From contig NZ_CP012700.1 of assembly GCF_001307295.1 (NCBI RefSeq), forward strand, positions 809,001 through 873,000: a stretch of DNA of 64,000 nt. Direction: 5' to 3'. Below are positions 1-64,000 of this stretch, one piece after another. The position numbers were made by a program, and so were the translations under genes. This stretch comes from Sphingopyxis macrogoltabida (lineage in GTDB: Bacteria; Pseudomonadota; Alphaproteobacteria; Sphingomonadales; Sphingomonadaceae). Every line of letters begins with the position of its first letter. Position 1 is the stretch's first letter. The notes beneath the pieces were generated by a model. The model was given only the letters and a program-made list of their open reading frames with translations, made no database searches and had not been told where the DNA came from.

Positions 1-1
1 C

Positions 2-442
2 TTCTTTCGCGCCGCTGCCAATCTGATGACCGCCGACGGGGTAATGTTGCTCCACACCATCGGCCGTTTCGGCAAGCCAGGCGCGACGGACGCCTTCACG
101 CGCAAATATATTTTCCCCGGCGGCTATATTCCGGCGCTCAGCGAGACGCTGGCGGCGAGCGAGAAGAGCCGGCTGATCGTCACCGATGTCGAGACGCTGC
201 GGCTGCATTATGCGCTGACCCTGCGCCAATGGTACGCGCGGACGCTGGCGCACGAGGCCGAGATCGTCCAAATGATGGGCGAGCGCTTTTTCCGGATGTG
301 GACCTTCTATCTCGCCGGCGCGACCGCGGCGTTCGAGAGCGGCGGGATGGGTAATTACCAGATCCAGTTCGCGCGCAGCCGTCATGCCTTGCCGCTGACG
401 CGCGATTATATCGGCGAGGCGGAAGCGCGCTACGCCGGGTAG
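2..442 (+). CDS. Cyclopropane-fatty-acyl-phospholipid synthase, C-terminal part (5' end outside window)
   Basis: The reading frame is open from the window edge, so only the last ~146 residues are seen. The CFA synthase signature is clear: a His-Thr-Ile-Gly-Arg turn, then a conserved KYIFPGG-type segment followed by a Leu-Ser-Glu helix, and a C-terminal FxRMWxFYLAG-like helix. The family transfers a methylene group from S-adenosylmethionine to unsaturated acyl chains of membrane phospholipids. The C-terminus looks complete for the family. It is convergent with the next gene, their ends overlapping by 13 bp, so no terminator fits between them. Nothing can be said about its promoter. Confidence 0.85.
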   Translation, partial: FFRAAANLMTADGVMLLHTIGRFGKPGATDAFTRKYIFPGGYIPALSETLAASEKSRLIVTDVETLRLHYALTLRQWYARTLAHEAEIVQMMGERFFRMWTFYLAGATAAFESGGMGNYQIQFARSRHALPLTRDYIGEAEARYAG

Positions 443-867
443 CGCTCGTTCATCACGTCCCAGCTCAGCACGACGAGCTTTTCGAGCACGTCCAGATCGA
501 CGTCGGCAAGCTTGTTCACATAGAGGCACGACTTGCCGTTTTTATATTTGCCGAGCTCTGCCAGCAGCGCGTCGGCCTCGGGCTGACGGTCGCAATAGTG
601 CCCCATCAGATAGAGCGTCATCGCCGCCTTGCGCGGGCTGAATCCGGCGCGGCACATCTTGCCCGAATGGCCGCTGTCATAGACATAGTCATAGCTGCCA
701 TAGCCGATGATCGACGGCCCCCACATCTTGGGCGCGAGGCCGGTGACGCGGCGGTGCATCGCGTCGATCACTGCCGCTTCCTCGCGCCGCCGCGCGTCGG
801 GAACGGCGGAGATGAAGTCGGCGACGCTGATTTCGGTGGCCTTGGTCTTTATCTCGGTCTTGCCCAT
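430..867 (-). CDS. DUF1801 family protein
   Basis: 145 residues. The start ATG at 865-867 is chosen because the family begins close to this point (MGKTEIKTK...), while the frame upstream reads as low-complexity Arg/Ser/Pro antisense to purU. Family features are the N-terminal VADFISAVPDxRRREEA helix, the central KMWGPSIIGYGSY segment and the C-terminal CLYVNKLxDVDLDVLxKL segment. DUF1801 proteins are small YdhG-like alpha/beta proteins with no firmly established activity, often linked to stress responses. It overlaps the end of the CFA synthase gene and is followed by a short gap to purU, which runs in the same direction. No function is assigned here. Confidence 0.85.
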   Translation of the reverse strand: MGKTEIKTKATEISVADFISAVPDARRREEAAVIDAMHRRVTGLAPKMWGPSIIGYGSYDYVYDSGHSGKMCRAGFSPRKAAMTLYLMGHYCDRQPEADALLAELGKYKNGKSCLYVNKLADVDLDVLEKLVVLSWDVMNERYPA

Positions 868-904
868 CGGCGGTCTCCCTGCCGGCAGAGTAGCCGAAAG
901 GCGG

Positions 905-1741
905 TCAGAGCACGACCGTCTTGTTGCCGTTCTGGAAGATGCGGTGCTCGGCGTGCCAACGGACGGCGCGGCTGAGCACCGAGGCTTCGATCTCGCGCCC
1001 GATCGCGACCATCTCGTCGGCGACGACGGCGTGGCTGACGCGGCGGACATCCTGTTCGATGATTGGGCCTTCGTCGAGGTCGGCGGTCACGAAATGCGCC
1101 GTTGCGCCGATGATCTTCACCCCGCGGGTGTGCGCCTGATGATAGGGCTTGGCGCCCTTGAAGCTCGGCAGGAAGCTGTGATGGATGTTGATGCAGCGGC
1201 CGTCGAGCCGCGCCGAAAATTCGTCCGACAGTATCTGCATATAACGTGCGAGCACGGTCAGCTCGGCGCCGCTTTCCTCGATGATCGACAGGAAGCGCGC
1301 CTCCTGCGCGTCCTTGCCGTCGCTCATCGGCAGGTGATGATAGGGCAGGCCATGCCACTCGACTGTCTTGCGCATCGCATCGTGGTTGGAGACGACGCCG
1401 ACGATCTCGATCGGAAGCTGGCCGATTTCCTGTTTGTGGATCAGGTCGACGAGGCAGTGGCCGAATTTGGAGACCGCGATCAGCACGCGCTGCTTGTGGG
1501 CGAGGTCCTTGAGATCCCAATCGAGCATATAGTCTTTCGCGCCCGCGATCTTGGCGGATAGCGTTGCGTGATCGACCGGGCTGGTCAGTTCCATCCGGCA
1601 GAAGAAATGGCCGGTTTCGGGATCGCCATAGACTTCGGCGGCACGAATATCGCAGCCTTGCGCGGCGACGAGCGGGGTCACCGCCGCCATGATTCCCGGA
1701 CGATCGGGCGAGCGGAAGCGCAGGACGAAATTATGGGTCAC
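905..1741 (-). CDS. purU: Formyltetrahydrofolate deformylase
   Basis: 278 residues starting at a GTG (1739-1741), which gives the normal family length. An N-terminal ACT domain (about residues 1-85, opening with FVLRFRSPDRPGIMAAV) precedes a formyltransferase-type catalytic domain with the INIHHSFLPSFKGAKPYHQA motif (catalytic Asn and His) and the later ATAHFVTADLDEGPII segment (catalytic Asp). The enzyme hydrolyses 10-formyl-H4folate to formate and H4folate. It is the last gene of the sarcosine oxidase operon. Sarcosine oxidase loads one-carbon units onto folate, FolD oxidises them to 10-formyl-H4F, and PurU would regenerate free H4F, so the placement is functionally coherent. Confidence 0.95.
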   Translation of the reverse strand: MTHNFVLRFRSPDRPGIMAAVTPLVAAQGCDIRAAEVYGDPETGHFFCRMELTSPVDHATLSAKIAGAKDYMLDWDLKDLAHKQRVLIAVSKFGHCLVDLIHKQEIGQLPIEIVGVVSNHDAMRKTVEWHGLPYHHLPMSDGKDAQEARFLSIIEESGAELTVLARYMQILSDEFSARLDGRCINIHHSFLPSFKGAKPYHQAHTRGVKIIGATAHFVTADLDEGPIIEQDVRRVSHAVVADEMVAIGREIEASVLSRAVRWHAEHRIFQNGNKTVVL

Positions 1742-1763
1742 GGGGTCAGGCTCCTGATCGGGA

Positions 1764-2327
1764 TTAGGCGCGCGCGAAGAGGCGCGCGGCATAGGCGGCC
1801 ATCGTCTGATCGACGATGATCCGGAAACGGGGGGCGCCCTCCGCATCGGCGAGGCGGGCGATGAACAGCCCGGTGTCGCCAAACAGCGACCGCGCGACCG
1901 CGCCGACCGGAAAGGCGTCGGGCCACAGGTCGAGCGGGCAATGCGCCGCGAGCGCCGCGCGGACGTTGGTACCCGCGACGGTGAAGGCGGCGCGGGCGTG
2001 GCTGTAATCGATCGCCAGCAGGTCGTCGGCGCCAGCCGCCATGGTGCCCGCAACCCATGCCGCGACCGCGGCCTCGGGGCCGGTGACCAGCCATTCGGCG
2101 GGCGCCAGCCAGGCGAAGCTCAGCCCCTGATGTTCAATAGCCGTGCCGACGCGCGGCGCCGCGATGCCAACGAACTCGCGAAAGCGGGCATCGGCCTTGC
2201 TGCCCCACAGGTGGAGCTTGGCGATGCCGAGTTCCGGTTCGCGGCGGAAAGACAGGCCGGGCCGGTCGATGTCGGCCGTATCGGGTGCCGCGCGGCGCAG
2301 CATGACGATGGTATCGGGCTCAGCCAT
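1764..2327 (-). CDS. soxG: Sarcosine oxidase gamma subunit
   Basis: 187 residues. The ATG at 2325-2327 overlaps the soxA stop by 8 bp, indicating translational coupling. The protein resembles the gamma subunit of heterotetrameric sarcosine oxidase, with GcvT-like segments such as WLAPAEWLVTG, a DYSHARAAFTVAGTNVRAAL core, and LARLF near the end. The gamma subunit is structural and sits beside the folate-binding half of the alpha subunit. The assignment rests equally on sequence and on its place after soxB-soxD-soxA. Sequence conservation of gamma subunits is generally weak, so position carries much of the weight. Confidence 0.9.
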   Translation of the reverse strand: MAEPDTIVMLRRAAPDTADIDRPGLSFRREPELGIAKLHLWGSKADARFREFVGIAAPRVGTAIEHQGLSFAWLAPAEWLVTGPEAAVAAWVAGTMAAGADDLLAIDYSHARAAFTVAGTNVRAALAAHCPLDLWPDAFPVGAVARSLFGDTGLFIARLADAEGAPRFRIIVDQTMAAYAARLFARA

Positions 2328-5250
2328 GGGTGCGCTCTCCTGCGGGGTCGTAAAAGCGCGGGTCGGCGATCCGCGCCGCACGCCATTGGCCAAGGTCCCA
2401 GACGCGCACCGCTTCGCCCATCCGGTCGCGGCCGCGCTCGACCAGCGCCATCGCGATGGGGCGTTCGAGGGTGGGCGAGTGGATGCTCGACGTCACCCAA
2501 CCCTGGGTTCCGCGCGCTTCGGTCGCATCGGCGGGCAGGACGTGCGCGCCGGTCTCCAGCGCGCCGCCGCCGTCGGTCACTTCCAGCCCGACGAGCTGGC
2601 GGCGGTCGTCGCGCAGGCCATCGGGACGCATCGTCGAACGGCGGCCGACGAAATCATCCTTCTTCTTCGCGATCGCCGGCCCGAAGCCGAGGTCCTGCGG
2701 ATAGGTCGTGCCGTCGGTATCCGACCCGACGTGCAGGAAGCCTTTTTCGATCCGCATCGCCATCAGCGATTCGACGCCGAAGGGCGTGATGCGATGCGGG
2801 CGTCCGGCGCGCATCAAAGCGTCCCACAGCGCGGCGCCATAGCCCCACGGCACCGCGATCTCATAGGACAGCTCGCCGCTGAAACTCACGCGCTGGACGC
2901 GGGCGGGGACGCCGCCGACGCTACCGGCGCGATATTGCATATGCGCGAAGGCTTCGGGCGACAGGTCGATGTCGGTGCCGACGGCGGCAAAGATCGCTCG
3001 CGCCCGCGGCCCCGCAACATTCATCACCGCCCAGGCTGTCGTCACATTCTCGACGAGGACGCGGAGATCAGGCCATTCGCATTGCAACCATTCGTTCAGC
3101 GTTTCGGTGATCGCGGCGGCGTGGCCGCTGGTCGTGCCGACCAGATAATGATCCTCGCCGATTCGCGCGAACACCCCGTCGTCATAGACGATGCCATGTT
3201 CGCTCAGCATCAGGCCATAGCGGCACTGCCCGACCTTGAGCGTACGGACGCCGCCGACATAGATGCGCTGCAGGAATTCGGCGGCGTCGGGACCCTTCAC
3301 CTCGATCTTGCCGAGCGTCGATGCATCGAACAGCCCCGCCGACTGGCGCACCGCCTTCACTTCACGCGCGATCGTCTGATGCTCGCTTTCGCCGGCCTGC
3401 GGGAAACAGGCGGGACGCAGCCAGGAACCGTAATTTTCCATCTTCGCGCCTAGGGCGAGTTGCGCCGTGTGCGACGGGGTGTGCGTGGCCGGCGCGAGAT
3501 TTTCGCGGGTTGCGCGGCCTGCGAAAGCGCCGATCGTTACCGGGTCGAACGGGGGGCGGAATTTGGTCGTACCGATAGCCGGCGCGGGCTTGTCGAGCAG
3601 GCTCGACAGGACATGGATGCCCGCGACATTCGACGTCTTGCCCTGATCCGACGCCATGCCGAGCGTCGTGTAGCGCTTCAGATGCTCGACCGAGCGGAAA
3701 TTCTCACGGCTCGCGAGCTGGACGTCGGCCACCGTCACGTCGTTCTGGAAATCGAGCCACGCCGTCTGCGCCTTGATGTCGCCATCGGCGAAGCGGCGGG
3801 TCGGGCCGACCGCCGCCTGCACCGGTGCCTCGACCGTCTCGCCGCGAACCGCGGCGCGCGCTGCGGCGACGGCGGTGTCGGTGTCGATTATGCCGACGGC
3901 GGCGCCGACGCTGATTGAATCCTGCGCGCTGCCTTTCGGAAGAAAGGCTTGCAGTCCTTCGTTATAGGCGAGCGATCCGCCGGCCTGCGAATGGAGATGC
4001 ACGGCAGGATTCCAGCCGTCGGAGGTCAGGATCGTGTCGCAGGCGATGCGGCGGCGCGCGCCGCCGTCCAGCGCCGCGACCTCGATACCCCGCACCGCGC
4101 GGCGGCCCTTGGCGGCGACGGGAGCCCAGCCCGGCACGATCTCGATCCCGCGGCGGCGCGCCTCGTCGGCGGCGGTGCCGGGCGCGGTGCGCGAGTCGAC
4201 GATTGCTGCGATTGTGCAGCCCATGTCGTGAAGCGCGAAGGCTGCATCGTAAGCGCCGTCATTGTTCGTGCAGAGCACCGCGCGATGCCCGACCAGCGCG
4301 CCGTAACGCCGGGCATAGGTCTGCGCCGCCGAAGCGAGCATCACCCCGGGAAGATCGTTGCCCGAAAAGGCGATCGGCCGCTCGAACGCGCCGGTGGCGA
4401 GGATGACCCTCTTGCACCGCACCTTCCACAGCCGCTGGCGCGGGCCCGAGCGCTGCGCGGGGGGCAGATGATCGCTTATCCGCTCGTAGAGCGCGACCAG
4501 GCCATGGTCGTAATAGCCGAACGCCATCGTGCGATCGAGCATCAGCATGTTCGGGGCCGCGCGCAGGCGGGCGAGGGCAGCGTCGCGCCACGCCAGCGGG
4601 GCGAGGCCGTCGATCGTTTCGGTCGAGGACAAGAGCCCGCCGCCGAATTCGAAATCGGCCTCGACGAGCATGACGCGCTCGTTGCCGGGCAGGGCTGCCG
4701 CGGCTTCGGCCGCCGCCAGCCCTGCTGCGCCCGAGCCGACGATCAGCGTGTCGACATGCGCGAAGCGATGCTCATAAGTGTCGGGGTCGCGCTCGGTGGG
4801 GGCGACGCCGAGCCCGGCCGCCTTGCGGATCGATGGCTCGAACAGATGCCAGCCCGGCCAGAAGAAGGTCTTGTAATAGAAGGCGGCCGGGATGAAGCGC
4901 TTGAACAGCGAATTGACCGCCATCAGGTCGAACTCGACGCTGGGCTTCGCGTTGACCGGCGCAGCCGACAGGCCCTCGTAAAGCTCGATCTGCGTCGCCT
5001 TGACGTTGGGCACGGTGACCGCGCCTTCTTCGAGCTGAACGATGCCGTTCGGTTCCTCGAGCCCCGCCGCGATCAGCCCGCGCGGGCGGTGGTATTTGAA
5101 GCTGCGGCCGATGATCGAGACGCCGTTGGCGATGAGCGCCGACGCCAGCGTATCGCCGGCATAGCCCTGATAGGATTTGCCCGCCCAGCGGAAGGAAACC
5201 GGCTGGCCGCGATCGACCGCGCCGCCGCCTTGGGAGCGCCAGCCGCTCAT
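2320..5250 (-). CDS. soxA: Sarcosine oxidase alpha subunit
   Basis: 976 residues, normal for the family. In order: an N-terminal ferredoxin-like Fer2_4 fold (residues ~15-100, without Fe-S cysteines, as usual here), a dinucleotide-binding domain (LIVGSGAAGLAAAEAAA, ~170-185), a second nucleotide-binding region (~300-400), and a GcvT-like aminomethyltransferase domain from about residue 600 to the end that binds tetrahydrofolate. With SoxB, SoxD and SoxG it converts sarcosine, O2 and H4F to glycine, 5,10-methylene-H4F and H2O2. The start overlaps the soxD stop by 4 bp (ATGA). This domain architecture separates it from single-subunit sarcosine oxidases. Confidence 0.97.
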   Translation of the reverse strand: MSGWRSQGGGAVDRGQPVSFRWAGKSYQGYAGDTLASALIANGVSIIGRSFKYHRPRGLIAAGLEEPNGIVQLEEGAVTVPNVKATQIELYEGLSAAPVNAKPSVEFDLMAVNSLFKRFIPAAFYYKTFFWPGWHLFEPSIRKAAGLGVAPTERDPDTYEHRFAHVDTLIVGSGAAGLAAAEAAAALPGNERVMLVEADFEFGGGLLSSTETIDGLAPLAWRDAALARLRAAPNMLMLDRTMAFGYYDHGLVALYERISDHLPPAQRSGPRQRLWKVRCKRVILATGAFERPIAFSGNDLPGVMLASAAQTYARRYGALVGHRAVLCTNNDGAYDAAFALHDMGCTIAAIVDSRTAPGTAADEARRRGIEIVPGWAPVAAKGRRAVRGIEVAALDGGARRRIACDTILTSDGWNPAVHLHSQAGGSLAYNEGLQAFLPKGSAQDSISVGAAVGIIDTDTAVAAARAAVRGETVEAPVQAAVGPTRRFADGDIKAQTAWLDFQNDVTVADVQLASRENFRSVEHLKRYTTLGMASDQGKTSNVAGIHVLSSLLDKPAPAIGTTKFRPPFDPVTIGAFAGRATRENLAPATHTPSHTAQLALGAKMENYGSWLRPACFPQAGESEHQTIAREVKAVRQSAGLFDASTLGKIEVKGPDAAEFLQRIYVGGVRTLKVGQCRYGLMLSEHGIVYDDGVFARIGEDHYLVGTTSGHAAAITETLNEWLQCEWPDLRVLVENVTTAWAVMNVAGPRARAIFAAVGTDIDLSPEAFAHMQYRAGSVGGVPARVQRVSFSGELSYEIAVPWGYGAALWDALMRAGRPHRITPFGVESLMAMRIEKGFLHVGSDTDGTTYPQDLGFGPAIAKKKDDFVGRRSTMRPDGLRDDRRQLVGLEVTDGGGALETGAHVLPADATEARGTQGWVTSSIHSPTLERPIAMALVERGRDRMGEAVRVWDLGQWRAARIADPRFYDPAGERTHG

Positions 5251-5546
5251 GCCACCGCCTCCTTCGCAGGCGACGCCTCGGGCAAGGTCTCACCCATCGG
5301 ATAGACCGCCGAAATCTGGTGCGTCATCGTGTCGCGCGCCACATTGAACCACTGGCCGCAGCCGGCCGAATGCAGCCAGCGCTCGCGATGTTCGCCCTTC
5401 GGATTGGTGCGATAGAAAAGATAGTCGGCCCATTCGGCGTCGCTGACCGCGTCGTGCGGCCCCGGGCGCGTGATATGCCCTTCGCCGCCGCAGCGAAATT
5501 CGATCTCGGCGCGCGGGCCGCAATGGGGGCAGGTGATGAGAAGCAT
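5247..5546 (-). CDS. soxD: Sarcosine oxidase delta subunit
   Basis: 99 residues. A CPHCGPR motif begins at residue 6 and a further Cys lies in the AGCGQWFNVARDT segment; together with a His these form the zinc site typical of the delta subunit. The WADYLFYRxNPKGxHRERWxHxxGCxQWFNxxRDT segment is diagnostic. It lies 12 bp after soxB and overlaps soxA by 4 bp. The subunit is structural and zinc-binding. Confidence is high from both sequence and position. Confidence 0.97.
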   Translation of the reverse strand: MLLITCPHCGPRAEIEFRCGGEGHITRPGPHDAVSDAEWADYLFYRTNPKGEHRERWLHSAGCGQWFNVARDTMTHQISAVYPMGETLPEASPAKEAVA

Positions 5547-5558
5547 GGTCGATCCCCC

Positions 5559-6806
5559 TTAGTGCGCGATGCCCGAGGCCGAGGCCTCGTCGATGAGTGC
5601 GCCGGTCCTGAAACGGTCGAGGCTGAACGCGCTCGCGAGCGGGTGCGAGGTGCCGGTCGCCATGACGTGTGCGAGACACCAGCCGCCCGCCGGGATCGCC
5701 TTGAAACCGCCCGTTCCCCAGCCGCAATTGACATAGAAGCCGCCGAGATCGGTGGCGCCGATGATCGGTGTCGAATCATGGACGACGTCGCAGATGCCGG
5801 CCCACTGGCGCAGGAAACGCATTCGCGAGAAAGCGGGAAACAGTTCGATCACGCCCGCTGCGGCGCGCTCCATCCACGGCAGATTGCCACGCTGGGCATA
5901 GGACAGATAAAGGTCGAGGCCCGCGCCAAGGACCAGTTCGCCCTTGTCCGACTGGCTGAGATAGGTGCCGGTCGCCGGCGACAGCAGCACCGTGTCGAGG
6001 CACGGCTTGACCGGTTCGGAAACGAACGCCTGGAGGGCATAGGAACTGATCGGCAGGCGGACGCCGGCCTTTTCGGCGACCACCGTCGAATGGCCCGCAA
6101 CCGCCATGCCGACGCATTCGCTGCGGATCGTTCCGCGGCTGGTTTCGACCCCGCGGACGTGGCCGTCCTCGATCAGGAAGCCCTGCACTTCGCAATTCTG
6201 GATGATGTCGACGCCGAGCGCCGATGCGGCGCGCGCATAGCCCCAGGCAACGGCATCGTGGCGCGCCGAACCACCGCGCGGCTGGTTGAGGCCGCCCAGG
6301 ATCGGGAAACGCGGGGAGTCGTTGAGCCCCGGAATCTCCGCGCGCACGCCCGCTTCGTCGTGAAGCTCGGCGTCGATGCCATTGAGCCGCATCGCATTCG
6401 CCGAGCGCCGCAGCATTTCCATGCCGTGGCGATCGTGACCGAGCATCCACATGCCGCGCTGCGAGAACATGATGTTGTAATTGAGCTCGCGCGACAGGTC
6501 TTCGTAGAGCTTCAGCGCGAATTCGAAGAAGGCCGCGGTCTCCGGGAAGAAATAATTCGAGCGGATGATCGTCGTGTTGCGGCCGGTGTTGCCGCCGCCG
6601 ATCCAGCCGCGCTCGATCAGCGCAACATTGGTTATGCCGTGATTCTTCGCGAGATAATAGGCGGTCGCCAGGCCGTGCCCGCCGCCGCCGATGACGATGG
6701 CGTCATAGCGCGGCTTCGGATCGGCGTCTTGCCAGGCAGGCTGCCAGCCGCGCTGGCCGTTCAGGCCTTCGCGGAGCAAGGACAGGGCGGAATAATGTCT
6801 GGTCAA
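5559..6806 (-). CDS. soxB: Sarcosine oxidase beta subunit (TTG start)
   Basis: 415 residues, DAO-fold flavoprotein. The FAD-binding Rossmann motif is IVIGGGGHGLATAYYL (~residues 37-52). His183 in the SARHDAVAW motif corresponds to the residue that carries covalent FMN in characterised heterotetrameric enzymes. The start is TTG at 6804-6806, supported by a strong GGAGGAA ribosome-binding site six bases upstream and by the family N-terminus. The beta subunit binds sarcosine and passes electrons to O2. It is the first gene of the operon and lies directly downstream of a well-formed promoter overlapped by a TACA-N4-TGTA palindrome. Confidence 0.97.
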   Translation of the reverse strand: MTRHYSALSLLREGLNGQRGWQPAWQDADPKPRYDAIVIGGGGHGLATAYYLAKNHGITNVALIERGWIGGGNTGRNTTIIRSNYFFPETAAFFEFALKLYEDLSRELNYNIMFSQRGMWMLGHDRHGMEMLRRSANAMRLNGIDAELHDEAGVRAEIPGLNDSPRFPILGGLNQPRGGSARHDAVAWGYARAASALGVDIIQNCEVQGFLIEDGHVRGVETSRGTIRSECVGMAVAGHSTVVAEKAGVRLPISSYALQAFVSEPVKPCLDTVLLSPATGTYLSQSDKGELVLGAGLDLYLSYAQRGNLPWMERAAAGVIELFPAFSRMRFLRQWAGICDVVHDSTPIIGATDLGGFYVNCGWGTGGFKAIPAGGWCLAHVMATGTSHPLASAFSLDRFRTGALIDEASASGIAH

Positions 6807-6826
6807 TCTCGGTTCCTCCGACTGTT

Positions 6827-6855
6827 TTTATACAGAGGTGTATTTTACTTTTCAA
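6827..6855 (-). promoter_or_regulatory. Sigma-70-type promoter of the soxBDAG-purU operon
   Basis: On the minus strand TTGAAA (6850-6855) and TATAAA (6827-6832) are separated by exactly 17 bp, near the sigma-70 consensus. The expected transcript start leaves a leader of roughly 15 bases before the TTG start codon of soxB. The palindrome at 6830-6843 covers part of the -10 element and the spacer. Confidence 0.6.
6830..6843. promoter_or_regulatory. Palindromic operator-like site A (ATACA-N4-TGTAT)
   Basis: The sequence ATACA-GAGG-TGTAT overlaps the soxB -10 element. The same TACA-N4-TGTA core occurs upstream of the TonB receptor (10092), the S9 peptidase (12259) and, with one mismatch, the split prolyl oligopeptidase (14418). 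A more degenerate copy precedes the second GGT-like gene (23328). Position over the -10 fits a repressor, but the regulator is not identified. Confidence 0.5.
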
Positions 6856-6879
6856 CTGCAATCGCGAGGAAAATCGCAC

Positions 6880-7764
6880 TTATGAATCCATATTTTCCAA
6901 AGGTCTCGCACTGCGAGCCAACGCACGCTCCGCCGATGCAATCGTGTTTTCCAGCAGCATGGTCACGGTCATCGGTCCGACGCCGCCGGGAACGGGGGTG
7001 ATGCACGACGCCTTGGCCGAAACCCCCTCGAAATCGACGTCGCCGGTGATGCGCCCGTCGGGCAGCCGGTTGATCCCGACGTCGATGACGACGGCGCCGG
7101 TCTTGACCATCTGCGGGATGATCAGCCCGGGCACGCCGGCCGCGACGACGAGGATGTCGGCAAGGATCGTGAACTGCGCAAGGTCGCGCGTCTTGGCGTG
7201 ACAGATGGCGACGGTCGCATCGCGCGCCATCAGCATCAGCGCCATCGGCTTGCCGACGATGTTGCTCGCGCCGACGACGACGACATTCTGCCCTTCGATC
7301 GCGATATTCTCGCTCTCGAGCAGCTTGACGACCCCATAGGGGGTGCAGGGCGAAAAGATGGTGTTGCCCGTCACCAGCCCGCCGACGTTGTAGAGATGGA
7401 AACCGTCGACGTCCTTTTCGACTGAAATCGCTTCCAGCACCTGGTCGAGCCGGATGTGCGGCGGTAGCGGCAACTGGACGAGGATGCCGTCGATCGCGGC
7501 GTCTTCATTGAGTTCGGTGATTGTCGCGAGCAATTCGTCGTTGCTGACGGTGGCTGGGAAGCGGAGGCATGTCGAGTGGATGCCTGCGGTTTCGCAGGCG
7601 CGGATCTTGTTGCGCACATAGACTGCCGACGCGGCGTCGTCGCCGACGAGGATGACCGCGAGCCCCGGCGGCGTGCCGCGCCGCGCGGCGATCGCGTCTG
7701 CCCGCTCCAGCAGGTCGACGCGCAAGGCCCGCGCCAGCTTTTGTCCGTCGATTATTTTTGCCAA
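6880..7764 (-). CDS. folD: Methylenetetrahydrofolate dehydrogenase / methenyltetrahydrofolate cyclohydrolase (TTG start)
   Basis: 294 residues from a TTG at 7762-7764 with an AAGGA ribosome-binding site eight bases upstream; an ATG at 7822-7824 would add 20 non-family residues and has no ribosome-binding site. Family motifs are YVRNKIRACE (catalytic Lys), DGILVQLPLP, FSPCTPYGVV and the NADP loop VVVGASNIVGKPMA, ending with CITPVPGGVGPMT. FolD interconverts 5,10-methylene-H4F and 10-formyl-H4F. It lies just upstream of soxB and supplies the step between sarcosine oxidase and PurU. FolD is also a housekeeping enzyme; whether this is the only copy cannot be seen. Confidence 0.96.
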   Translation of the reverse strand: MAKIIDGQKLARALRVDLLERADAIAARRGTPPGLAVILVGDDAASAVYVRNKIRACETAGIHSTCLRFPATVSNDELLATITELNEDAAIDGILVQLPLPPHIRLDQVLEAISVEKDVDGFHLYNVGGLVTGNTIFSPCTPYGVVKLLESENIAIEGQNVVVVGASNIVGKPMALMLMARDATVAICHAKTRDLAQFTILADILVVAAGVPGLIIPQMVKTGAVVIDVGINRLPDGRITGDVDFEGVSAKASCITPVPGGVGPMTVTMLLENTIASAERALARSARPLENMDS

Positions 7765-7888
7765 TGTTCCGGTCCTTGGATGGAGAGAGGAGCTTGCCCG
7801 CCGCGCGATCTTGCCGGACGGCATTGCAGCGGCCCCGCCCGATGGTGGAACCGCTGCATCCCCCGCGACAAGGCCGCCGGATGGTGCG

Positions 7889-10042
7889 TCAGAAATTCAT
7901 GCGGGCATTGACCCCGATCGTCCGCGGCCGCTGTTCGAGGTTTTCGAGGAAGACACCAAAGGGACCGACGATGTTCGGTGCATCCTCGTTGAACAGATTG
8001 TTGGCGAACAGCGCGACCTCGACCGGTCCGATCGCCGCGCCGATCCGCGCATTGACGAGGTCACGGCCGGGGCGGGGGATGATTTGGCCGCCGAAGTTGC
8101 GCAGCGTGATCTGCCCCGCCGCGGCGTGCTGATAGTCGACGCGGAAGATGCCGGTGACGTCGCCGCCGAGCGCCGGGCGGAAATCGAGCGATGCCGACCA
8201 GGATTCGGGAACCGCGGCATCGACCGGGTCGCCCGGCAGCTTGTCGGCCGTCGCATTCTTGTACTCGAGGTTGTTCCAGCCATAGGTGGCGCTGAGCGTC
8301 AGCGAGCGCATCGGGCGGAACATCGCCGACAGGTCGACGCCCCAACCGGCCACGTCGCCCGAATTGGTGGTGATGGTGATCGCGCTGCCCGGCGCAAAGG
8401 CATAGGATTGCACGTCGGACCATTCGGTGCGGTAGACGCTGGCGTCGAGGAGCAGTTTGCCGTCGAAGAGCTGATGCTTCGTCCCGACTTCATAGGTCCA
8501 GACTTCGTCGGGCTTGAAGGTCGGCGGAACCTCGAAAATGCCGCCGCCCGCCGACGTCAGGTTGAAACCGCCGCCGCGGAAACCCTTGGCGACGCTCGCA
8601 TAGATCATCGAATCGGGCGAGAATTCATAGCTGAGGTTCAGGCGCGGATTGACCGTTTCGAACGTGCCCGCGTTGATGTCGAGAACATCGATGCCGAAGT
8701 TGGTATTGTCCGAAACCTGGCTTTTCCGTTCGCGGAAATAGCGGACGCCCGCAGTCACCTTGAGCTCGGGCGTGATCTCGCCGGTCACTTCGCCGTACAG
8801 CGCGAGATAGCGGATCTTGGTCCTTTGATCGAGATAGAGGATCGATGGCCGGCCATCGCCGAAGAGGGCGTCGGCCGGAATGTCGTTCGGTTCGGTTTCG
8901 GCGCTCGAAATCACGCGGTTCTTGAGTTCGCGATAATTGACGCCGAGCGACCAGCCGACGGGTCCTTCGCCCTGCGACGAAAGCCGCAGTTCGGAGTTGA
9001 AGACCTGCTGGTTATAGGTGGCGGCAAGGACGACCTGGTCGATGAAGCCGGGCGCCAGGCCGAGCCCGCCCAGTTCGCGCGGCGCGGTGAGCACCGGCAC
9101 ATAGAAGGGCGACAGGTCGCTCGCGCTGCGGTTCGTGCGGTCGATATAGCTCAATGAACCCGCAAGGATGGGGCCGCCGAGGTCATAGTCGAACTTGCCC
9201 TGCACCAGCGCATAGCGTTCCTTGTTGAACGCCGGGGTGGAGACGATGGTCTGGCGGTTGACGCCGAAATCCTGATTGGCCTGATCGCTCTTCTGATACA
9301 GCCCCATCAGCGACAGGCTGAGCCGGTCGGTCGGTTCGACCAGCAGGCTGCCGCGCACGGTGTATAGATCCTGCGAGTTGACGTTCTTGTCGCCCGTCGT
9401 GACATTGTCGATCCAGCCGGCAAGGCGCTCATAGCCGCCGACGAGGCGTACCGCGGCCTTTTCGCCGAGCGGCAGATTGATGACGCCGACGCCCTTGTAA
9501 CCGTCGCCGCCATAGCGGGTGCTGCTATATTCGCCCTCGGCGGAGCCGCTCACCTGACCGAGTTTCGGTGCGGCGGGAATGTAACGGATCGTGCCGCCCA
9601 TCGACCCTTCGCCATAGAGCGTCGCCTGCGGTCCGCGCAGCACTTCGACGCGTTCCATGTCGAGCAGGCGGACCGAGATCGAATCCCCCTGGATGTCGAG
9701 CGCGAGGGGCGTTTCGTCGAGATAGATGCCGACCGTCGATGCGCCCTGAAGGTTCGCCATGCCGCGGAGCTGCGCCACCTGCTTGCCGGGGCCATATTCG
9801 TAGAGCGACAGGCCGGGGACCGAATATTGGAGGTCGCCGAGCGTCGCGGCGCCGCGCGAGGCGAGTTCGTCGGCGCCGATTGCGGTGATCGACACCGGCA
9901 CGTCCTGAAGCCGCTGCTCATAGCGCTGCGCGGTGACGATGATGTCACCCGGGGCCTGGTCGGCCTCGGCATCCGACTGGGCATAAGCGGCGGCCGGGCA
10001 TAGCGCCGTACCGACCAAAAGAGCCACCATCCACTGTTTCAT
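7889..10042 (-). CDS. TonB-dependent receptor
   Basis: 717 residues with a signal peptide (about residues 1-22, ending AYAQ). A plug domain follows, with a TonB-box-like DIIVTAQR at about 33-40 and the VEVLRGPQATLYGEGSMGGTIRYI motif, then a long beta-barrel ending in Phe, the usual outer-membrane signature. GGGAGGG lies just before the ATG. The substrate is not shown by sequence. The neighbours (peptidases, GGT-like enzymes, sarcosine oxidase) and a shared operator-like palindrome point to a peptide or peptide-like substrate rather than a siderophore. A 7-bp stem (7826-7832 with 7851-7857) lies downstream but has no T-run. Confidence 0.93.
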   Translation of the reverse strand: MKQWMVALLVGTALCPAAAYAQSDAEADQAPGDIIVTAQRYEQRLQDVPVSITAIGADELASRGAATLGDLQYSVPGLSLYEYGPGKQVAQLRGMANLQGASTVGIYLDETPLALDIQGDSISVRLLDMERVEVLRGPQATLYGEGSMGGTIRYIPAAPKLGQVSGSAEGEYSSTRYGGDGYKGVGVINLPLGEKAAVRLVGGYERLAGWIDNVTTGDKNVNSQDLYTVRGSLLVEPTDRLSLSLMGLYQKSDQANQDFGVNRQTIVSTPAFNKERYALVQGKFDYDLGGPILAGSLSYIDRTNRSASDLSPFYVPVLTAPRELGGLGLAPGFIDQVVLAATYNQQVFNSELRLSSQGEGPVGWSLGVNYRELKNRVISSAETEPNDIPADALFGDGRPSILYLDQRTKIRYLALYGEVTGEITPELKVTAGVRYFRERKSQVSDNTNFGIDVLDINAGTFETVNPRLNLSYEFSPDSMIYASVAKGFRGGGFNLTSAGGGIFEVPPTFKPDEVWTYEVGTKHQLFDGKLLLDASVYRTEWSDVQSYAFAPGSAITITTNSGDVAGWGVDLSAMFRPMRSLTLSATYGWNNLEYKNATADKLPGDPVDAAVPESWSASLDFRPALGGDVTGIFRVDYQHAAAGQITLRNFGGQIIPRPGRDLVNARIGAAIGPVEVALFANNLFNEDAPNIVGPFGVFLENLEQRPRTIGVNARMNF

Positions 10043-10091
10043 TCCACCCTCCCGAACTGGTCCAAGCCTATCTCTCTCGACTCAATGACTA

Positions 10092-10103
10092 TACAGTAGT
10101 GTA
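10092..10103. promoter_or_regulatory. Palindromic operator-like site B (TACA-N4-TGTA)
   Basis: TACA-GTAG-TGTA upstream of the TonB receptor. It is embedded in an extended dyad (TACAGTA-GTG-TACTGTA). On the minus strand TATAGT overlaps its edge and could be the -10, with TTGACC 15 bases further upstream. Confidence 0.5.
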
Positions 10104-10203
10104 CTGTAGGTCAACGCAAAATTGGGTCGCCGATAACCCATGAAAACTGCGGCATTTTTGATCCTAATCGGCGCGTTTCGACGTCTTCGAATCGCGCGAT
10201 GAG

Positions 10204-12204
10204 TCAACTTCGATCTGCGGGCATGTGCCGTGCGAACCAGCTCATCAGGCGCGCTGTATAATCGAACGATGCCGGCATGGTGCGGACGCCATGCCCCTCC
10301 TGCGGGTAGGTCAGGAGGACGCTATCGACCCCCGCGATCTGCAACGCGTGGTGGAATTCGAGCGCCTGTCCCGCCGGCGTGATCTTGTCGAGCGCGCCGC
10401 AAATGTTCAGCGTCGGCGTCTTGACGCGATCGGCGAAATGGATCGGGCTGCGCGAGAAATATTTGCCGGTCGGATTGCTAAGCCGGTCGTTGAGGAAAAT
10501 CTCGCAAAAGGTCGGGACGTGGCAGGTCAGATGCTCGCTGACCCAGTTGGTCACCGGCGCCACCGGGACGGCGGCGGCAAAGCGCTGGTCCTGTGTGATC
10601 AGCCACGAGGTCATGAAGCCGCCATAGCTGCCGCCGGTCACACCGATGCGGGCCGGGTCGGCGATGCCCGCCTTCTCCAGCGCGTCGAGCCCGGAAAGAT
10701 AATCATACGTGTCGGCGCCGCCCATGTCGCCGAACACCTGCCGCGCAAAGCTCTGGCCGCGCCCGCTCGATCCGCGCGGGTTGGGCTGGAACAACGCATA
10801 GCCTGCGGCCAGCGCCATTTGCGGCAGCGCCGAGCGGCCGATGTAGATCGGCCGCGTATACCAGACCGGGCCGCCATGGACCTGCATGATCAGCGGATGC
10901 GGCCCGGGGCCCGGCGGGGTGAGCAGCCAGCCATGAACCTCCAGCCCGTCGGGCGCGGTCCAGCTGAAGTCGCGGGCCGACCCCAGTCCGGCCACCGCGG
11001 CGTCGACCTCGGGCGCCCCGAAGCGACGGATTTCGCGTTCGGTTCCTCCTTCGAGGGCCAGCAAGGTCGGCGCCTCGAAGAAGGTTTCGCACATGAACAG
11101 GATATCACCGGCCACGGTGCCCAGCGGCGCGACTTCCGGGAACATCGTGCCCGAAGGCGTGCGCTCGCTGCCGCGCCAGATTTCGCGGCTCGCCGCCGCC
11201 GGCCGGTCGAGCAGGCCGATGGCGGTTTCGGGGCCGTCGGCAACGACGAACAGCAGCGTGTCGTCGCCGCGCCAGCTCAACTGGACGACGTCGGCATCTA
11301 GCGTCGCCGGCCGGGTGATCGTGCCGCTCGCCACGTCGATCAGGCGCAGATCGCCAGCGACGATGTTGCGGTCGCTGCACACCGCCTCGACGACCGCAAC
11401 CGTGCCCCCGGCGGGCGCCGCGGCAAGCGATCCGAGCTGGTCGGCAGGCGCGAAGAGCGTGCGGACGCTGCCGCTGGCGACCTCGATCAGCCGCACCTCG
11501 GCGGAGTACCACCATGTCTCTTCAGGCTGGTCGGAACAGATGGCGGCGATATGGTCGGCGCCGCACCAGACGGCCTGCCAGACATTGACCCCGGCCGGAG
11601 TGATCTGATGCGCGGTGTCGCTGGCAAGGTCATAGAGCCAGACGCTCCGCCATGGCGCCGCTTCGGGTGCGCCCTCGACCGTCGGCGCCCATGCCGGCTG
11701 TTCGCCGGCTTCGCTTTCGAGGCTGACCGAGAAAGCGCCCTGCGCGCCTGCGAGGTCCGACCCATAGCCCGCCACGCCGAGGAGGATCGCTTTGCCGTCG
11801 GCGGACCATTGCAGATATTCGACGAAGCCGTCGACCGCCGCCGTAGCGCGGTCGGCGCCGGTTTCGACGTCGAGGATGCGCAGACGGTTCGCATAGGCCT
11901 GCTCGCGGTCCGACAGAAAGGCGATCGAGCGACCGTCGGGCGACCAGCCCGGCGCACTGTCGGAGCGCGGCCCGTCGGTGACGATGTCGAGATCGCCCGA
12001 CGCGAGGTCGACGATAGCGATCCGTGTCGAGGGAGCGCCTTCGAGCGCTTCGCAAAGCTGGGCGGCGGCGGCCGCCCGGCAGCCGTCGGGGCTCGCCGCA
12101 AGCTGTCCGAGCGCAGCCACTTCGCCCGTTCCGGGGCGCAGCCAGGCGCGGGTCAGCGCCTCGGCCTTCTCGAACAGCGGGTGGCGGCGAAAGTCGGTCT
12201 GCAT
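10204..12204 (-). CDS. S9 family peptidase (acylaminoacyl/dipeptidyl peptidase type)
   Basis: 666 residues. The N-terminal half (to ~400) shows repeated SPDG/DxxSG blades of a beta-propeller; the C-terminal half is an alpha/beta hydrolase. The catalytic triad is visible as Ser526 in GGSYGGF, Asp606 in CGALDKITP and His638 in EGHGV. An HGGP oxyanion-type motif lies at ~443. No signal peptide is evident, so it is probably cytoplasmic. S9C-type enzymes release N-terminal acylated residues or dipeptides from short peptides. It is preceded by the best palindromic operator-like site in the region, linking it to the TonB receptor and sarcosine oxidase. Exact specificity is unknown. Confidence 0.93.
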   Translation of the reverse strand: MQTDFRRHPLFEKAEALTRAWLRPGTGEVAALGQLAASPDGCRAAAAAQLCEALEGAPSTRIAIVDLASGDLDIVTDGPRSDSAPGWSPDGRSIAFLSDREQAYANRLRILDVETGADRATAAVDGFVEYLQWSADGKAILLGVAGYGSDLAGAQGAFSVSLESEAGEQPAWAPTVEGAPEAAPWRSVWLYDLASDTAHQITPAGVNVWQAVWCGADHIAAICSDQPEETWWYSAEVRLIEVASGSVRTLFAPADQLGSLAAAPAGGTVAVVEAVCSDRNIVAGDLRLIDVASGTITRPATLDADVVQLSWRGDDTLLFVVADGPETAIGLLDRPAAASREIWRGSERTPSGTMFPEVAPLGTVAGDILFMCETFFEAPTLLALEGGTEREIRRFGAPEVDAAVAGLGSARDFSWTAPDGLEVHGWLLTPPGPGPHPLIMQVHGGPVWYTRPIYIGRSALPQMALAAGYALFQPNPRGSSGRGQSFARQVFGDMGGADTYDYLSGLDALEKAGIADPARIGVTGGSYGGFMTSWLITQDQRFAAAVPVAPVTNWVSEHLTCHVPTFCEIFLNDRLSNPTGKYFSRSPIHFADRVKTPTLNICGALDKITPAGQALEFHHALQIAGVDSVLLTYPQEGHGVRTMPASFDYTARLMSWFARHMPADRS

Positions 12205-12256
12205 GTGATTCCCTCGGCTGAAATTTTCGGATGCGATGATATCGAGATTGACAGAA

Positions 12257-12272
12257 CATACAATAGTGTATG
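12257..12272. promoter_or_regulatory. Palindromic operator-like site C (CATACA-N4-TGTATG)
   Basis: A perfect 6-bp inverted repeat with a 4-bp spacer (ATAG), about 50 bp upstream of the S9 peptidase start. It is the longest version of the shared TACA-N4-TGTA palindrome. Confidence 0.55.
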
Positions 12273-12309
12273 GTCGAATCGATGTTTCAGGCCGCGAAGG
12301 CGACCGCCG

Positions 12310-14001
12310 TCACGCCGCGGGTTCGGCCGCTTTCATTCCGATCTGGTCCATCACGAACGCCAGCCATTCGCCATTCCACGCCGCCACCTTCGCCGGATCG
12401 ACCGCCCCATGCCCCGTGTCGCGCCAGACCCTCAAATGGATGGGCCGGCCGCCGCTGTCGGCTTCGTCGAGCCGCGCGGTAAACTTGCGGCCGTGGAAGG
12501 GCATGCATCCGACGTCTTGTTCGCCGAATATATGATAGACTGCGGGGTAAGCGACGCCGTCGGCGATGTTGTGATAGGGCGACCAGCGGATGACCGACGT
12601 GGCGACATCGGGCACGGTGGTGTCGCCATAATCCTCGTACATGATGGCGCGGACGCCGGCGGTCGCCGCGGTCAGCGGCAGCATTTCCATCATGTCGAAG
12701 ATCGGCACCGACGGAACCACCGCCCGCCACAGGTGCGGCTGCTGGACGATCGCGATGCCGGCGAGCATGCCGCCGTTGCTTGCGCCCATGAAGGCCATCA
12801 GTTCGGGTTTCGAGACGCCGTCGGCGATCAGCGCCTCCGCGACTGCCGCCAGATCGTCGAAGGTGTTCTGCTTGTTGCGGAGGCGGCCGGCGTCGTGCCA
12901 TCCCTTGCCGTATTCGGCGCCCCCGCGCAGCGATGCCTGGACGAAGATACCGCCGGCCTCGATGAAGGGCACGAAATGCGACGGAAAGCTCGGCAGCATC
13001 GACACGTTGAAACCGCCATAGGCGTGGACGAGCGCCGGCTGCGGGCGGTCGAGCGGCAGCGCCTGCTTGCGAACGATGAAATAGGGGATGCGCGTGCCGT
13101 CGCGGCTGGTTGCGAAACGGCGTTCGGCGACGGCATCGTCCAGCCGATGTACGGGCTCGTCATGTTGCCGCAGTTCGCCCGTTTCCGGATCGTGCGTCAG
13201 CAAGACCGCCGAGCGGGTGAAGGTGGCATGGGTGAAGACGAGCATGTCGTTCGGGCGGACGCAGCGTTCGAGCAGCAGCGACGGCGAGGAGCCCGGATTT
13301 TCGAGCGGCAGCGTCTCGACCAGTCGGCCATCGAGATCGAAGACGCGGACGCGGAGCGACACGTCGAGTAGGTCGCCGACATAGAGCCGCCCGCCGATCA
13401 CGCCCGCCCAGCCGATGAAGCCCTCGCTCTCAGGAACCAACTCGCGCCACGTCGAGCGGTCGGTCGCATGCGATACCCGAATGGCGACGACCCGGCCCTG
13501 CGGCGCGCCGTCGTTGACGCGCGCGACATAGGTTTCGGCGTTGATCCAGCTTCCGTCGCACTCGCCGTCCCAGCCGCCGGGAAGGAAGGGCGTCGCGGCG
13601 AGCGTATCAAGATCGAGCAGGGCGAGCGCGATATGCTCGTGCGTTTCGGTGACCAGAATGGCGCGGCGGCCGTCGGGCGACACATGCGCTGTCAGCCCCG
13701 AATGCTTCGCCTCGACAAGCGTTTCCGGCAGCACGACGTCGGGCCGTTCGGTTGCGCCATCGGCGACGGGAACGAAGCGCAGCCGATGCAGCCCCTCATC
13801 GCTGCGTCCGTCGATCCAGAAACCGCTCTCGTCGGGAAGCCAGCCGGGGCGGGCGCCGGTATAGGCGAGCGCGGGCACATCGACGATGCGCCGGCCGGTC
13901 GCAGTTTCGAACACCGTCCATTGTCCGCTCATGTCGCCATCGCGTCCCCATGCCAGCGCGACGTAACGGCCGTGCGGCGAAGGTTCGAACCAGGTCATCA
14001 T
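12310..14001 (-). CDS. Prolyl oligopeptidase (S9A), main part: propeller and catalytic domain
   Basis: 563 residues. Propeller blades (EPSPHGRYVAL, HVSPDGRRAIL) run to ~300, then an alpha/beta hydrolase with Ser408 in MGASNGGML, Asp496 in FGEQDVGCMP and His531 in TGHGA. S9A enzymes cleave after proline in short peptides. The protein lacks the usual N-terminal ~115 residues, which are encoded by the preceding short frame (13998-14348); the two overlap by 4 bp (ATGA). Either this is a two-polypeptide, translationally coupled enzyme, or a one-base change has split a single ~680-residue gene. Two ATGs in tandem open this frame (13999-14001 and 13996-13998). Confidence 0.85.
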   Translation of the reverse strand: MMTWFEPSPHGRYVALAWGRDGDMSGQWTVFETATGRRIVDVPALAYTGARPGWLPDESGFWIDGRSDEGLHRLRFVPVADGATERPDVVLPETLVEAKHSGLTAHVSPDGRRAILVTETHEHIALALLDLDTLAATPFLPGGWDGECDGSWINAETYVARVNDGAPQGRVVAIRVSHATDRSTWRELVPESEGFIGWAGVIGGRLYVGDLLDVSLRVRVFDLDGRLVETLPLENPGSSPSLLLERCVRPNDMLVFTHATFTRSAVLLTHDPETGELRQHDEPVHRLDDAVAERRFATSRDGTRIPYFIVRKQALPLDRPQPALVHAYGGFNVSMLPSFPSHFVPFIEAGGIFVQASLRGGAEYGKGWHDAGRLRNKQNTFDDLAAVAEALIADGVSKPELMAFMGASNGGMLAGIAIVQQPHLWRAVVPSVPIFDMMEMLPLTAATAGVRAIMYEDYGDTTVPDVATSVIRWSPYHNIADGVAYPAVYHIFGEQDVGCMPFHGRKFTARLDEADSGGRPIHLRVWRDTGHGAVDPAKVAAWNGEWLAFVMDQIGMKAAEPAA

Positions 14002-14348
14002 GACCGCGCCGCCGCCGCCGCTTCGGCAAGGCTGGCGGTCGAGGCGATCACCCGGCCTTCGCCGGGCGCGGTTTCGCCGGCGCGCAAGGCGATCTCGCCG
14101 CCGTCGCCCGTGTAACCGAACCAGATGCCCCCGACCTTGCGCGGCGCGAACAGGCCGCCGCCGCTGGCCAGTGCCAGCAGCCGGTCATAGACGGGGCGAT
14201 AATTGGGCGAGGCTTCGGCGGCTGCCTGTGCGGTGCGGTCGCGTGCCCACTGCCATTCCAGCGCTTCGGGCGTGTCGTCCTGCAAATGGGCGAAGCGGTC
14301 CTCGAACGCGACGCCGCCGACGGTTTTCCGGACGGGAATGGCTTGCAT
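13998..14348 (-). CDS. Prolyl oligopeptidase N-terminal segment (split from the following frame)
   Basis: 116 residues. The sequence matches the N-terminal extension of S9A peptidases (DDTPEALEWQWARD helix, then GGIWFGYTGDGGE). Its stop TGA overlaps the ATG of the catalytic frame. Read through with a one-base shift, the joined protein would be about 680 residues, the usual S9A length. GCC/GCG trinucleotide repeats lie just before the break and are a plausible slippage point. AGAGAGGATC before the ATG is a good ribosome-binding site. It is divergent from the AraC regulator, with a TACA-N4-TGTT site between them. Confidence 0.7.
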   Translation of the reverse strand: MQAIPVRKTVGGVAFEDRFAHLQDDTPEALEWQWARDRTAQAAAEASPNYRPVYDRLLALASGGGLFAPRKVGGIWFGYTGDGGEIALRAGETAPGEGRVIASTASLAEAAAAARS

Positions 14349-14417
14349 GATCTGATCCTCTCTTTCGTGTCTTGACCGCGATCCTAGCCGCCACTGGACG
14401 GTTTGCTTTCGATAACG

Positions 14418-14429
14418 TACAAAACTGTT
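14418..14429. promoter_or_regulatory. Palindromic operator-like site E (TACA-N4-TGTT, one mismatch)
   Basis: TACA-AAAC-TGTT lies in the 213-bp divergent gap between the split prolyl oligopeptidase and the AraC regulator. It differs from the shared palindrome by one base and could serve either gene. Confidence 0.35.
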
Positions 14430-14561
14430 TGCCGAGCGTCGCGAAGTGACTGGACCGGGAGACTGCCGTGCCTCGATCGAGCCAAGCCGCCGCAGCGCGA
14501 CCCGCCGGGTCGCTGGCTGTTGTGCGTTCGGTCGCCGGTCGTGGGCCCGGAAACCGCAACA

Positions 14562-15620
14562 ATGTCTGCGGGCCGGCCACGGCGCTTTCCGGTACCGGTG
14601 GAAGAACTTCAGCCGCTGGCGCTGAGCGGTGCGGCCGGCGATTATATGCTCGCCGAAGACGAACGTCTGCCCCCCGAGGTCGAATCGTTCGAGTCGCTTG
14701 GCCATCCCGGCCACTATCGGATGACGTTCGCGAAAGCCTTTGGCTCGGGCTACGCCGAAGTTTGCGGGCTCGCCGACGGGTTTTTCGTCCACATCGGCGA
14801 GGTCACCTTTGCCGAACCCTACGCGCTGTCGGTATCGGCGCCCGGCATGCTGCGGGTGCGGATCGCCAGCGCCGGCGATGGCGAATATATCGCATCGCGT
14901 GGCGATACGCTCGACATCAAGGGTCCCGGCGCCGCGATCATCATCGAGCCCCCGGGGCTTCCGCCCGCCGAAGCGGTGTTCGCGGGCCACAATCATATGG
15001 TGCAAATCTATCTTCATCGCGATGCGCTGAAGCGCCTCTACGCGGGGAACGAACAGGATTTGCCCGCAGTGGTGCAGGCCTTTCTTGCGGGCAGCCTCCA
15101 GCGCACCGTCGCGCGCCGCCTGCCGCTCGACGCGGCGTTGCTCCGCGGTCTCGACCGGCTGCATGCGTGCCCGCTGAAGGGACATGGCCGCCGGCTGTTC
15201 ATCCAGTCGCGGGCGATCGAGATTCTCTGCCATATGTTCGACGCATTGGGGGAGGAGGAGGGCGCTGCCTTCATCGAAGCCTCGGCGCTGACCAGGCGTG
15301 GCGTGCTGCGGGCGCAGCAACTGCTGATGGAGAATTTCGTCGACCCGCCGTCGCTCGAGGAACTCGCCCAGCAGGTCGGCCTCAGCCGCAGCGGCCTCTG
15401 TGCCAGCTTCCGGCAGATCGTCGGGCAGACCGTCTTCGAATATGTCGGCGACCTGCGCATGCAGCACGCCTTGGCGTTGCTCGGCCAGCGCGACACGTCG
15501 ATCACCCAGATCGCCTATGCCGTCGGTTTCAACCATCCGTCGAGCTTTTCGGTCGCGGTCCAGCGCCGCTTCGGCATCAGCCCCAGCGAACTTCGCCGCG
15601 GCGCGCTGCCGTTCGTCTGA
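14562..15620 (+). CDS. AraC family transcriptional regulator
   Basis: 352 residues from ATG 14562; the frame continues upstream but codes for atypical sequence, and the initiation signal is weak, so the start is uncertain. The C-terminal ~100 residues hold two helix-turn-helix motifs: LEELAQQVGLSRSGLCASFRQ and ITQIAYAVGFNHPSSFSVAVQRRFG. The N-terminal ~230 residues are a ligand-sensing region loosely similar to PchR-like regulators, many of which control TonB receptors. It is transcribed away from the peptidase genes and towards the GGT-like operon, so it is the only local candidate to control this catabolic island. Confidence 0.88.
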   Translation: MSAGRPRRFPVPVEELQPLALSGAAGDYMLAEDERLPPEVESFESLGHPGHYRMTFAKAFGSGYAEVCGLADGFFVHIGEVTFAEPYALSVSAPGMLRVRIASAGDGEYIASRGDTLDIKGPGAAIIIEPPGLPPAEAVFAGHNHMVQIYLHRDALKRLYAGNEQDLPAVVQAFLAGSLQRTVARRLPLDAALLRGLDRLHACPLKGHGRRLFIQSRAIEILCHMFDALGEEEGAAFIEASALTRRGVLRAQQLLMENFVDPPSLEELAQQVGLSRSGLCASFRQIVGQTVFEYVGDLRMQHALALLGQRDTSITQIAYAVGFNHPSSFSVAVQRRFGISPSELRRGALPFV

Positions 15621-15830
15621 TCGTCCCTGCCCGTCGGCGATAGTGCGGCCCGTTTTTAAGCGGGACGTACGAGACCTTGCACAAAAGGGCTTGCATCAAA
15701 AAAGACAGCAATGCATGTTAATGCGAAGCACCCCCCAGTCAGTTCAGCACTGTCTTGATTTTGGCCCGCGATAACGGGCGATGGGTGCCGAACGGCAATA
15801 AGCCGTCGCTTTGGGACAAGGAGACAAGCG

Positions 15831-17534
15831 TTGAGCAGCAACCCCTCGGACTATATCCGCAACCCCGGCCCGAAGACGCCGGTCACCGGTCTCAAGGCGG
15901 CCGTCACCACCGATAGCGCGATCGTCACCGAAACGATCATGAAGGTGCTGAACAGCGGCGGCAACGCGGCCGACGCGGTGATCGCGGGCGCGATGGTGCA
16001 GGCCGCTGCCGAACCCTTCATGACCAATCATGCGGGCCTGATCACCATGCTCTATTACGAAGCGAAGACGGGCAAGGTCCACCAGCTCGACAGCCTTGGC
16101 GGCCATCCGTCGGGTCTGCCGCCGTTCAAGCCGGTGCCGCCGGGCCTTGGCAGCTATGCGACTTCGCCGCCATCGGCGATCATCCCCGGCTTCATGCCCG
16201 GCCTCAAGGAAATCCACCGGAAATTTGCCACAAAGGACTGGGCCGATCTCTGCGCCGATGCGGTGCATTGGGCCGAGAAAGGCCATGAGGTTTCCACCTT
16301 CGAATATGGCGTCAACATCTTCGGCGAGAAGTTCATCACCTATTTCCCCGAAGGCCGCGATTTCTATCAGCCGAACGGCTATTTCCCCAACGTCGGCGAC
16401 ATCTTCACCCCGCCGGGGATGGCCGACACCCTGCGCGGCGTGCGCGACAACGGGCCCGACTATATGATCACCGGCCCGTGGGCGGAAAAGTTCGTCGCCA
16501 AGGGCAACGCGCTCGGCTGGAAGGTCAGGCTGGACCATATGACCGAGACGCCGCCGCGCTGGGTCGAGCCGCTGCGCTTTGCCTATAATGAATATGAGGT
16601 GCTGTTCCTCGGGCCGCCGCAGGCGCAGGGCTTCTTCTCCAGCGTGGCGCTCGGCGTGCTCAAGCATCTTGGCATCCGCAATATGGCGCCGGGTTCGGCG
16701 GAGCATATCTGGGCGATGGGCCATGCGCTGCGCCAGGGCCAGCGCCACTGGGAATATGCGCGCGACGATCAGGTCTATGGCGTGCCGCGCGCCGAGGTGC
16801 TTGACGACGATTATCACAAGCATCTCGCCAAGCTGATCCGCGGGTCGCGGCCGAAGGTCGACATGACCGATCATATCCGGCTGGCGGGCGACGGCACGGG
16901 CGCGGGCGATATGATGTCGGCCTTTGCCGGGCCGTCGGGCAAGCCGCGGCTGGTCAATCATGAGGAGAAGCAGCCGAGCGGTAGCTGCGAGATCGCGGTC
17001 GTCGATGCCGAGGGCAATTGGTGCCAGTTCATGGACACGCTGCAAGGTTCGGGCATTCCGGGGCAGGTTGTCGGCGGCATCCCGATGGTCGGCAGCCACG
17101 CGACCTTCGGTGCGTTGCAGAGCCCGATGGATACGGTGCTGATCAAGGGCGCCAAGGCGCGCTGCATCATCGGCAACACGCTGGTGCTGAAGGACGGCAA
17201 GCCGGTCTTCTCGGCGGGGTCGCCGGGCAATATCCACTGCACGCTGCCGCAGGTGCTCGCCTATCTGCTCGACTTCAAGCTCGATCCCTACGCCGCGGTC
17301 GATGCACCGCGGATGCTGCCGATGAGCGAAGCGCAGCTTGTCGCGATCGAGGATCGTCTTGCGCCCGGCGTTGTCGAAGACCTGCACAAGCTCGGCGTCC
17401 GCGTCGGTGCGCTGTCGGGCTATGATTATCACATGGGCAGCTTCTCGGTCATCGCGCATGACGAAGCGAGCGAAACCTTGACGGCGGTCGCCGACCCCCG
17501 CCGCTGCGCGGTTGCCGACGGCATCGCGGCTTGA
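15831..17534 (+). CDS. Gamma-glutamyltransferase-like Ntn-hydrolase (TTG start, Ser at catalytic position)
   Basis: 567 residues from a TTG with AAGGAG seven bases upstream; no signal peptide, so probably cytoplasmic, unlike typical periplasmic GGTs. N-terminal family features (VTTDSAIVTETIMKVLNSGGNAADAVIAGAMVQ) are clear. At the autoprocessing site, where GGTs read T-T-H-x-S-V-V-D, this protein reads S-C-E-I-A-V-V-D, so Ser385 occupies the nucleophile position. Later motifs (SAGSPGN, LPQVLAYLLDF, DAPR) are conserved. It begins a plus-strand operon with the DUF885 hydrolase 17 bp downstream. Activity could be gamma-glutamyl hydrolysis, cephalosporin-acylase-like amide hydrolysis or something else. 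Confidence 0.85.
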   Translation: MSSNPSDYIRNPGPKTPVTGLKAAVTTDSAIVTETIMKVLNSGGNAADAVIAGAMVQAAAEPFMTNHAGLITMLYYEAKTGKVHQLDSLGGHPSGLPPFKPVPPGLGSYATSPPSAIIPGFMPGLKEIHRKFATKDWADLCADAVHWAEKGHEVSTFEYGVNIFGEKFITYFPEGRDFYQPNGYFPNVGDIFTPPGMADTLRGVRDNGPDYMITGPWAEKFVAKGNALGWKVRLDHMTETPPRWVEPLRFAYNEYEVLFLGPPQAQGFFSSVALGVLKHLGIRNMAPGSAEHIWAMGHALRQGQRHWEYARDDQVYGVPRAEVLDDDYHKHLAKLIRGSRPKVDMTDHIRLAGDGTGAGDMMSAFAGPSGKPRLVNHEEKQPSGSCEIAVVDAEGNWCQFMDTLQGSGIPGQVVGGIPMVGSHATFGALQSPMDTVLIKGAKARCIIGNTLVLKDGKPVFSAGSPGNIHCTLPQVLAYLLDFKLDPYAAVDAPRMLPMSEAQLVAIEDRLAPGVVEDLHKLGVRVGALSGYDYHMGSFSVIAHDEASETLTAVADPRRCAVADGIAA

Positions 17535-17551
17535 AGAACGGGAGAGGAAAA

Positions 17552-19252
17552 ATGGCCGAGCATCAGCTATTGAAGCAGTTCGCCGAAGATTATTGGGCGT
17601 TCCGTTGCGCCGAATTTCCGATCGAGGCGATCATGGCGGGCGTCGCGACCGATGCCGGAAGCCTGTTTCGCGAAGCGCCGGCGGACCATCGGCGCCGCGC
17701 CGAATGGGCCGAAGCGGCGCTTGCGAAACTGCGGACGATCGCGACAGACGGGCTCGATCCGCAGGACCGGGCGAGCTGGCTGCTCCTCGAACATGAGTTG
17801 TCGGCGCTCGTCTCGGCCGTCGCCTGCCGCGCCTATCTCCGGCCGCCGCTCTATCCGCTCGGTCCCGATTTCACCCTTTCTTACTGGGCGAACGCCACCG
17901 CGCTCGCGACCGTCGCCGACGCGCACATCTATATCGCGCGGTTGCAGACGGTCCCGGCAGCGCTGGGCGACATCCGCGCCCTGCTCGGCGAAGGCGTGGA
18001 GCAGGGCCTGCGCTATCCGCGGCTGGTGATCGAGCGCGCGGTCGAACAGGCACGCGGCATGGTCGCCATGCCCGTCGCGGCCAATGCCTTCTTCCAGCCG
18101 CTGGCGCGCACCGCCGGCCGGTCGGCGGCATGGACGGCGCTCGCCGAGGAGGGCAGGGCGGTCGTCGAGCAGGCGGTCTATCCCGCCATCCTCGCCTACG
18201 CCGATTTCATGGAGACGGTGCTGCTGCCCATAGCGCGCGACGGACTGGCCAGCACCGACGATGTCGATGGCGAGCCCTTCTATGGCCATCTGATCCGCGA
18301 ATATACGACGCTGCCGGGCGATCCCCATGATATCCATGCGCTCGGTCTGGCGGAGGTCGAGCGGATTACCGGCGAGATGCTGGCGGTGGCCGCCGACGCG
18401 GGCTGCGAGGGCGACCTTGGCGAGTTCCGCCGCCGGCTGCAGACCGACAACAGCCAGATCGCCGAAAGCGGCGAGGCGCTGCGCGAACAGATCGAGATAT
18501 TGTCGAAGCGGATCGACGCGCGCATCCCCGCATTCTTCGGCCGTTTGCCGCGCATGACCTATGGCGTGCAGAGCATCCCCGAAGCGGTCGCCGAGAAAAT
18601 GCCGCCCGCCTATGCGCAGCCCAACCCCGCCGATGGCAGCATGCCGGGGGTCCACTGGATCACCTCGATCCCCGGCAAATGCCCGCGCTATATGCATATC
18701 CCGCTCGCTCTTCATGAAGCCTGGCCGGGGCATCTCATGCACCTCGCGCTGATCCAGGAAATGGACCAGCTTCCCGCCTTCCGCCGCTTTGGCGGGCTGC
18801 GTTACTCGGCCTGTCTCGAAGGCTGGGCGCTCTATTGCGAGCGGCTCGGCGAAGAGATGGATTTCTACGACACGCCCGAAAAGCGCTACGGGCGGCTGGA
18901 GATGGAGATCTGGCGCGCAGTCCGGCTCGTCGTCGATACCGGCATCCACGCCAAGGGGTGGAGCCGCGAGCAGGGAATAGCCTATTTCCAGGCCAATATG
19001 GCGATGCCGCTCGACACGGTGACCGCCGAGGTCGATCGCTATATCGGCCTGCCGGGACAGGCGCTCGCCTATCAGATCGGCAACCTCAAGTTCCGCGAAC
19101 TGCGCGAACGGGCCGAGGTGGCGCTCGGCGACGATTTCCGCATCCGCGATTTCCACGATGCGCTGATGGCGGCGGGGCCGGTAACGCTGCCGGTGCTCGA
19201 GGCGCTGATCGACGATTGGACCGCGCGGCAGCAAGTCGCGGAGGCGGCTTGA
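17552..19252 (+). CDS. DUF885 family hydrolase/peptidase
   Basis: 566 residues from ATG 17552, preceded by GGAGAGG at good spacing (a TTG at 17531 is less likely). The diagnostic motif is LHEAWPGHLMHLA at about residues 389-401, a HExxxxH-type metal-site candidate, followed by EGWALYCERLGEEM. Family members are mostly uncharacterised, and some are reported to act as metallo-carboxypeptidases or dipeptidases. No signal peptide is seen. It lies between the GGT-like gene and the amidohydrolase, tightly spaced, so it probably processes an intermediate of the same substrate. Confidence 0.9.
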   Translation: MAEHQLLKQFAEDYWAFRCAEFPIEAIMAGVATDAGSLFREAPADHRRRAEWAEAALAKLRTIATDGLDPQDRASWLLLEHELSALVSAVACRAYLRPPLYPLGPDFTLSYWANATALATVADAHIYIARLQTVPAALGDIRALLGEGVEQGLRYPRLVIERAVEQARGMVAMPVAANAFFQPLARTAGRSAAWTALAEEGRAVVEQAVYPAILAYADFMETVLLPIARDGLASTDDVDGEPFYGHLIREYTTLPGDPHDIHALGLAEVERITGEMLAVAADAGCEGDLGEFRRRLQTDNSQIAESGEALREQIEILSKRIDARIPAFFGRLPRMTYGVQSIPEAVAEKMPPAYAQPNPADGSMPGVHWITSIPGKCPRYMHIPLALHEAWPGHLMHLALIQEMDQLPAFRRFGGLRYSACLEGWALYCERLGEEMDFYDTPEKRYGRLEMEIWRAVRLVVDTGIHAKGWSREQGIAYFQANMAMPLDTVTAEVDRYIGLPGQALAYQIGNLKFRELRERAEVALGDDFRIRDFHDALMAAGPVTLPVLEALIDDWTARQQVAEAA

Positions 19253-19257
19253 CGATC

Positions 19258-20520
19258 ATGGCCGATGCCGCGCTCGTCCTGACGAACGCGCGCGTCCTCG
19301 ATGTCGAGGCCGGCCGGCTGATCGATGGCCGGTCGGTCTTCGTCCGGGGCGGCCGGATCGGCGAAGTCTCCGACCGGCCGGAGACGCCCGACGACGGCGC
19401 GGTGATCGACTGCGGCGGCCGGACGCTGATGCCGGGGCTGATCGACGCGCATGTCCATGTCATGGTGTCGGAGCTCGACATCGGCCGATTGAAGACGATG
19501 CCGGCGACGCTCGCCGCGGTGCGCGCCGCGCCGATCCTCAGCGGCATGCTCGACCGCGGTTTCACGACGGTGCGCGACACCGGCGGCGCCGATCACGGGC
19601 TGAAGGAAGCGGTGGCAAGCGGCCCGCTGCGCGGCCCGCGGCTGTTCATCGCGGGCAAGGCGATCAGCCAGACCGGCGGCCATGTCGATTATCGCAGCCC
19701 GGTCGAACATGGCCCGGCGACCTGCGGCTGTTGCAGCGGCATCGACCTGCTCTCGCACATCGCCGACGGCGTGTCCGACATGCTGCGCGGGGTGCGCGAA
19801 CAATTGCGGCGCGGTGCCGATCATATCAAGCTGACCGTCTCGGGCGGCATCGCTTCGCCGAGCGATCCGTTCGACAGCCTCCAGTTCACCGCCGAAGAAA
19901 TCGCTGCCGCGGTGAAGGCGGCGACCGACTGGGGTGTCTATGTCTGCGCGCACGCCTATTCGGCGGCGGCGATCCGGCGGGCGCTCGAGTGCGGTGTGCG
20001 TTCGATCGAACATGGCAATATGATCGACGCACCGGTCGCGGCGCTCGCCGCCGAACGGGGCGCCTTCGTCGTCCCGACGCTCGCCACCTACGAAAGCTTC
20101 GATCAGCATGGCGCCGAATATGGCATGGCGGCGGCCGCGCTGGCGAAGAATGCCGGGGTGTTCGACGCGGGGCTGAAATCGCTCGAAACCTGCCGGTCGG
20201 CGGGTGTCGAGCTCGGCTTCGGGACCGACCTGCTCGGGCCGTTTCACGCGCTGCAGGGCCGCGAGTTCCTGATCCGCGGACAGGCGATGCCGGCGGCCGA
20301 TGTCATCCGCTCGGCCACCATCGTCAACGCCCGCCTGCTCCGGCGCGAAAATGATCTCGGCCGTATCGCGCCGGGAATGATCGCCGATCTGATCCTCGTC
20401 GACGGCAATCCGCTGGACGACCTCGGGCTGTTCCAGGACGGCGGCGCGCATATCCCGCTCGTCATTCAGGACGGGCGCATCGTGAAGGATCTCGGCATAA
20501 CAGCGGGCAAGGAGAAGTAG
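19258..20520 (+). CDS. Amidohydrolase, imidazolonepropionase/prolidase-like
   Basis: 420 residues from ATG 19258, five bases after the previous stop. Metal-binding residues of the amidohydrolase superfamily are in place: HVHVM after MPGLIDA (~64-68), Lys in HIKLTVSGG (candidate carboxylated Lys), His in CAHAYS, His in SIEHGN and Asp in GFGTDLLGP. The closest family type is the imidazolonepropionase-like amidohydrolases, several of which cleave Xaa-Pro or N-acyl amino-acid amides. It is the third gene of the GGT-like operon, suggesting hydrolysis of a cyclic or amide-capped peptide product. Confidence 0.92.
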   Translation: MADAALVLTNARVLDVEAGRLIDGRSVFVRGGRIGEVSDRPETPDDGAVIDCGGRTLMPGLIDAHVHVMVSELDIGRLKTMPATLAAVRAAPILSGMLDRGFTTVRDTGGADHGLKEAVASGPLRGPRLFIAGKAISQTGGHVDYRSPVEHGPATCGCCSGIDLLSHIADGVSDMLRGVREQLRRGADHIKLTVSGGIASPSDPFDSLQFTAEEIAAAVKAATDWGVYVCAHAYSAAAIRRALECGVRSIEHGNMIDAPVAALAAERGAFVVPTLATYESFDQHGAEYGMAAAALAKNAGVFDAGLKSLETCRSAGVELGFGTDLLGPFHALQGREFLIRGQAMPAADVIRSATIVNARLLRRENDLGRIAPGMIADLILVDGNPLDDLGLFQDGGAHIPLVIQDGRIVKDLGITAGKEK

Positions 20521-20522
20521 TG

Positions 20523-21440
20523 ATGAGTGACGATACGCCCGCCGAATTGGTGCCGGCATTGGGGCCGGCGGTCGGGATCGAAACCTTTGTCATCGAGCCG
20601 CCCGGTCTCGGCACGGCGCTGCGCATCTCGATCGCGCGCGCGATCCAGCCCGCGATCGGGGCAGGCAATGGCCCGAGCGCGGTCGTCTATGTCACCGACG
20701 CCGATTATATGTTCGGCAGCGTTGTCGATGCCGTCCGCGTCGGCAGCCTCGGCGGCGAGCTTGCTCCCGCCGTTGTGGTCGGCATCGGCTATGCCGAAGA
20801 GAAAGGCGACCTTGCCTTCGTCTCGACGCGCCGCTTTCTCGATTTCTATCGCGGGCCGCGGCGCAGCTTTTCGGCGGGCGCCTATGGCAGCTTTGAATTC
20901 GGCGGCGCCGACGCCTTTCTGGCCGCGCTGCGCGACCATGTCATCGCCGCCGTCGAGCGGCATGTCGGGGAGATCGACCCCACGCGCCGCGTTCTTCTCG
21001 GCATGTCGGCGGGCGGGCATTTCGCGGCCTACGCGATGGCAGAAGCGCCGGACCTCTTCCAAGGCTATGCTTTGATGAGCCCGATGCTCGTCGACCCGCA
21101 ATCGCCCGTCGCTGGCGCGCTGCCGCAATCGGTGGGCGACCCCGCAATAGTGCGTCTGATCGAGGAACTGCCCGAGCTGCCCGAAGGCCGGCGCGCCTTT
21201 CTGTCGGCGGGGGCGCTGGAGGAAGACCCGGGTACGATGTTCGCCGACTTTGCGATAATCAGCAATGCGTTCCGGATGCGCGCTGCCCTCGCGCGCCATG
21301 GCGTCGAAACGCAGTTTGTCCAGTTTCCCGGCGAGACGCACGGATCGGTGGCTGGCGCCGCCATCGCGCGGGCGTTGCGCTTCCTATTGCCGGTCGCGGC
21401 CGGACCTGACTGGCAAGCAGCGCTCGCCGCGACCGAATGA
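20523..21440 (+). CDS. Alpha/beta hydrolase, esterase D/IroE-like
   Basis: 305 residues, starting at ATG 20523 with GGAGAAG upstream and directly after the amidohydrolase stop. The nucleophile elbow is LLGMSAGGHFAAY (Ser ~162) and the catalytic His lies in FPGETHGSVAG. The fold resembles the esterase/enterochelin-esterase-like group (Pfam Esterase), which cleaves acyl or lactone esters. It ends 35 bp from the convergent second GGT-like gene. A role in opening an ester or lactone bond of the imported substrate is possible but inferred only from position. Confidence 0.85.
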   Translation: MSDDTPAELVPALGPAVGIETFVIEPPGLGTALRISIARAIQPAIGAGNGPSAVVYVTDADYMFGSVVDAVRVGSLGGELAPAVVVGIGYAEEKGDLAFVSTRRFLDFYRGPRRSFSAGAYGSFEFGGADAFLAALRDHVIAAVERHVGEIDPTRRVLLGMSAGGHFAAYAMAEAPDLFQGYALMSPMLVDPQSPVAGALPQSVGDPAIVRLIEELPELPEGRRAFLSAGALEEDPGTMFADFAIISNAFRMRAALARHGVETQFVQFPGETHGSVAGAAIARALRFLLPVAAGPDWQAALAATE

Positions 21441-21475
21441 AGGGACGGGGAGGGCGGCTGTCGCCTTCCTGTCGA

Positions 21476-23260
21476 TCAGAAGGCGGTCGCCTGCCCGTTG
21501 GTGTAGGTCGGCGAGATTGCGGTCAACTCGCCCGTTGCCGCGTCGCGCCGGATTGCGACCCACAGCCCCTGCGCGAAGCGCGCCTCGACCGGCTGGATGC
21601 GCTTGATTTCGAGCCCGGTGGCATCGAGCACTTCATCGGGGAACTCGCCATCGACGACGCGCAGGATTAGCTCGCGCTGGCTCGCGTCGGGCGAAATCGG
21701 CAGCAGCAGGCGCGGCGCATTCGCCGTTTGCTCAAGGTCCATGTCGAAATCGACGATGTTGAGCAGCGACTGCGTCGTCTGGTAATGCAGGCCGACCCCC
21801 ATCGACGACCAGGCAGTGTCGGGCTTGCCGTCCTTCAGGATGATCCCGACCTCGATCGGATTGGGGAGCTGCCCGCCCCGCGGCGTCGCCGCGACCATCG
21901 TCTGCATATAGGCGGCGGGGTCGCCGACCGAGACGCCGTCGACGACGATCGCGGTGCGGCCCCAGATCAGGCAATTGATCGAGTGGCAGAGCGCCGCCAT
22001 ATTGCCGTCGGCATCGACCGCGACGACGACGTCCGAATGCGTGCCCTTGGGCAGGAAGCGGATCGGCGACTGATCCTCGAGGCGCGACCAGAGGGCGCGC
22101 GCATGCTCCTTGGAAAGCCGGGCGTCGCGGTTCATCTCGATCCCGGGGAAGGTCGCCGCCTGTTCCTCTTCGGTCTCGTAGCGCATGCCGCCCATCGCGG
22201 CGCAGCTTCTCGCGAGGCGCGTCAGGCTGTCGGCCGACTGCGACCAATGGCCGCGCTCGCGGATGCCCGCGACCTCGCAGAGGTTGAGCGTTTCGATAAG
22301 GTTGACGCTGCCCTCGCACGGTTCGCCGAGCAGCGCGATCGTGTGCCCGCGGCGCTCGATCGTCACCGGGTCGGACCACACCGGCTGATAGGCTGCAAGA
22401 TCATCGAGTGTCATCCGCCCGCCATCGGCCTGGATCGCCTCGATGCATTTTGCGGCCCATGCACCTGTGTACATATAGTCGGCGCCCTCCGCAGCGACGC
22501 GGCGCAGCGTTTCGGCGAGCGCCGGCTGGCGGAAATGATCGCCCTCGACATAGGGAGTGTCGTCGGCCTTGAAGAAGACCGCCCTGGTTTCGGGAAGCCG
22601 CGCAAGGTCCTGTTTGCGAATGTCGATATAGCGCGCCAGCCCCGGCGAGACGATGAAGCCGTCTTCGGCGAGTTCGATCGCCGCTTCGAACAGCCGCGCG
22701 AACGGCAGCTTGCCATGGCGGCGATGCGCCGCCTCCAGCCCGCGCATGAAGCCGCCGACAAGGGCCGTCCGGCCTGACGGCTCGCCCGAGCCCATCATGT
22801 TCGCGATGCCGTCGCCTGCGGCGTTCAATTTGCCTGGGATCGACATCGGATCGTCCTCCCCGAGCACAGTGTTCCAGCCGGCATTGAGCGAGGTCACCTC
22901 GCCGCTGTCGCCGTCGACATGCATCAGCGCCAAGATACCGAAGAAACTGATCACCGCGCCGCCGCCGAGCACAATCTGCGCCAGCGCGGCGCTCATCACC
23001 GCGTCGACCGCCGACCCGCCCTGACGCAGCGCTTCCTCGCCGACGCGCGCCGCGAAGCCGTTGAGCGCCGTCGCGACCGCACCGCCTTGTCCGCGGCCGG
23101 CCGGATTGCCCGGCAAGGCCGCTTGCTGGATCTGCCAGAAATGGTCGCGGTCTGCCGCCGGCCAGCCCGAAGGCGCAAGGGTCTTTGCCGCACCGGCGCC
23201 GGCGCTTGCTGTCGGCGTTTCGCTGCTGCGCGCCGGACCGTCTTTCACTGCTTCAGTCAT
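21476..23260 (-). CDS. Gamma-glutamyltransferase-like Ntn-hydrolase, second paralogue
   Basis: 594 residues from ATG 23258-23260 with AGAGGA upstream. N-terminal GGT features (GQGGAVATALNGFAARVGEEALRQGGSAVDAVMSAALAQ) are recognisable. The processing-site strand reads S-D-V-V-V-A-V-D-A-D-G-N, placing Ser409 at the usual catalytic Thr position; Thr407 is two residues upstream. The protein differs strongly from the GGT-like protein at 15.8 kb, so it is not a recent duplicate. No clear signal peptide. It is convergent to the plus-strand operon, and a degenerate copy of the shared palindrome lies upstream. Confidence 0.83.
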   Translation of the reverse strand: MTEAVKDGPARSSETPTASAGAGAAKTLAPSGWPAADRDHFWQIQQAALPGNPAGRGQGGAVATALNGFAARVGEEALRQGGSAVDAVMSAALAQIVLGGGAVISFFGILALMHVDGDSGEVTSLNAGWNTVLGEDDPMSIPGKLNAAGDGIANMMGSGEPSGRTALVGGFMRGLEAAHRRHGKLPFARLFEAAIELAEDGFIVSPGLARYIDIRKQDLARLPETRAVFFKADDTPYVEGDHFRQPALAETLRRVAAEGADYMYTGAWAAKCIEAIQADGGRMTLDDLAAYQPVWSDPVTIERRGHTIALLGEPCEGSVNLIETLNLCEVAGIRERGHWSQSADSLTRLARSCAAMGGMRYETEEEQAATFPGIEMNRDARLSKEHARALWSRLEDQSPIRFLPKGTHSDVVVAVDADGNMAALCHSINCLIWGRTAIVVDGVSVGDPAAYMQTMVAATPRGGQLPNPIEVGIILKDGKPDTAWSSMGVGLHYQTTQSLLNIVDFDMDLEQTANAPRLLLPISPDASQRELILRVVDGEFPDEVLDATGLEIKRIQPVEARFAQGLWVAIRRDAATGELTAISPTYTNGQATAF

Positions 23261-23327
23261 GTCGAAATCCTCTGCCGAACGGAATCCGGTGTCGGCGAAG
23301 CTTAAGCGACGGTGCAATTGTAAATCA

Positions 23328-23339
23328 AGCACTAATGTA
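23328..23339. promoter_or_regulatory. Degenerate operator-like site D (minus strand TACA-N4-TGCT)
   Basis: Minus strand TACA-TTAG-TGCT, about 70 bp upstream of the second GGT-like gene. Its spacer TTAG resembles those of sites B (GTAG) and C (ATAG), but the second half-site has two mismatches. It lies in an AT-rich promoter-like stretch. Confidence 0.3.
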
Positions 23340-23461
23340 TAAAATTGTCTGTGTGGTAGTTTTTATAGGCTTTCCAAATGTTTGAACATCGCCCGCGCCT
23401 GACGCCGGCCCGCATCGCCGTCGGCCAAGCGGAAAGATGTAGATGTCGAAATGGGCGGAAC

Positions 23462-23537
<76 letters not shown>

Positions 23538-23618
23538 GCGCCATTTGCGCCCCCTAGAGCATTTTTCGGCCGGATGGAAACATCCGATCGCCAGAAAATG
23601 CCGCCTCGTGAAAAAGCG

Positions 23619-24491
23619 TCAGACGATGCCGAAGGTCCAGCCTTCGGTACGGGCAAGCTCGTCGGTCAGCGGGGCAGGGGACCAGCTCGCCGGCGCGGGT
23701 GCGATGGCGCGGAGCCAGGCGGCGGCGAGCAGCGCGTCGCTGACATGGTCGCTGACCGGGCCGCGGATGCCGGCGGGTGGCGAGCCGAGCGTGGCGAGGG
23801 CCGCGTCGAGCCTGGCGCCGTCGCGGATCTTGCTGCGCCCCGCGGCCATCCCGGCGGCGCGCGCGGCTAGGCTGGTGTAGATTTCGACGAGCAGCGGGCC
23901 TTGCGCGGGCACCGGGTCGAACGGCCAGAGCGGGATGCGCCCGCGCAGCCGGTGGAGCAGCCGCATTCCCGCGAGGCTGGCCTTGCCGACCTGCGCCGCG
24001 CCGACGAGGTTGAAGTTGCTGACGCTCGCCGCCTGCTTCGTCGCCCGCTGATGCTGCTCGACGATGCGCAGTCGCCCCGCGCCGGGCTCGAACAGGTCGC
24101 CGGTGTCGCCGCGGGCGTGACGGAAATGGCGCCGGGCGTCGGGATGGACGAGGAAGGCACCGATCTCGTAATGCGGTTCGCCCGCCGCCAGTCGCTCGAC
24201 CAGCGCCCACAGCCCCGGCAGGTCGGCGGGGCTTTCGTCCCAGAGGGGGAAATAGGCGCCGCGGTCGGCAAAGGCGAAGGCGGCCGAGAAGTCGAAGCCG
24301 ATCAACATGTTTTCTCTCGCCGCTGCCACCGCCTCGAGCCAGTCCAGCACTTCGGCGCGCGACCAGATATGCCCCGGCCGCACCAGCGCGGGCGCATCGC
24401 AGCCGCTCGCCACCGCCAGCGCGATCCCCGGCTGCCGGGGACCGCGCGCGCCCGACCAGTCGAGCGCGGCGAAATGGGTGAAACGGCGCAT
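23619..24491 (-). CDS. Conserved hypothetical protein, RNase-H-like (DUF429-like)
   Basis: 290 residues. It opens with FAALDWSGARG, the Asp-containing first strand typical of RNase-H-like/DUF429 folds, and contains MLIGFDFSAAFAF (second acidic strand) and a C-terminal SDHVSDALLAAAWL helix with an acidic residue, as in DUF429 proteins. A sugar- or nucleic-acid-processing role cannot be assigned. It is divergent from nfuA with a 54-bp gap. No signal peptide or membrane segment. The family placement is by pattern only. Confidence 0.75.
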   Translation of the reverse strand: MRRFTHFAALDWSGARGPRQPGIALAVASGCDAPALVRPGHIWSRAEVLDWLEAVAAARENMLIGFDFSAAFAFADRGAYFPLWDESPADLPGLWALVERLAAGEPHYEIGAFLVHPDARRHFRHARGDTGDLFEPGAGRLRIVEQHQRATKQAASVSNFNLVGAAQVGKASLAGMRLLHRLRGRIPLWPFDPVPAQGPLLVEIYTSLAARAAGMAAGRSKIRDGARLDAALATLGSPPAGIRGPVSDHVSDALLAAAWLRAIAPAPASWSPAPLTDELARTEGWTFGIV

Positions 24492-24545
24492 CGCCTGCCC
24501 CTAGCGCATGTGTGTCACCTTGCACAAAGCGCGAATGCGTCCCAC

Positions 24546-25130
24546 ATGCACCCCATGCTGATCGAAACCGAATCGACGCCCAATCCCGCGACGCTCAAAT
24601 TTCTGCCCGGCCGGGCGGTCATGGAGACGGGAACACGCGACTTCGCCAGCCCCGAAGAGGCCGAGGCGTCGCCGCTGGCGAGCGCGCTCTTCACGCTCGG
24701 CGACGTCACCGGCGTCTTTTTGGGCCGCGACTTCGTTTCGGTGACGATCGCGCCGGGTGCAGAATGGGCCGATGTGAAGCCCGACGTGCTCGGCATCGTC
24801 ATGGACCATTTCCTGGGCGGCCTGCCGCTGTTCCACCCGGCGACCGCCGGCTTTTCGGTGCCGGCCGAGGATGAGGCCGGTTTCGCCGACGACCCCGCCG
24901 ACGCCGACATCATCGAGCAGATCAAGGAACTCATCGAAACGCGCGTCCGCCCCGCGGTCGCCAACGACGGCGGCGACATCGTCTATCGCGGCTTCGACAA
25001 AGGCAATGTCTATCTGAAGATGCAGGGTGCCTGTGCCGGCTGTCCGTCGTCGACCGCGACCTTGAAGAACGGCATCGAATCGCTGCTCAAACATTATGTG
25101 CCTGAAGTCACGGCCGTTCACGCCGTCTGA
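24546..25130 (+). CDS. nfuA: NifU family Fe-S scaffold/carrier protein
   Basis: 194 residues from ATG 24546; ATG 24555 (MLIETES...) is equally plausible, as neither has a strong ribosome-binding site. The N-terminal Nfu_N domain begins [16 protein letters not shown]; the C-terminal NifU domain holds GACAGCPSS, the CxxC pair that binds a [4Fe-4S] cluster in a dimer. It delivers clusters to apo-proteins; MiaB, encoded 4 kb downstream, is a typical client. It is followed 37 bp later by the nitroreductase gene. Confidence 0.95.
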
Positions 25131-25167
25131 GGTCCCCTACCAGCCAAACCCGACAGGAGAATGCCCG

Positions 25168-25761
25168 ATGAGCGAGCCGCTTTCCGATAGCGCCCTCGAC
25201 CAACTGTTTCGTACCGCGCGCACCTATAACGGCTATCTCGACAAGCCTGTATCGGAAGCGCAACTGGTCGCGATCTGGGACCTGATGAAATATGGTCCGA
25301 CGAGTGCCAACGCCCTGCCGGCGCGGATCATCTGGTGCGTTTCGGAAGAGGCGAAGCAGAAGCTGGCGCCGCTGACGATGCCGGCGAATGCCGAAAAGAT
25401 ACTGAAGGCGCCGGTCACCGCGATCATCGCGATGGACAACGAATTTTACGAGCATCTGCCCGAACTGTTCCCGCACGCCGATGCGCGGAGCTGGTTCGTG
25501 GGCAATGCGGCGCTCGCCGAGGCGACCGCCTTTCGCAATTCGAGCCTGCAGGGTGCCTATTTCATCCTCGCGGCGCGCGCGCTTGGCCTCGACACGGGTC
25601 CGATGTCGGGCTTTGACAATGCCGCAGTCGACGCGGCCTTCTTCGCCGATCAGCCGAATGTGAAGAGCAACTTCATTTCGACGCTCGGCTACGGCGATCC
25701 CGCGAGCATTTTCGAACGTAGCCCGCGGCCCGACTTCGGCCGCTTCAACCGCATCGCCTGA
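25168..25761 (+). CDS. Nitroreductase family protein, RutE/malonic semialdehyde reductase type
   Basis: 197 residues from ATG 25168, with AGGAGA at good spacing (the nearby ATG at 25161 is out of frame). The sequence is typical of the RutE/HadB-like FMN reductases: [16 protein letters not shown] at the start, [16 protein letters not shown] (FMN contacts), a [22 protein letters not shown] segment, and the C-terminal [14 protein letters not shown]. RutE reduces 3-hydroxypropionic-acid precursors from uracil breakdown, but no rut operon is here, so the physiological substrate is open. Confidence 0.9.
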
Positions 25762-25781
25762 GCGGACGTTCCGGCTCCTCG

Positions 25782-26399
25782 ATGCGGCAACTGGTCATCG
25801 ATTCGGCGAGTGAGGCCTGTTCGGTGGCGTTGCTGGAAGAGGGGGCTATTGTCGATCGCCGTCACGAGGTTATCGGACGCGGCCATGCCGAACGGCTGGT
25901 GCCGCTGATCGCCGAGCTCGAGGGTGGCGGCCGCGCCGATATGATCCTCGTCGGCTGCGGTCCCGGCAGCTTCGCCGGGGTGCGCATCGGCGTCGCGGCG
26001 GCGCGCGGACTGGCGCTCGGCTGGCAGGTGCCGGTGCGCGGCTTTTCGACCCTCGCGCTCGTCGCGGCGGGGACGGCCGATGAGCTTGCCGCGGCGGGCG
26101 GCGGCCTTGTCGTGATGGAGGGCGGCCACGGCCAGTGGTTCGTCCAGCCCTTCGCCGCCGACCTGTCGCCTTGCGCGGCGGTACGTTCGTTGCTTCCCGA
26201 CGACGCGGTGCTGATCGAGGATGCGCTTGTCGTCGGCAATCGTGCCGAACCTTTCGTTGCGCGCCGCGGTTCGGGCCGTGCCTTGTCTTCGGTACCCGAT
26301 GCGGCGGCTTTCATGCGGCTGCCCGAGGCCGCGCTGTTTGACGATCCCAGTCCGATCTATGGCCGCGCCCCCGACGCGAAGCCGATGGCGCCCGCATGA
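25782..26399 (+). CDS. tsaB: tRNA threonylcarbamoyladenosine biosynthesis protein TsaB
   Basis: 205 residues. N-terminal LVIDSASEACSVALL (ASKHA fold phosphate loop), GRGHAERLVPLIAEL, and GCGPGSFAGVRIGVAAARGLALG identify TsaB. It binds TsaD, helping to form t6A37 on ANN-decoding tRNAs. The stop overlaps the rimI start by 4 bp (ATGA), a conserved pair in proteobacteria. Confidence 0.96.
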   Translation: MRQLVIDSASEACSVALLEEGAIVDRRHEVIGRGHAERLVPLIAELEGGGRADMILVGCGPGSFAGVRIGVAAARGLALGWQVPVRGFSTLALVAAGTADELAAAGGGLVVMEGGHGQWFVQPFAADLSPCAAVRSLLPDDAVLIEDALVVGNRAEPFVARRGSGRALSSVPDAAAFMRLPEAALFDDPSPIYGRAPDAKPMAPA

Positions 26400-26866
26400 C
26401 GACGATCCGCCTTGCCACCGCGCGTGTCGCCGACCTGCCGGCGGTGATGCGCGTCATGGAGGCGGCCTTCGATCCCGTTTATGGCGAAGCGTGGAGCGCG
26501 GCGCAACTGCTGACGCTCTTTGCCCTGCCGTCGGCGCGCGTTTCGCTGGCGTGGGACGGCGAGCGGCCATGCGGTTTTGCCGCCGCACGCATCGCGGGGC
26601 CGGAGAGCGAGCTCTTGCTGCTCGCGGTCGACCCCGACCGGCGCGGGCAGGGCGTCGGCAAGTTGTTGATGGACGATTGGCAGCAATGGGCGCTGCTCGA
26701 AGGTGCCGACGACTATTTCCTCGAAATGCGCGCCGACAATGACGCCGTTCATCTTTACCAGAGCGCCGGTTTCGCGGAATGCGGGCGCCGCTCGGCCTAT
26801 TACCGGGGCGCCGACGGCGTTCTGCGCGACGCGATTACCATGCGGCGGTCGGGCGTACGGTTATAA
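26396..26866 (+). CDS. rimI: Ribosomal protein bS18-alanine N-acetyltransferase (RimI-like GNAT)
   Basis: 156 residues, GNAT fold. The acetyl-CoA loop is RRGQGVGKLLMDDW and the C-terminal part is ADNDAVHLYQSAGFAECGRRSAYYRG, a RimI pattern. RimI acetylates the N-terminus of ribosomal protein S18. Coupling to tsaB supports the assignment; a more general GNAT role cannot be excluded. Confidence 0.92.
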   Translation: MTTIRLATARVADLPAVMRVMEAAFDPVYGEAWSAAQLLTLFALPSARVSLAWDGERPCGFAAARIAGPESELLLLAVDPDRRGQGVGKLLMDDWQQWALLEGADDYFLEMRADNDAVHLYQSAGFAECGRRSAYYRGADGVLRDAITMRRSGVRL

Positions 26867-26981
26867 CTTAGTATTCTACCGTTGCGGCTCCGGCATTTGT
26901 CTGGCAGGATAATCGACAGGCGGAAGAATAACGCTGATATTCTTGCCTGCTCTTCTGGGAAAATGATAAGGATACGCTCTC

Positions 26982-27413
26982 ATGTCGGATCAAGCCGATA
27001 CTTCTGAAATGCTTGTGACGTTGACCGCCGACATTGTCGCGGCGCACGTCAGCAACAACAGCGTCGCGATCTCCGATCTCGCGGTACTGATCAACAATGT
27101 CCACGCCGCGCTCTCCAACCTCGGTCATCAGGAAGTTCCGGAGGAAAAGCCGGTGCCTGCGGTTTCGATCCGTTCGTCGGTGAAGCCCGATCACATCGTC
27201 TGCCTCGAGGATGGCAAGAAACTGAAGATGCTGCGTCGCCACCTGATGACGCATTACGGCATGACCCCCGACGACTATCGCGCCAAATGGGGCCTGCCCG
27301 CCGACTATCCGATGGTCGCGCCGAACTATGCCGAGCGCCGCCGCGCGCTGGCGAAGGAAATCGGCCTCGGGACCAAGGGCCGCGGTGGCGGCCGCAAGCG
27401 CAAGAAGGCCTGA
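26982..27413 (+). CDS. mucR: MucR/Ros family zinc-finger transcriptional regulator
   Basis: 143 residues. The zinc-finger region reads DHIVCLEDGKKLKMLRRHLMTHYGMTPDDYRAKWGLP: one Cys, Asp three residues on (CxxD), then two His, the variant typical of MucR proteins where Ros has CxxC. N-terminal helices drive oligomerisation; the C-terminus is a basic GRGGGRKRKK tail. MucR proteins bind AT-rich DNA and act as global, H-NS-like repressors of exopolysaccharide, motility and symbiosis or virulence genes in alphaproteobacteria. The 115-bp upstream gap is relatively AT-rich, compatible with autoregulation. Confidence 0.95.
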   Translation: MSDQADTSEMLVTLTADIVAAHVSNNSVAISDLAVLINNVHAALSNLGHQEVPEEKPVPAVSIRSSVKPDHIVCLEDGKKLKMLRRHLMTHYGMTPDDYRAKWGLPADYPMVAPNYAERRRALAKEIGLGTKGRGGGRKRKKA

Positions 27414-27546
27414 GCCGCACGATCATCTGGCCCCATGCGGGCAGGGAAGGGCGGGACCAGACGGTGCCGCCCTTGTCCTATCGGCGGTGCGACCCTATAC
27501 AGTTCGCAGAACAAAGACATGGCTGCATATTGCAGGAAAGGCCAGC

Positions 27547-27972
27547 ATGACCGGTTCCATCGACCTCGAAGCCCTGTGCCACGAAAAGGGGCTGCGCATC
27601 ACCGAGCAGCGCCGCATCATTGCCCGCGTGATCTCCGATTCAGAGGATCATCCGGACGTCGAAACGCTGTACGAACGCGCGTCGAAGATCGACAGCGGCA
27701 TCTCGATCGCCACCGTTTACCGCACCGTCCGCCTGTTCGAAGAAGCGGGCATCCTCGACCGCCACGATTTCGGTGACGGCCGCTCGCGTTACGAAGCGGC
27801 GCCCGAGGCGCATCACGACCATCTGATCGACGTCGAAACGGGCAAGGTGATCGAATTCGTCGATCCCGAGCTCGAGGCGCTGCAAAAGGTGATCGCCGAA
27901 CGGCTGGGCTTCCGCCTCGTCGACCATCGCATGGAGCTTTATGGTGTCTCCCTCGATCGCAAGCGCGACTGA
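27547..27972 (+). CDS. fur: Fur family transcriptional regulator (Fur/Mur type)
   Basis: 141 residues from ATG 27547 with AGGAAAGG upstream. Winged-helix motifs (RITEQRRIIARVI, SIATVYRTVRLFEEAGIL) are followed by the regulatory metal site HHDHLIDVETGKVIEF. The structural-zinc CxxC pair of E. coli Fur is absent, as in alphaproteobacterial Fur/Mur, which may respond to manganese or act as an iron regulator alongside RirA/IscR-type proteins. Its 3' end overlaps plsC by 32 bp. Confidence 0.93.
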   Translation: MTGSIDLEALCHEKGLRITEQRRIIARVISDSEDHPDVETLYERASKIDSGISIATVYRTVRLFEEAGILDRHDFGDGRSRYEAAPEAHHDHLIDVETGKVIEFVDPELEALQKVIAERLGFRLVDHRMELYGVSLDRKRD

Positions 27973-28738
27973 TCGCGCCTCGATCACCTGGCGCTCGGTC
28001 GCGCGCCTGACCCTGATGGTCCTGGCGCTGCTGTTCCTGATCGTCCCGCATCTTTGCTATCGCGCCGTCGGGCGCCCGTCGCCGATGGTGATGGCGTTCC
28101 TCAACGCCGTCGGCTGGATCGCCGGACTGCGCGTCCGCACCACCGGCACCCGGCTCCGCCGCAACGTGCTGTTCGCCGCCAATCATCTGAGCTGGCTCGA
28201 TATCCTCGCGCTCGGCGGCGCGGCGCGCTCGGCCTTCGTGTCGAAGGCGGAGGTCGAGGATGTGCCGCTCGTCGGCTGGCTCGCCGACCAGAACCACACG
28301 ATTTACGTACAGCGCGAGGCGCGGCGCGACATCCATGCCCAGACCGACAGCCTGCGCGGTGCGCTGGCGCGCGGGCGCCCGGTGACGCTGTTTCCTGAAG
28401 GCACCACCGGGCCCGGCGACGGGTTGCTGCCGTTTCGTGGCTCGCTGTTCCAGGCGGTCGTCCCGCCGCCGCCGAACCTGCGCATCCAGCCCGTCTTCCT
28501 TGACTATGGCGACGAAGCGACCGCCATCGCCTGGCAGGATCCCGAATCGGGCCTCGACAATTTCAAGCGGCTGATCGCGCGCAAGCGGTCGATCCCGCTG
28601 ACCATCCACTATCTCGACCCGCTGCCCGCCGAGGTGATGCACGATCGCAAGGCGATCAGCGAGGCGGCGCGCGCCGCAATCGCCCGCCGCATGGCCGAGG
28701 TCGGCCGCCCTTCCGCCGCCGCGCTGCATCGCCTATAG
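27941..28738 (+). CDS. plsC: 1-acyl-sn-glycerol-3-phosphate acyltransferase
   Basis: 265 residues, one N-terminal membrane helix (~20-45). Acyltransferase motifs: [13 protein letters not shown] (HxxxxD), the FVSKAEV/VPLVGW block, FPEGTTG and a QPVFLDYGD block. It adds the second acyl chain in phosphatidic acid synthesis at the inner membrane. It starts inside the end of fur (32-bp overlap), so the two are translationally coupled. miaB follows after 7 bp. Confidence 0.93.
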
Positions 28739-28745
28739 CGCGCCG

Positions 28746-30095
28746 ATGAAGTCCGACTCTCCCCAAAATCCTCCCAAGACCTTCCACGTCAAATCCTTCG
28801 GCTGTCAGATGAACGTCTATGACGGCGAGCGCATGGCCGAGATGCTGGGTGCCGAGGGTTATGTCGCCGCGGCTGAGGGCGCCGACGCCGACCTGGTTGT
28901 GCTCAACACCTGCCACATCCGCGAAAAGGCGGCCGAGAAAGTCTATTCGGACATCGGCCGGCTGAAGCGTGCCGACGGCAGCCGCCCGACGATCGCCGTC
29001 GCCGGCTGCGTCGCGCAGGCCGAGGGCGCCGAAATCGCGCGCCGCGCGCCGAGCGTCGACGTCGTCGTCGGCCCGCAAGCATATCACCGCCTGCCCGACC
29101 TGATCGCGCGCGCCGCGAAGGGCGAGAAGGCTGTCGATCTCGACATGCCGGCCGAGAGCAAGTTCGGCGCCCTGCCGAAGCGCGCCGGCGGCCAGCGCCC
29201 GACCGCTTTCCTGACCGTGCAGGAAGGCTGCGACAAATTCTGCACCTATTGCGTCGTCCCCTATACGCGCGGCGCGGAGATCAGCCGGCCCTTCGCCGAC
29301 CTGATCGCCGAGGCGCGCGCGCTGGTTGCGGGCGGCGTCCGCGAGATCACCCTGCTCGGGCAGAACGTCAACGCCTGGGACGGCGAAGACGAGAAGGGCA
29401 GGGCGATCGGCCTCGACGGGCTGATCCGCGAACTCGCCCGCGAGGACGGGCTCGAACGCATCCGCTATACCACCAGCCATCCGAACGACATGACCGAGGG
29501 GCTGATCGCCGCGCATGGCGAGGTCGACAAGCTGATGCCCTTCCTTCACCTGCCGGTGCAGGCGGGCAGCGACCGCATCCTTGCCGCGATGAACCGCAGC
29601 CATTCGGTCGACAGCTATTTGAAGGTCATCGAGCGCGTCCGCGCCGCGCGTCCCGACACCGCCATTTCGGGCGATTTCATCGTCGGCTTCCCCGGCGAGA
29701 CCGAAGAGGATTTTCAGGCGACGCTCGATATCGTCCGCGCCACCAATTACGCGATGGCGTACAGCTTCAAATATTCGCGTCGCCCCGGCACGCCCGCCGC
29801 GACGATGGGCGACCAGATCGACGAAGCGGTAATGAACGACCGTCTCCAGCGGCTGCAGGCCTTGCTCAACGAACAACAGCACGCCTTCAACGCGGCGACC
29901 GTCGGCCGCACGACGCGCCTGCTGCTCGAACGCAAGGGCAAGCTCGAAGGTCAGCTCATCGGCAAGTCGCCTTGGCTCCAGTCGGTGCATGTCATCGCGC
30001 CGGGGCTCAAGATCGGCGACATGATCGATGTTCGCATCGTCTCGGCCGGGGCCAACAGCGTCGGGGCCGAAGCCCTGATGGAAGAGGTCGCCTAG
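28746..30095 (+). CDS. miaB: tRNA-2-methylthio-N6-dimethylallyladenosine synthase
   Basis: 449 residues. An N-terminal UPF0004 domain with Cys20, Cys56 and Cys88 (second Fe-S cluster), a radical-SAM domain with Cys162, Cys166 and Cys169 in [10 protein letters not shown], and a C-terminal TRAM domain ([13 protein letters not shown]...). It methylthiolates i6A37 of tRNAs reading UNN codons. It lies in a core run with plsC (7 bp upstream) and phoH (131 bp downstream). Confidence 0.97.
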
Positions 30096-30108
30096 TGCGA
30101 CTGGCGCG

Positions 30109-30190
30109 GTGTGTCTCCGCGAAGACACACTCGGCCTCCTTCCGTCGTATTCGCAGCCTGCAAGTCATGGACTCCCATCATGGCGGGAGT
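30109..30190. other. Two hairpins in the miaB-phoH gap
   Basis: First stem: GTGTGTCT (30109-30116) pairs perfectly with AGACACAC (30123-30130) around a 6-base loop. Second stem: ACTCCC (30171-30176) pairs with GGGAGT (30185-30190) around an 8-base loop. Neither is followed by a T-run, so they are not classical intrinsic terminators. They may be RNA processing or stability elements between two operon halves, or a leader structure for phoH. Confidence 0.45.
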
Positions 30191-30225
30191 ACAGTCATGT
30201 CATCGATCGAAGGAGCCTTGCCCAT

Positions 30226-31233
30226 ATGTCCAAACGCCCGCTGACTGCCTCCACCCCCGCCGAACCCGGCGACCGCGTCCGACTGACGGCGGAATTTGAG
30301 CGAACGCAGCTTTTGGGCCTCCTCTTCGGCGAATTCGACCGCAACCTCGTCGCCATCGAAAACCGCCTCGGCGTCTATATTTCAGCGCGCGGCAACCGCG
30401 TCCAGATCGAGGGTGAGGCCGAGGCCGCGGCGCGCGCCCGCGACGTGCTCACCGAACTCTATAACCGCATCGAACAGGGGCAGGAGGTCGACGCGGGACT
30501 AGTCGACGGGGTGATCGCGATGTCGGCGCAGCCGACGCTCGCCGGCATCATCCGCCACGACAAGGACGAAGCGCCGACGGTGATGATCCGCACGCGCAAG
30601 AAGACCATCGTCCCGCGCGCGCCGTCGCAGGTCCCCTATATGCAGGCGCTCGCCCGCGACGACATCATCTTCGCGCTCGGCCCGGCGGGGACGGGCAAGA
30701 CCTATCTCGCTGTCGCACAGGCGGTGGCGCAGCTCATCACCGGCAGCGTCCAGCGCCTCATCCTGTCGCGTCCCGCGGTCGAAGCGGGGGAGAAGCTCGG
30801 CTTCCTGCCTGGCGACATGAAGGAAAAGGTCGATCCCTATCTGCGCCCGCTCTACGATGCGCTCCACGACTGCCTGCCCGCCGAACAGGTCGAGCGGCGC
30901 ATCGCATCGGGCGAGATCGAGATTGCGCCGCTCGCCTTCATGCGGGGCCGCACGCTCGCTGACGCCTTCATCATCCTCGACGAGGCGCAGAACACGACCA
31001 TCCCGCAGATGAAGATGTTCCTCACCCGCTTCGGCATGAACAGCCGCATGGTGATCTGCGGCGACCCCAAGCAGGTGGATCTGCCGCTCCCCGCCAGCTC
31101 GGGCCTCGCCGATGCGGTCGGGCGCCTTGAGGGGGTCGAGGGCATCAACGTCAGCTATTTCACCAGCGCCGACGTCGTCCGTCATCCGATCGTCGGGCGG
31201 ATCGTCGATGCCTATGAAGGGCCGGGGGCGTAG
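30226..31233 (+). CDS. phoH: PhoH-like ATPase (PhoH/YbeZ)
   Basis: 335 residues from ATG 30226, with AAGGAG eleven bases upstream. Walker A is GPAGTGKT; Walker B is AFIILDEAQNTT, and GDPKQVDLP follows. An N-terminal KH-like region precedes the ATPase. PhoH/YbeZ works with YbeY in rRNA maturation and ribosome quality control, and the genes are normally adjacent; here ybeY is 14.7 kb away with other operons in between. An upstream in-frame extension to 30109 codes for unrelated sequence and is rejected. Confidence 0.95.
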   Translation: MSKRPLTASTPAEPGDRVRLTAEFERTQLLGLLFGEFDRNLVAIENRLGVYISARGNRVQIEGEAEAAARARDVLTELYNRIEQGQEVDAGLVDGVIAMSAQPTLAGIIRHDKDEAPTVMIRTRKKTIVPRAPSQVPYMQALARDDIIFALGPAGTGKTYLAVAQAVAQLITGSVQRLILSRPAVEAGEKLGFLPGDMKEKVDPYLRPLYDALHDCLPAEQVERRIASGEIEIAPLAFMRGRTLADAFIILDEAQNTTIPQMKMFLTRFGMNSRMVICGDPKQVDLPLPASSGLADAVGRLEGVEGINVSYFTSADVVRHPIVGRIVDAYEGPGA

Positions 31234-31257
31234 AGGGGATAGACGGCCCCATTTTTG

Positions 31258-31332
31258 TCGTCACCCCGGACTTGATCCGGGGTCCATGATTTCGGCGCCG
31301 CGGTGGATCCCGGATCAAGTCCGGGATGACGA
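31258..31332. repeat. REP-like palindromic element, type 1, copy 1
   Basis: A 75-bp element whose two ends are near-perfect inverted repeats, each with its own small palindrome (CCCGGACTTGATCCGGG type). A second 75-bp copy with the same ends is at 58176-58250, and the two differ at only a few internal positions. It lies between phoH and the convergent secreted-protein gene and may also end transcription. Confidence 0.85.
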
Positions 31333-31354
31333 TACAAAGGGGGAGTATCCGTTC

Positions 31355-32212
31355 CTAACTCCCGACCTTCTTGAATGTCACCGGCGTGGCGTTTCCGCCG
31401 GGCGCGATTTCGCGCGTGCCCTTGCGCACGGTGCCGTCGGGCCAGCGCACCTGATAGACGAAGCGGCCCGAGATGTTCCTGGTGACGCCGGTCTCGACCT
31501 CGTTCCATTTGCAGGCAAAGCGGTCCCACGGATCGGGCTGCTTGCGGACGCAAACTTTGAAGGCGAAGGCGCTGATCATCCACAATTGGCCGGCCGGAGG
31601 CTCGGTGCGGAATTTGACGCCGGGGGCAGGCGGCGAGCGGACCGCACCCAACCGCGGACGGCTTGGCGCGGCCATCGGCGGCGGCGTGCAGTCGCGATAT
31701 TCGAAAACCGGAGGCAAAGGCGCCTTGGCGCCGGCGCGTGCGGCCTCCAGCGCTTCGGCCAGCGACGTATAGGGATCGCCGTTCGTCTCCCTGTCTTCCG
31801 CTCTGGCGATCGATTCGCGTTCGAAAGCCAGCAGCGGTTCGGCATAGATGCTGGCCGGGTAATGCATCCGGCGCAGCTCGGCCTGCAGCCGTGCGGTTTC
31901 CAGCGCGACATAGCCATAGCGTTCCAGCAGCGGATCGGACGTCTCGCCCCCCGGCCGTTCGACATCGCAAGCAACCAGATTATAGGATTGTTCGGGCGTC
32001 GCGGGCAGGTCGCTCGCCGGCCGCGGGAATTCGGCGACCTGTGCCTCGGCCGCGATGCGGATGTCGTAATAGCCGCCGGGGTACCAGGACTGCTGCGGCA
32101 CATCGGCTTCCAGCGCCTTCATGGCTGCACCGTCATCGGCCGTGGCGTCCTGCGCCACGGCAACGGACGGGCTTGCCAGCATCAGCAGCGCCGCAATCGT
32201 CCGGCCGCCCAT
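31355..32212 (-). CDS. Secreted protein of unknown function, paralogue 2 of TIR operon
   Basis: 285 residues with a signal peptide (MGGRTIAALLMLASPSVAVA, cut near residue 20). The mature part has two blocks shared with the preceding gene: an N-terminal SWYPGGYYDIRIAAEAQVAEFPR block and a C-terminal FAFKVCVRKQPDPWDRFACKWNEVETGV block followed by SGRFVYQVRWPDGTVRKGTREI. Conserved Cys residues in VACDVE and in the VC..FAC stretch suggest disulfides, consistent with the periplasm. It starts two bases after its paralogue and is the last gene of the TIR operon. The family is not recognised; no enzyme motif is seen. Confidence 0.85.
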   Translation of the reverse strand: MGGRTIAALLMLASPSVAVAQDATADDGAAMKALEADVPQQSWYPGGYYDIRIAAEAQVAEFPRPASDLPATPEQSYNLVACDVERPGGETSDPLLERYGYVALETARLQAELRRMHYPASIYAEPLLAFERESIARAEDRETNGDPYTSLAEALEAARAGAKAPLPPVFEYRDCTPPPMAAPSRPRLGAVRSPPAPGVKFRTEPPAGQLWMISAFAFKVCVRKQPDPWDRFACKWNEVETGVTRNISGRFVYQVRWPDGTVRKGTREIAPGGNATPVTFKKVGS

Positions 32213-32214
32213 CG

Positions 32215-33195
32215 TCAGCTTCCGACTTTCTTGAAGGTCACCACGGCCGCGACCGCCTCATCTTCGTAATTGGGAACGATGTCGCGGGTTCCCTTGCGCA
32301 CCGCCCCGTCGGGCCATTTGACCTGATAGACATAGCGGCCGGAAAGCTGCTTCTCGACGCCGGTTTCGATCTCGTTCCACTTGCAGGCGAAGCGATCCCA
32401 CGGGTCGGGTCTCTTGCGGGTGCAAACCTTGAACGCGAAGGTGTTGATCAGCAGCACCTTGCCCTGCGGCGGCACCGTCTTGACGATGACGCTGCTCCCT
32501 TCGCCGGCGCCGCAACCGCCGTCGGCGAGCACTTTCGGCAGCTTCGGCGCCAGCCGCTCGCGGTTCGCCTCGACCGCCTTGGCGAGCAGGAAATAGGGGT
32601 CGTTATAGGTTTCGCTTTCGTCCATGCCGGCGTCGGCCGGGGGTGCGGCCTCCATCGACGCAGCATCCGCTGCCGCATCGGTAGCAACCTCCGCGACCGC
32701 TGCGTCGGCAGCGGCGTTCGCTTCCATCGCCATCGCGTCGCTCATTTCGGCTTCGGACACGGGTTCGGGTGCGGTTTTGGCCTCTTCGATCTTCGCCTTC
32801 TCGAACTCCAGCAGCGGTCCGGCATAAACCGCGAGCGGATATTTCATCCGCTCGAACTCGCCGCGCAGCCGCGCGACCTCGAGCGCCACCGGGCCATAGC
32901 GCGCGGTCAGCGGGTCGGTTTCGTCGAGGCTGACATATTCGGCGTTGCAGTCGATGACGTCGTAATAGGGTGGCTGCCCATCGCCCCAGTCCATCGTCAG
33001 CGTCTCGCGCGGGAAATCGGCGACCTGCCCCTCGGCGGCGATGCGGATGTCGTAATAGCCGTCGGGGTACCAGCTTTGCGGCGGCACCCGCGTTTCGATC
33101 GCTTTGAGCCCCGCGGCATCGATCGGTTCCTTCGCGGTCGCCGTCACCGGAGACGCCACCGCAGCCAGCAGCATCAGCATCTTTGCCTTGTGCAT
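32215..33195 (-). CDS. Secreted protein of unknown function, paralogue 1 of TIR operon
   Basis: 326 residues with a signal peptide (MHKAKMLMLLAAVASPVTATA). It shares with its neighbour the SWYPDGYYDIRIAAEGQVADFPR block and the PDPWDRFACKWNEIETGV block plus SGRYVYQVKWPDGAVRKGTRDI. Between these it has an extra Ala/Glu/Asp-rich, probably disordered linker (~residues 140-200), which the other paralogue lacks. It starts one base after the TIR gene stop. Tandem duplication followed by divergence is evident. No catalytic motif is recognised; the Cys pattern suggests a disulfide-bonded periplasmic domain. Confidence 0.85.
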   Translation of the reverse strand: MHKAKMLMLLAAVASPVTATAKEPIDAAGLKAIETRVPPQSWYPDGYYDIRIAAEGQVADFPRETLTMDWGDGQPPYYDVIDCNAEYVSLDETDPLTARYGPVALEVARLRGEFERMKYPLAVYAGPLLEFEKAKIEEAKTAPEPVSEAEMSDAMAMEANAAADAAVAEVATDAAADAASMEAAPPADAGMDESETYNDPYFLLAKAVEANRERLAPKLPKVLADGGCGAGEGSSVIVKTVPPQGKVLLINTFAFKVCTRKRPDPWDRFACKWNEIETGVEKQLSGRYVYQVKWPDGAVRKGTRDIVPNYEDEAVAAVVTFKKVGS

Positions 33196-33196
33196 A

Positions 33197-34177
33197 TCAA
33201 CCCTCCTGTTTCAGCCGCCGCGGGCCGCCCATCCATCCCGCCACCAGCAGCGCTGCCACCGCCGCCGCAAGCGCCCATGCGCTGCCGAGCATCAGCTTCA
33301 CCCGCCCGATCGACGCGGCCGTCCACAGCATCGCCGGATCATAGGCCGCATCGGCGAGCGCGTCGGACGGCAGGTCGGGGCATTCGGCCGCGAACACCAG
33401 CTTCGCGTCAGGCGTACACTCGGTGCCGCGCACCAGCGGCGCGCCATTTTCACCGGCGATGACATAGGCGCTGCGCGTCCAGCCATATCCCGCTGCCGCC
33501 GCGAGCAACAGCGCGAGCAGCACGCCGCGCACCCAGCCTCTGGTCCATAGTTTTGCGCCGCCGGCGGCAATCGCCCCTACGGGGATTGCGATGGCGAGCA
33601 GTGCGGCGAGCCAGCCGACCGGCGATTCCGGCGGAGCCAGCCCGCCCAGCCAGGCGGCGAGCAGCAGCAGCGCCAGCACCGCGCCGCTCGCGCCCGCGCG
33701 GACCAGCGCGTTGTTCCAGCTCACGCTTTTCGTGCCGCGCGCCTTGCGCGGGATATAATCGCCGCGGCCTGCCGCGCCGTTCACCAACTGGCCGACGACA
33801 TCGCACAGCCGGACGATATGGTCCTCGACCGGCGGCGACAGCGCGTCGAGCCAGTGCGGGACGCTCATGAAATATTCGAGGCTGCGTTCGGGCAGCACAT
33901 CCTCGATGCGAAAGGGGATGATCGGCAGGCCCAGGTGCACCGCGCGCTCGACCTCGCGCAGGATCTGCGGCGACGCATTGGCGTTCTGCGAAAAGACCAG
34001 CACGAACACGGCCGATTCCTTCAGCCCGTCGATGATCGCCTCGCCCCACGATGCGCCGGGCAGGATGTCGCGCGGCGCGATCCAGCAGCGATGCCCGCGC
34101 TCCTCCAGCAGCGCACACACCATGTTTGCGACGGTGCGGTCCTTCGACGAATAGCTGATGAAAACCTGTGCCGGCAT
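33197..34177 (-). CDS. Membrane-anchored TIR domain protein
   Basis: 326 residues from ATG 34175-34177. An N-terminal TIR domain (residues ~1-135) starts VFISYSSKDRTVANMVCALL and continues CWIAPRDILPGASWGEAI, then REVERAV, where Glu75 or Glu77 is the candidate NADase glutamate. Four hydrophobic segments follow (~160-180, 190-210, 217-236, 292-316). A ~55-residue loop with two Cys between segments 3 and 4 should face the periplasm, where the two downstream secreted paralogues would be. All three genes are 1-2 bp apart on the same strand and form one operon. Bacterial TIR proteins often degrade NAD+ in defence or signalling; the role here is unknown. Confidence 0.88.
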   Translation of the reverse strand: MPAQVFISYSSKDRTVANMVCALLEERGHRCWIAPRDILPGASWGEAIIDGLKESAVFVLVFSQNANASPQILREVERAVHLGLPIIPFRIEDVLPERSLEYFMSVPHWLDALSPPVEDHIVRLCDVVGQLVNGAAGRGDYIPRKARGTKSVSWNNALVRAGASGAVLALLLLAAWLGGLAPPESPVGWLAALLAIAIPVGAIAAGGAKLWTRGWVRGVLLALLLAAAAGYGWTRSAYVIAGENGAPLVRGTECTPDAKLVFAAECPDLPSDALADAAYDPAMLWTAASIGRVKLMLGSAWALAAAVAALLVAGWMGGPRRLKQEG

Positions 34178-34262
34178 GGCTATCCCCCGGTGCGCATCAT
34201 GGCGCGCGCGGAAGGGAAGGGCAATTGGGGATTGGAGTAAGGAAGGTCCGGTTTCGGCCGAT

Positions 34263-34415
34263 AGCGGACATGCAGTCCTCCCTGTCGCATAGCGATGGGG
34301 AGGTGGCAGCCGCGTAACGGCTAACGGAAGCGCTCGCTGCGCTCGCCGCCCTTCCATCACCCTTCGGGCGGTCCCCTCCCCACGGCTGCGCCGCAGGGAA
34401 GCAGCAACGTCCGCT
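34263..34415. repeat. Palindrome-rich intergenic element (~150 bp)
   Basis: The 337-bp gap between the divergent TIR and diguanylate cyclase genes contains nested inverted repeats: outer AGCGGAC ... GTCCGCT (34264 and 34409), and inner GGGGAGGTGGCAGCCG ... CCCCTCCCCACGGCTGC arms. It resembles the dispersed intergenic repeats of sphingomonads. No coding potential is seen in the rest of the gap. Confidence 0.5.
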
Positions 34416-34514
34416 CCTCACCTTAAAGCGGTCGTCACCGGGTATCGCGTGCCATCAAAATGATTTGCTAACCCGGCACTGCCAACATCCCTCCGACACT
34501 GTATTGGATGGCAG

Positions 34515-36005
34515 ATGCCCTTTCAGAGCCAAGAGAATAGCAGCGCGGCGCTGGAGCCACGGGCCGCCTTAGCGATCCCCCTTCAGGCGGCCTGGTTGCC
34601 CTTGCTTTTCGTCGCCCTGCACGGTGCGCTGCTGGTCGTCGGCGGGCGCCATGCATGGCTTGTCTCGCTCGTCTTTCTAATCCTCGCCCCGCTGATGGCC
34701 GGTGCAGCCTGCATCTATCGGGCGCGGCACGGCGGCTTCGCGCGCGGCTGGATCGCGCTGGCGATCGCCATGCTGCTGTGGGCCGGCGGCATGGCGGGCA
34801 ATTTGTTCAGCGGGCTGGTGCTCGATAGCTGGTCGGGCGTCGGCGCGCTCAGCATGCTGCTGTTCATCCTCTATGGCGTGCCGATCATCCTCGTCCTCGC
34901 CGTTCCCGAACGCGAACCCTGGCCGGTCCGGCTGATCGATGCCGGCCTGGCGCTCGCCCTCGGCTATCTCTTCTTCCGGCACACGTTCGCGCTGGCGTCG
35001 CTGGCGGATGCGAGCTTGTCGAATATCGTCAAGCTGCGGCTGATGTTCGATATCGAAAATCTCTATATCTTCGCTTTCGCGTTGATCCGCTTCCTGGCGA
35101 GCGCCAATCCCGCGCAGCGCGCCTTTTTCGGCGGCCTTTCCGTCTATGCCGCGCTTTATCTGGTGACGGCCGCTTTCATCAATCATCTGCATTCGGACGT
35201 CTACTATGGTCAGTGGCCCGATCTGGTGATCGGACTGCCGTTCCTGATCCTTGCAGGACTCGCGCTGGCCGACAGGGGCGGCGCGTCGATGCCTGTATCG
35301 CTCCGTTTCGGGCGGGCCGTGCGAGTCGGCGGCCCGCTCATGCTTCCTGCGGCTTTGCTCACCGTCTCGGCGGTGCTGGTTGGCGCCCAACCGCTCCATG
35401 CGATTGCCGGCTGCGCCGCGGCGATTCTCGGCTATGGCATGCGCACGATCTGGGTGCAGGTTCGCAGTCTCGATGCGCACGACCGGCTCGAGCATCTTGC
35501 CCGTGTCGATCAGCTGACCGGGCTGGGCAACCGGCGGCAGTTCGACGAAAGTCTGCGCCGCGAATGGCTGCGCGCGCAGCGGACGGGGCAGGGGCTTGCG
35601 CTGCTGATGATCGACATCGATCATTTCAAATTGCTCAACGACAGCTTCGGTCATCCGGTCGGCGATCGCCGGTTGCACGAGGTCGCGCAGGCGCTCGCCG
35701 GTTGCGCAACGCGCGGCGTCGATACGGTCGCGCGCTATGGGGGCGAGGAGTTCGCCGCGATCCTGCCCGGCGCGACGCCGCAGCACGCGCGCATGCTTGC
35801 CGAAACGATGCGCGCGGCGGTTGCACGGCTGGAGCTGCCGTCGCCTGCGCCTCTCGGCTATGTCACCGTGAGCATCGGTATCGGCCATATCGATCAGGTC
35901 GCGGACGGCGACGTTGCCGTGCTGGCGGCAGCCGCCGACGCGGCGCTCTATGAAGCGAAACAGAGCGGCCGCAACCGGTCGATGACGCACGCCGCGACCG
36001 GTTAG
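34515..36005 (+). CDS. Diguanylate cyclase with N-terminal membrane domain
   Basis: 496 residues. About eight hydrophobic segments between residues ~22 and ~320 form an integral membrane sensor region of unrecognised type; a GGDEF domain follows (~330-490). The active-site motif is YGGEEF, with the RGVD inhibitory (I-site) motif five residues upstream, so product inhibition by c-di-GMP is expected. DQLTGLGNRRQFD opens the domain. It makes c-di-GMP from two GTP. It is divergent from the TIR operon and convergent with the broken doxX gene, whose 3' end lies just beyond its stop. Confidence 0.95.
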   Translation: MPFQSQENSSAALEPRAALAIPLQAAWLPLLFVALHGALLVVGGRHAWLVSLVFLILAPLMAGAACIYRARHGGFARGWIALAIAMLLWAGGMAGNLFSGLVLDSWSGVGALSMLLFILYGVPIILVLAVPEREPWPVRLIDAGLALALGYLFFRHTFALASLADASLSNIVKLRLMFDIENLYIFAFALIRFLASANPAQRAFFGGLSVYAALYLVTAAFINHLHSDVYYGQWPDLVIGLPFLILAGLALADRGGASMPVSLRFGRAVRVGGPLMLPAALLTVSAVLVGAQPLHAIAGCAAAILGYGMRTIWVQVRSLDAHDRLEHLARVDQLTGLGNRRQFDESLRREWLRAQRTGQGLALLMIDIDHFKLLNDSFGHPVGDRRLHEVAQALAGCATRGVDTVARYGGEEFAAILPGATPQHARMLAETMRAAVARLELPSPAPLGYVTVSIGIGHIDQVADGDVAVLAAAADAALYEAKQSGRNRSMTHAATG

Positions 36006-36023
36006 GTATCGCCGCCTGGGCGT

Positions 36024-36403
36024 TTACGCCTTCGCCTTGCCCTCGACGCTCCAGATCCCGGCGCCGTGCGTCGCGATGAACAGGAAGATGAAGCAATAAA
36101 GCGCGATCGTTTCGCCGCCGTTGACGATCGGGAAGGCGCCCTGGCTGCCGTGCGCGACCAATAGCCGACTGCGGACATGCCGCTGGCGAGGAAGGCCGCC
36201 GGGCGTGTGAACAGGCCGATGACGATCAATCCCCCCGCGACCAGCTCGATTGCCCCCGCGGCATAGAGCATCGGATTGAGCGGCATCGGGAAAGCCGCCG
36301 GAAAATTGAAGAATTTCTGCACGCCATGCGCCAGGAACAGCAGCCCGGCGACGATGCGCAGGAGCGCATAGGCCTGTGCGCCATAACCATCGAGAAATTT
36401 CAT
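36024..36403 (-). pseudogene. DoxX family membrane protein, frameshifted
   Basis: The first ~82 codons read as a normal DoxX protein (LLRIVAGLLFLAHGVQKFF, AGAIELVAGGLIVIGLFTRP, FLASGMSAVGY), then the frame breaks near 36160 and the rest (VAHGSQGAFPIVNGGETIALYC..., FLFIATHGAGIW) continues in another frame to a stop at 36024. The span is 380 nt, one base short of 127 codons. TATTGG where TATTTGG would restore the frame suggests loss of one T. DoxX proteins are small four-helix membrane proteins linked to redox stress. It may be a recent pseudogene or a sequencing error. Confidence 0.85.
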
Positions 36404-36482
36404 GATCGCTCCCCCTCATTCCGGTTGTCGAGGCGGGTAGGCTAACGAAATTTTCGGCGAAGGCGAATTTTTTCGCGGCCCA

Positions 36483-36509
36483 TGTCACATCGACCGATCC
36501 TGTCTCGTC
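36483..36509 (+). promoter_or_regulatory. ECF41-type promoter
   Basis: TGTCACA (36483-36489) and CGTC (36506-36509) are separated by 16 bp, matching the promoter signature described for ECF41 sigma factors. It lies 33 bp upstream of the carboxymuconolactone-decarboxylase gene that is followed by an ECF41 sigma gene, giving an autoregulated pair. Confidence 0.75.
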
Positions 36510-36541
36510 ATGTCTGCACAACCCCAGCAAAGGAGCATGAC

Positions 36542-37000
36542 ATGACCCGGATAACCGACCCCTTCGCCGCCTCGCCGCAGTTGATGAAACAGTGGATGGC
36601 GGTGTCGCTTGCCGCGCAGAACAGCCTCGAACCGAGCCTGATCGAACTCGTCAAGATCCGCTCGTCGATCCTCAACGGCTGCGCCAACTGCATCAACATG
36701 CACAGCGTCGAAGCGCGCGCCAAAGGCGAAACCGAACAGCGCATCTACCTGCTTGCCGCGTGGCACGAAGCGCCCGTCTATACCGATCGCGAGCGCGCGG
36801 CGCTGGCGTGGACCGACGCCTTGACCCGCCTGTCGCAAGGGCACACACAGAAGGACGCCCGCGCCGCGCTCGATGCGCATTTCACGCCGGAGGAACAGAT
36901 GAACCTCACCGTGATGATCAACGTCATCAACGGCTGGAACCGCATCGCGGTCGGCTTCGACCTCTGGTACGAAGGCGGCGCGCCCGCAAAGGCCGCCTGA
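36542..37000 (+). CDS. Carboxymuconolactone decarboxylase (AhpD-like) family protein
   Basis: 152 residues from ATG 36542 with AAGGAG six bases upstream. The AhpD-like motif CANCINMH (CxxC-x3-H) at ~47-54 is complete, suggesting a thiol-based peroxidase or disulfide function. The C-terminal part (VMINVINGWNRIAVGFDLWYEGG) is typical of the family. Proteins of this group are the usual partner of ECF41 sigma factors, and the sigma gene starts one base inside this stop codon (TGATG). An ECF41 consensus promoter precedes it. Confidence 0.94.
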   Translation: MTRITDPFAASPQLMKQWMAVSLAAQNSLEPSLIELVKIRSSILNGCANCINMHSVEARAKGETEQRIYLLAAWHEAPVYTDRERAALAWTDALTRLSQGHTQKDARAALDAHFTPEEQMNLTVMINVINGWNRIAVGFDLWYEGGAPAKAA

Positions 37001-37875
37001 TGACGGGCGAAAGCGTCCACGGCGAGGCGGGGGCGGCGGAGGCAGCGGCGAGTTTCGATCCGCTGCGCCCGCTCCTCATCCGCGTCGCCTATCGCATGCT
37101 CGGCTCGGTCGCCGATGCCGAGGATGTGGTGCAGGATGCCTTCCTCCGCTGGCTCGGCACCGACCGCAGCGAGGTGCGCGAGCCGGCCGCCTTCCTCCGG
37201 CGGACGGTGACACGGCTTTGCCTCGACCAGCTCAAGTCGGCGCGCCGCACCCGCGAGACCTATGTCGGTCCCTGGCTGCCCGATCCGCTCGTCGAGGAAG
37301 AGGAAGCCGACGACGTCACGCTGCCGCTGATGCTCGCGCTCGAACGCCTGTCGCCGCTCGAACGCGCGGCGTTCCTCCTGCACGACGTCTTCGGTGTCGG
37401 TTTCGACGAGGTCGGGGCGACGATCGGCCGCGACGCCGCCGCGACGCGCCAACTCGCGGCGCGCGCCCGCAGCCACGTCCGCGAGGCGCGGCCGCGCTAC
37501 AAGCTCGAGAAAGAGCAGGGGATGGAAATCGCCAACGCCTTTTTCGCCGCGTCGCGCAGCGGCGACATGAGCGCGCTCGGCGCGCTGCTCGCCGCCGATG
37601 TCGGCATGTGGGCCGACGGCGGCGGCAAGCGTCCCGCCGCGATGGGACCGGTGCTTGGCTTCGACACGGTGCTGAAGCTTCACCGCAGCCTTGCGGTGCT
37701 GTTCGGCAAATATGGCTCGACGCTCGTCCACTTGGGGCTGATCAACGGCCTGCCGGGATTCGTGACGCGCGAGGCCGATGGCGAATTGCAGACGACGGCG
37801 CTCGAGATCGAAGACGGCAAGGTCACCGGCATCTATGTGATGCGCAATCCCGACAAGCTCAAACACATGCATTAA
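37000..37875 (+). CDS. ECF41-group RNA polymerase sigma factor (SigJ-like)
   Basis: 291 residues. Sigma region 2 (LLIRVAYRMLGSVADAEDVVQDAFLRW) and region 4 (LSPLERAAFLLHDVFGVGFDEVGATIGRDAAATRQLAARAR) are followed by a ~110-residue SnoaL-like extension. The linker motif WLPDPL and the DGGGK motif in the extension mark the ECF41 group, where the extension regulates activity and no separate anti-sigma factor is needed. It overlaps the carboxymuconolactone-decarboxylase gene by one base and likely controls the promoter at 36483. Confidence 0.95.
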   Translation: MTGESVHGEAGAAEAAASFDPLRPLLIRVAYRMLGSVADAEDVVQDAFLRWLGTDRSEVREPAAFLRRTVTRLCLDQLKSARRTRETYVGPWLPDPLVEEEEADDVTLPLMLALERLSPLERAAFLLHDVFGVGFDEVGATIGRDAAATRQLAARARSHVREARPRYKLEKEQGMEIANAFFAASRSGDMSALGALLAADVGMWADGGGKRPAAMGPVLGFDTVLKLHRSLAVLFGKYGSTLVHLGLINGLPGFVTREADGELQTTALEIEDGKVTGIYVMRNPDKLKHMH

Positions 37876-37898
37876 GCGTGGTCGCCATTTACTGAATC

Positions 37899-37974
37899 GT
37901 CATCCCGGCGAAGGCCGGGATCTCACCGATGCGTCAGGGCGATATGGCCGGATCCCGGCCTTCGCCGGGATGAC
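37899..37974. repeat. REP-like palindromic element, type 2
   Basis: A 76-bp element with inverted ends (GTCATCCCGGCGAAGGCCGGGATC and its complement), each containing a GGCGAAGGCC-type palindrome. It lies in the 262-bp gap after the ECF41 gene and before the biotin-carboxylase operon. Its half-site motif is shared with the shorter hairpin at 58119. Confidence 0.8.
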
Positions 37975-38137
37975 AAGATAAGGAGGGTCATGCTTCAATC
38001 TAACCCGACTACGCTCGTCGCCGTGCAATTTCGTTCGACGATTTCGCCTAAACACTCTTTCCCTGCGCGTCGGACGGTGCTAACCGGAGGTCAGCGAACG
38101 AGTCCCCGGTCGACAGGGGGCGGGCAAGGGGTGAGTG

Positions 38138-39685
38138 ATGTTGAGCTACGCGCGATTGCTGGAAGCGAACAATGCGATCCAGACACTGGGCGACGATACC
38201 TATTGGCTGTGCGTGACGCGGACGGTGCAGGAATCGAAACTGTTCCCCGTGCCGTCCTATATGCTGCTGTCCTATCTCTGCTGCTTCTATCGCTATCCCG
38301 AGCTGCTGCGAAAGGTCGAGGCGAAGATGCCGGCCGAGGAAATCGGCGACCGCGCGCGTGCAATGGGCGGCAAGTTCGGCAATTTGCCGGGCTGGGGCCT
38401 GCCGACCTTCTATCTGCTCGGCCGCGAGATGCTGATCAACTTCGGCATGCTCGATCCCGCCGATGCCGCGGAAGATGTCGCCTATGTCATGGCCTTCTGG
38501 CGCCGCTTCAAACTCGCGCAACAGCGCGAGGACGGCCACCTCAATGCGCGCGAATTTGGCCAGCGCGTGCAATTGCTGCCCGAACGCCGCGTCCAGCGCT
38601 TCCACGCCGACCTGCACGCCTGCGCGGTGGGCGACCGGTTGCACAAGGCGGCGCAGGCATTCCTCGCCACCGTGTCGCAATATGGTTTTCTCGTGTCGTG
38701 CGAGAGCCGCGTGTCGCTCAACAACAACGGCCCCTATAACCTCGGCGACGGCCGCGAGCTCATCGTTCGCGAATTCACCGACCTCGCCGAGGGCGACTAT
38801 CCGTGGCTCGACGGGATCGCGGGCGACATTCCCTACAATAACCTGACCGTCACGATGGAGGCGACGGGGTGCCATTTCTATCTGATGGACGATTGGGGCA
38901 GCTTTGAATCGCGTCCCGAATTCACCGCCGACAAGCTGACCGGCGTCGGTCTCTATACCTCCGACGTGCTGTCGGAAGGTTTCGTGCCCGTCGGCATGGG
39001 CTCGGCCGACGAACTCGCCGGCACATTCGAGGAACTGACCGAGAAGGTGCGCGTCGCGACCGTCGCGCTGTGGAAGCGCGTCGCGGGCTGGAGCCGCGAC
39101 CAGATGATGGACGCCGGAGCGCTCGTCTATTTCTCGATGGCGAAGGATTTCGCGCACATCGCCGGAGTCTATGACGTCAATGACTGGATGACGATCGACC
39201 CGCGCGCCGACCGCTTCCGCCCCTTGCTCAACGACGAGTTCGGGCGCGATTTCCTGGGCGAACTGGTCGGCCTTGTCGACCTGCCGAGCCAGCGGATCAG
39301 CGACTATGCGATGATGCAGCACAACAACAATCCGGTCCGCTATATCTCGCAGATACCGTATAGCGTCCTCGGCCGCGACGGCGCGGCGCCGGAGCTGGCG
39401 CCGATCGGCGAGGGCGTCACCCATCTCGGCGCCAAGGCCGACCGTTATACGACGACTGCCGGGGCGTTGACGCTGACCGAATATAATGCGCGCGCCGCGG
39501 CGTTCGTGCCGCGGCAGATGGCGCCCGATTATCGTTTCCTGTGCGACACGACGGTCAAATATCGCAGCGACGACCCCGCGGTACAGGCGATGTACCGCGA
39601 CGAGCAGCAGGGGTCGCGGCTCGCCGGCAAGGGGGCGGGCCTGAGCCGCGCCGACATCGAAGCCTTGCGGGGAGCAGGTCAATGA
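38138..39685 (+). CDS. Protein of unknown function at head of biotin-carboxylase operon
   Basis: 515 residues from ATG 38138 (GTG 38135 is an alternative). No signal peptide and no long hydrophobic segment; probably soluble. The sequence is rich in aromatic residues, with segments such as LPGWGLPTFYLLGREML, SLNNNGPYNLGDGRELIVREF, MEATGCHFYLMDDWGSF and YAMMQHNNNPVRYISQIPYSVLG. I do not recognise the family. Its stop overlaps the BCCP start (ATGA), so it is translationally coupled to a biotin-dependent carboxylase and should be functionally linked: possibly an extra subunit, a substrate-preparing enzyme, or an acceptor-binding protein. Confidence 0.85.
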   Translation: MLSYARLLEANNAIQTLGDDTYWLCVTRTVQESKLFPVPSYMLLSYLCCFYRYPELLRKVEAKMPAEEIGDRARAMGGKFGNLPGWGLPTFYLLGREMLINFGMLDPADAAEDVAYVMAFWRRFKLAQQREDGHLNAREFGQRVQLLPERRVQRFHADLHACAVGDRLHKAAQAFLATVSQYGFLVSCESRVSLNNNGPYNLGDGRELIVREFTDLAEGDYPWLDGIAGDIPYNNLTVTMEATGCHFYLMDDWGSFESRPEFTADKLTGVGLYTSDVLSEGFVPVGMGSADELAGTFEELTEKVRVATVALWKRVAGWSRDQMMDAGALVYFSMAKDFAHIAGVYDVNDWMTIDPRADRFRPLLNDEFGRDFLGELVGLVDLPSQRISDYAMMQHNNNPVRYISQIPYSVLGRDGAAPELAPIGEGVTHLGAKADRYTTTAGALTLTEYNARAAAFVPRQMAPDYRFLCDTTVKYRSDDPAVQAMYRDEQQGSRLAGKGAGLSRADIEALRGAGQ

Positions 39686-40176
39686 GCGCCGCCGATCGTA
39701 CCGCCGAACTCGAGCAACTGATCGCCGAGTTCGAGAAGTCGGGGCTGCGCGAACTGCACGTCGTGCGCGACGGCGTCGAAATCTATCTGTCGAACGACGC
39801 CGGCAGCATCGGGCTCAGCACGGGAGCGTCTGCCGCCCCCGCACCCTCATCGCCAGTCTCCCCTGCCGCCGCCGGTACGGTACCCCCGTCGCCGGCGGCG
39901 GACTCTTTGCCTGCGGCAGAGACATGGCCCGAAGGTGCAGAGATCGTGCGGGCGCCCTATCTCGGCACCTTCTATCGCGCGCCGAAGCCCGGTTCGCCAG
40001 CCTATGTCGAGGTCGGCAGCGCGGTGACCGCGGAATCGGAACTCTGCCTCGTCGAGGTGATGAAATTGTTCACGACCGTCCGTGCCTGCAGCGATGGCAT
40101 CGTCCACGCCATCCTGTCGGCCGACGGCGCGCTGGTCGAAGCCGACCAGCCGCTGTTCGTGATCGTGAAGGGCTGA
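39682..40176 (+). CDS. Biotin carboxyl carrier protein (AccB-like)
   Basis: 164 residues. An N-terminal helix-strand AccB-like segment (LEQLIAEFEKSGLRELHVVRDGVEIYLS) is followed by an Ala/Pro-rich linker (~45-80) and a biotinyl domain with the motif VEVMKLFTT, where Lys128 is the biotinylation site. Coupled by ATGA overlap to the unknown 515-residue gene and three bases before the biotin carboxylase gene. It is shorter and more acidic in the linker than a typical housekeeping AccB, and the operon context says it serves a dedicated carboxylase. Confidence 0.92.
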   Translation: MSAADRTAELEQLIAEFEKSGLRELHVVRDGVEIYLSNDAGSIGLSTGASAAPAPSSPVSPAAAGTVPPSPAADSLPAAETWPEGAEIVRAPYLGTFYRAPKPGSPAYVEVGSAVTAESELCLVEVMKLFTTVRACSDGIVHAILSADGALVEADQPLFVIVKG

Positions 40177-40179
40177 CCG

Positions 40180-41547
40180 ATGGCGATCGCCCGCCTGTTC
40201 ATTGCCAACCGCGGCGAGATCGCGCTGCGCGTCGCGCGCGCCGCGCAGGCGCTGAATATCGAGACCGTGCTGGGTGTGTCTGAAGCCGACCGCGACAGCG
40301 CCGCGGCGCGGCTGGTCGACCGCACCATCGTGCTGGGGCCCGGTCCCGCGGCGCGCAGCTATCTCGATGCGAAACTCGTCGTACAGGCGGCGAAGGCGAC
40401 CGGCTGCGACGCGCTCCACCCGGGCTATGGCTTCCTCTCCGAGCGCGCGATGTTCGCGCAGCTCTGCGAGGATCATGGCATTATCTTCGTCGGGCCGCAG
40501 CCGGACATCATCGACGCGCTCGGCGACAAGCTGCGTGCGCGCGAAATGGCGTCGGCGGCCGGGGTGCCGCTGGTCCCCGGCAGCGGCGAGATCGGCAGCG
40601 CCGCCGACGCGCGGCGCATCGCCGACGAAATCGGCTATCCGGTGCTGCTGAAGGCCGCGGCGGGCGGCGGCGGACGCGGCATGGTGATCGCGAACAACGG
40701 CGAAGAGGTCGAGGCGGGTTACGGGCGCGCGAGCGCCGAGGCGCTGGCGGCGTTCAACGACGGCACTTTGTTCATGGAGCGCTTCGTTCCCGAGGCGCGC
40801 CACGTCGAGGTGCAGTTGATCGGCGACGGGCAGGGCAAGGTCGTCCATTTCGGCGAGCGCGATTGTTCGGTGCAGCGCCGCTACCAGAAATTGATCGAGG
40901 AAGCGCCGAGCGTCGCCATGCCCGACAGCCTGCGCGCGGCGCTGCACAAGGCGGCGGTAGATCTGGCCGCGAGCGTCGATTATCGCAACGCCGGGACGGT
41001 CGAATTCCTGTACGACGTGATGCGGCAGGAGGTCTATTTCATCGAGGTCAACGCGCGCATCCAGGTCGAGCATCCGGTCAGCGAAATGGTGAGCGGCGTC
41101 GATCTGGTGCAGCAGCAGCTTCGCGTCGCGGGCGGGCAGGGGCTGTCGATGGCGCAGGACGATGTCGTGCTGTCGGGTCATGCGATCGAATGCCGCATCA
41201 ATGCCGAGGATGCGGCGCGCGGTTTCACCCCCGTTCCCGGCACGATCACCCGCTGGGCGCCGCCCGAAGGCGAGGGCATCCGGCTCGACAGCCATATGAG
41301 CAGCGGCGCCGCGATCCCGCCCTTCTATGACTCGATGGTCGGCAAGCTGATCGTCCATGGCAAGGACCGCGCCGAGGCGGTGTCGCGGCTGACCGACGCG
41401 CTCGACGATTTCACCGTCGAAGGCGTGCCGACGACGATCGACCTCCACCGGCAGATCGTCCGCCATCCCGATTTTATCGCCAACGCTTTCCATACGCGCT
41501 GGCTCGAACAAGTGATGCTCGCCGAACCGGCGATCGCAGCGGAGTAG
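40180..41547 (+). CDS. Biotin carboxylase subunit
   Basis: 455 residues, AccC-like. N-terminal LFIANRGEIALRVARAA, ATP-grasp domain with KAAAGGGGRGM glycine loop, ERFVPEARHVEVQ, and the EVNARIQVEHPVSEMVSGVDLV active-site segment; the C-terminal cap contains GHAIECRINAEDA. It carboxylates biotin on BCCP using ATP and bicarbonate. It is part of the six-gene operon from 38138 to 45785. Three bases separate it from both neighbours. Confidence 0.96.
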   Translation: MAIARLFIANRGEIALRVARAAQALNIETVLGVSEADRDSAAARLVDRTIVLGPGPAARSYLDAKLVVQAAKATGCDALHPGYGFLSERAMFAQLCEDHGIIFVGPQPDIIDALGDKLRAREMASAAGVPLVPGSGEIGSAADARRIADEIGYPVLLKAAAGGGGRGMVIANNGEEVEAGYGRASAEALAAFNDGTLFMERFVPEARHVEVQLIGDGQGKVVHFGERDCSVQRRYQKLIEEAPSVAMPDSLRAALHKAAVDLAASVDYRNAGTVEFLYDVMRQEVYFIEVNARIQVEHPVSEMVSGVDLVQQQLRVAGGQGLSMAQDDVVLSGHAIECRINAEDAARGFTPVPGTITRWAPPEGEGIRLDSHMSSGAAIPPFYDSMVGKLIVHGKDRAEAVSRLTDALDDFTVEGVPTTIDLHRQIVRHPDFIANAFHTRWLEQVMLAEPAIAAE

Positions 41548-41550
41548 CCG

Positions 41551-43005
41551 ATGGCGCACATCAAATTTCTCGACGAAACCTGCCGCGACGGCCAGCAGAG
41601 CCTGTGGGGCATGCGAATGCAGGCGGGGCAGGCCTATCCGGCGCTGCCGACGATCGACCAGACCGGCTATTCGACGATCAGCCTTGCCGGGTCGTCGCTG
41701 TTCGAAGTGCTCGTCCGCCATTGCCAGGAGGATCCCTGGGCGGGGTTCGACCTGATGATGAGCCAGATCAAGAATACCCCGGTGCGCGGCGGCATCCGCT
41801 CGAACGGGTCGGTGACCTTCGGTTTCACGCCGCAGGTCTTGATGGACCTCTGGATGGAGCGGCTCTGCGTCCACGGGGTGCGGAGCTGGTGGATTTACGA
41901 CGTGCTGTTCAACATCGACAAGATGACGCGGCTCGCCAAGCTGTCGAAGAAATATGACTGCAAGGTCGCGGCGACGATGCTGTTCACCCTGTCGCCGGTG
42001 CACGACGATGCCTTCTGGGCCGACAAGGCCGACAAGCTCTCGGCGATCCCCGAAGTCGACAGCCTGCTGCTCTACGACACGGGCGGCGTGCTCGACCGCG
42101 ACCGGATCAAGACGCTCGTTCCCGCGATCGTCGCCAATGCGCGCGGCAAGCCGGTCGAGATGCATTCGAACAATATGCTGGGGCAATCGGCCAAGGCCTA
42201 TTGCGACGCCGTCGAATATGGCGTGACCGTGCTCCACACCGCCGCGCGGTCGATGGCGAACGGCCCGTCGATCCCGTCGATCGACATCATGGTCAAGAAT
42301 ATGGAGGCGCTCGGCCACACGCACGACATTGATGTGTCGAAACTGCAGCCGGTGTCCGAGCATTTCCGCAAGGTGGCGAAGACCGCGGGTTATCTCCACG
42401 ACCAGCATTATGAATATGATGTCACCTCGCTGACCACCCAGATCCCCGGCGGGATGATGGGGACGCTGCGCAATCAGCTCATCCAGCAGAATATGCTCGA
42501 CATGCTGCCGCAGGTGCTGGGCGAGGTGGCGGCGGTGCGCCGCGAGCTGGGCTATCCCGGCATGGCGACGCCCTTCGCGCAGCTCGTCGGCACGCTCGCG
42601 GTGCTCAATATCGTCACCGGCAAGCGCTATGGCGCGATCCCCGACGAGGTGATCCAATATGCCGCCGGCTATTATGGCGAGCCGCCGGCGCCGATCGATC
42701 CGGACGTCATGGACCGCATCGCCGCGGCGCCGCGCGCCAAGGAAATCTTCGGCAATCCGCCGCCCGAGCCGACGCTGGAAGATCTGAAACGCCAGCACGG
42801 TACCGAGGACGAGGACGAACTGATCCTGCGCGCGCTGGTCCCCGCGTCGGACATCGTCCGCATGCGCGCGGCGGGACCGCTGAAGCGCGATTATCCGACG
42901 CTCTCGTCGCCCGAGATGGAGCAGGTGCGGCGGCTGATGCAGGTCGCGAATACGCCGTTCGTGCAGATCAAGTCGGCCGAACTCGATCTCGTCATGCGGC
43001 GCTGA
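41551..43005 (+). CDS. Carboxyltransferase of HMGL/pyruvate-carboxylase type, divergent active site
   Basis: 484 residues, DRE-TIM fold like pyruvate carboxylase or oxaloacetate decarboxylase alpha. The first-strand motif DETCRDGQQSLWG (Asp8) is kept. Where these enzymes carry the carbamylated Lys (IKDMAGLL type), this protein reads LYDTGGVL, with Tyr175 in the Lys position; and where they have the metal site HTHDT, it reads HSNNM (His205, Asn207). The C-terminal part keeps QIPGGMMGTLRNQL and a carboxylase-like FxQLVGTLAVLNIVTG segment. The fold is clear; the substrate and exact chemistry are not. A non-pyruvate acceptor is likely. Confidence 0.85.
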   Translation: MAHIKFLDETCRDGQQSLWGMRMQAGQAYPALPTIDQTGYSTISLAGSSLFEVLVRHCQEDPWAGFDLMMSQIKNTPVRGGIRSNGSVTFGFTPQVLMDLWMERLCVHGVRSWWIYDVLFNIDKMTRLAKLSKKYDCKVAATMLFTLSPVHDDAFWADKADKLSAIPEVDSLLLYDTGGVLDRDRIKTLVPAIVANARGKPVEMHSNNMLGQSAKAYCDAVEYGVTVLHTAARSMANGPSIPSIDIMVKNMEALGHTHDIDVSKLQPVSEHFRKVAKTAGYLHDQHYEYDVTSLTTQIPGGMMGTLRNQLIQQNMLDMLPQVLGEVAAVRRELGYPGMATPFAQLVGTLAVLNIVTGKRYGAIPDEVIQYAAGYYGEPPAPIDPDVMDRIAAAPRAKEIFGNPPPEPTLEDLKRQHGTEDEDELILRALVPASDIVRMRAAGPLKRDYPTLSSPEMEQVRRLMQVANTPFVQIKSAELDLVMRR

Positions 43006-43011
43006 CACGCG

Positions 43012-44562
43012 ATGCGGATGATCGACTATTTCGATCGCGGCGCGCGGATGGCGCATGACAAGCCGTGCATGATCGCCGGCGAGAACATGCGGACCTACGC
43101 CGAAGTGTCGGCGCGCAGCCATGCCATCGCGCGCGCGCTGATCGCCGACGGCTTCGCGGCCGGGGCGCATGCGGCCGTGCTGAGCGGCAATGCGATGGTC
43201 GCGTTCGAAGCGATCCTCGGCATCCTCCGCGCCGACGGCGTGTGGGTGATGGCGAACAACCGCGCCGCGGTGGGCGAAAATGCTTATCTGCTGGGCCTGC
43301 TCGACGTCGATACTTTGTTCGTCCATTCGGAGGTCGCCGACCGCATCGCGACCTTTCGCGCCGAATGCCCCAACATCCGCCGCTATGTCGCGCTCGATCT
43401 GCCCTTCGCCGAGGCCGACCTGTTTGTGGGCGATATGCTCGACGGTTCCGGCGACCCCGCGCCGCAGCGGCGCTCGGGGCATGAGGACGAGCTCGCTTTC
43501 CTCGGCAACACCGGCGGGACGACGGGGCGACCGAAGGGCGTGATGCTCTCGAACCGCAACTGGCAGGCGCTGGTGTCGAGCCTCGTCGCGTCGATGCCGA
43601 TGAAAGTACCACCGGTGAATCTCGTCGCCGCGCCGATGACCCACGCGGCGGGGCCACTCGCGCTCGCCAGCATGGCGCTGGGCGGGACGGTGGTCGTGCT
43701 GCCGAAATTCGATCCGCCCGCCGTGGTCGCGGCGATCGAGAAACATCGCGTAACCTATATGTTCCTGCCGCCGACCGCGATCTACATGCTGCTCGCCGAG
43801 CCGAGCGTGCGGACCGCCGACCTCTCCAGCCTCGAATATATCAGCTATGCCGGAGCGCCGATGTCGCTCGACCGGCTCAAGGAAGCGATTGCCGTGCTGG
43901 GGCCGGTGATGAACGCGAGCTTCGGGCAGACCGAGGCGCCGATGTGCGTCACCGCGATGCCGCCGCACGAGCATCTGAATGCCGACGGCGACCTTGCGCA
44001 TCCGGGGAGCTGCGGCCGCGCCAACCTGCTGTCGATCGTCGAGATCATGGACGAGGAGGGCAACATCCTGCCGCCCGGCGAACGCGGCGAGATCGTCGTG
44101 CGCGGGCCGCTGGTGATGGCGGGCTATTACAAGAACCCGGAGGCGACGGCCGAAGTGTCCACCTTTGGCTGGCACCATACCGGCGACATCGGGGTGCGCG
44201 ACGCGGACGGCTGGTTCTATGTCGTCGACCGCAAGAAGGACATGATCATCTCGGGTGGGTTCAACATCTACCCGGCCGAGGTCGAACAGGCGATTCTCGC
44301 GCATCCCGATGTCCAGGATTGCGCGGTGATTGGCGTGCCCGACGACAAATGGGGTGAGGCGGTGGTCGCGGTGGTCGAACCGCGCGCGGGGGCGAGCGTC
44401 GATGTCGACGCGCTGCTGGCATCGGCGCGCGAAGCGCTGGGGCCGGTGAAGACGCCCAAGGCGATCGAGGTCGTCGCGGCGCTGCCGCGCAGCAATGCGG
44501 GCAAGGTGCTGCGCGCCGAACTGCGCCGCGAACGCTGGACGGCGGCGGGGAGGGCGATCTGA
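43012..44562 (+). CDS. Acyl-CoA synthetase (AMP-binding)
   Basis: 516 residues, ANL superfamily. P-loop-like motif NTGGTTGRPKGVMLSN, the YAGAPM and ASFGQTEAPM motifs, HTGDIGVRDADGWFYVVDRKKDMIISGGFNIYPAEVE hinge region, and the catalytic Lys in RSNAGKVLR at the C-terminus. It activates a carboxylic acid to its CoA thioester via an acyl-adenylate. Here it probably acts on the product or substrate of the neighbouring carboxylase. The stop overlaps the thiolase start by one base. Confidence 0.95.
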   Translation: MRMIDYFDRGARMAHDKPCMIAGENMRTYAEVSARSHAIARALIADGFAAGAHAAVLSGNAMVAFEAILGILRADGVWVMANNRAAVGENAYLLGLLDVDTLFVHSEVADRIATFRAECPNIRRYVALDLPFAEADLFVGDMLDGSGDPAPQRRSGHEDELAFLGNTGGTTGRPKGVMLSNRNWQALVSSLVASMPMKVPPVNLVAAPMTHAAGPLALASMALGGTVVVLPKFDPPAVVAAIEKHRVTYMFLPPTAIYMLLAEPSVRTADLSSLEYISYAGAPMSLDRLKEAIAVLGPVMNASFGQTEAPMCVTAMPPHEHLNADGDLAHPGSCGRANLLSIVEIMDEEGNILPPGERGEIVVRGPLVMAGYYKNPEATAEVSTFGWHHTGDIGVRDADGWFYVVDRKKDMIISGGFNIYPAEVEQAILAHPDVQDCAVIGVPDDKWGEAVVAVVEPRAGASVDVDALLASAREALGPVKTPKAIEVVAALPRSNAGKVLRAELRRERWTAAGRAI

Positions 44563-45785
44563 TGCGCGATGCGGTGATCCTCGGCGTCGGCATGACGCCG
44601 TTCGGCCGCCATCTCGACAAGAGCCACGAGCAACTCACGCAATGGGCGGTGCGCGAGGCGCTGGCCGACAGCGGGGTGCCGCCGGGCGAGATCGACATGG
44701 CGGTCTATGCCAATGTGATTCAGGGATTTTTTGCCGGCGAAATGTCGATCCCCGGCGAATATGCGCTGCGCCCGCTCGGCATTTCGGGGGTGCGCGGTTT
44801 CCATGTCGAGGCGGCGTGCGCCAGCTCGACCGTCGGGCTGCACGTCGCGGTCGATTATGTCCGCGCGGGGCTCGCCGACTGCGTGCTCGTCGTCGGGGTC
44901 GAGAAGCTCTATTCGGACGACCGCGCCAAGAAGTTTGCGGTGTTCCAGCAGCCGCGCGACCTTGTCGAAGCCGAAGCCTATCTGGCCAAAACTGCGAACT
45001 TGCTCGCGCCGGTGCCGCCGGGCGGCGAGAGCGTCAGTCCCAATATTCTGATGCAGGCCTATGCCGCGCAGGCGCGGCTTCATATTGCCACCTATGGCTC
45101 GACCCAGCGCCAGATCGCGGCGGTCGCTGCCAAGGATCATGGCCATTCGGTGCACAATCCATTGAGCCAGTATCGCAAGCCGATGTCGGTCGACGAGGTG
45201 CTTGCGGCACCGACGGTGGCGTGGCCGCTGACCAATCCGATGTGCGCGCCGATCAGCGACGGCGCGGCGGCGGCGATCGTGTGCAGCGCCGACTGGGCAA
45301 GGCGCTTTCCCGATGCGCGCGCGGTGCGCGTGCTGGCAGCGGAATCGCAGACCGGGAGCGAACGCGCGCCCGACGATTATGCCAACCATGTCACGCGCAT
45401 CGTCGGCGCGCGCGCTTATGAAAAGGCGAGCGTCGGTCCGAAGGATATCGACATCGCCGAGGTTCACGACGCCAGCTCGATCGGCGAGATGATCCAGACC
45501 GAAGCGCTCGGCCTCTGCGCGCCCGGTGAGGCGGGCATCGCCGCCGAACGCGGCGAGACGGCGCTTGGCGGGCGCATTCCGGTCAATGTGTCGGGCGGGC
45601 TGGTGTCGAAGGGGCATCCGCTCGGCGCGACCGGGCTGGGGCAGATTTTCGAACTGGTCACGCATTTGCGGGGAGATGCGGGTACGCGGCAGGTCGAAGG
45701 CGCACGCATCGCGATCGCGGAGAACAGTGGCGGCTTTTACGGGGTCGAGGATGGCATGTCGGCGGTGACGATATTGGCGCGTTGA
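44562..45785 (+). CDS. Thiolase family protein, SCP2-type acetyl-CoA acetyltransferase
   Basis: 407 residues. Catalytic Cys86 in VEAACASST, the EVHDASS segment (His), and the NVSGGLVSKGHPLGATG motif mark the SCP-x/acetyl-CoA acetyltransferase group without a DUF35 partner. Such enzymes cleave or form beta-ketoacyl-CoA thioesters, often of bulky or cyclic substrates. It is the last gene of the carboxylase operon, suggesting that carboxylation yields a beta-keto acid that is CoA-activated by the ligase and then thiolytically cleaved. Confidence 0.93.
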   Translation: MRDAVILGVGMTPFGRHLDKSHEQLTQWAVREALADSGVPPGEIDMAVYANVIQGFFAGEMSIPGEYALRPLGISGVRGFHVEAACASSTVGLHVAVDYVRAGLADCVLVVGVEKLYSDDRAKKFAVFQQPRDLVEAEAYLAKTANLLAPVPPGGESVSPNILMQAYAAQARLHIATYGSTQRQIAAVAAKDHGHSVHNPLSQYRKPMSVDEVLAAPTVAWPLTNPMCAPISDGAAAAIVCSADWARRFPDARAVRVLAAESQTGSERAPDDYANHVTRIVGARAYEKASVGPKDIDIAEVHDASSIGEMIQTEALGLCAPGEAGIAAERGETALGGRIPVNVSGGLVSKGHPLGATGLGQIFELVTHLRGDAGTRQVEGARIAIAENSGGFYGVEDGMSAVTILAR

Positions 45786-45800
45786 TGGCCTGACGAAATT

Positions 45801-45830
45801 TTGCTGTCCTACATTGCACCGCCGTTATAG
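45801..45830 (+). promoter_or_regulatory. Possible promoter of the displaced ybeY-corC operon
   Basis: TTGCTG (45801-45806) and TTATAG (45825-45830) with an 18-bp spacer lie ~115 bp upstream of the ybeY start, in the relatively AT-rich gap after the thiolase gene. ybeY would need its own promoter once separated from phoH. Motif quality is only moderate. Confidence 0.35.
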
Positions 45831-45943
45831 CGTTGCGCGATGATCCGCTTGATCCTTCTCCCTGTCGCCTCCGACGCGCGCAAAACGCCATTTCAGTGTG
45901 AAGTTGCGCAGTTTTCTGCCGTTTTTTCTCGCGGCCTCGCTGC

Positions 45944-46450
45944 GTGCTGAGCGTCGAAACCCATGCCGCGACGCCGTGGCCCGATGCGCTCGACTGGGAG
46001 GTGCGCGCCGGAGAGGCGGCGGCTGCGGCGCTCGCACTTACGCCCTATGCATCGCTCGTCAACGCCGCGCCGCTTGTCGAGATTTCGGTGCGCCTGACCG
46101 ACGATAGCGAAGTACACGCGCTTAACCGCGATTTCCGCGGCAAGGACAAGCCGACCAACGTATTGTCTTTCCCTCAGGTGCAGGACGACCTGCTCGAAGG
46201 GCTGGCGAACAGCGACGATGGCGAAATCCTGCTCGGCGACATCGTGCTGGCGCGCGAAACCTGCGCGCGCGAGGCGGAAGAGAAGGGAATTCCGCTCGTC
46301 GATCATGCAACGCACCTGATCGTCCACGGCACGCTCCACCTCGTCGGTTACGATCATATGGACGATACGAGCGCGGCGGCGATGGAGGCGCTGGAAGTGA
46401 AAGCGCTTGCATCGCTGGGCATCGCCAATCCATATGCAGAGCAGGATTAA
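45944..46450 (+). CDS. ybeY: Endoribonuclease YbeY (rRNA maturation factor)
   Basis: 168 residues from a GTG; an in-frame stop at 45899-45901 leaves no better start, and no ribosome-binding site is visible. The metal-binding signature HGTLHLVGYDHMDD is complete (H3xH5xH), preceded by KPTNVLSFPQ and GEILLGDIVLA. YbeY matures 16S rRNA 3' ends and takes part in ribosome quality control with PhoH. The separation from phoH by 14.7 kb is unusual. corC follows after 17 bp. Confidence 0.96.
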   Translation: MLSVETHAATPWPDALDWEVRAGEAAAAALALTPYASLVNAAPLVEISVRLTDDSEVHALNRDFRGKDKPTNVLSFPQVQDDLLEGLANSDDGEILLGDIVLARETCAREAEEKGIPLVDHATHLIVHGTLHLVGYDHMDDTSAAAMEALEVKALASLGIANPYAEQD

Positions 46451-46467
46451 CAGGGAAAAGCCAATAT

Positions 46468-47412
46468 ATGCCCGACGACCAGGGGTCTTCGAACCGATCG
46501 GAAGAGGACAGTAGTAAATCCGGACTGTTGTCCGGGCTGAAGAACCTGTTGTTCCGCGGCGACAAGGAGCCGTCGCTGCGCGAACAGATCGAAGACGTCA
46601 TCGACGAGGCCGAGGAGGAAGGCCAGGAGCGGCGCGGGAGCAGCATCGTCGGGGACCTGTCGCCGATCGAGCGCAAGATGCTGCGCAACCTCCTCCATTT
46701 CGGCGAGCAGACGGTCGACGACGTCGCTGTGCCGCGCGCCGACATCATCGCCATTCCCGAAAGCGCGACCTTCGTTGAGGCGGTCGCGCTGTTTGCCGAA
46801 GCGGGGCACAGCCGCCTGCCCATCTATCGCGAGACGCTCGACGAGGTCGTCGGCATGATCCACGTCAAGGATGTCTTCGCGGTGATGGCCGAGGGGCGGA
46901 CGCCGCCGCCGCTGCTCGACCTGATCCGCCAGCCGCTCTATGTGCCGCAGTCGATGGGCGTGCTCGACCTGCTCGCCGAAATGCGCGCCAAACGGACCCA
47001 CCTCGCCATCGTCATCGACGAATATTCGGGCACCGAAGGACTGCTGACGATCGAGGATCTGGTCGAGGAAATCGTCGGCGAGATCGAGGACGAGCATGAC
47101 GACGAACCCGAACCCCTGATCGTCGCGGGCGAACAGGGGTGCTGGGAGGCCGACGCGCGCGCCGAACTCGACGATATCGGCGAGGCGATCGACCCGCGGC
47201 TCGCCGAGGTCGACGAGGATGTCGACACGCTCGGCGGCCTCGCTGCTGTGCTTGCGGGCCATGTCCCCGAGGTCGGCGAAATATTGCTCCACCCGAGCGG
47301 CTGGCGGATCGAGGTGACCGAGGCCGACGAGCGCCGCGTCCATCACCTGCGCCTCCATCCGCCGGTCGAGGTCGACCTCGAAGCGCCGCCGGAACGGCCG
47401 GAGGATTATTGA
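46468..47412 (+). CDS. corC: CorC/HlyC-family CBS-domain transporter-associated protein (YbeX-like)
   Basis: 314 residues, soluble. Two CBS domains (VPRADIIAIPESATFVEAV... and LDLLAEMRAKRTHLAIVIDEYSGTEGLLTIEDLVEEIVGEIEDE) followed by a CorC_HlyC C-terminal domain (LDDIGEAI, VDTLGGLAAVLAGHVPEVGE). Often annotated as hemolysin or magnesium/cobalt efflux protein; YbeX homologues also affect ribosome metabolism. It is in its usual place after ybeY, so this half of the operon is intact. Confidence 0.95.
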   Translation: MPDDQGSSNRSEEDSSKSGLLSGLKNLLFRGDKEPSLREQIEDVIDEAEEEGQERRGSSIVGDLSPIERKMLRNLLHFGEQTVDDVAVPRADIIAIPESATFVEAVALFAEAGHSRLPIYRETLDEVVGMIHVKDVFAVMAEGRTPPPLLDLIRQPLYVPQSMGVLDLLAEMRAKRTHLAIVIDEYSGTEGLLTIEDLVEEIVGEIEDEHDDEPEPLIVAGEQGCWEADARAELDDIGEAIDPRLAEVDEDVDTLGGLAAVLAGHVPEVGEILLHPSGWRIEVTEADERRVHHLRLHPPVEVDLEAPPERPEDY

Positions 47413-47475
47413 TCGGGGAGGGCGGACGCCTGCGCCCGATTGCCTTTGAGCCCTGATCGGACTAGCTGAGGCCGG

Positions 47476-48633
47476 ATGGACGTTTCGGACCTTCGCATCG
47501 CCCTCTTCAGCGGCAATTACAACATGACGGTCGATGGCGCGAACAAGGCGCTGAACCGCCTCGTCGGCTATCTTCTGTCACAGGGGGCGGCGGTGCGCGT
47601 CTATTCGCCGACCGTTGCCAACCCTGATTTCGAACCGACCGGCGACTTGGTAAGCGTGCCGTCGATGGCGATCCCGAACCGCCCCGAATATCGCATCCCG
47701 CTCCATTTCTCGTCGCGGGTTCGGGAGGATATCACCCGGTTCGCCCCGAACATCCTCCATATCTCCAGCCCCGACCGGGTGTCGCGGCAGGCGGCGGCAT
47801 GGGCACGGCGGCGGCGGATTCCGGTCGCCTGTTCGGTGCACACGCGCTTCGAAACCTATTTCCGCTACTACAACCTGTCCTTCCTCGAACCGGTCATCGT
47901 TGCCTGGCTGCGCAAGCTGTATCGCAAGTGCGACGCGCTGATCGCCCCGTCGGAAAGCTTCGCCCAGGTGCTGCGCCAGCAGCGGATGAACTACGATATC
48001 GGCATCTGGACGCGCGGGGTCGAGCGCGATGTGTTCAACCCCGGACGCCGCGACATGACCTGGCGCCGCTCGTGGGGGATGGCCGACGACGTCCCGGCTA
48101 TCGCCTTCCTCGGGCGGCTGGTGATGGAAAAGGGGCTTGATGTCTTCGCCGATGCGATCGACCAGCTCGGCCGCCGCGGCGTCCCGCACGAGGTCGTCGT
48201 GATCGGCGAGGGGCCGGCTGGCGACTGGTTCGAATCGCGGCTGCCGCGCGCCAAGTTCGTCGGCTTCCAGGGCGGCGACAACCTCGCCCGCGCGCTGGCG
48301 TCGTGCGACATGCTGTTCAATCCTTCGGTTACCGAGACCTTTGGCAATGTCACGCTTGAGGCAATGGCGTGCGGGCTTCCGGTCGTCGCCGCACGCGCCA
48401 CGGGCAGCGCGAGCATCGTCAAGCACGGCCAGACCGGCTATCTCGTGACGCCGGGATCGATCACCAGCTTTGCCGACGATCTCGAACGCTATTGCCGCGA
48501 CCCTGCCCTGCGCGCGGCGCATGGCGCGGCGGCGCTGCAGGAGAGCGCAACCTATCAGTGGGATGCAATCAACCAGACGGTCGCCGACACCTATTTGCGG
48601 CTGATCCGTCAGAAACAGCGGCACGGGGGCTGA
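47476..48633 (+). CDS. Glycosyltransferase family 4 protein
   Basis: 385 residues, GT-B fold. N-terminal ALFSGNYNMTVDGANKALNRLVGYLLSQG (acceptor domain) and a C-terminal sugar-nucleotide domain with FLGRLVMEKGLDVFADAI, VGFQGGDNLARALASCDMLFNPSVTETFGNVTLEAMACGLPVVA (E-x7-E signature). Its closest look is to MgtA/PimB-type mannosyl- or glucosyltransferases that glycosylate diacylglycerol or lipid carriers, consistent with glycolipid-rich sphingomonad envelopes. rarA follows after 7 bp. Confidence 0.92.
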   Translation: MDVSDLRIALFSGNYNMTVDGANKALNRLVGYLLSQGAAVRVYSPTVANPDFEPTGDLVSVPSMAIPNRPEYRIPLHFSSRVREDITRFAPNILHISSPDRVSRQAAAWARRRRIPVACSVHTRFETYFRYYNLSFLEPVIVAWLRKLYRKCDALIAPSESFAQVLRQQRMNYDIGIWTRGVERDVFNPGRRDMTWRRSWGMADDVPAIAFLGRLVMEKGLDVFADAIDQLGRRGVPHEVVVIGEGPAGDWFESRLPRAKFVGFQGGDNLARALASCDMLFNPSVTETFGNVTLEAMACGLPVVAARATGSASIVKHGQTGYLVTPGSITSFADDLERYCRDPALRAAHGAAALQESATYQWDAINQTVADTYLRLIRQKQRHGG

Positions 48634-48640
48634 GCCCGCG

Positions 48641-49963
48641 ATGGCCGGCGACCTGTTTGGCGAGGACGCGCCTGCAGAGCAGGGCGGCGGCGCGACGGGG
48701 GCGGTGCCGCTCGCTGAACGCCTGCGCCCGCGCGCCCTGGCCGACGTCGTCGGGCAGGAGCATCTGACCGGCCCCGAGGGGACGATCGGACGGATGGTTG
48801 CGGCGGGGCAATTGTCGTCGATCATTCTCTGGGGGCCGCCGGGGACGGGCAAGACGACGATCGCGCGGCTGTTGGCCGAGGCGGTCGGCATGCGCTTCGC
48901 GCCGCTGTCGGCGGTCTTTTCGGGCGTCGCCGACCTGCGGCAAGCCTTCGCCGATGCCGAGAAGATGGCGGCGGCGGGCAAGCGCACCCTGCTTTTCGTC
49001 GACGAAATTCACCGCTTCAATCGCGCGCAGCAGGACGGTTTCCTGCCCTATGTCGAACGCGGCACGGTGGTGCTCGTCGGCGCGACGACCGAGAATCCCA
49101 GCTTCGCGCTCAACGCCGCGCTGCTGTCGCGCGCGCAGGTGCTGGTGCTCCACCGCCTCGACGAGGCAGCGCTGGCGACACTGGTCGAGCGTGCCGAGGC
49201 CGAGGTCGGCCGGGCGCTGCCGGTCACCGACGATGCGCGGGGGTCGCTGATCGCCAGCGCCGACGGCGACGGGCGTTTCCTGCTCAATCAGGTCGAAACG
49301 CTGTTTTCGGCCGCGATCGATACGCCGCTCGATCCGGCTGAACTGGCGCAGTTCCTCCATCGCCGCATGCCCGTCTACGACAAGGATCGCGACGGGCACT
49401 ACAATCTGATCTCGGCGCTCCACAAGGCGCTGCGCGGGTCGGATCCGCAGGCGGCGCTTTACTATATGGCGCGTATGCTCGTCGCGGGTGAGGAGCCGCT
49501 CTACGTGCTGCGGCGGCTTGTTCGCTTCGCGAGCGAAGACGTCGGCCTCGCCGACCCGCAGGCGCTCGTGCAATGCCTCGCCGCGAAGGACGCCTATCAG
49601 TTCCTCGGCTCGCCCGAAGGCGAACTCGCGATCGTGCAGGCGTGCCTCTATCTCGCGACCGCACCCAAATCCAACGCCGCCTATGCCGCGCAAAAGGCGG
49701 CCTTTGCTTCGGCGCGTGACACCGGGTCGCTCGCGCCGCCCGCCAATATCCTCAACGCGCCGACCAAGCTGATGAAGGATCTCGGCTATGGTGCAGGCTA
49801 TGAATATGACCATGATGCCGAGGGCGGGTTCTCGGGCGCCGATTACTGGCCCGAAGGCATGGGCGCGCAAATCTATTACCGGCCGACCGACCGCGGGTTC
49901 GAAAAGCGCATTGCCGAGCGGATCGCCTGGTGGGACGAGCAGCGGCGGGTAAAGGGCGGATAA
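48641..49963 (+). CDS. rarA: Replication-associated recombination protein A (RarA/MgsA)
   Basis: 440 residues. AAA+ ATPase with RPRALADVVGQEHL, Walker A GPPGTGKTT, Walker B LFVDEIHRFN, sensor GATTENPSF, and the C-terminal MgsA domain (YYMARMLVAGEEPLYVLRRLVRFASEDVGLADP). It acts at stalled replication forks. The stop overlaps the start of the next gene (TAATG). Confidence 0.97.
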   Translation: MAGDLFGEDAPAEQGGGATGAVPLAERLRPRALADVVGQEHLTGPEGTIGRMVAAGQLSSIILWGPPGTGKTTIARLLAEAVGMRFAPLSAVFSGVADLRQAFADAEKMAAAGKRTLLFVDEIHRFNRAQQDGFLPYVERGTVVLVGATTENPSFALNAALLSRAQVLVLHRLDEAALATLVERAEAEVGRALPVTDDARGSLIASADGDGRFLLNQVETLFSAAIDTPLDPAELAQFLHRRMPVYDKDRDGHYNLISALHKALRGSDPQAALYYMARMLVAGEEPLYVLRRLVRFASEDVGLADPQALVQCLAAKDAYQFLGSPEGELAIVQACLYLATAPKSNAAYAAQKAAFASARDTGSLAPPANILNAPTKLMKDLGYGAGYEYDHDAEGGFSGADYWPEGMGAQIYYRPTDRGFEKRIAERIAWWDEQRRVKGG

Positions 49964-50316
49964 TGGTGCCGAAATTCGACAGTTGGGACGACGTGGTGCG
50001 CTTTGCCTGCACCTTGCCCGACGTCGAGATGCTGCCCTTTTACGGTACGCCCTGTCCCAAGCTCAACGGCAAGGCGCTGGCATCGCCCGGGCGCGAGGCG
50101 GGAAGTTTTGCCGTGATGTGCAAGCCGGACGAGAAGGACATCCTGCTCGAAACCGATCCCGCCACTTTCTGGCAGACGCCGCATTACGAAGGCTGGCATG
50201 CGCTGCTCGTCCGCTTCGGATCCGACGATCCCGAACGTATCGCCAACGTCATCCGCCGCGCCTGGTGGGACCGGGCCAAGAAGGCGCAGCGGCAGACCTT
50301 TGGCGAGCGGCCCTGA
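49963..50316 (+). CDS. MmcQ/YjbR family protein
   Basis: 117 residues from ATG 49963, overlapping the rarA stop by one base. YjbR fold features: VVRFACTLPDVE, FAVMCKPDEKDILLETDPATFWQTPHYEGWHALLVRF, DPERIANVIRRAWW. These are small DNA-binding-like fold proteins with no established activity. A REP-like element follows at once. Confidence 0.9.
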   Translation: MVPKFDSWDDVVRFACTLPDVEMLPFYGTPCPKLNGKALASPGREAGSFAVMCKPDEKDILLETDPATFWQTPHYEGWHALLVRFGSDDPERIANVIRRAWWDRAKKAQRQTFGERP

Positions 50317-50337
50317 GTTTACATATTCAGCGTACCC

Positions 50338-50441
50338 GTGCCCCTGCGAAGGCAGGGGTCCATCTCCCACCGCGTCGTCATTCAGCACGCTCGATGAAAA
50401 ACGATATGACAGGCGATGGGCCCCTGCCTTCGCAGGGGCAC
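50338..50441. repeat. REP-like palindromic element, type 3
   Basis: A 104-bp element with inverted ends (GTGCCCCTGCGAAGGCAGGGG and its reverse complement, slightly shortened here), each holding a CCCCTGC/GCAGGGG stem around GAAG/CTTC. It sits between two convergent genes (yjbR-like and GFA), so it may also function as a bidirectional terminator. Confidence 0.85.
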
Positions 50442-50474
50442 AGGGGAAGGCAAATCAATTCTGCCGAACGAAGT

Positions 50475-50885
50475 TTACCCCGGATAACGCTCGAACGCCG
50501 GCATCTGGTCCAGCTTTTCCATCCAGCCGATGCGTTCGGCGGTCTGGATCTGCACCTGTGCCGGGATCAGGTCGGGATCGTCGAGCGTCGCGGTCTGGAC
50601 GTCGATCTGGCCGGGAAAGATTGCTTCATTGGTATAGAAAAGTCCTGTGCCGCAGTTGCCGCAAAAATGGCGGCGGCCATGTTCGGATGAGGCATAGACC
50701 GTCGGCTCGCCGGTCATTTCGAGTGCGTTGCGGCTGACCAGCCCCCAACCCACCATCGGGGCGCCCGCATGGCGGCGGCAGTCCCGGCAATGGCAAAGGG
50801 CGTGGTGCTCGACCGAGGTCGGCATTGAATAACGGATGGCGCCGCAATGGCATTGGCCGGTCGCACGGGCAGCAGAATCACTCAT
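50475..50885 (-). CDS. GFA family (glutathione-dependent formaldehyde-activating-like) protein
   Basis: 136 residues. Zinc-binding Cys pattern: QCHCGAIRY, LCHCRDCRRH, and FCGNCGTGL, with the YTNEAIFPGQIDVQTATLDDP beta segment. Most GFA-domain proteins have unknown substrates, and the Gfa activity on S-hydroxymethylglutathione is established only for a few. Formaldehyde links to the sarcosine oxidase end of the window are only thematic. Confidence 0.93.
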   Translation of the reverse strand: MSDSAARATGQCHCGAIRYSMPTSVEHHALCHCRDCRRHAGAPMVGWGLVSRNALEMTGEPTVYASSEHGRRHFCGNCGTGLFYTNEAIFPGQIDVQTATLDDPDLIPAQVQIQTAERIGWMEKLDQMPAFERYPG

Positions 50886-50965
50886 GTCGCTCTCCTCATC
50901 TGTTTGGAGAACATATCATAAACATTTCCGCGAAGGCAATTACCCGAAAGGTCAATCGCCGCAGA

Positions 50966-53260
50966 TCAATCGCCGAGATCGACGCCATGCGCGCTCGCCC
51001 ATTGCTGATACTGGCCGCGCGGGTCGGCAGAGGGCTGCGCGAGGATGGCAGGCATTGCGGCGCGCAGCGCGCCGAGGTCGAGCGAGCGGATCATCGCCTT
51101 GACCGGTCCGACGCCTGCGGGAGTGATCGACAGCCGCTCGATCCCGACGCCGAGCAGGGCCATCGCTTCCAAAGGGCGCCCGCCCATTTCGCCGCATACG
51201 CCCAGCGCGACCTTGCTGCCCGCGACGATTTTGACGACGCGCGACAGGTAACGCATGACCGTCGGCGACAGCCAATCATAGCGCTCCGCCAGTCGCGGGT
51301 GGGCACGGTCGGCGGCGAAGAGGAACTGGGTGAGGTCGTTGGTGCCGATCGACAGGAAGTCGAGGTGCGGCAGCATCAGGTCGAGCGTTTCGACCAATCC
51401 CGGAACCTCGAGCATCGCGCCATAGCGGATTGCGACCGGCAACTTCTTGTTGTGGCTTGCGAGCCACGCGCGCTGGCCGACGAACAGGTCGCGCGCCGCT
51501 TCATATTCCCACGGTTCGGACACCATCGGGAACATCACATTCAGCGTCCGCCCGGCCGCCGCTTCCATCAGCGCGCGCGCCTGGACCTTGAGCAATCCCT
51601 CGCGTTCGAGCGCGAGGCGCAGCGCGCGCCACCCCATCGCCGGATTTTCCTCCAGCGCGGTGTCGGTGTTCATATAGGGCAGCGCCTTGTCGCCGCCGAT
51701 GTCGACGGTGCGAAAGATCACCGGCCGGTCGCCCGCGGCATCGAGCACGTCGCGATAGAGGCGCTGCTGGCGTTCGCGCGCGGGCAGGGTCGCCGAGACG
51801 AGGAACTGGAATTCGGTGCGGAACAGCCCGATGCCGCGTGCCCCGGTCAGGTCCAGCGCCGCAACATCCTCGCGAAGGCCGGCGTTGATCATCAGCTCGA
51901 TCGGCACGCCGTCCTTCGTCACCGCAGGCAGGTCGCGCAGCGTCGCGAGGTTGGCGCGGCGCTTTTGCGAGATTTCGAGCTTGGCGTCGAAAGCGTCCTG
52001 GATCGCCTGCGTCGGGCGGACCTGCAGCGTGCCGGCGCCGGCGTCGATGAGCAGCAGATCGCCTTCGCGGATCGACGTGCGCACGTCGCGGACGCGGCCC
52101 AGAACGGGAACTCCCATCGCGCGCGCGACGATGATGACGTGGGCGGTCAGCGATCCTTCCTCGAGCACGACGCCCTTCAGGCGGCGGCGATCATATTCGA
52201 GCAGTTCGGCGGGACCGAGGTTGCGCGCGATCAGGATCGAGTCCTGCCGCAGGCCCATTTGCGCGGCGGTGCCCATCTGGCCCGACACGATCCGGATGAG
52301 CCGGTTCGACAGATCCTCAAGGTCATGCATGCGGTCGCGCAGCAGCGGGTCGTCGATCTGGCGCATGCGCATCCGGGTGCGCTGCTGGACGCGCTCGATC
52401 GCCGCTTCGGCGGTCAGGCCGCTGTCGATTGCTTCGTTGATCCGGCGGGACCAGCCTTCGTCATAGGCGAACATCTTGTAGGTCTCGAGGACCTCTTCAT
52501 GTTCGCCGCCGACGCCAAACTCGGCCTGGCTGGTCATGCGGTCGATCTGTTCGCGCATCTTGTCGAACGCGGCATAGACGCGGTGGCGTTCCGCCTCGAT
52601 GTCGTCGGCGACGGTGTGCTCGATGGTGATGCGCGGCTGGTGGAAAACCGCGATCCCTGCGCCCATGCCGTCGACGAGCTTCTGTCCGGCCAGCCGCTGC
52701 GCCGACTGGTCGGTCGCTGCGGCGTCGATGCGCGCCGCGGTGTCGACGAGATCGGCGTTGGCGATCAGTTCGGACAGCACCATCGCGACGGTCTGCAGTG
52801 TCTCGATCTCGATATCGGCATAGCGGCGCGGGTCGCTGTGCTGGACGCAGAGCACGCCGACGGCGCGCTCGCGGCGGATGATCGGCACGCCGGCAAAGCT
52901 GTGGAACAATTCCTCGCCGGTTTCGGGGCGATAGGAAAAGTCGGGATGCGCCGCCGCTTCGTCGAGGTTCAGCGTTTCGATCTGGTCGGCGATCGTGCCG
53001 ACAAGGCCTTCGCCGAGCGCCAGCCGGGTGACATGTACGGCCTCCTGCTTCAGCCCGCGCGTCGCATAGAGTTCGAGCGAGCCGTCGCGCAGCAGGTAGA
53101 TCGAGCAGACCTCGCTATCGAGGCATTCGCCGATAATGCCGACGACCTGGTTGAGCTTGCTTTGCGCATTGGTCCGCGCCGCCATGACTTCGTGCAGCCG
53201 GGTCAGGATCGTGCGCGCTGACTGGGCGGCGGTCGAGGGCGGGGGTGGGGCGTTGGTCAT
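50966..53260 (-). CDS. ptsP: Phosphoenolpyruvate-protein phosphotransferase PtsP (nitrogen PTS enzyme I)
   Basis: 764 residues. N-terminal GAF domain (~30-165), PTS enzyme I N-terminal domain, the phospho-His region GSLTAHVIIVARAMGVPVLG (active His in LTAHV), and the C-terminal PEP-utilising TIM barrel (GIGLFRTEFQFL, GGDKALPYM, MLEVPGLVETLDLMLPHLDFLSIGTNDLTQFLFAADR, GVCGEMGG). EI-Ntr passes phosphate to NPr and EIIA-Ntr to sense nitrogen and potassium status. It stands alone, with no ptsO or ptsN nearby. Confidence 0.97.
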   Translation of the reverse strand: MTNAPPPPSTAAQSARTILTRLHEVMAARTNAQSKLNQVVGIIGECLDSEVCSIYLLRDGSLELYATRGLKQEAVHVTRLALGEGLVGTIADQIETLNLDEAAAHPDFSYRPETGEELFHSFAGVPIIRRERAVGVLCVQHSDPRRYADIEIETLQTVAMVLSELIANADLVDTAARIDAAATDQSAQRLAGQKLVDGMGAGIAVFHQPRITIEHTVADDIEAERHRVYAAFDKMREQIDRMTSQAEFGVGGEHEEVLETYKMFAYDEGWSRRINEAIDSGLTAEAAIERVQQRTRMRMRQIDDPLLRDRMHDLEDLSNRLIRIVSGQMGTAAQMGLRQDSILIARNLGPAELLEYDRRRLKGVVLEEGSLTAHVIIVARAMGVPVLGRVRDVRTSIREGDLLLIDAGAGTLQVRPTQAIQDAFDAKLEISQKRRANLATLRDLPAVTKDGVPIELMINAGLREDVAALDLTGARGIGLFRTEFQFLVSATLPARERQQRLYRDVLDAAGDRPVIFRTVDIGGDKALPYMNTDTALEENPAMGWRALRLALEREGLLKVQARALMEAAAGRTLNVMFPMVSEPWEYEAARDLFVGQRAWLASHNKKLPVAIRYGAMLEVPGLVETLDLMLPHLDFLSIGTNDLTQFLFAADRAHPRLAERYDWLSPTVMRYLSRVVKIVAGSKVALGVCGEMGGRPLEAMALLGVGIERLSITPAGVGPVKAMIRSLDLGALRAAMPAILAQPSADPRGQYQQWASAHGVDLGD

Positions 53261-53325
53261 TGACTCCCTGCTATCAGAAGCAGGGGGTCAACGCCAAGGC
53301 CGCACGTGATTTTGTCGGACGATGC

Positions 53326-54078
53326 TCAGGGGTTGGTGCCGCCCGTCGGCGGGATCGCCGGCGGTCCGACGGTCACCGACGTATCGGTCGGCACCGTCGT
53401 CGTCAGCGGGGCTGGGGCGCTGGTCACCGGCGGCGGCGCGGCATATTTGGCATCCCATGCCGCGACATCGACCTGATATTTCGCATAGGCTTCGTAAAAA
53501 TCGATGAAGGGCTGGTCGAGCCGCGCGAGATGCGCGGGCGCCTGCTCGACGACCTGCGCGCTCGGTGTCGACGACACGATCTGCGCGATCTCGTTTGCGC
53601 GGGCGCAAAATTCGCGCTGCGCGGGGGGCTGGGCGAAATAGTTGAACAATTGCGTCGACAGGCGATCGCGCGGCGCGATGCCGTTGTTGCCGTTTTCCTT
53701 GCCGAGATCCTTGATCACCGTCTTTTCGGTCGCCTTGATCACCTTGGCATGCGCCTTGATGATATTGTTGTAGGCCGACACCAAAGTTGCTTCCTCGAGC
53801 CCGCGGCAGCCGATCGCCGCGACATTGAGGCCGATTTTCATCTGCCAGAAGGCGCGGTCGCCGGTCATGTGGCTGTTTGCGGTGACGAAGCGGCCGTCGA
53901 TCCCGCGTCCCGGCAGGATCTGGGTGAGCGCAGCGCTGCCCGGCGGAATCGGGCGCGGCGGGACGACGATCACCGGCGGCGGGGGCGGCGGGGGCGGAGG
54001 TGGCGGCGGCGGTTTGGGTGCGCAGGCGGCGACGCTCGCCAAAAGCCCGGCCACAACGATCTTACGCGACAAATTCAT
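53326..54078 (-). CDS. Predicted lipoprotein with poly-proline tract
   Basis: 250 residues from the second of two ATGs (54076-54078), better spaced from GGGGAGA than the first. The signal peptide ends in a lipobox-like ASVAAC, then a run of 13 prolines (about residues 23-35), a Pro/Val stretch, and a ~170-residue alpha/beta domain with two Cys (AAIGCRGLEEA, REFCARANEI) and a Thr/Pro-rich tail. The proline run may act as a spacer through the peptidoglycan. The folded part resembles no family I can name. It lies between ptsP and a nitronate monooxygenase-like gene, all on the minus strand. Confidence 0.85.
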   Translation of the reverse strand: MNLSRKIVVAGLLASVAACAPKPPPPPPPPPPPPPVIVVPPRPIPPGSAALTQILPGRGIDGRFVTANSHMTGDRAFWQMKIGLNVAAIGCRGLEEATLVSAYNNIIKAHAKVIKATEKTVIKDLGKENGNNGIAPRDRLSTQLFNYFAQPPAQREFCARANEIAQIVSSTPSAQVVEQAPAHLARLDQPFIDFYEAYAKYQVDVAAWDAKYAAPPPVTSAPAPLTTTVPTDTSVTVGPPAIPPTGGTNP

Positions 54079-54110
54079 CATATTCTCCCCAACCGCACCA
54101 GCATGCGGCC

Positions 54111-55115
54111 TCAACCCCGAGCGTGCAAGGCGGCTTCGGCCTGTTGCACTAAAGCCGCGATGATATCGGCGACGCTCTCTTCCTGCGTTACCATACCCAC
54201 AGATTGCCCTGCCATTAACGAACCGTTTTCGACGTCGCCGTCGATCACCGCGCGGCGAAGCGCTCCCGCCCAATAATGCTCGATCTCGAGCTGCGCCTCC
54301 GCCATGTCGACCTCGCCGCCGTCGAGGCGGTTCGCGACCTCGCGCTGCTTGGCGGTAAATGCCTCGGTCCCCGCATTTTTGAGCGCACGAACCGGGATCA
54401 CCGGCAGGCGCGGGTCGATCTGAACACTCGCCACGGCTTCGCGCGCCGACGCGCGCATGAAGGCTTTCTTGAAATTGGGGTGGGCGATGCTTTCGGTCGC
54501 GCAGACGAAGCGCGTGCCGAGCTGGACGCCCGACGCACCCATTTCCAGATAGGCGGCGATCGCCTCGCCGCGGCCGATGCCGCCGGCGACGAAAATCGGC
54601 ACTTCGTCCGCGAGCGAGGGCAGGATTTCCTGTGCGAGCACGCTGGTCGACACCGGGCCGATATGGCCGCCTGCTTCCATCCCCTCGATCACCAGCGCGT
54701 CGACGCCCGAGCGGACGAGCTTCTTGGCGAGCGCGAGGGTCGGGGCGAAGCAGATTACCTTCGCGCCCGATGCCTTGATTGCTTCGAGGCTGCCTTTGGG
54801 CGGCAGCCCGCCCGCGAGCACGACATGGCCGACGCCATGTTTTGCGCACACGTCGATCAGATCGAACAACTGCGGGTGCATGGTGATCAGGTTGACGCCG
54901 AAATTGCGCGTTGCGAGCGCCTTGGTCGCGGCAATTTCGGTATCGAGAAGTTCGGGCGTCATCGCGCCACAGGCGATGACGCCGAAACCGCCCGCATTGC
55001 TGATCGCGCTGACAAGGCTTCGTTCGGAAACCCAGCTCATCGCGCCGCAAAGGATCGCGTAATCACTGCCCAGAAGCGCGGTTCCGCGCGCCATCAGATC
55101 ATTAATTTTGCTCAT
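54111..55115 (-). CDS. Nitronate monooxygenase / 2-nitropropane dioxygenase-like flavoprotein
   Basis: 334 residues from ATG 55113-55115. FMN-binding TIM barrel motifs: GAMSWVSERSLVSAISNAGGFGVIACG, NFGVNLITMHP, VIEGMEAGGHIGPVS, FVAGGIGRGEAIAAYLEMGASGVQLGTRF. Class I NMO and FabK-type enoyl-ACP reductases share these. The tail EVDMAEAQLEIEHYWAGALRRAVIDGDVENGSLMAGQSVG is common in this group. The physiological substrate may be a nitronate such as propionate-3-nitronate or an enoyl-ACP. Confidence 0.92.
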   Translation of the reverse strand: MSKINDLMARGTALLGSDYAILCGAMSWVSERSLVSAISNAGGFGVIACGAMTPELLDTEIAATKALATRNFGVNLITMHPQLFDLIDVCAKHGVGHVVLAGGLPPKGSLEAIKASGAKVICFAPTLALAKKLVRSGVDALVIEGMEAGGHIGPVSTSVLAQEILPSLADEVPIFVAGGIGRGEAIAAYLEMGASGVQLGTRFVCATESIAHPNFKKAFMRASAREAVASVQIDPRLPVIPVRALKNAGTEAFTAKQREVANRLDGGEVDMAEAQLEIEHYWAGALRRAVIDGDVENGSLMAGQSVGMVTQEESVADIIAALVQQAEAALHARG

Positions 55116-55305
55116 TGAAACCGCCTTTGCCAGCACTGGGACTCGCGCGCAATCCCCGGCGTTCGCACCCTTGTCGACCCGTCGCACCCCTGAATCGCTT
55201 TGGCGCAGCAACCGAACCTTTCGGCGCAGAAAGCAAATCAATCATTGTCTACTAAAAAACTTGATATAGGTTGCGCGTCGACTCAAAAACGAAGGGAAGG
55301 ACAAG

Positions 55306-55476
55306 ATGACCCATCCGAAAACCGAAGCGGAAAGCGCGCAGGAAGCGACGCCGCGCGCGGTGCAGACCGTGCTCGACGCGCTCGAAAAGCTGCGCTTCGG
55401 GGCGATCCAGCTGACCGTCCACGAGGGCCGGCTGGTGCAGGTCGATGTGACAGAGCGCCACCGCTACCCCAACTGA
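55306..55476 (+). CDS. YezD family protein (DUF2292)
   Basis: A short gene of 56 residues, ATG 55306 with GGAAGGA upstream. The protein has the YezD core: AVQTVLDALEKLRFGAIQLTVHEGRLVQVDVTERHR, ending KY/RYPN. In many bacteria DUF2292 genes lie with sulfate, sulfonate or cysteine genes. Here it is 95 bp before a TonB receptor, probably co-transcribed. The upstream gap has an AT-rich patch (55240-55272) suited to a promoter. A sulfur-starvation role is an inference from family context only. Confidence 0.85.
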   Translation: MTHPKTEAESAQEATPRAVQTVLDALEKLRFGAIQLTVHEGRLVQVDVTERHRYPN

Positions 55477-55570
55477 ATTCAAAACTCCCAACGGGGGGCA
55501 GGCGTCCTCCGCAACCTGCTGCAGACCGGACGACCGGATGTGGTGATTTCTCTTGCAACAGGAAATAACC

Positions 55571-58111
55571 ATGACCGCGAAATACCCGTCCGTCCGCCGC
55601 CGTGTGCAGGCGTCTTCCGTCACCCTTTCGCTTCTGCTGGCGCTGGGCGCGACCCCGGCCGCGGCCGAAGAAGCGTCCGCCGACAGTGCAGTGAACGGTG
55701 TGGCCCTTGCCACGACCACCGCCGCTACGGCTAATGCCTCTGCAGCGGCCGACGACGATGCCAGCCGCGGCGACGTGATCATCGTCACCGCCCGCCGCCG
55801 CCAGGAAACCGCGCAGGAAGTGCCGGTGGCGATCTCGGTCATTCGGGGCGATTCGATCGAGGCGACGGGCAATTTCAACGTCGTGAAGCTTCAGCAACTC
55901 GCGCCGACGTTGCAGGTCTATACCTCGAACCCGCGCAACACGTCGGTCAACATTCGCGGCATGGGCGTGCCGTTCGGCCTGACCAGCGATGGCTTCGAGC
56001 AGGGCGTCGGCATCTATGTCGACGACGTCTATAATTCGCGTGTTGCCGCCGCGACCTTCGACTTTCTGGATGTCGAGCAGGTCGAGGTGCTGCGCGGTCC
56101 GCAGGGCACGCTCTACGGTAAGAACACCACCGCCGGCGCGATCAATATCACGACCAATCAGCCGACCTTCGATTTCGAGGGCAGGGCCGAGGTCAGCGTC
56201 GGCAACCTCAACTACCGGCAGGCGAAGGCCGCCATCTCGGGCCCGCTGACCGACAAGATCGCCGCGCGCATCGCCATCGCCGCGACCAGCCGGCGCGGTA
56301 CGCTCTACAACGTCACCAGCGACCGCTGGATCAACGAACAGGATAATCTGGGCCTGCGCGGCCAGCTCCTGTTCCAGCCCAACGAAGATCTCAGCATCAC
56401 GCTTGCGGGCGACTACAGCCGGCAGGATCCCGAATGCTGCGGCACGACCTATGTCCGCGTCGGTGCGACGCAGCGTGCGCCCGGCCGCCAATATGACGCG
56501 CTGGTCGCCGCGATCAACGCCGCCAATCCGGGTCGCAACTATGCGGTGCCGAGCACCAATCCATACGACCGCCTGACCGATCTCGACGCCAGCCTCAATG
56601 CCGGCAACAAGATCGGCGGCGTTTCGGCGCGGGTGAAGTGGGACGTCGGTCCGGGCACCTTCACCTCGATCACCGCATGGCGCTTCTGGGACTGGCAGCC
56701 CGAGAACGACCGCGACTTCACCGGTCTCTCGATCGTCTCGAAATCGCAAAATCCGTCGCAGCAGGACCAGTACAGCCAGGAGTTCCGTTACAACTACGAA
56801 AGCGACAAGCTCGACTTCGTCGTCGGCCTGTTCGGCTTCAAGCAGCGGATCGATACGCAGGGGACCGAGCAGCAGGGTGCGGACGCCAGCAAGTGGAGCC
56901 TGACCGGCGCCAATGCCGACAATCCGGCCATCCTCGAAGGGCTGACCGCCACCAACACGCAATATCTCAAGAGCACCAGCGCCGCTCTGTTCGGCCAGCT
57001 TAGCTGGAAGGTGACCGACGCCCTGACCATCCAGCCGGGCGTGCGCGTCAACTATGACAAGAAGTCGGGCTTTTACGAACGCGTCGTGACCAACGGTCAG
57101 GGCCAGGTCATCAGCTGTACGCCCATTCCGGCGCCCGGCACGGTGGCAGGATTTTCGGCGCAGTGCGGCGTTTATCAGCCGCAGCTCAGCACGCCGTCGG
57201 ACAGTGCCTGGAACTTCACTTACGATTTCAACGTGAACTACAAGGTCGCGCCCGACATCCTTGCCTATGCGACCTATGCCAAGAGCTTCAAGACGCTGGG
57301 CATCAACCAGAACGGCTTGCCGCTCAACGCCGACAATAGCGTCAACTACGACGCGAGCACGGTGAAGCCCGAATCGATCAACCACTTCGAGGTGGGGCTC
57401 AAGACGCAGTTCCTCGATCGCCGGGCGACCTTCAACCTGTCGGCGTTCCGCACCGACATCAAGAATTTCCAGGCGACGGTGAACGGCGGCCAGTTCGGCA
57501 CGGTGCGCGGCTATCTCGCCAACGCCGACAAGGTCCGGACGCAGGGTATCGAAGCCGACCTCAAGATCGTCGCGAGCGATCGCTTCACCGCTTATGCCAA
57601 CGGCGCCTATACCGACGCGAAGTACAAGAAGTTCACCAACGCGCCATGCCCGCCCGAACTGTCGGGCGGCACGCTCCAGCCGGACGGCGCCGAACCCGAT
57701 TATTCGCAGCCCGGCGTTCCCGGCGCGCTCAGTCCGCGGCAGTGCGACATTTCCGGCCAGCGTCTGCCGGGCGTGTCGAAATGGGCCTTTTCCTATGGTG
57801 CGGAGACCAATGTTCCAGTGACGTTGCTGGCGAAGGAAGGGCAGGTCTATCTGGGCGTCGACGGCAATTATCGCTCGCACTGGAATTCGAATGCGTCGCC
57901 GTCGATCTACACCAACGTCAAGGGCTATGCGCTGACCAACTTCCGGGTCGGCTTCCGGGCCGAGGGCTTCGACGTCTTCGGCTGGGTACGCAACGCTTTC
58001 GACGTCAACTATATCGAATTGTTGCAGGTCGCCCCCGGCAACACCGGCTTGATCGCCGGCACCGTCGGCGACCCGCGGACCTGGGGCGGCACGGTGAAGT
58101 TCAACTTCTGA
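55571..58111 (+). CDS. TonB-dependent receptor
   Basis: 846 residues from ATG 55571 with AGGAAA upstream (TTG 55553 is less likely). Signal peptide (to ~38, ending AAAE), an Ala-rich stretch, plug domain with VIIVTARRRQETAQEVPVAISVI and VEVLRGPQGTLYGKNTTAGAINI, and a beta-barrel ending GGTVKFNF. It is of the sphingomonad iron-complex or carbohydrate type often linked to aromatic or sulfonate uptake. With the YezD gene upstream, an organosulfur compound is a possible substrate. The hairpin 58119-58136 follows the stop. Confidence 0.93.
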   Translation: MTAKYPSVRRRVQASSVTLSLLLALGATPAAAEEASADSAVNGVALATTTAATANASAAADDDASRGDVIIVTARRRQETAQEVPVAISVIRGDSIEATGNFNVVKLQQLAPTLQVYTSNPRNTSVNIRGMGVPFGLTSDGFEQGVGIYVDDVYNSRVAAATFDFLDVEQVEVLRGPQGTLYGKNTTAGAINITTNQPTFDFEGRAEVSVGNLNYRQAKAAISGPLTDKIAARIAIAATSRRGTLYNVTSDRWINEQDNLGLRGQLLFQPNEDLSITLAGDYSRQDPECCGTTYVRVGATQRAPGRQYDALVAAINAANPGRNYAVPSTNPYDRLTDLDASLNAGNKIGGVSARVKWDVGPGTFTSITAWRFWDWQPENDRDFTGLSIVSKSQNPSQQDQYSQEFRYNYESDKLDFVVGLFGFKQRIDTQGTEQQGADASKWSLTGANADNPAILEGLTATNTQYLKSTSAALFGQLSWKVTDALTIQPGVRVNYDKKSGFYERVVTNGQGQVISCTPIPAPGTVAGFSAQCGVYQPQLSTPSDSAWNFTYDFNVNYKVAPDILAYATYAKSFKTLGINQNGLPLNADNSVNYDASTVKPESINHFEVGLKTQFLDRRATFNLSAFRTDIKNFQATVNGGQFGTVRGYLANADKVRTQGIEADLKIVASDRFTAYANGAYTDAKYKKFTNAPCPPELSGGTLQPDGAEPDYSQPGVPGALSPRQCDISGQRLPGVSKWAFSYGAETNVPVTLLAKEGQVYLGVDGNYRSHWNSNASPSIYTNVKGYALTNFRVGFRAEGFDVFGWVRNAFDVNYIELLQVAPGNTGLIAGTVGDPRTWGGTVKFNF

Positions 58112-58118
58112 AACGGTG

Positions 58119-58136
58119 CCCCGGCGAAAGCCGGGG
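58119..58136 (+). terminator. GNRA-capped hairpin after TonB receptor
   Basis: CCCCGGC-GAAA-GCCGGGG: a perfect 7-bp GC stem with a GAAA tetraloop, eight bases after the receptor stop. No T-run follows, so it may be a half REP element (same motif as the element at 37899) that also blocks RNA decay or ends transcription. Confidence 0.5.
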
Positions 58137-58175
58137 CCGGGGTCTGGTAGCGGCCGATTTAGGTCTTACCTCTCT

Positions 58176-58250
58176 TCGTCACCCCGGACTTGATCCGGGG
58201 TCCATGACTTCGGTGCCGCAGTGGATCCCGGATCAAGTCCGGGATGACGA
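58176..58250. repeat. REP-like palindromic element, type 1, copy 2
   Basis: Same length (75 bp) and nearly the same sequence as 31258-31332, with CCCGGACTTGATCCGGG-type ends in inverted orientation. Only a few internal bases differ. Located between the TonB receptor and the terminator of the convergent miniprotein gene. Confidence 0.88.
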
Positions 58251-58330
58251 AGTGAAGGAAGCTATGTCCGCTCCCCACCCTAAAACCGTCATTCGGTCTG
58301 GAGGCTGCTTCCGCCATGACCGCCAAAAGA

Positions 58331-58362
58331 AAAGGGCCGCTCCCTCGAGGGGGCGGCCCTTT
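58331..58362 (-). terminator. Strong intrinsic terminator, bidirectional
   Basis: AAAGGGCCGC (58331-58340) pairs with GCGGCCCTTT (58353-58362) around a 12-base loop, with A- and T-runs on the outside. It lies 20 bp beyond the stop of the minus-strand miniprotein gene and can also serve the plus strand. Confidence 0.85.
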
Positions 58363-58382
58363 CTCATGCAGGTTGACGTGGG

Positions 58383-58538
58383 TCAGCGCTGCTGCGGGTT
58401 CTCGCGGCCCTGTCCGGGGCGCTGATCGCTGCCGGGCTGGCGGTTCTGACCGCCCTGCTGTTGCTGCTGGCGGCGCTGCTCTTCGTCGCGATCCGCCTGC
58501 GGCTTTTTCTCATTCTGCTGGTTGGGGGTGTTAGCCAC
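58383..58538 (-). CDS. Gln/Arg-rich miniprotein (51 aa, GTG start)
   Basis: A small gene: GTG at 58536-58538, with AAGGAGA about nine bases upstream on the minus strand, and a stop followed after 20 bp by a strong terminator. The protein starts VANTPNQQNEKKPQAD and is dominated by Gln, Arg, Asn and Gly, with a short Gln run and QPGSDQRPGQG; it has no hydrophobic core and is expected to be disordered. Ribosome-binding site, length and terminator together indicate a real gene. Function unknown. Confidence 0.7.
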   Translation of the reverse strand: MANTPNQQNEKKPQADRDEEQRRQQQQQGGQNRQPGSDQRPGQGRENPQQR

Positions 58539-61083
<2,545 letters not shown>

Positions 61084-61147
61084 TCCGGCGCGCCGGTCCC
61101 GCATCATGCTGCGGGGCCGGATGCGGCCACAGGACGACAGGTCGCGG

Positions 61148-61189
61148 CCCGCTCCCGGGGACATGGGCCTGGGAGCGGGTCTTCTTTTT
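61148..61189 (+). terminator. Intrinsic terminator of katG
   Basis: CCCGCTCCC (61148-61156) pairs with GGGAGCGGG (61171-61179), then TCTTCTTTTT. A further imperfect stem (CCGGTCCCGC/GCGGGGCCGG) lies just after the stop codon. Confidence 0.85.
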
Positions 61190-61225
61190 GGGCCTTAAAG
61201 CCACAAAAACCCCGCATGCGCGCGT

Positions 61226-61654
61226 TCAAACTGTGTCCTTTGTGCCTTTAAGCGGTGCGGCATCCTCGCGCAGCGCCGAACGGACAATGTCCATGTCGGG
61301 GCCGCCGGATACGTCGATCGCACCGCCCTTCAGCACGCGTATAATCGTAACGCCGTTAAGCGCGCGATCCATCGCGATGCTGAATTGATGGGTGCGCCCC
61401 ATCGAAATCGCCCGATCCCATGCAGCGGCGAAGCTCGCCGCGTCAGGCCGGTCGCGAAGGCGATAGGCCGAGCGCCGCCCCATGCCGACAGCCTTCGCCG
61501 CCCGTCCGACGGACCCCATCGCTTCGAGGGCGCGGATGAAATTGGTCTGGGTTTCGGGCGTCCAGCCATCGGCGCGGCGCCGCTGCGCGGGAACGGGGGT
61601 AAAGGCGAGGCAGGTATCCGCAAGCAGCGGGCCGGGTGGAGTGGTGTGTTCCAT
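61226..61654 (-). CDS. Hypothetical protein with helix-turn-helix segment
   Basis: 142 residues. After a Pro-rich start, residues ~30-75 (GWTPETQTNFIRALEAMGSVGRAAKAVGMGRRSAYRLRDRP) form a helix-turn-helix resembling DNA-binding segments of terminase-small-subunit-like or sphingomonad hypothetical regulators; the rest continues SFAAAWDRAISMGR and a short beta region. No partner genes indicate a role. It is convergent with katG, past the katG terminator. Confidence 0.75.
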   Translation of the reverse strand: MEHTTPPGPLLADTCLAFTPVPAQRRRADGWTPETQTNFIRALEAMGSVGRAAKAVGMGRRSAYRLRDRPDAASFAAAWDRAISMGRTHQFSIAMDRALNGVTIIRVLKGGAIDVSGGPDMDIVRSALREDAAPLKGTKDTV

Positions 61655-61762
61655 CCGACAGTATGGAGCATGGCGGGATAATGTAGGAAAGCCTTTTTCG
61701 GTGCTTTCGTGGTGGCGGGAGGACGGCTACCGGCCGAAGGCTGCCGTTTGGGCCAACCTTAC

Positions 61763-61845
61763 CCGTTCGCATCGAGCGAAGTCGAGATGCCCCTCATGCT
61801 GGGCGTAAGGCCGACGGGTGTCTCGACTTCGCTCGACACGAACGG
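61763..61845. repeat. REP-like palindromic element, type 4
   Basis: An 83-bp element with inverted ends (CCGTTCG...TCGAGCGAAGTCGAGA and its complement), each with an inner GCGAAG/CTTCGC palindrome. It lies in the 238-bp gap between the HTH gene and the TPR-like gene. Same architecture as the elements at 31.3, 37.9 and 50.3 kb but a different sequence. Confidence 0.8.
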
Positions 61846-61892
61846 AAATAAAGGGCGGTCAGGAATCCACCCCAAAGCCGATGGCCCCAACG

Positions 61893-63665
61893 CTACAGCC
61901 GGTCCATCCGCAGCCAGCGCCTGTTCCCTAACCAGGCCTTCGTCAAGGCCCGGTTCGCCGCGGCCGCTTCGAGCTTCTTGCCCTGCGCCGCTTCGCTCTG
62001 CCCCAGCCCGTAGAGCGCCCAGCCATTGTTGGGCGCCTGCGTCAGCGCGGCGCGGAAGGCGTTGCTCGCTTCGGAATAACGCTTTGCCTTGAACAACGCG
62101 GCACCCAGCGATTGCTGTACGGGATAATACCAGTAGGTCGGTTCCTGATAGGGAAGGCGGGTCTCGATCTCGACCGCCTGCCGGTAGAAGCCGATCGCTT
62201 CGTCATGGCGGCCGAGCGCTGAGGCGAAGCGGCCTTGCGCTGCGCGTTCGGCCAGCATGACGAGATCGACGGCGGGCATGCCCTGATCGACTAAGCCTTG
62301 TAGCGCACCGGAGGCCCGGAGGCCCGCCATCGCGGCAATCTCGCGGTCGAACGCGTTGCGGTCGCGGAACTCGGCGTAGGCTATGGCGCGGGCATAGTGC
62401 CGCATCGCCGTTGGATAGCCGAGCCGCGCGTCGGGCGCCGGCATCGCCAATATCGCCTTCGGCGTGGCGAATTGCGCCATGGCGAAATAGGGCGCGGCGT
62501 CGATCGCCTGAATCCAGCCGATCGACGCCGAGGTCTCTGGATCGAGCAGGGTCCGCAGCCGCTTCGCCTCGCGGATCGCGGTGTCCATGTCGCCCGCCAT
62601 TTGCGCCGAGGTCACGATGAAATGGACATTGTGCGGATAATAGCCGTAACGCACGAGCCCCTGGTCGCCGGCGCGGCGGATATAGGCCTCGTCGGCGCGC
62701 GCTGCGGCGACGTTGACGCGGATCGAATCCGCATGGCGGCCGCGCAGTTGGTAGATGTGCCCCGGCATATGCACCAGATGCGCGGCGCTGGGCGCGCCGG
62801 GGCTCGCGAGCCGGTCGGCGGCCGCCTCGGCCCGCGCGGGGTCGCGCGATTCCATCAGGTGGATATAGAGATGGTTCGCCTGGACATGGGCCGGGTTGCG
62901 GGCGAGCACGGTTTCGATCAGGCGCACTGCCTCGCCGCTGCGGCCCACCGGCGTCAGCTTGTCGGTCATCCAGTAATTCCAGGGACTGGTATCCATTACG
63001 GCCTCCGCCGCCAGCACGGCGACGTCGTCATCGGCGGGGAAACGGCGCGCGACGTCGAGCATCGCATCGGCATAGGCGGCGTCGAGCGCGGCGCGATCGC
63101 TCGCCGGGTCGCGCGAATAGCGGTGGGCGACGGCTTCGATCAGCGCCCGTTCCAGCGGTGTCGCCGTGTCGCGGAGCGCCATCGCGCGGTCCATCGCCGC
63201 CAGCGCCGCATCGCGGTCGCGCGCGTCCATCGGCGCGTTGATGTTGGGGCCGAGCGCCACCGCTTCGCCCCACCAGCACATCGCGCAGCCCGGATCGAGC
63301 CGCTGCGCGGTGCGGAAGGAGCGGACCGCGCCGGCATGGTTGAAGCCATAGCTCATCAGCAGGCCCTGGCTGAAATAGCTCCGCGCCTGCCCGTTCGCGG
63401 TCGAAACGGGGAAGGGCGATTTCGCGAGGTCGGCAAAGAGTGGGATGGGCCGGCCTTCGCTGGCGGGCGTGGCGAAGGCGGCCGCCGCGAGCAGATTTTG
63501 CGCGAGCGACGAGCCGGCACGCCGCGCGCCGCAGACGAAGCCGGCGAGGCGGCTCGGGTCGAGCGCTTCGAGCGTCGCAGTCGGAAAGACGGGCAAGGCG
63601 CTGTCGCCAGCGGCGAAGAGGCCAATGCCGACAAGGACGGCGATGCGGCCGGGTCGATGTATCAT
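61893..63665 (-). CDS. Exported TPR-repeat protein
   Basis: 590 residues from ATG 63663-63665 with GGGAGGG upstream. An N-terminal hydrophobic segment (~5-22) may be a signal peptide or anchor. Several tetratricopeptide-like helix pairs follow: the SYGFNHAGAVRSFRTAQRLDPGCAMCWWGEAVALGPNIN block, a central AHLVHMPGHIYQLRGRHADSIRVN block, and C-terminal SLGAALFKAKRYSEASNAFRAALTQAPNNGWALYGLGQSEAAQG. The CxxCWWGEA motif and HMPGHIY segment are typical of a widespread family of TPR proteins without known function. The MFS gene lies upstream, 98 bp away. Confidence 0.85.
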   Translation of the reverse strand: MIHRPGRIAVLVGIGLFAAGDSALPVFPTATLEALDPSRLAGFVCGARRAGSSLAQNLLAAAAFATPASEGRPIPLFADLAKSPFPVSTANGQARSYFSQGLLMSYGFNHAGAVRSFRTAQRLDPGCAMCWWGEAVALGPNINAPMDARDRDAALAAMDRAMALRDTATPLERALIEAVAHRYSRDPASDRAALDAAYADAMLDVARRFPADDDVAVLAAEAVMDTSPWNYWMTDKLTPVGRSGEAVRLIETVLARNPAHVQANHLYIHLMESRDPARAEAAADRLASPGAPSAAHLVHMPGHIYQLRGRHADSIRVNVAAARADEAYIRRAGDQGLVRYGYYPHNVHFIVTSAQMAGDMDTAIREAKRLRTLLDPETSASIGWIQAIDAAPYFAMAQFATPKAILAMPAPDARLGYPTAMRHYARAIAYAEFRDRNAFDREIAAMAGLRASGALQGLVDQGMPAVDLVMLAERAAQGRFASALGRHDEAIGFYRQAVEIETRLPYQEPTYWYYPVQQSLGAALFKAKRYSEASNAFRAALTQAPNNGWALYGLGQSEAAQGKKLEAAAANRALTKAWLGNRRWLRMDRL

Positions 63666-63763
63666 AATCCTGCCCTCCCCAAGACGAACCAGAAACAACG
63701 GCGCGAGATTACCACGAAACCGGCCGTTTCCCAACTCCGATCCCGCGGGGCCGTGGCGGGCCG

Positions 63764-64000
63764 TTAATGCGCGTCCGGCGGTGCCGGGCCGCCGATGGGC
63801 GGGGGTTTGCAGAAGGGCACCATCACCAGCGCGGCGAGGAAGAGATAGGCCATCAGGCGGAAGACGTCGTCGAAGGCGAGGGTCAGCGCCTCGCGGCCGA
63901 CGATGCGGCCGAGCACGCCCTCGGCCATTTGCTGCGCGAGAGCGGGATCGGAGACGGTGCGGCCGATATGCTGCGCCAGCCCCGCCGCCGTCTCGTTCGC
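63764..64000 (-). CDS. MFS transporter, DHA2/EmrB type, C-terminal end (5' part outside window)
   Basis: Only the last 78 residues are inside the window; the frame is open to the edge. It includes the loop segment LAQHIGRTVSDPALAQQMAEGVLGRIVGREALTLAFDDVF and a final membrane helix (FRLMAYLFLAALVMVPFC) with a short Pro-rich tail, the usual end of 14-TM EmrB/QacA exporters. These pump drugs out with an EmrA-like partner, expected beyond the window. Confidence 0.8.
   Translation of the reverse strand, partial: ANETAAGLAQHIGRTVSDPALAQQMAEGVLGRIVGREALTLAFDDVFRLMAYLFLAALVMVPFCKPPPIGGPAPPDAH

Follow-up and report, generated by a model that had tools for sequence, protein, structure and literature searches.

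A TIR domain fused to the putative membrane partner of secreted proteins in Sphingopyxis: a possible two-part envelope receptor

The cassette described here combines a gene for a membrane-bound TIR protein (TIR-M) with genes for secreted proteins (S) and was found in the window, the whole 64,000-nucleotide stretch of Sphingopyxis macrogoltabida DNA that was analysed. As judged from sequence comparison, its conserved unit is the pair formed by S and the four-helix membrane half of TIR-M (M), a core Sphingomonadaceae pair, and the fusion of M to TIR was seen only in Sphingopyxis. The cassette may act as a split envelope receptor, in which S gates TIR-M via the loop of M and TIR cleaves NAD+, a reading that we hold at slightly less than an even chance. 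The pairing proposed by a first-pass annotation of this DNA stands within the genus and is re-centred here on S and M; in the cases found outside the genus the pair lacks TIR, the inside/outside layout is not unique to the cassette, and no sign of defence genes was seen among eight neighbours in the window.

The operon lies on the minus strand in the order TIR-M, S1, S2, with spacings of 1 bp and 2 bp, which confirms the initial description of a membrane TIR gene followed by two secreted paralogues (Table 1). The start codon assigned to TIR-M is the Met start common among its homologues, and GGGGGA precedes the ATG. The inverted repeat beyond S2 may be a bidirectional terminator or else a repetitive palindrome. 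The genes phoH and ybeY are neighbours in many bacteria; in the window they are separated by about 15 kb (31233-45944), which hold the cassette and other genes.

Table 1. Features of the cassette and its border, in positions of the window
Feature	Position	Strand	Basis
TIR-M gene, 326 aa, N-terminal TIR and four-helix membrane half	33197..34177	-	Profile match and model
TIR_2 domain, residues 5-112	33842..34165	-	Pfam, E 1.8e-22
Candidate catalytic Glu75 of TIR-M	33953-33955	-	E75 and E77 in 45/45 alignment rows
M half, residues 153-326, four predicted transmembrane helices	33200..33721	-	Homologues are free-standing TIR-less proteins in other genera
Loop predicted to lie in the periplasm (residues 236-291), carrying C254 and C266	33305..33472	-	Cys conservation
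S1, secreted; N domain helical, C domain a beta fold; Cys 83/228/258/271	32215..33195	-	Model and alignment A1
C-terminal beta domain of S1, portion common to distant relatives	32218..32508	-	Alignment and profile searches
S2, second secreted paralogue	31355..32212	-	42% to S1, E 1e-72
Inverted repeat of 40 nt (88% complementarity) separating S2 from phoH, which converge on it	31247..31343	.	Sequence
phoH, conserved neighbour at one side of the cassette	30109..31233	+	Comparison of loci

S is present in 17 of 80 Sphingopyxis genomes, and an S gene directly follows TIR-M in all 17 carriers, so that the anticipated pairing of a membrane TIR gene with secreted proteins across genomes is borne out within the genus. 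The TIR-M query gave matches in 24 of the 80 genomes at E <= 0.001; 17 of these (E < 1e-85) belong to exactly the carriers of S, and the other seven (E 1e-4 to 1e-17) are other TIR proteins. The number of S copies per genome ranges from 1 to about 5. One copy lies beside TIR-M in four genomes (G018, G030, G031 and G053) and two in nine; G051 has two and a third in broken frames, G063 one and two in broken frames, G068 at least one (at a contig end) and G041, provided that its two contigs are contiguous, at least five. TIR-M itself is split over two contigs in G034, and distal S copies without an adjoining TIR-M occur in G029 and G041. The presence of several S copies per operon, some of them decayed, suggests varied ligands or triggers. 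For four genome pairs, dN/dS lies at 0.10-0.34 in TIR, 0.12-0.29 in the M half, 0.14-0.60 in the N part of S and 0.11-0.29 in its C part, which indicates purifying selection on the cassette proteins. Among 14 genomes (91 non-independent pairs) distances of TIR-M show a moderate correlation with those of phoH (rho 0.51); since miaB against phoH gives 0.24, this test of vertical against horizontal transmission has little power and nothing is drawn from it.

The cassette sits beside phoH in all 15 of the 17 genomes where this site is visible. phoH closes the array on the TIR-M contig in 14 of the 17 and flanks the S copies on the second contig of G041, its position in G034 and G068 being hidden by contig ends. 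phoH was found in 75 of 80 Sphingopyxis genomes, and among 30 fetched phoH loci, four of them with the cassette, 17 of the 26 cassette-free ones have a TonB-dependent receptor gene within 1.5 kb downstream, five a DoxX gene (four also AhpD) and four none of the tested genes. The same receptor borders the other side of TIR-M in 13 of the 17 genomes with the cassette (coverage 69-100% and identity 76-100%, apart from L080, where the match is shorter; the receptor of L072 has TonB and plug domains) and is absent there in G000, G068, G018 and G030. Because receptor and phoH flank the cassette in most carriers, it appears for the most part to occupy one fixed site between these two genes. The suggested enrichment near defence genes found no support: none of the eight flanking genes in the window had a convincing PADLOC match, phoH itself matching three models at E 2.7e-4 to 4.5e-4, and neither a defence gene nor a partner effector was seen among them. 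A roughly 370-aa ORF without a Pfam match follows the S array in G051 (L079:13787-14896), and a similar-looking ORF, cut by the contig end, lies in the same place in G034 (L088:3-1013).

Homologues of M without TIR were found in five genomes of the family outside Sphingopyxis, one of these homologues being broken, and in three of the five genomes an S homologue lies directly upstream. The S profile A1 matched two of 397 family genomes, its own and G358. In G358 the stop codon of S overlaps by one base the start of a TIR-less M of 183 aa, which aligns to the membrane half of TIR-M at 38% over 113 aa; the start of this S homologue resembles a lipoprotein signal (LAAC, by eye). Directly after this pair lies an ORF in which a DUF2853 domain is joined to an OmpA domain (L095:10312-11280). 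A membrane-half profile that includes G358 (A3) matched 11 of the 397 genomes at E <= 0.01, namely its own, G358, G154 (1.5e-30), G393 (4.1e-24), G459 (3.9e-10) and six that were discounted for weak scores (E 0.001-0.007) and partial cover before the loop, three having internal stops and three lying within long frames. Its enlarged version (A5) gave three matches in 196 order genomes (its own, G154 and G549, the last at 2.2e-30) and one, its own, in 190 class genomes, and the S profile A6 matched its own genome only in a 200-genome phylum sample; absences in these scans are soft because the profiles score only some candidates per genome.

In G154 the S homologue ends 29 bp before M (S profile A4, built without G154, E 6.4e-14 over six fetched loci) and in G549 10 bp before it (A6, 19.6 bits, E 5.9e-6 over one locus), the latter match being weak, as A4 gave nothing at E <= 1. 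The order outside Sphingopyxis is thus opposite to that of the cassette, S preceding M with anything from a one-base overlap to a gap of 29 bp. The M of G393 is itself broken, and a profile search of the fetched locus showed no S there; in G459 no S profile match was found at the fetched locus, where a secreted ORF upstream of M looks disrupted and has a start similar to that of the secreted protein of G549. That S was not found beside M in these two of the five genomes counts against a receptor made of S and M. A TIR-only profile found no TIR in the five M loci (4.7-19.9 kb); TIR genes do occur elsewhere in each of the five genomes, at the closest some 10.8 kb away from S in G358. Membrane segments are prone to chance matches, against which there are two safeguards: a reversed-ORF control, and the detection of a neighbouring S with a profile other than that of M. 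On 5886 reversed ORFs of the fetched loci the top scores were 8.3 bits for A3 and 9.5 bits for A5, and neither of the S profiles, A4 and A6, had any match at E <= 10; the real M scores were 40-107 bits (A3) in G154, G393 and G459 and 106.6 bits (A5) in G549.

At the protein level the M profile A7 matched 67 sequences, of which 60 carry a precomputed TIR_2 domain. Among nine matches that were read, P0181-P0183 are complete TIR-less M proteins (P0182 is named Qipengyuania mesophila), and P0171, P0178, P0184 and P0185 look like fragments of fused TIR-M forms. All fused proteins with an organism name are from Sphingopyxis, and many others are metagenome sequences. Both loop cysteines are present in 44 of 45 rows of the TIR-M alignment A2, the remaining row having a gap there, and the loop pattern CP ... 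WT..S is invariant in all seven rows of A7, four of them TIR-less. Secreted homologues occurring mostly without a TIR gene had been named as grounds for abandoning the earlier reading; the few cases found outside Sphingopyxis do show this pattern, and those within the genus do not. Since S pairs with the four-helix half alone outside the genus (three cases found), TIR appears to be an add-on, and by parsimony its fusion to M is probably derived rather than TIR having been lost elsewhere.

Two other readings of the pair meet their evidence here. Mere neighbourhood by descent, the genes staying together at phoH without a joint function, agrees with the phoH-adjoining site common to the 15 genomes; it deserves hardly any credence, as adjacency of S and M recurs in three other genera at other spacings and in reverse order. 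S and M might instead do a structural job in the envelope (e.g. surface-component assembly) with TIR as a regulator only and no receptor involved. The TIR-less pairs of three other genera speak for this, because a TIR-free core must have a task of its own. The patchy presence of the genes (17 of 80 genomes in the genus; among 397 family genomes, S in 2 and clear M matches in 5, own genome included), together with the multiplication and decay of S, points to an accessory recognition system rather than a basic envelope part, and the structural reading is accordingly judged improbable.

In the libraries searched, S and M both appear as unannotated families. S1 and S2 gave nothing beyond noise against Pfam, NCBIfam, PADLOC and PHROGs, and S gave only noise against PDB sequences (best E 0.47 and 0.05). 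The model of S1 (pLDDT 88.4, pTM 0.82) had no match of weight among PDB and viral structures, its N domain being barely covered in the VIA list; Ig-like structure matches were insignificant, none reaching E <= 0.001. M proteins matched eight Pfam families, each in one of seven rows and at best at E 0.0025 (TauE), and the four of these shown with cut-offs all fell below them; against PHROGs there was one match at 0.0051 (M of G358) and none for M of G549, and against PDB sequences only noise (best E 0.17). An origin from a mobile element was considered and rejected, S1 having no phage match and the M half no match among plasmids. The S queries matched four Variovorax plasmid records each. The C domain of S is recognisable in three stretches fetched out of 13 places listed, and these contain S-like proteins without a detectable M, no match to the M profile being found in the three stretches. 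Such proteins, like the distal S copies of G029 and G041, count against a receptor made of S and M. L107, L108 and L109, from Variovorax plasmid 2 records, encode secreted-looking proteins with an S-like C-terminal domain, in at least two places per record.

TIR-M belongs to the TIR_2 proteins by a profile match above the cut-off and by the fold of its model, which resembles known TIR domains in structure comparison. The candidate glutamates named at first sight, Glu75 and Glu77, are both invariant in A2. In TIR NADases the helix alphaC that follows the third strand holds an invariant Glu, and Glu75 lies inside the model helix 70-81; equated by eye with E642 of SARM1, it is the candidate residue for NAD cleavage. 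The position in helix alphaC that usually holds Trp is Gln71 in TIR-M, which counts against an NADase. This Gln would suit a TIR that is a scaffold and not an enzyme, S and M sensing the envelope and TIR recruiting another cytosolic protein by TIR-TIR contact. The five TIR_2 matches in its own genome (TIR-M included) would make partner TIRs available, and the best PDB sequence matches of TIR-M, metazoan TIR-STING and TLR TIRs, also favour a scaffold. A pure scaffold need not keep a Glu75 that is invariant in 45 of 45 rows, and we regard this explanation as unlikely.

In the split envelope receptor preferred here, S would be exported and M would lie in the inner membrane with its two-Cys loop outside and TIR in the cytosol, as the predicted topology and folds suggest. 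Two changes would have taken place in Sphingopyxis: M gained TIR at its N-terminus, on the cytosolic side, and the S gene underwent tandem multiplication. The partner of S is most likely M, because S stays with M where TIR is absent; most likely S docks on the periplasmic loop and holds TIR-M inactive. Phage, damage or the binding of a ligand to S, as events at the envelope, would alter the contacts between S and M, the TIR domains would then cluster, and the assembled TIR would cleave NAD+, presumably by way of Glu75, with growth stop or a signal as the outcome. SpbK is a TIR NADase that is active when its TIR domains cluster, according to passages of PMC12847820. Passages of PMC13142454 state that amoebae tolerate TirC when it keeps its membrane segment, that TirC lacking the segment is toxic to them, and that in other organisms the segment does not suffice for silencing. 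From the clustering of SpbK and the membrane effect in TirC we infer that binding of S to the loop of M may set the clustering of TIR-M. The behaviour of TirC, like the tight gene order of TIR-M followed by S, would also agree with a toxin-antitoxin-like guard, in which TIR-M is the toxin, secreted S inhibits it, and TIR is released when S disappears from the periplasm. S pairs with TIR-less M as well and therefore did not arise to neutralise TIR, which leaves this guard very improbable.

TIR_2 matches occur in 45 of the 80 Sphingopyxis genomes. Among 29 distinct non-cassette TIR ORFs (46 loci), in 24 the TIR is followed by a hydrophobic segment and a tail of 115-336 residues; the 29 ORFs are the better matches and hence a biased sample, and the hydropathy threshold is home-made. 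A Pfam scan of 24 TIR ORFs found LprI in the tails of seven (one below cut-off), DUF3617 in three, SH3_3 with YARHG in six, DUF3298 in two without a hydrophobic segment, OmpA weakly in one (below cut-off) and nothing in five. Single-chain loci of this kind are L059-L064, L068-L071, L139, L141, L142, L144, L146, L148, L179 and L180. As such proteins are common in the genus, the predicted inside/outside layout, which had been considered unusual, is not unique to the cassette; that most of the other TIR proteins examined follow it within one chain favours the receptor reading and makes the cassette less singular. No description was found of the split arrangement, in which the partners are secreted. 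No report describing the cassette or the TIR-TM-LprI/YARHG/DUF3617 proteins was among the literature matches listed; this is weak evidence of novelty, since several lists covered part of the matches and few subscription papers were within reach.

TIR signalling proteins are known; what appears new here, going by the comparisons above, is a separate family of secreted partners and a modular membrane transducer. Described bacterial TIR systems, to our knowledge, read signals inside the cell. If TIR is indeed coupled to a periplasmic partner, bacteria, like animals, would report events outside the inner membrane via TIRs, and the cassette and the single-chain proteins would together define outward-looking TIR receptors in bacteria. 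S and M with and without TIR would form a natural before/after pair, in which an enzyme was placed under an existing sensor. A Toll-like two-part bacterial receptor, with secreted sensors and a four-helix transducer onto which TIR was grafted in one genus, with sister genera using this pair of S and M without it, is put forward tentatively, as a conjecture somewhat more doubtful than probable. The cassette would work like the Toll-like/IL-1 receptors in having its sensing part outside, a membrane span and a cytosolic TIR. It differs from them in the N-terminal position of TIR, the four membrane helices and the making of the outside part as a distinct, secreted chain; of TIR-M itself, a loop of some 56 residues is predicted to lie outside, and no LRR or Ig domain, as in Toll-like ectodomains, was found by Pfam in TIR-M, S1 or S2.

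With the bacterial TIR NADases (ThsB of Thoeris, SpbK, TIR-STING) TIR-M shares the TIR fold and a candidate catalytic Glu. Thoeris models match it weakly (ThcB4 0.0003 at 19.8 of 220 bits; ThsB 0.00076), ThsB_TIR at 17.3 bits (E 0.0067) falls below its cut-off of 21.2, and no PADLOC match to a ThsA-type gene was found in S1, S2 or the eight neighbours. No STING or SAVED Pfam domain, as would mark TIR-STING or CBASS, was found in TIR-M at E up to 1, and the PADLOC SAVED_TIR model matches residues 3-80 only, that is, TIR. SpbK differs in sensing a phage portal protein, as stated in passages of PMC12847820. TirC resembles TIR-M as a TIR NADase with a membrane segment; it is eukaryotic, with a single helix, and the passages of PMC13142454 at hand mention no partner. 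In conflict systems of Thiohalocapsa, DGR targets, some with TIR, are presented in passages of PMC10907252 as putative sensors outside and inside the cytoplasm, the TIR-bearing target described there being predicted, unlike TIR-M, to be cytoplasmic. Nearest in layout are the single-chain Sphingopyxis proteins with LprI, DUF3617 or SH3_3-YARHG tails, of the same genus and likewise with TIR predicted inside and a domain outside; they consist of one chain with usually one span, whereas the cassette combines four spans with a separate S.
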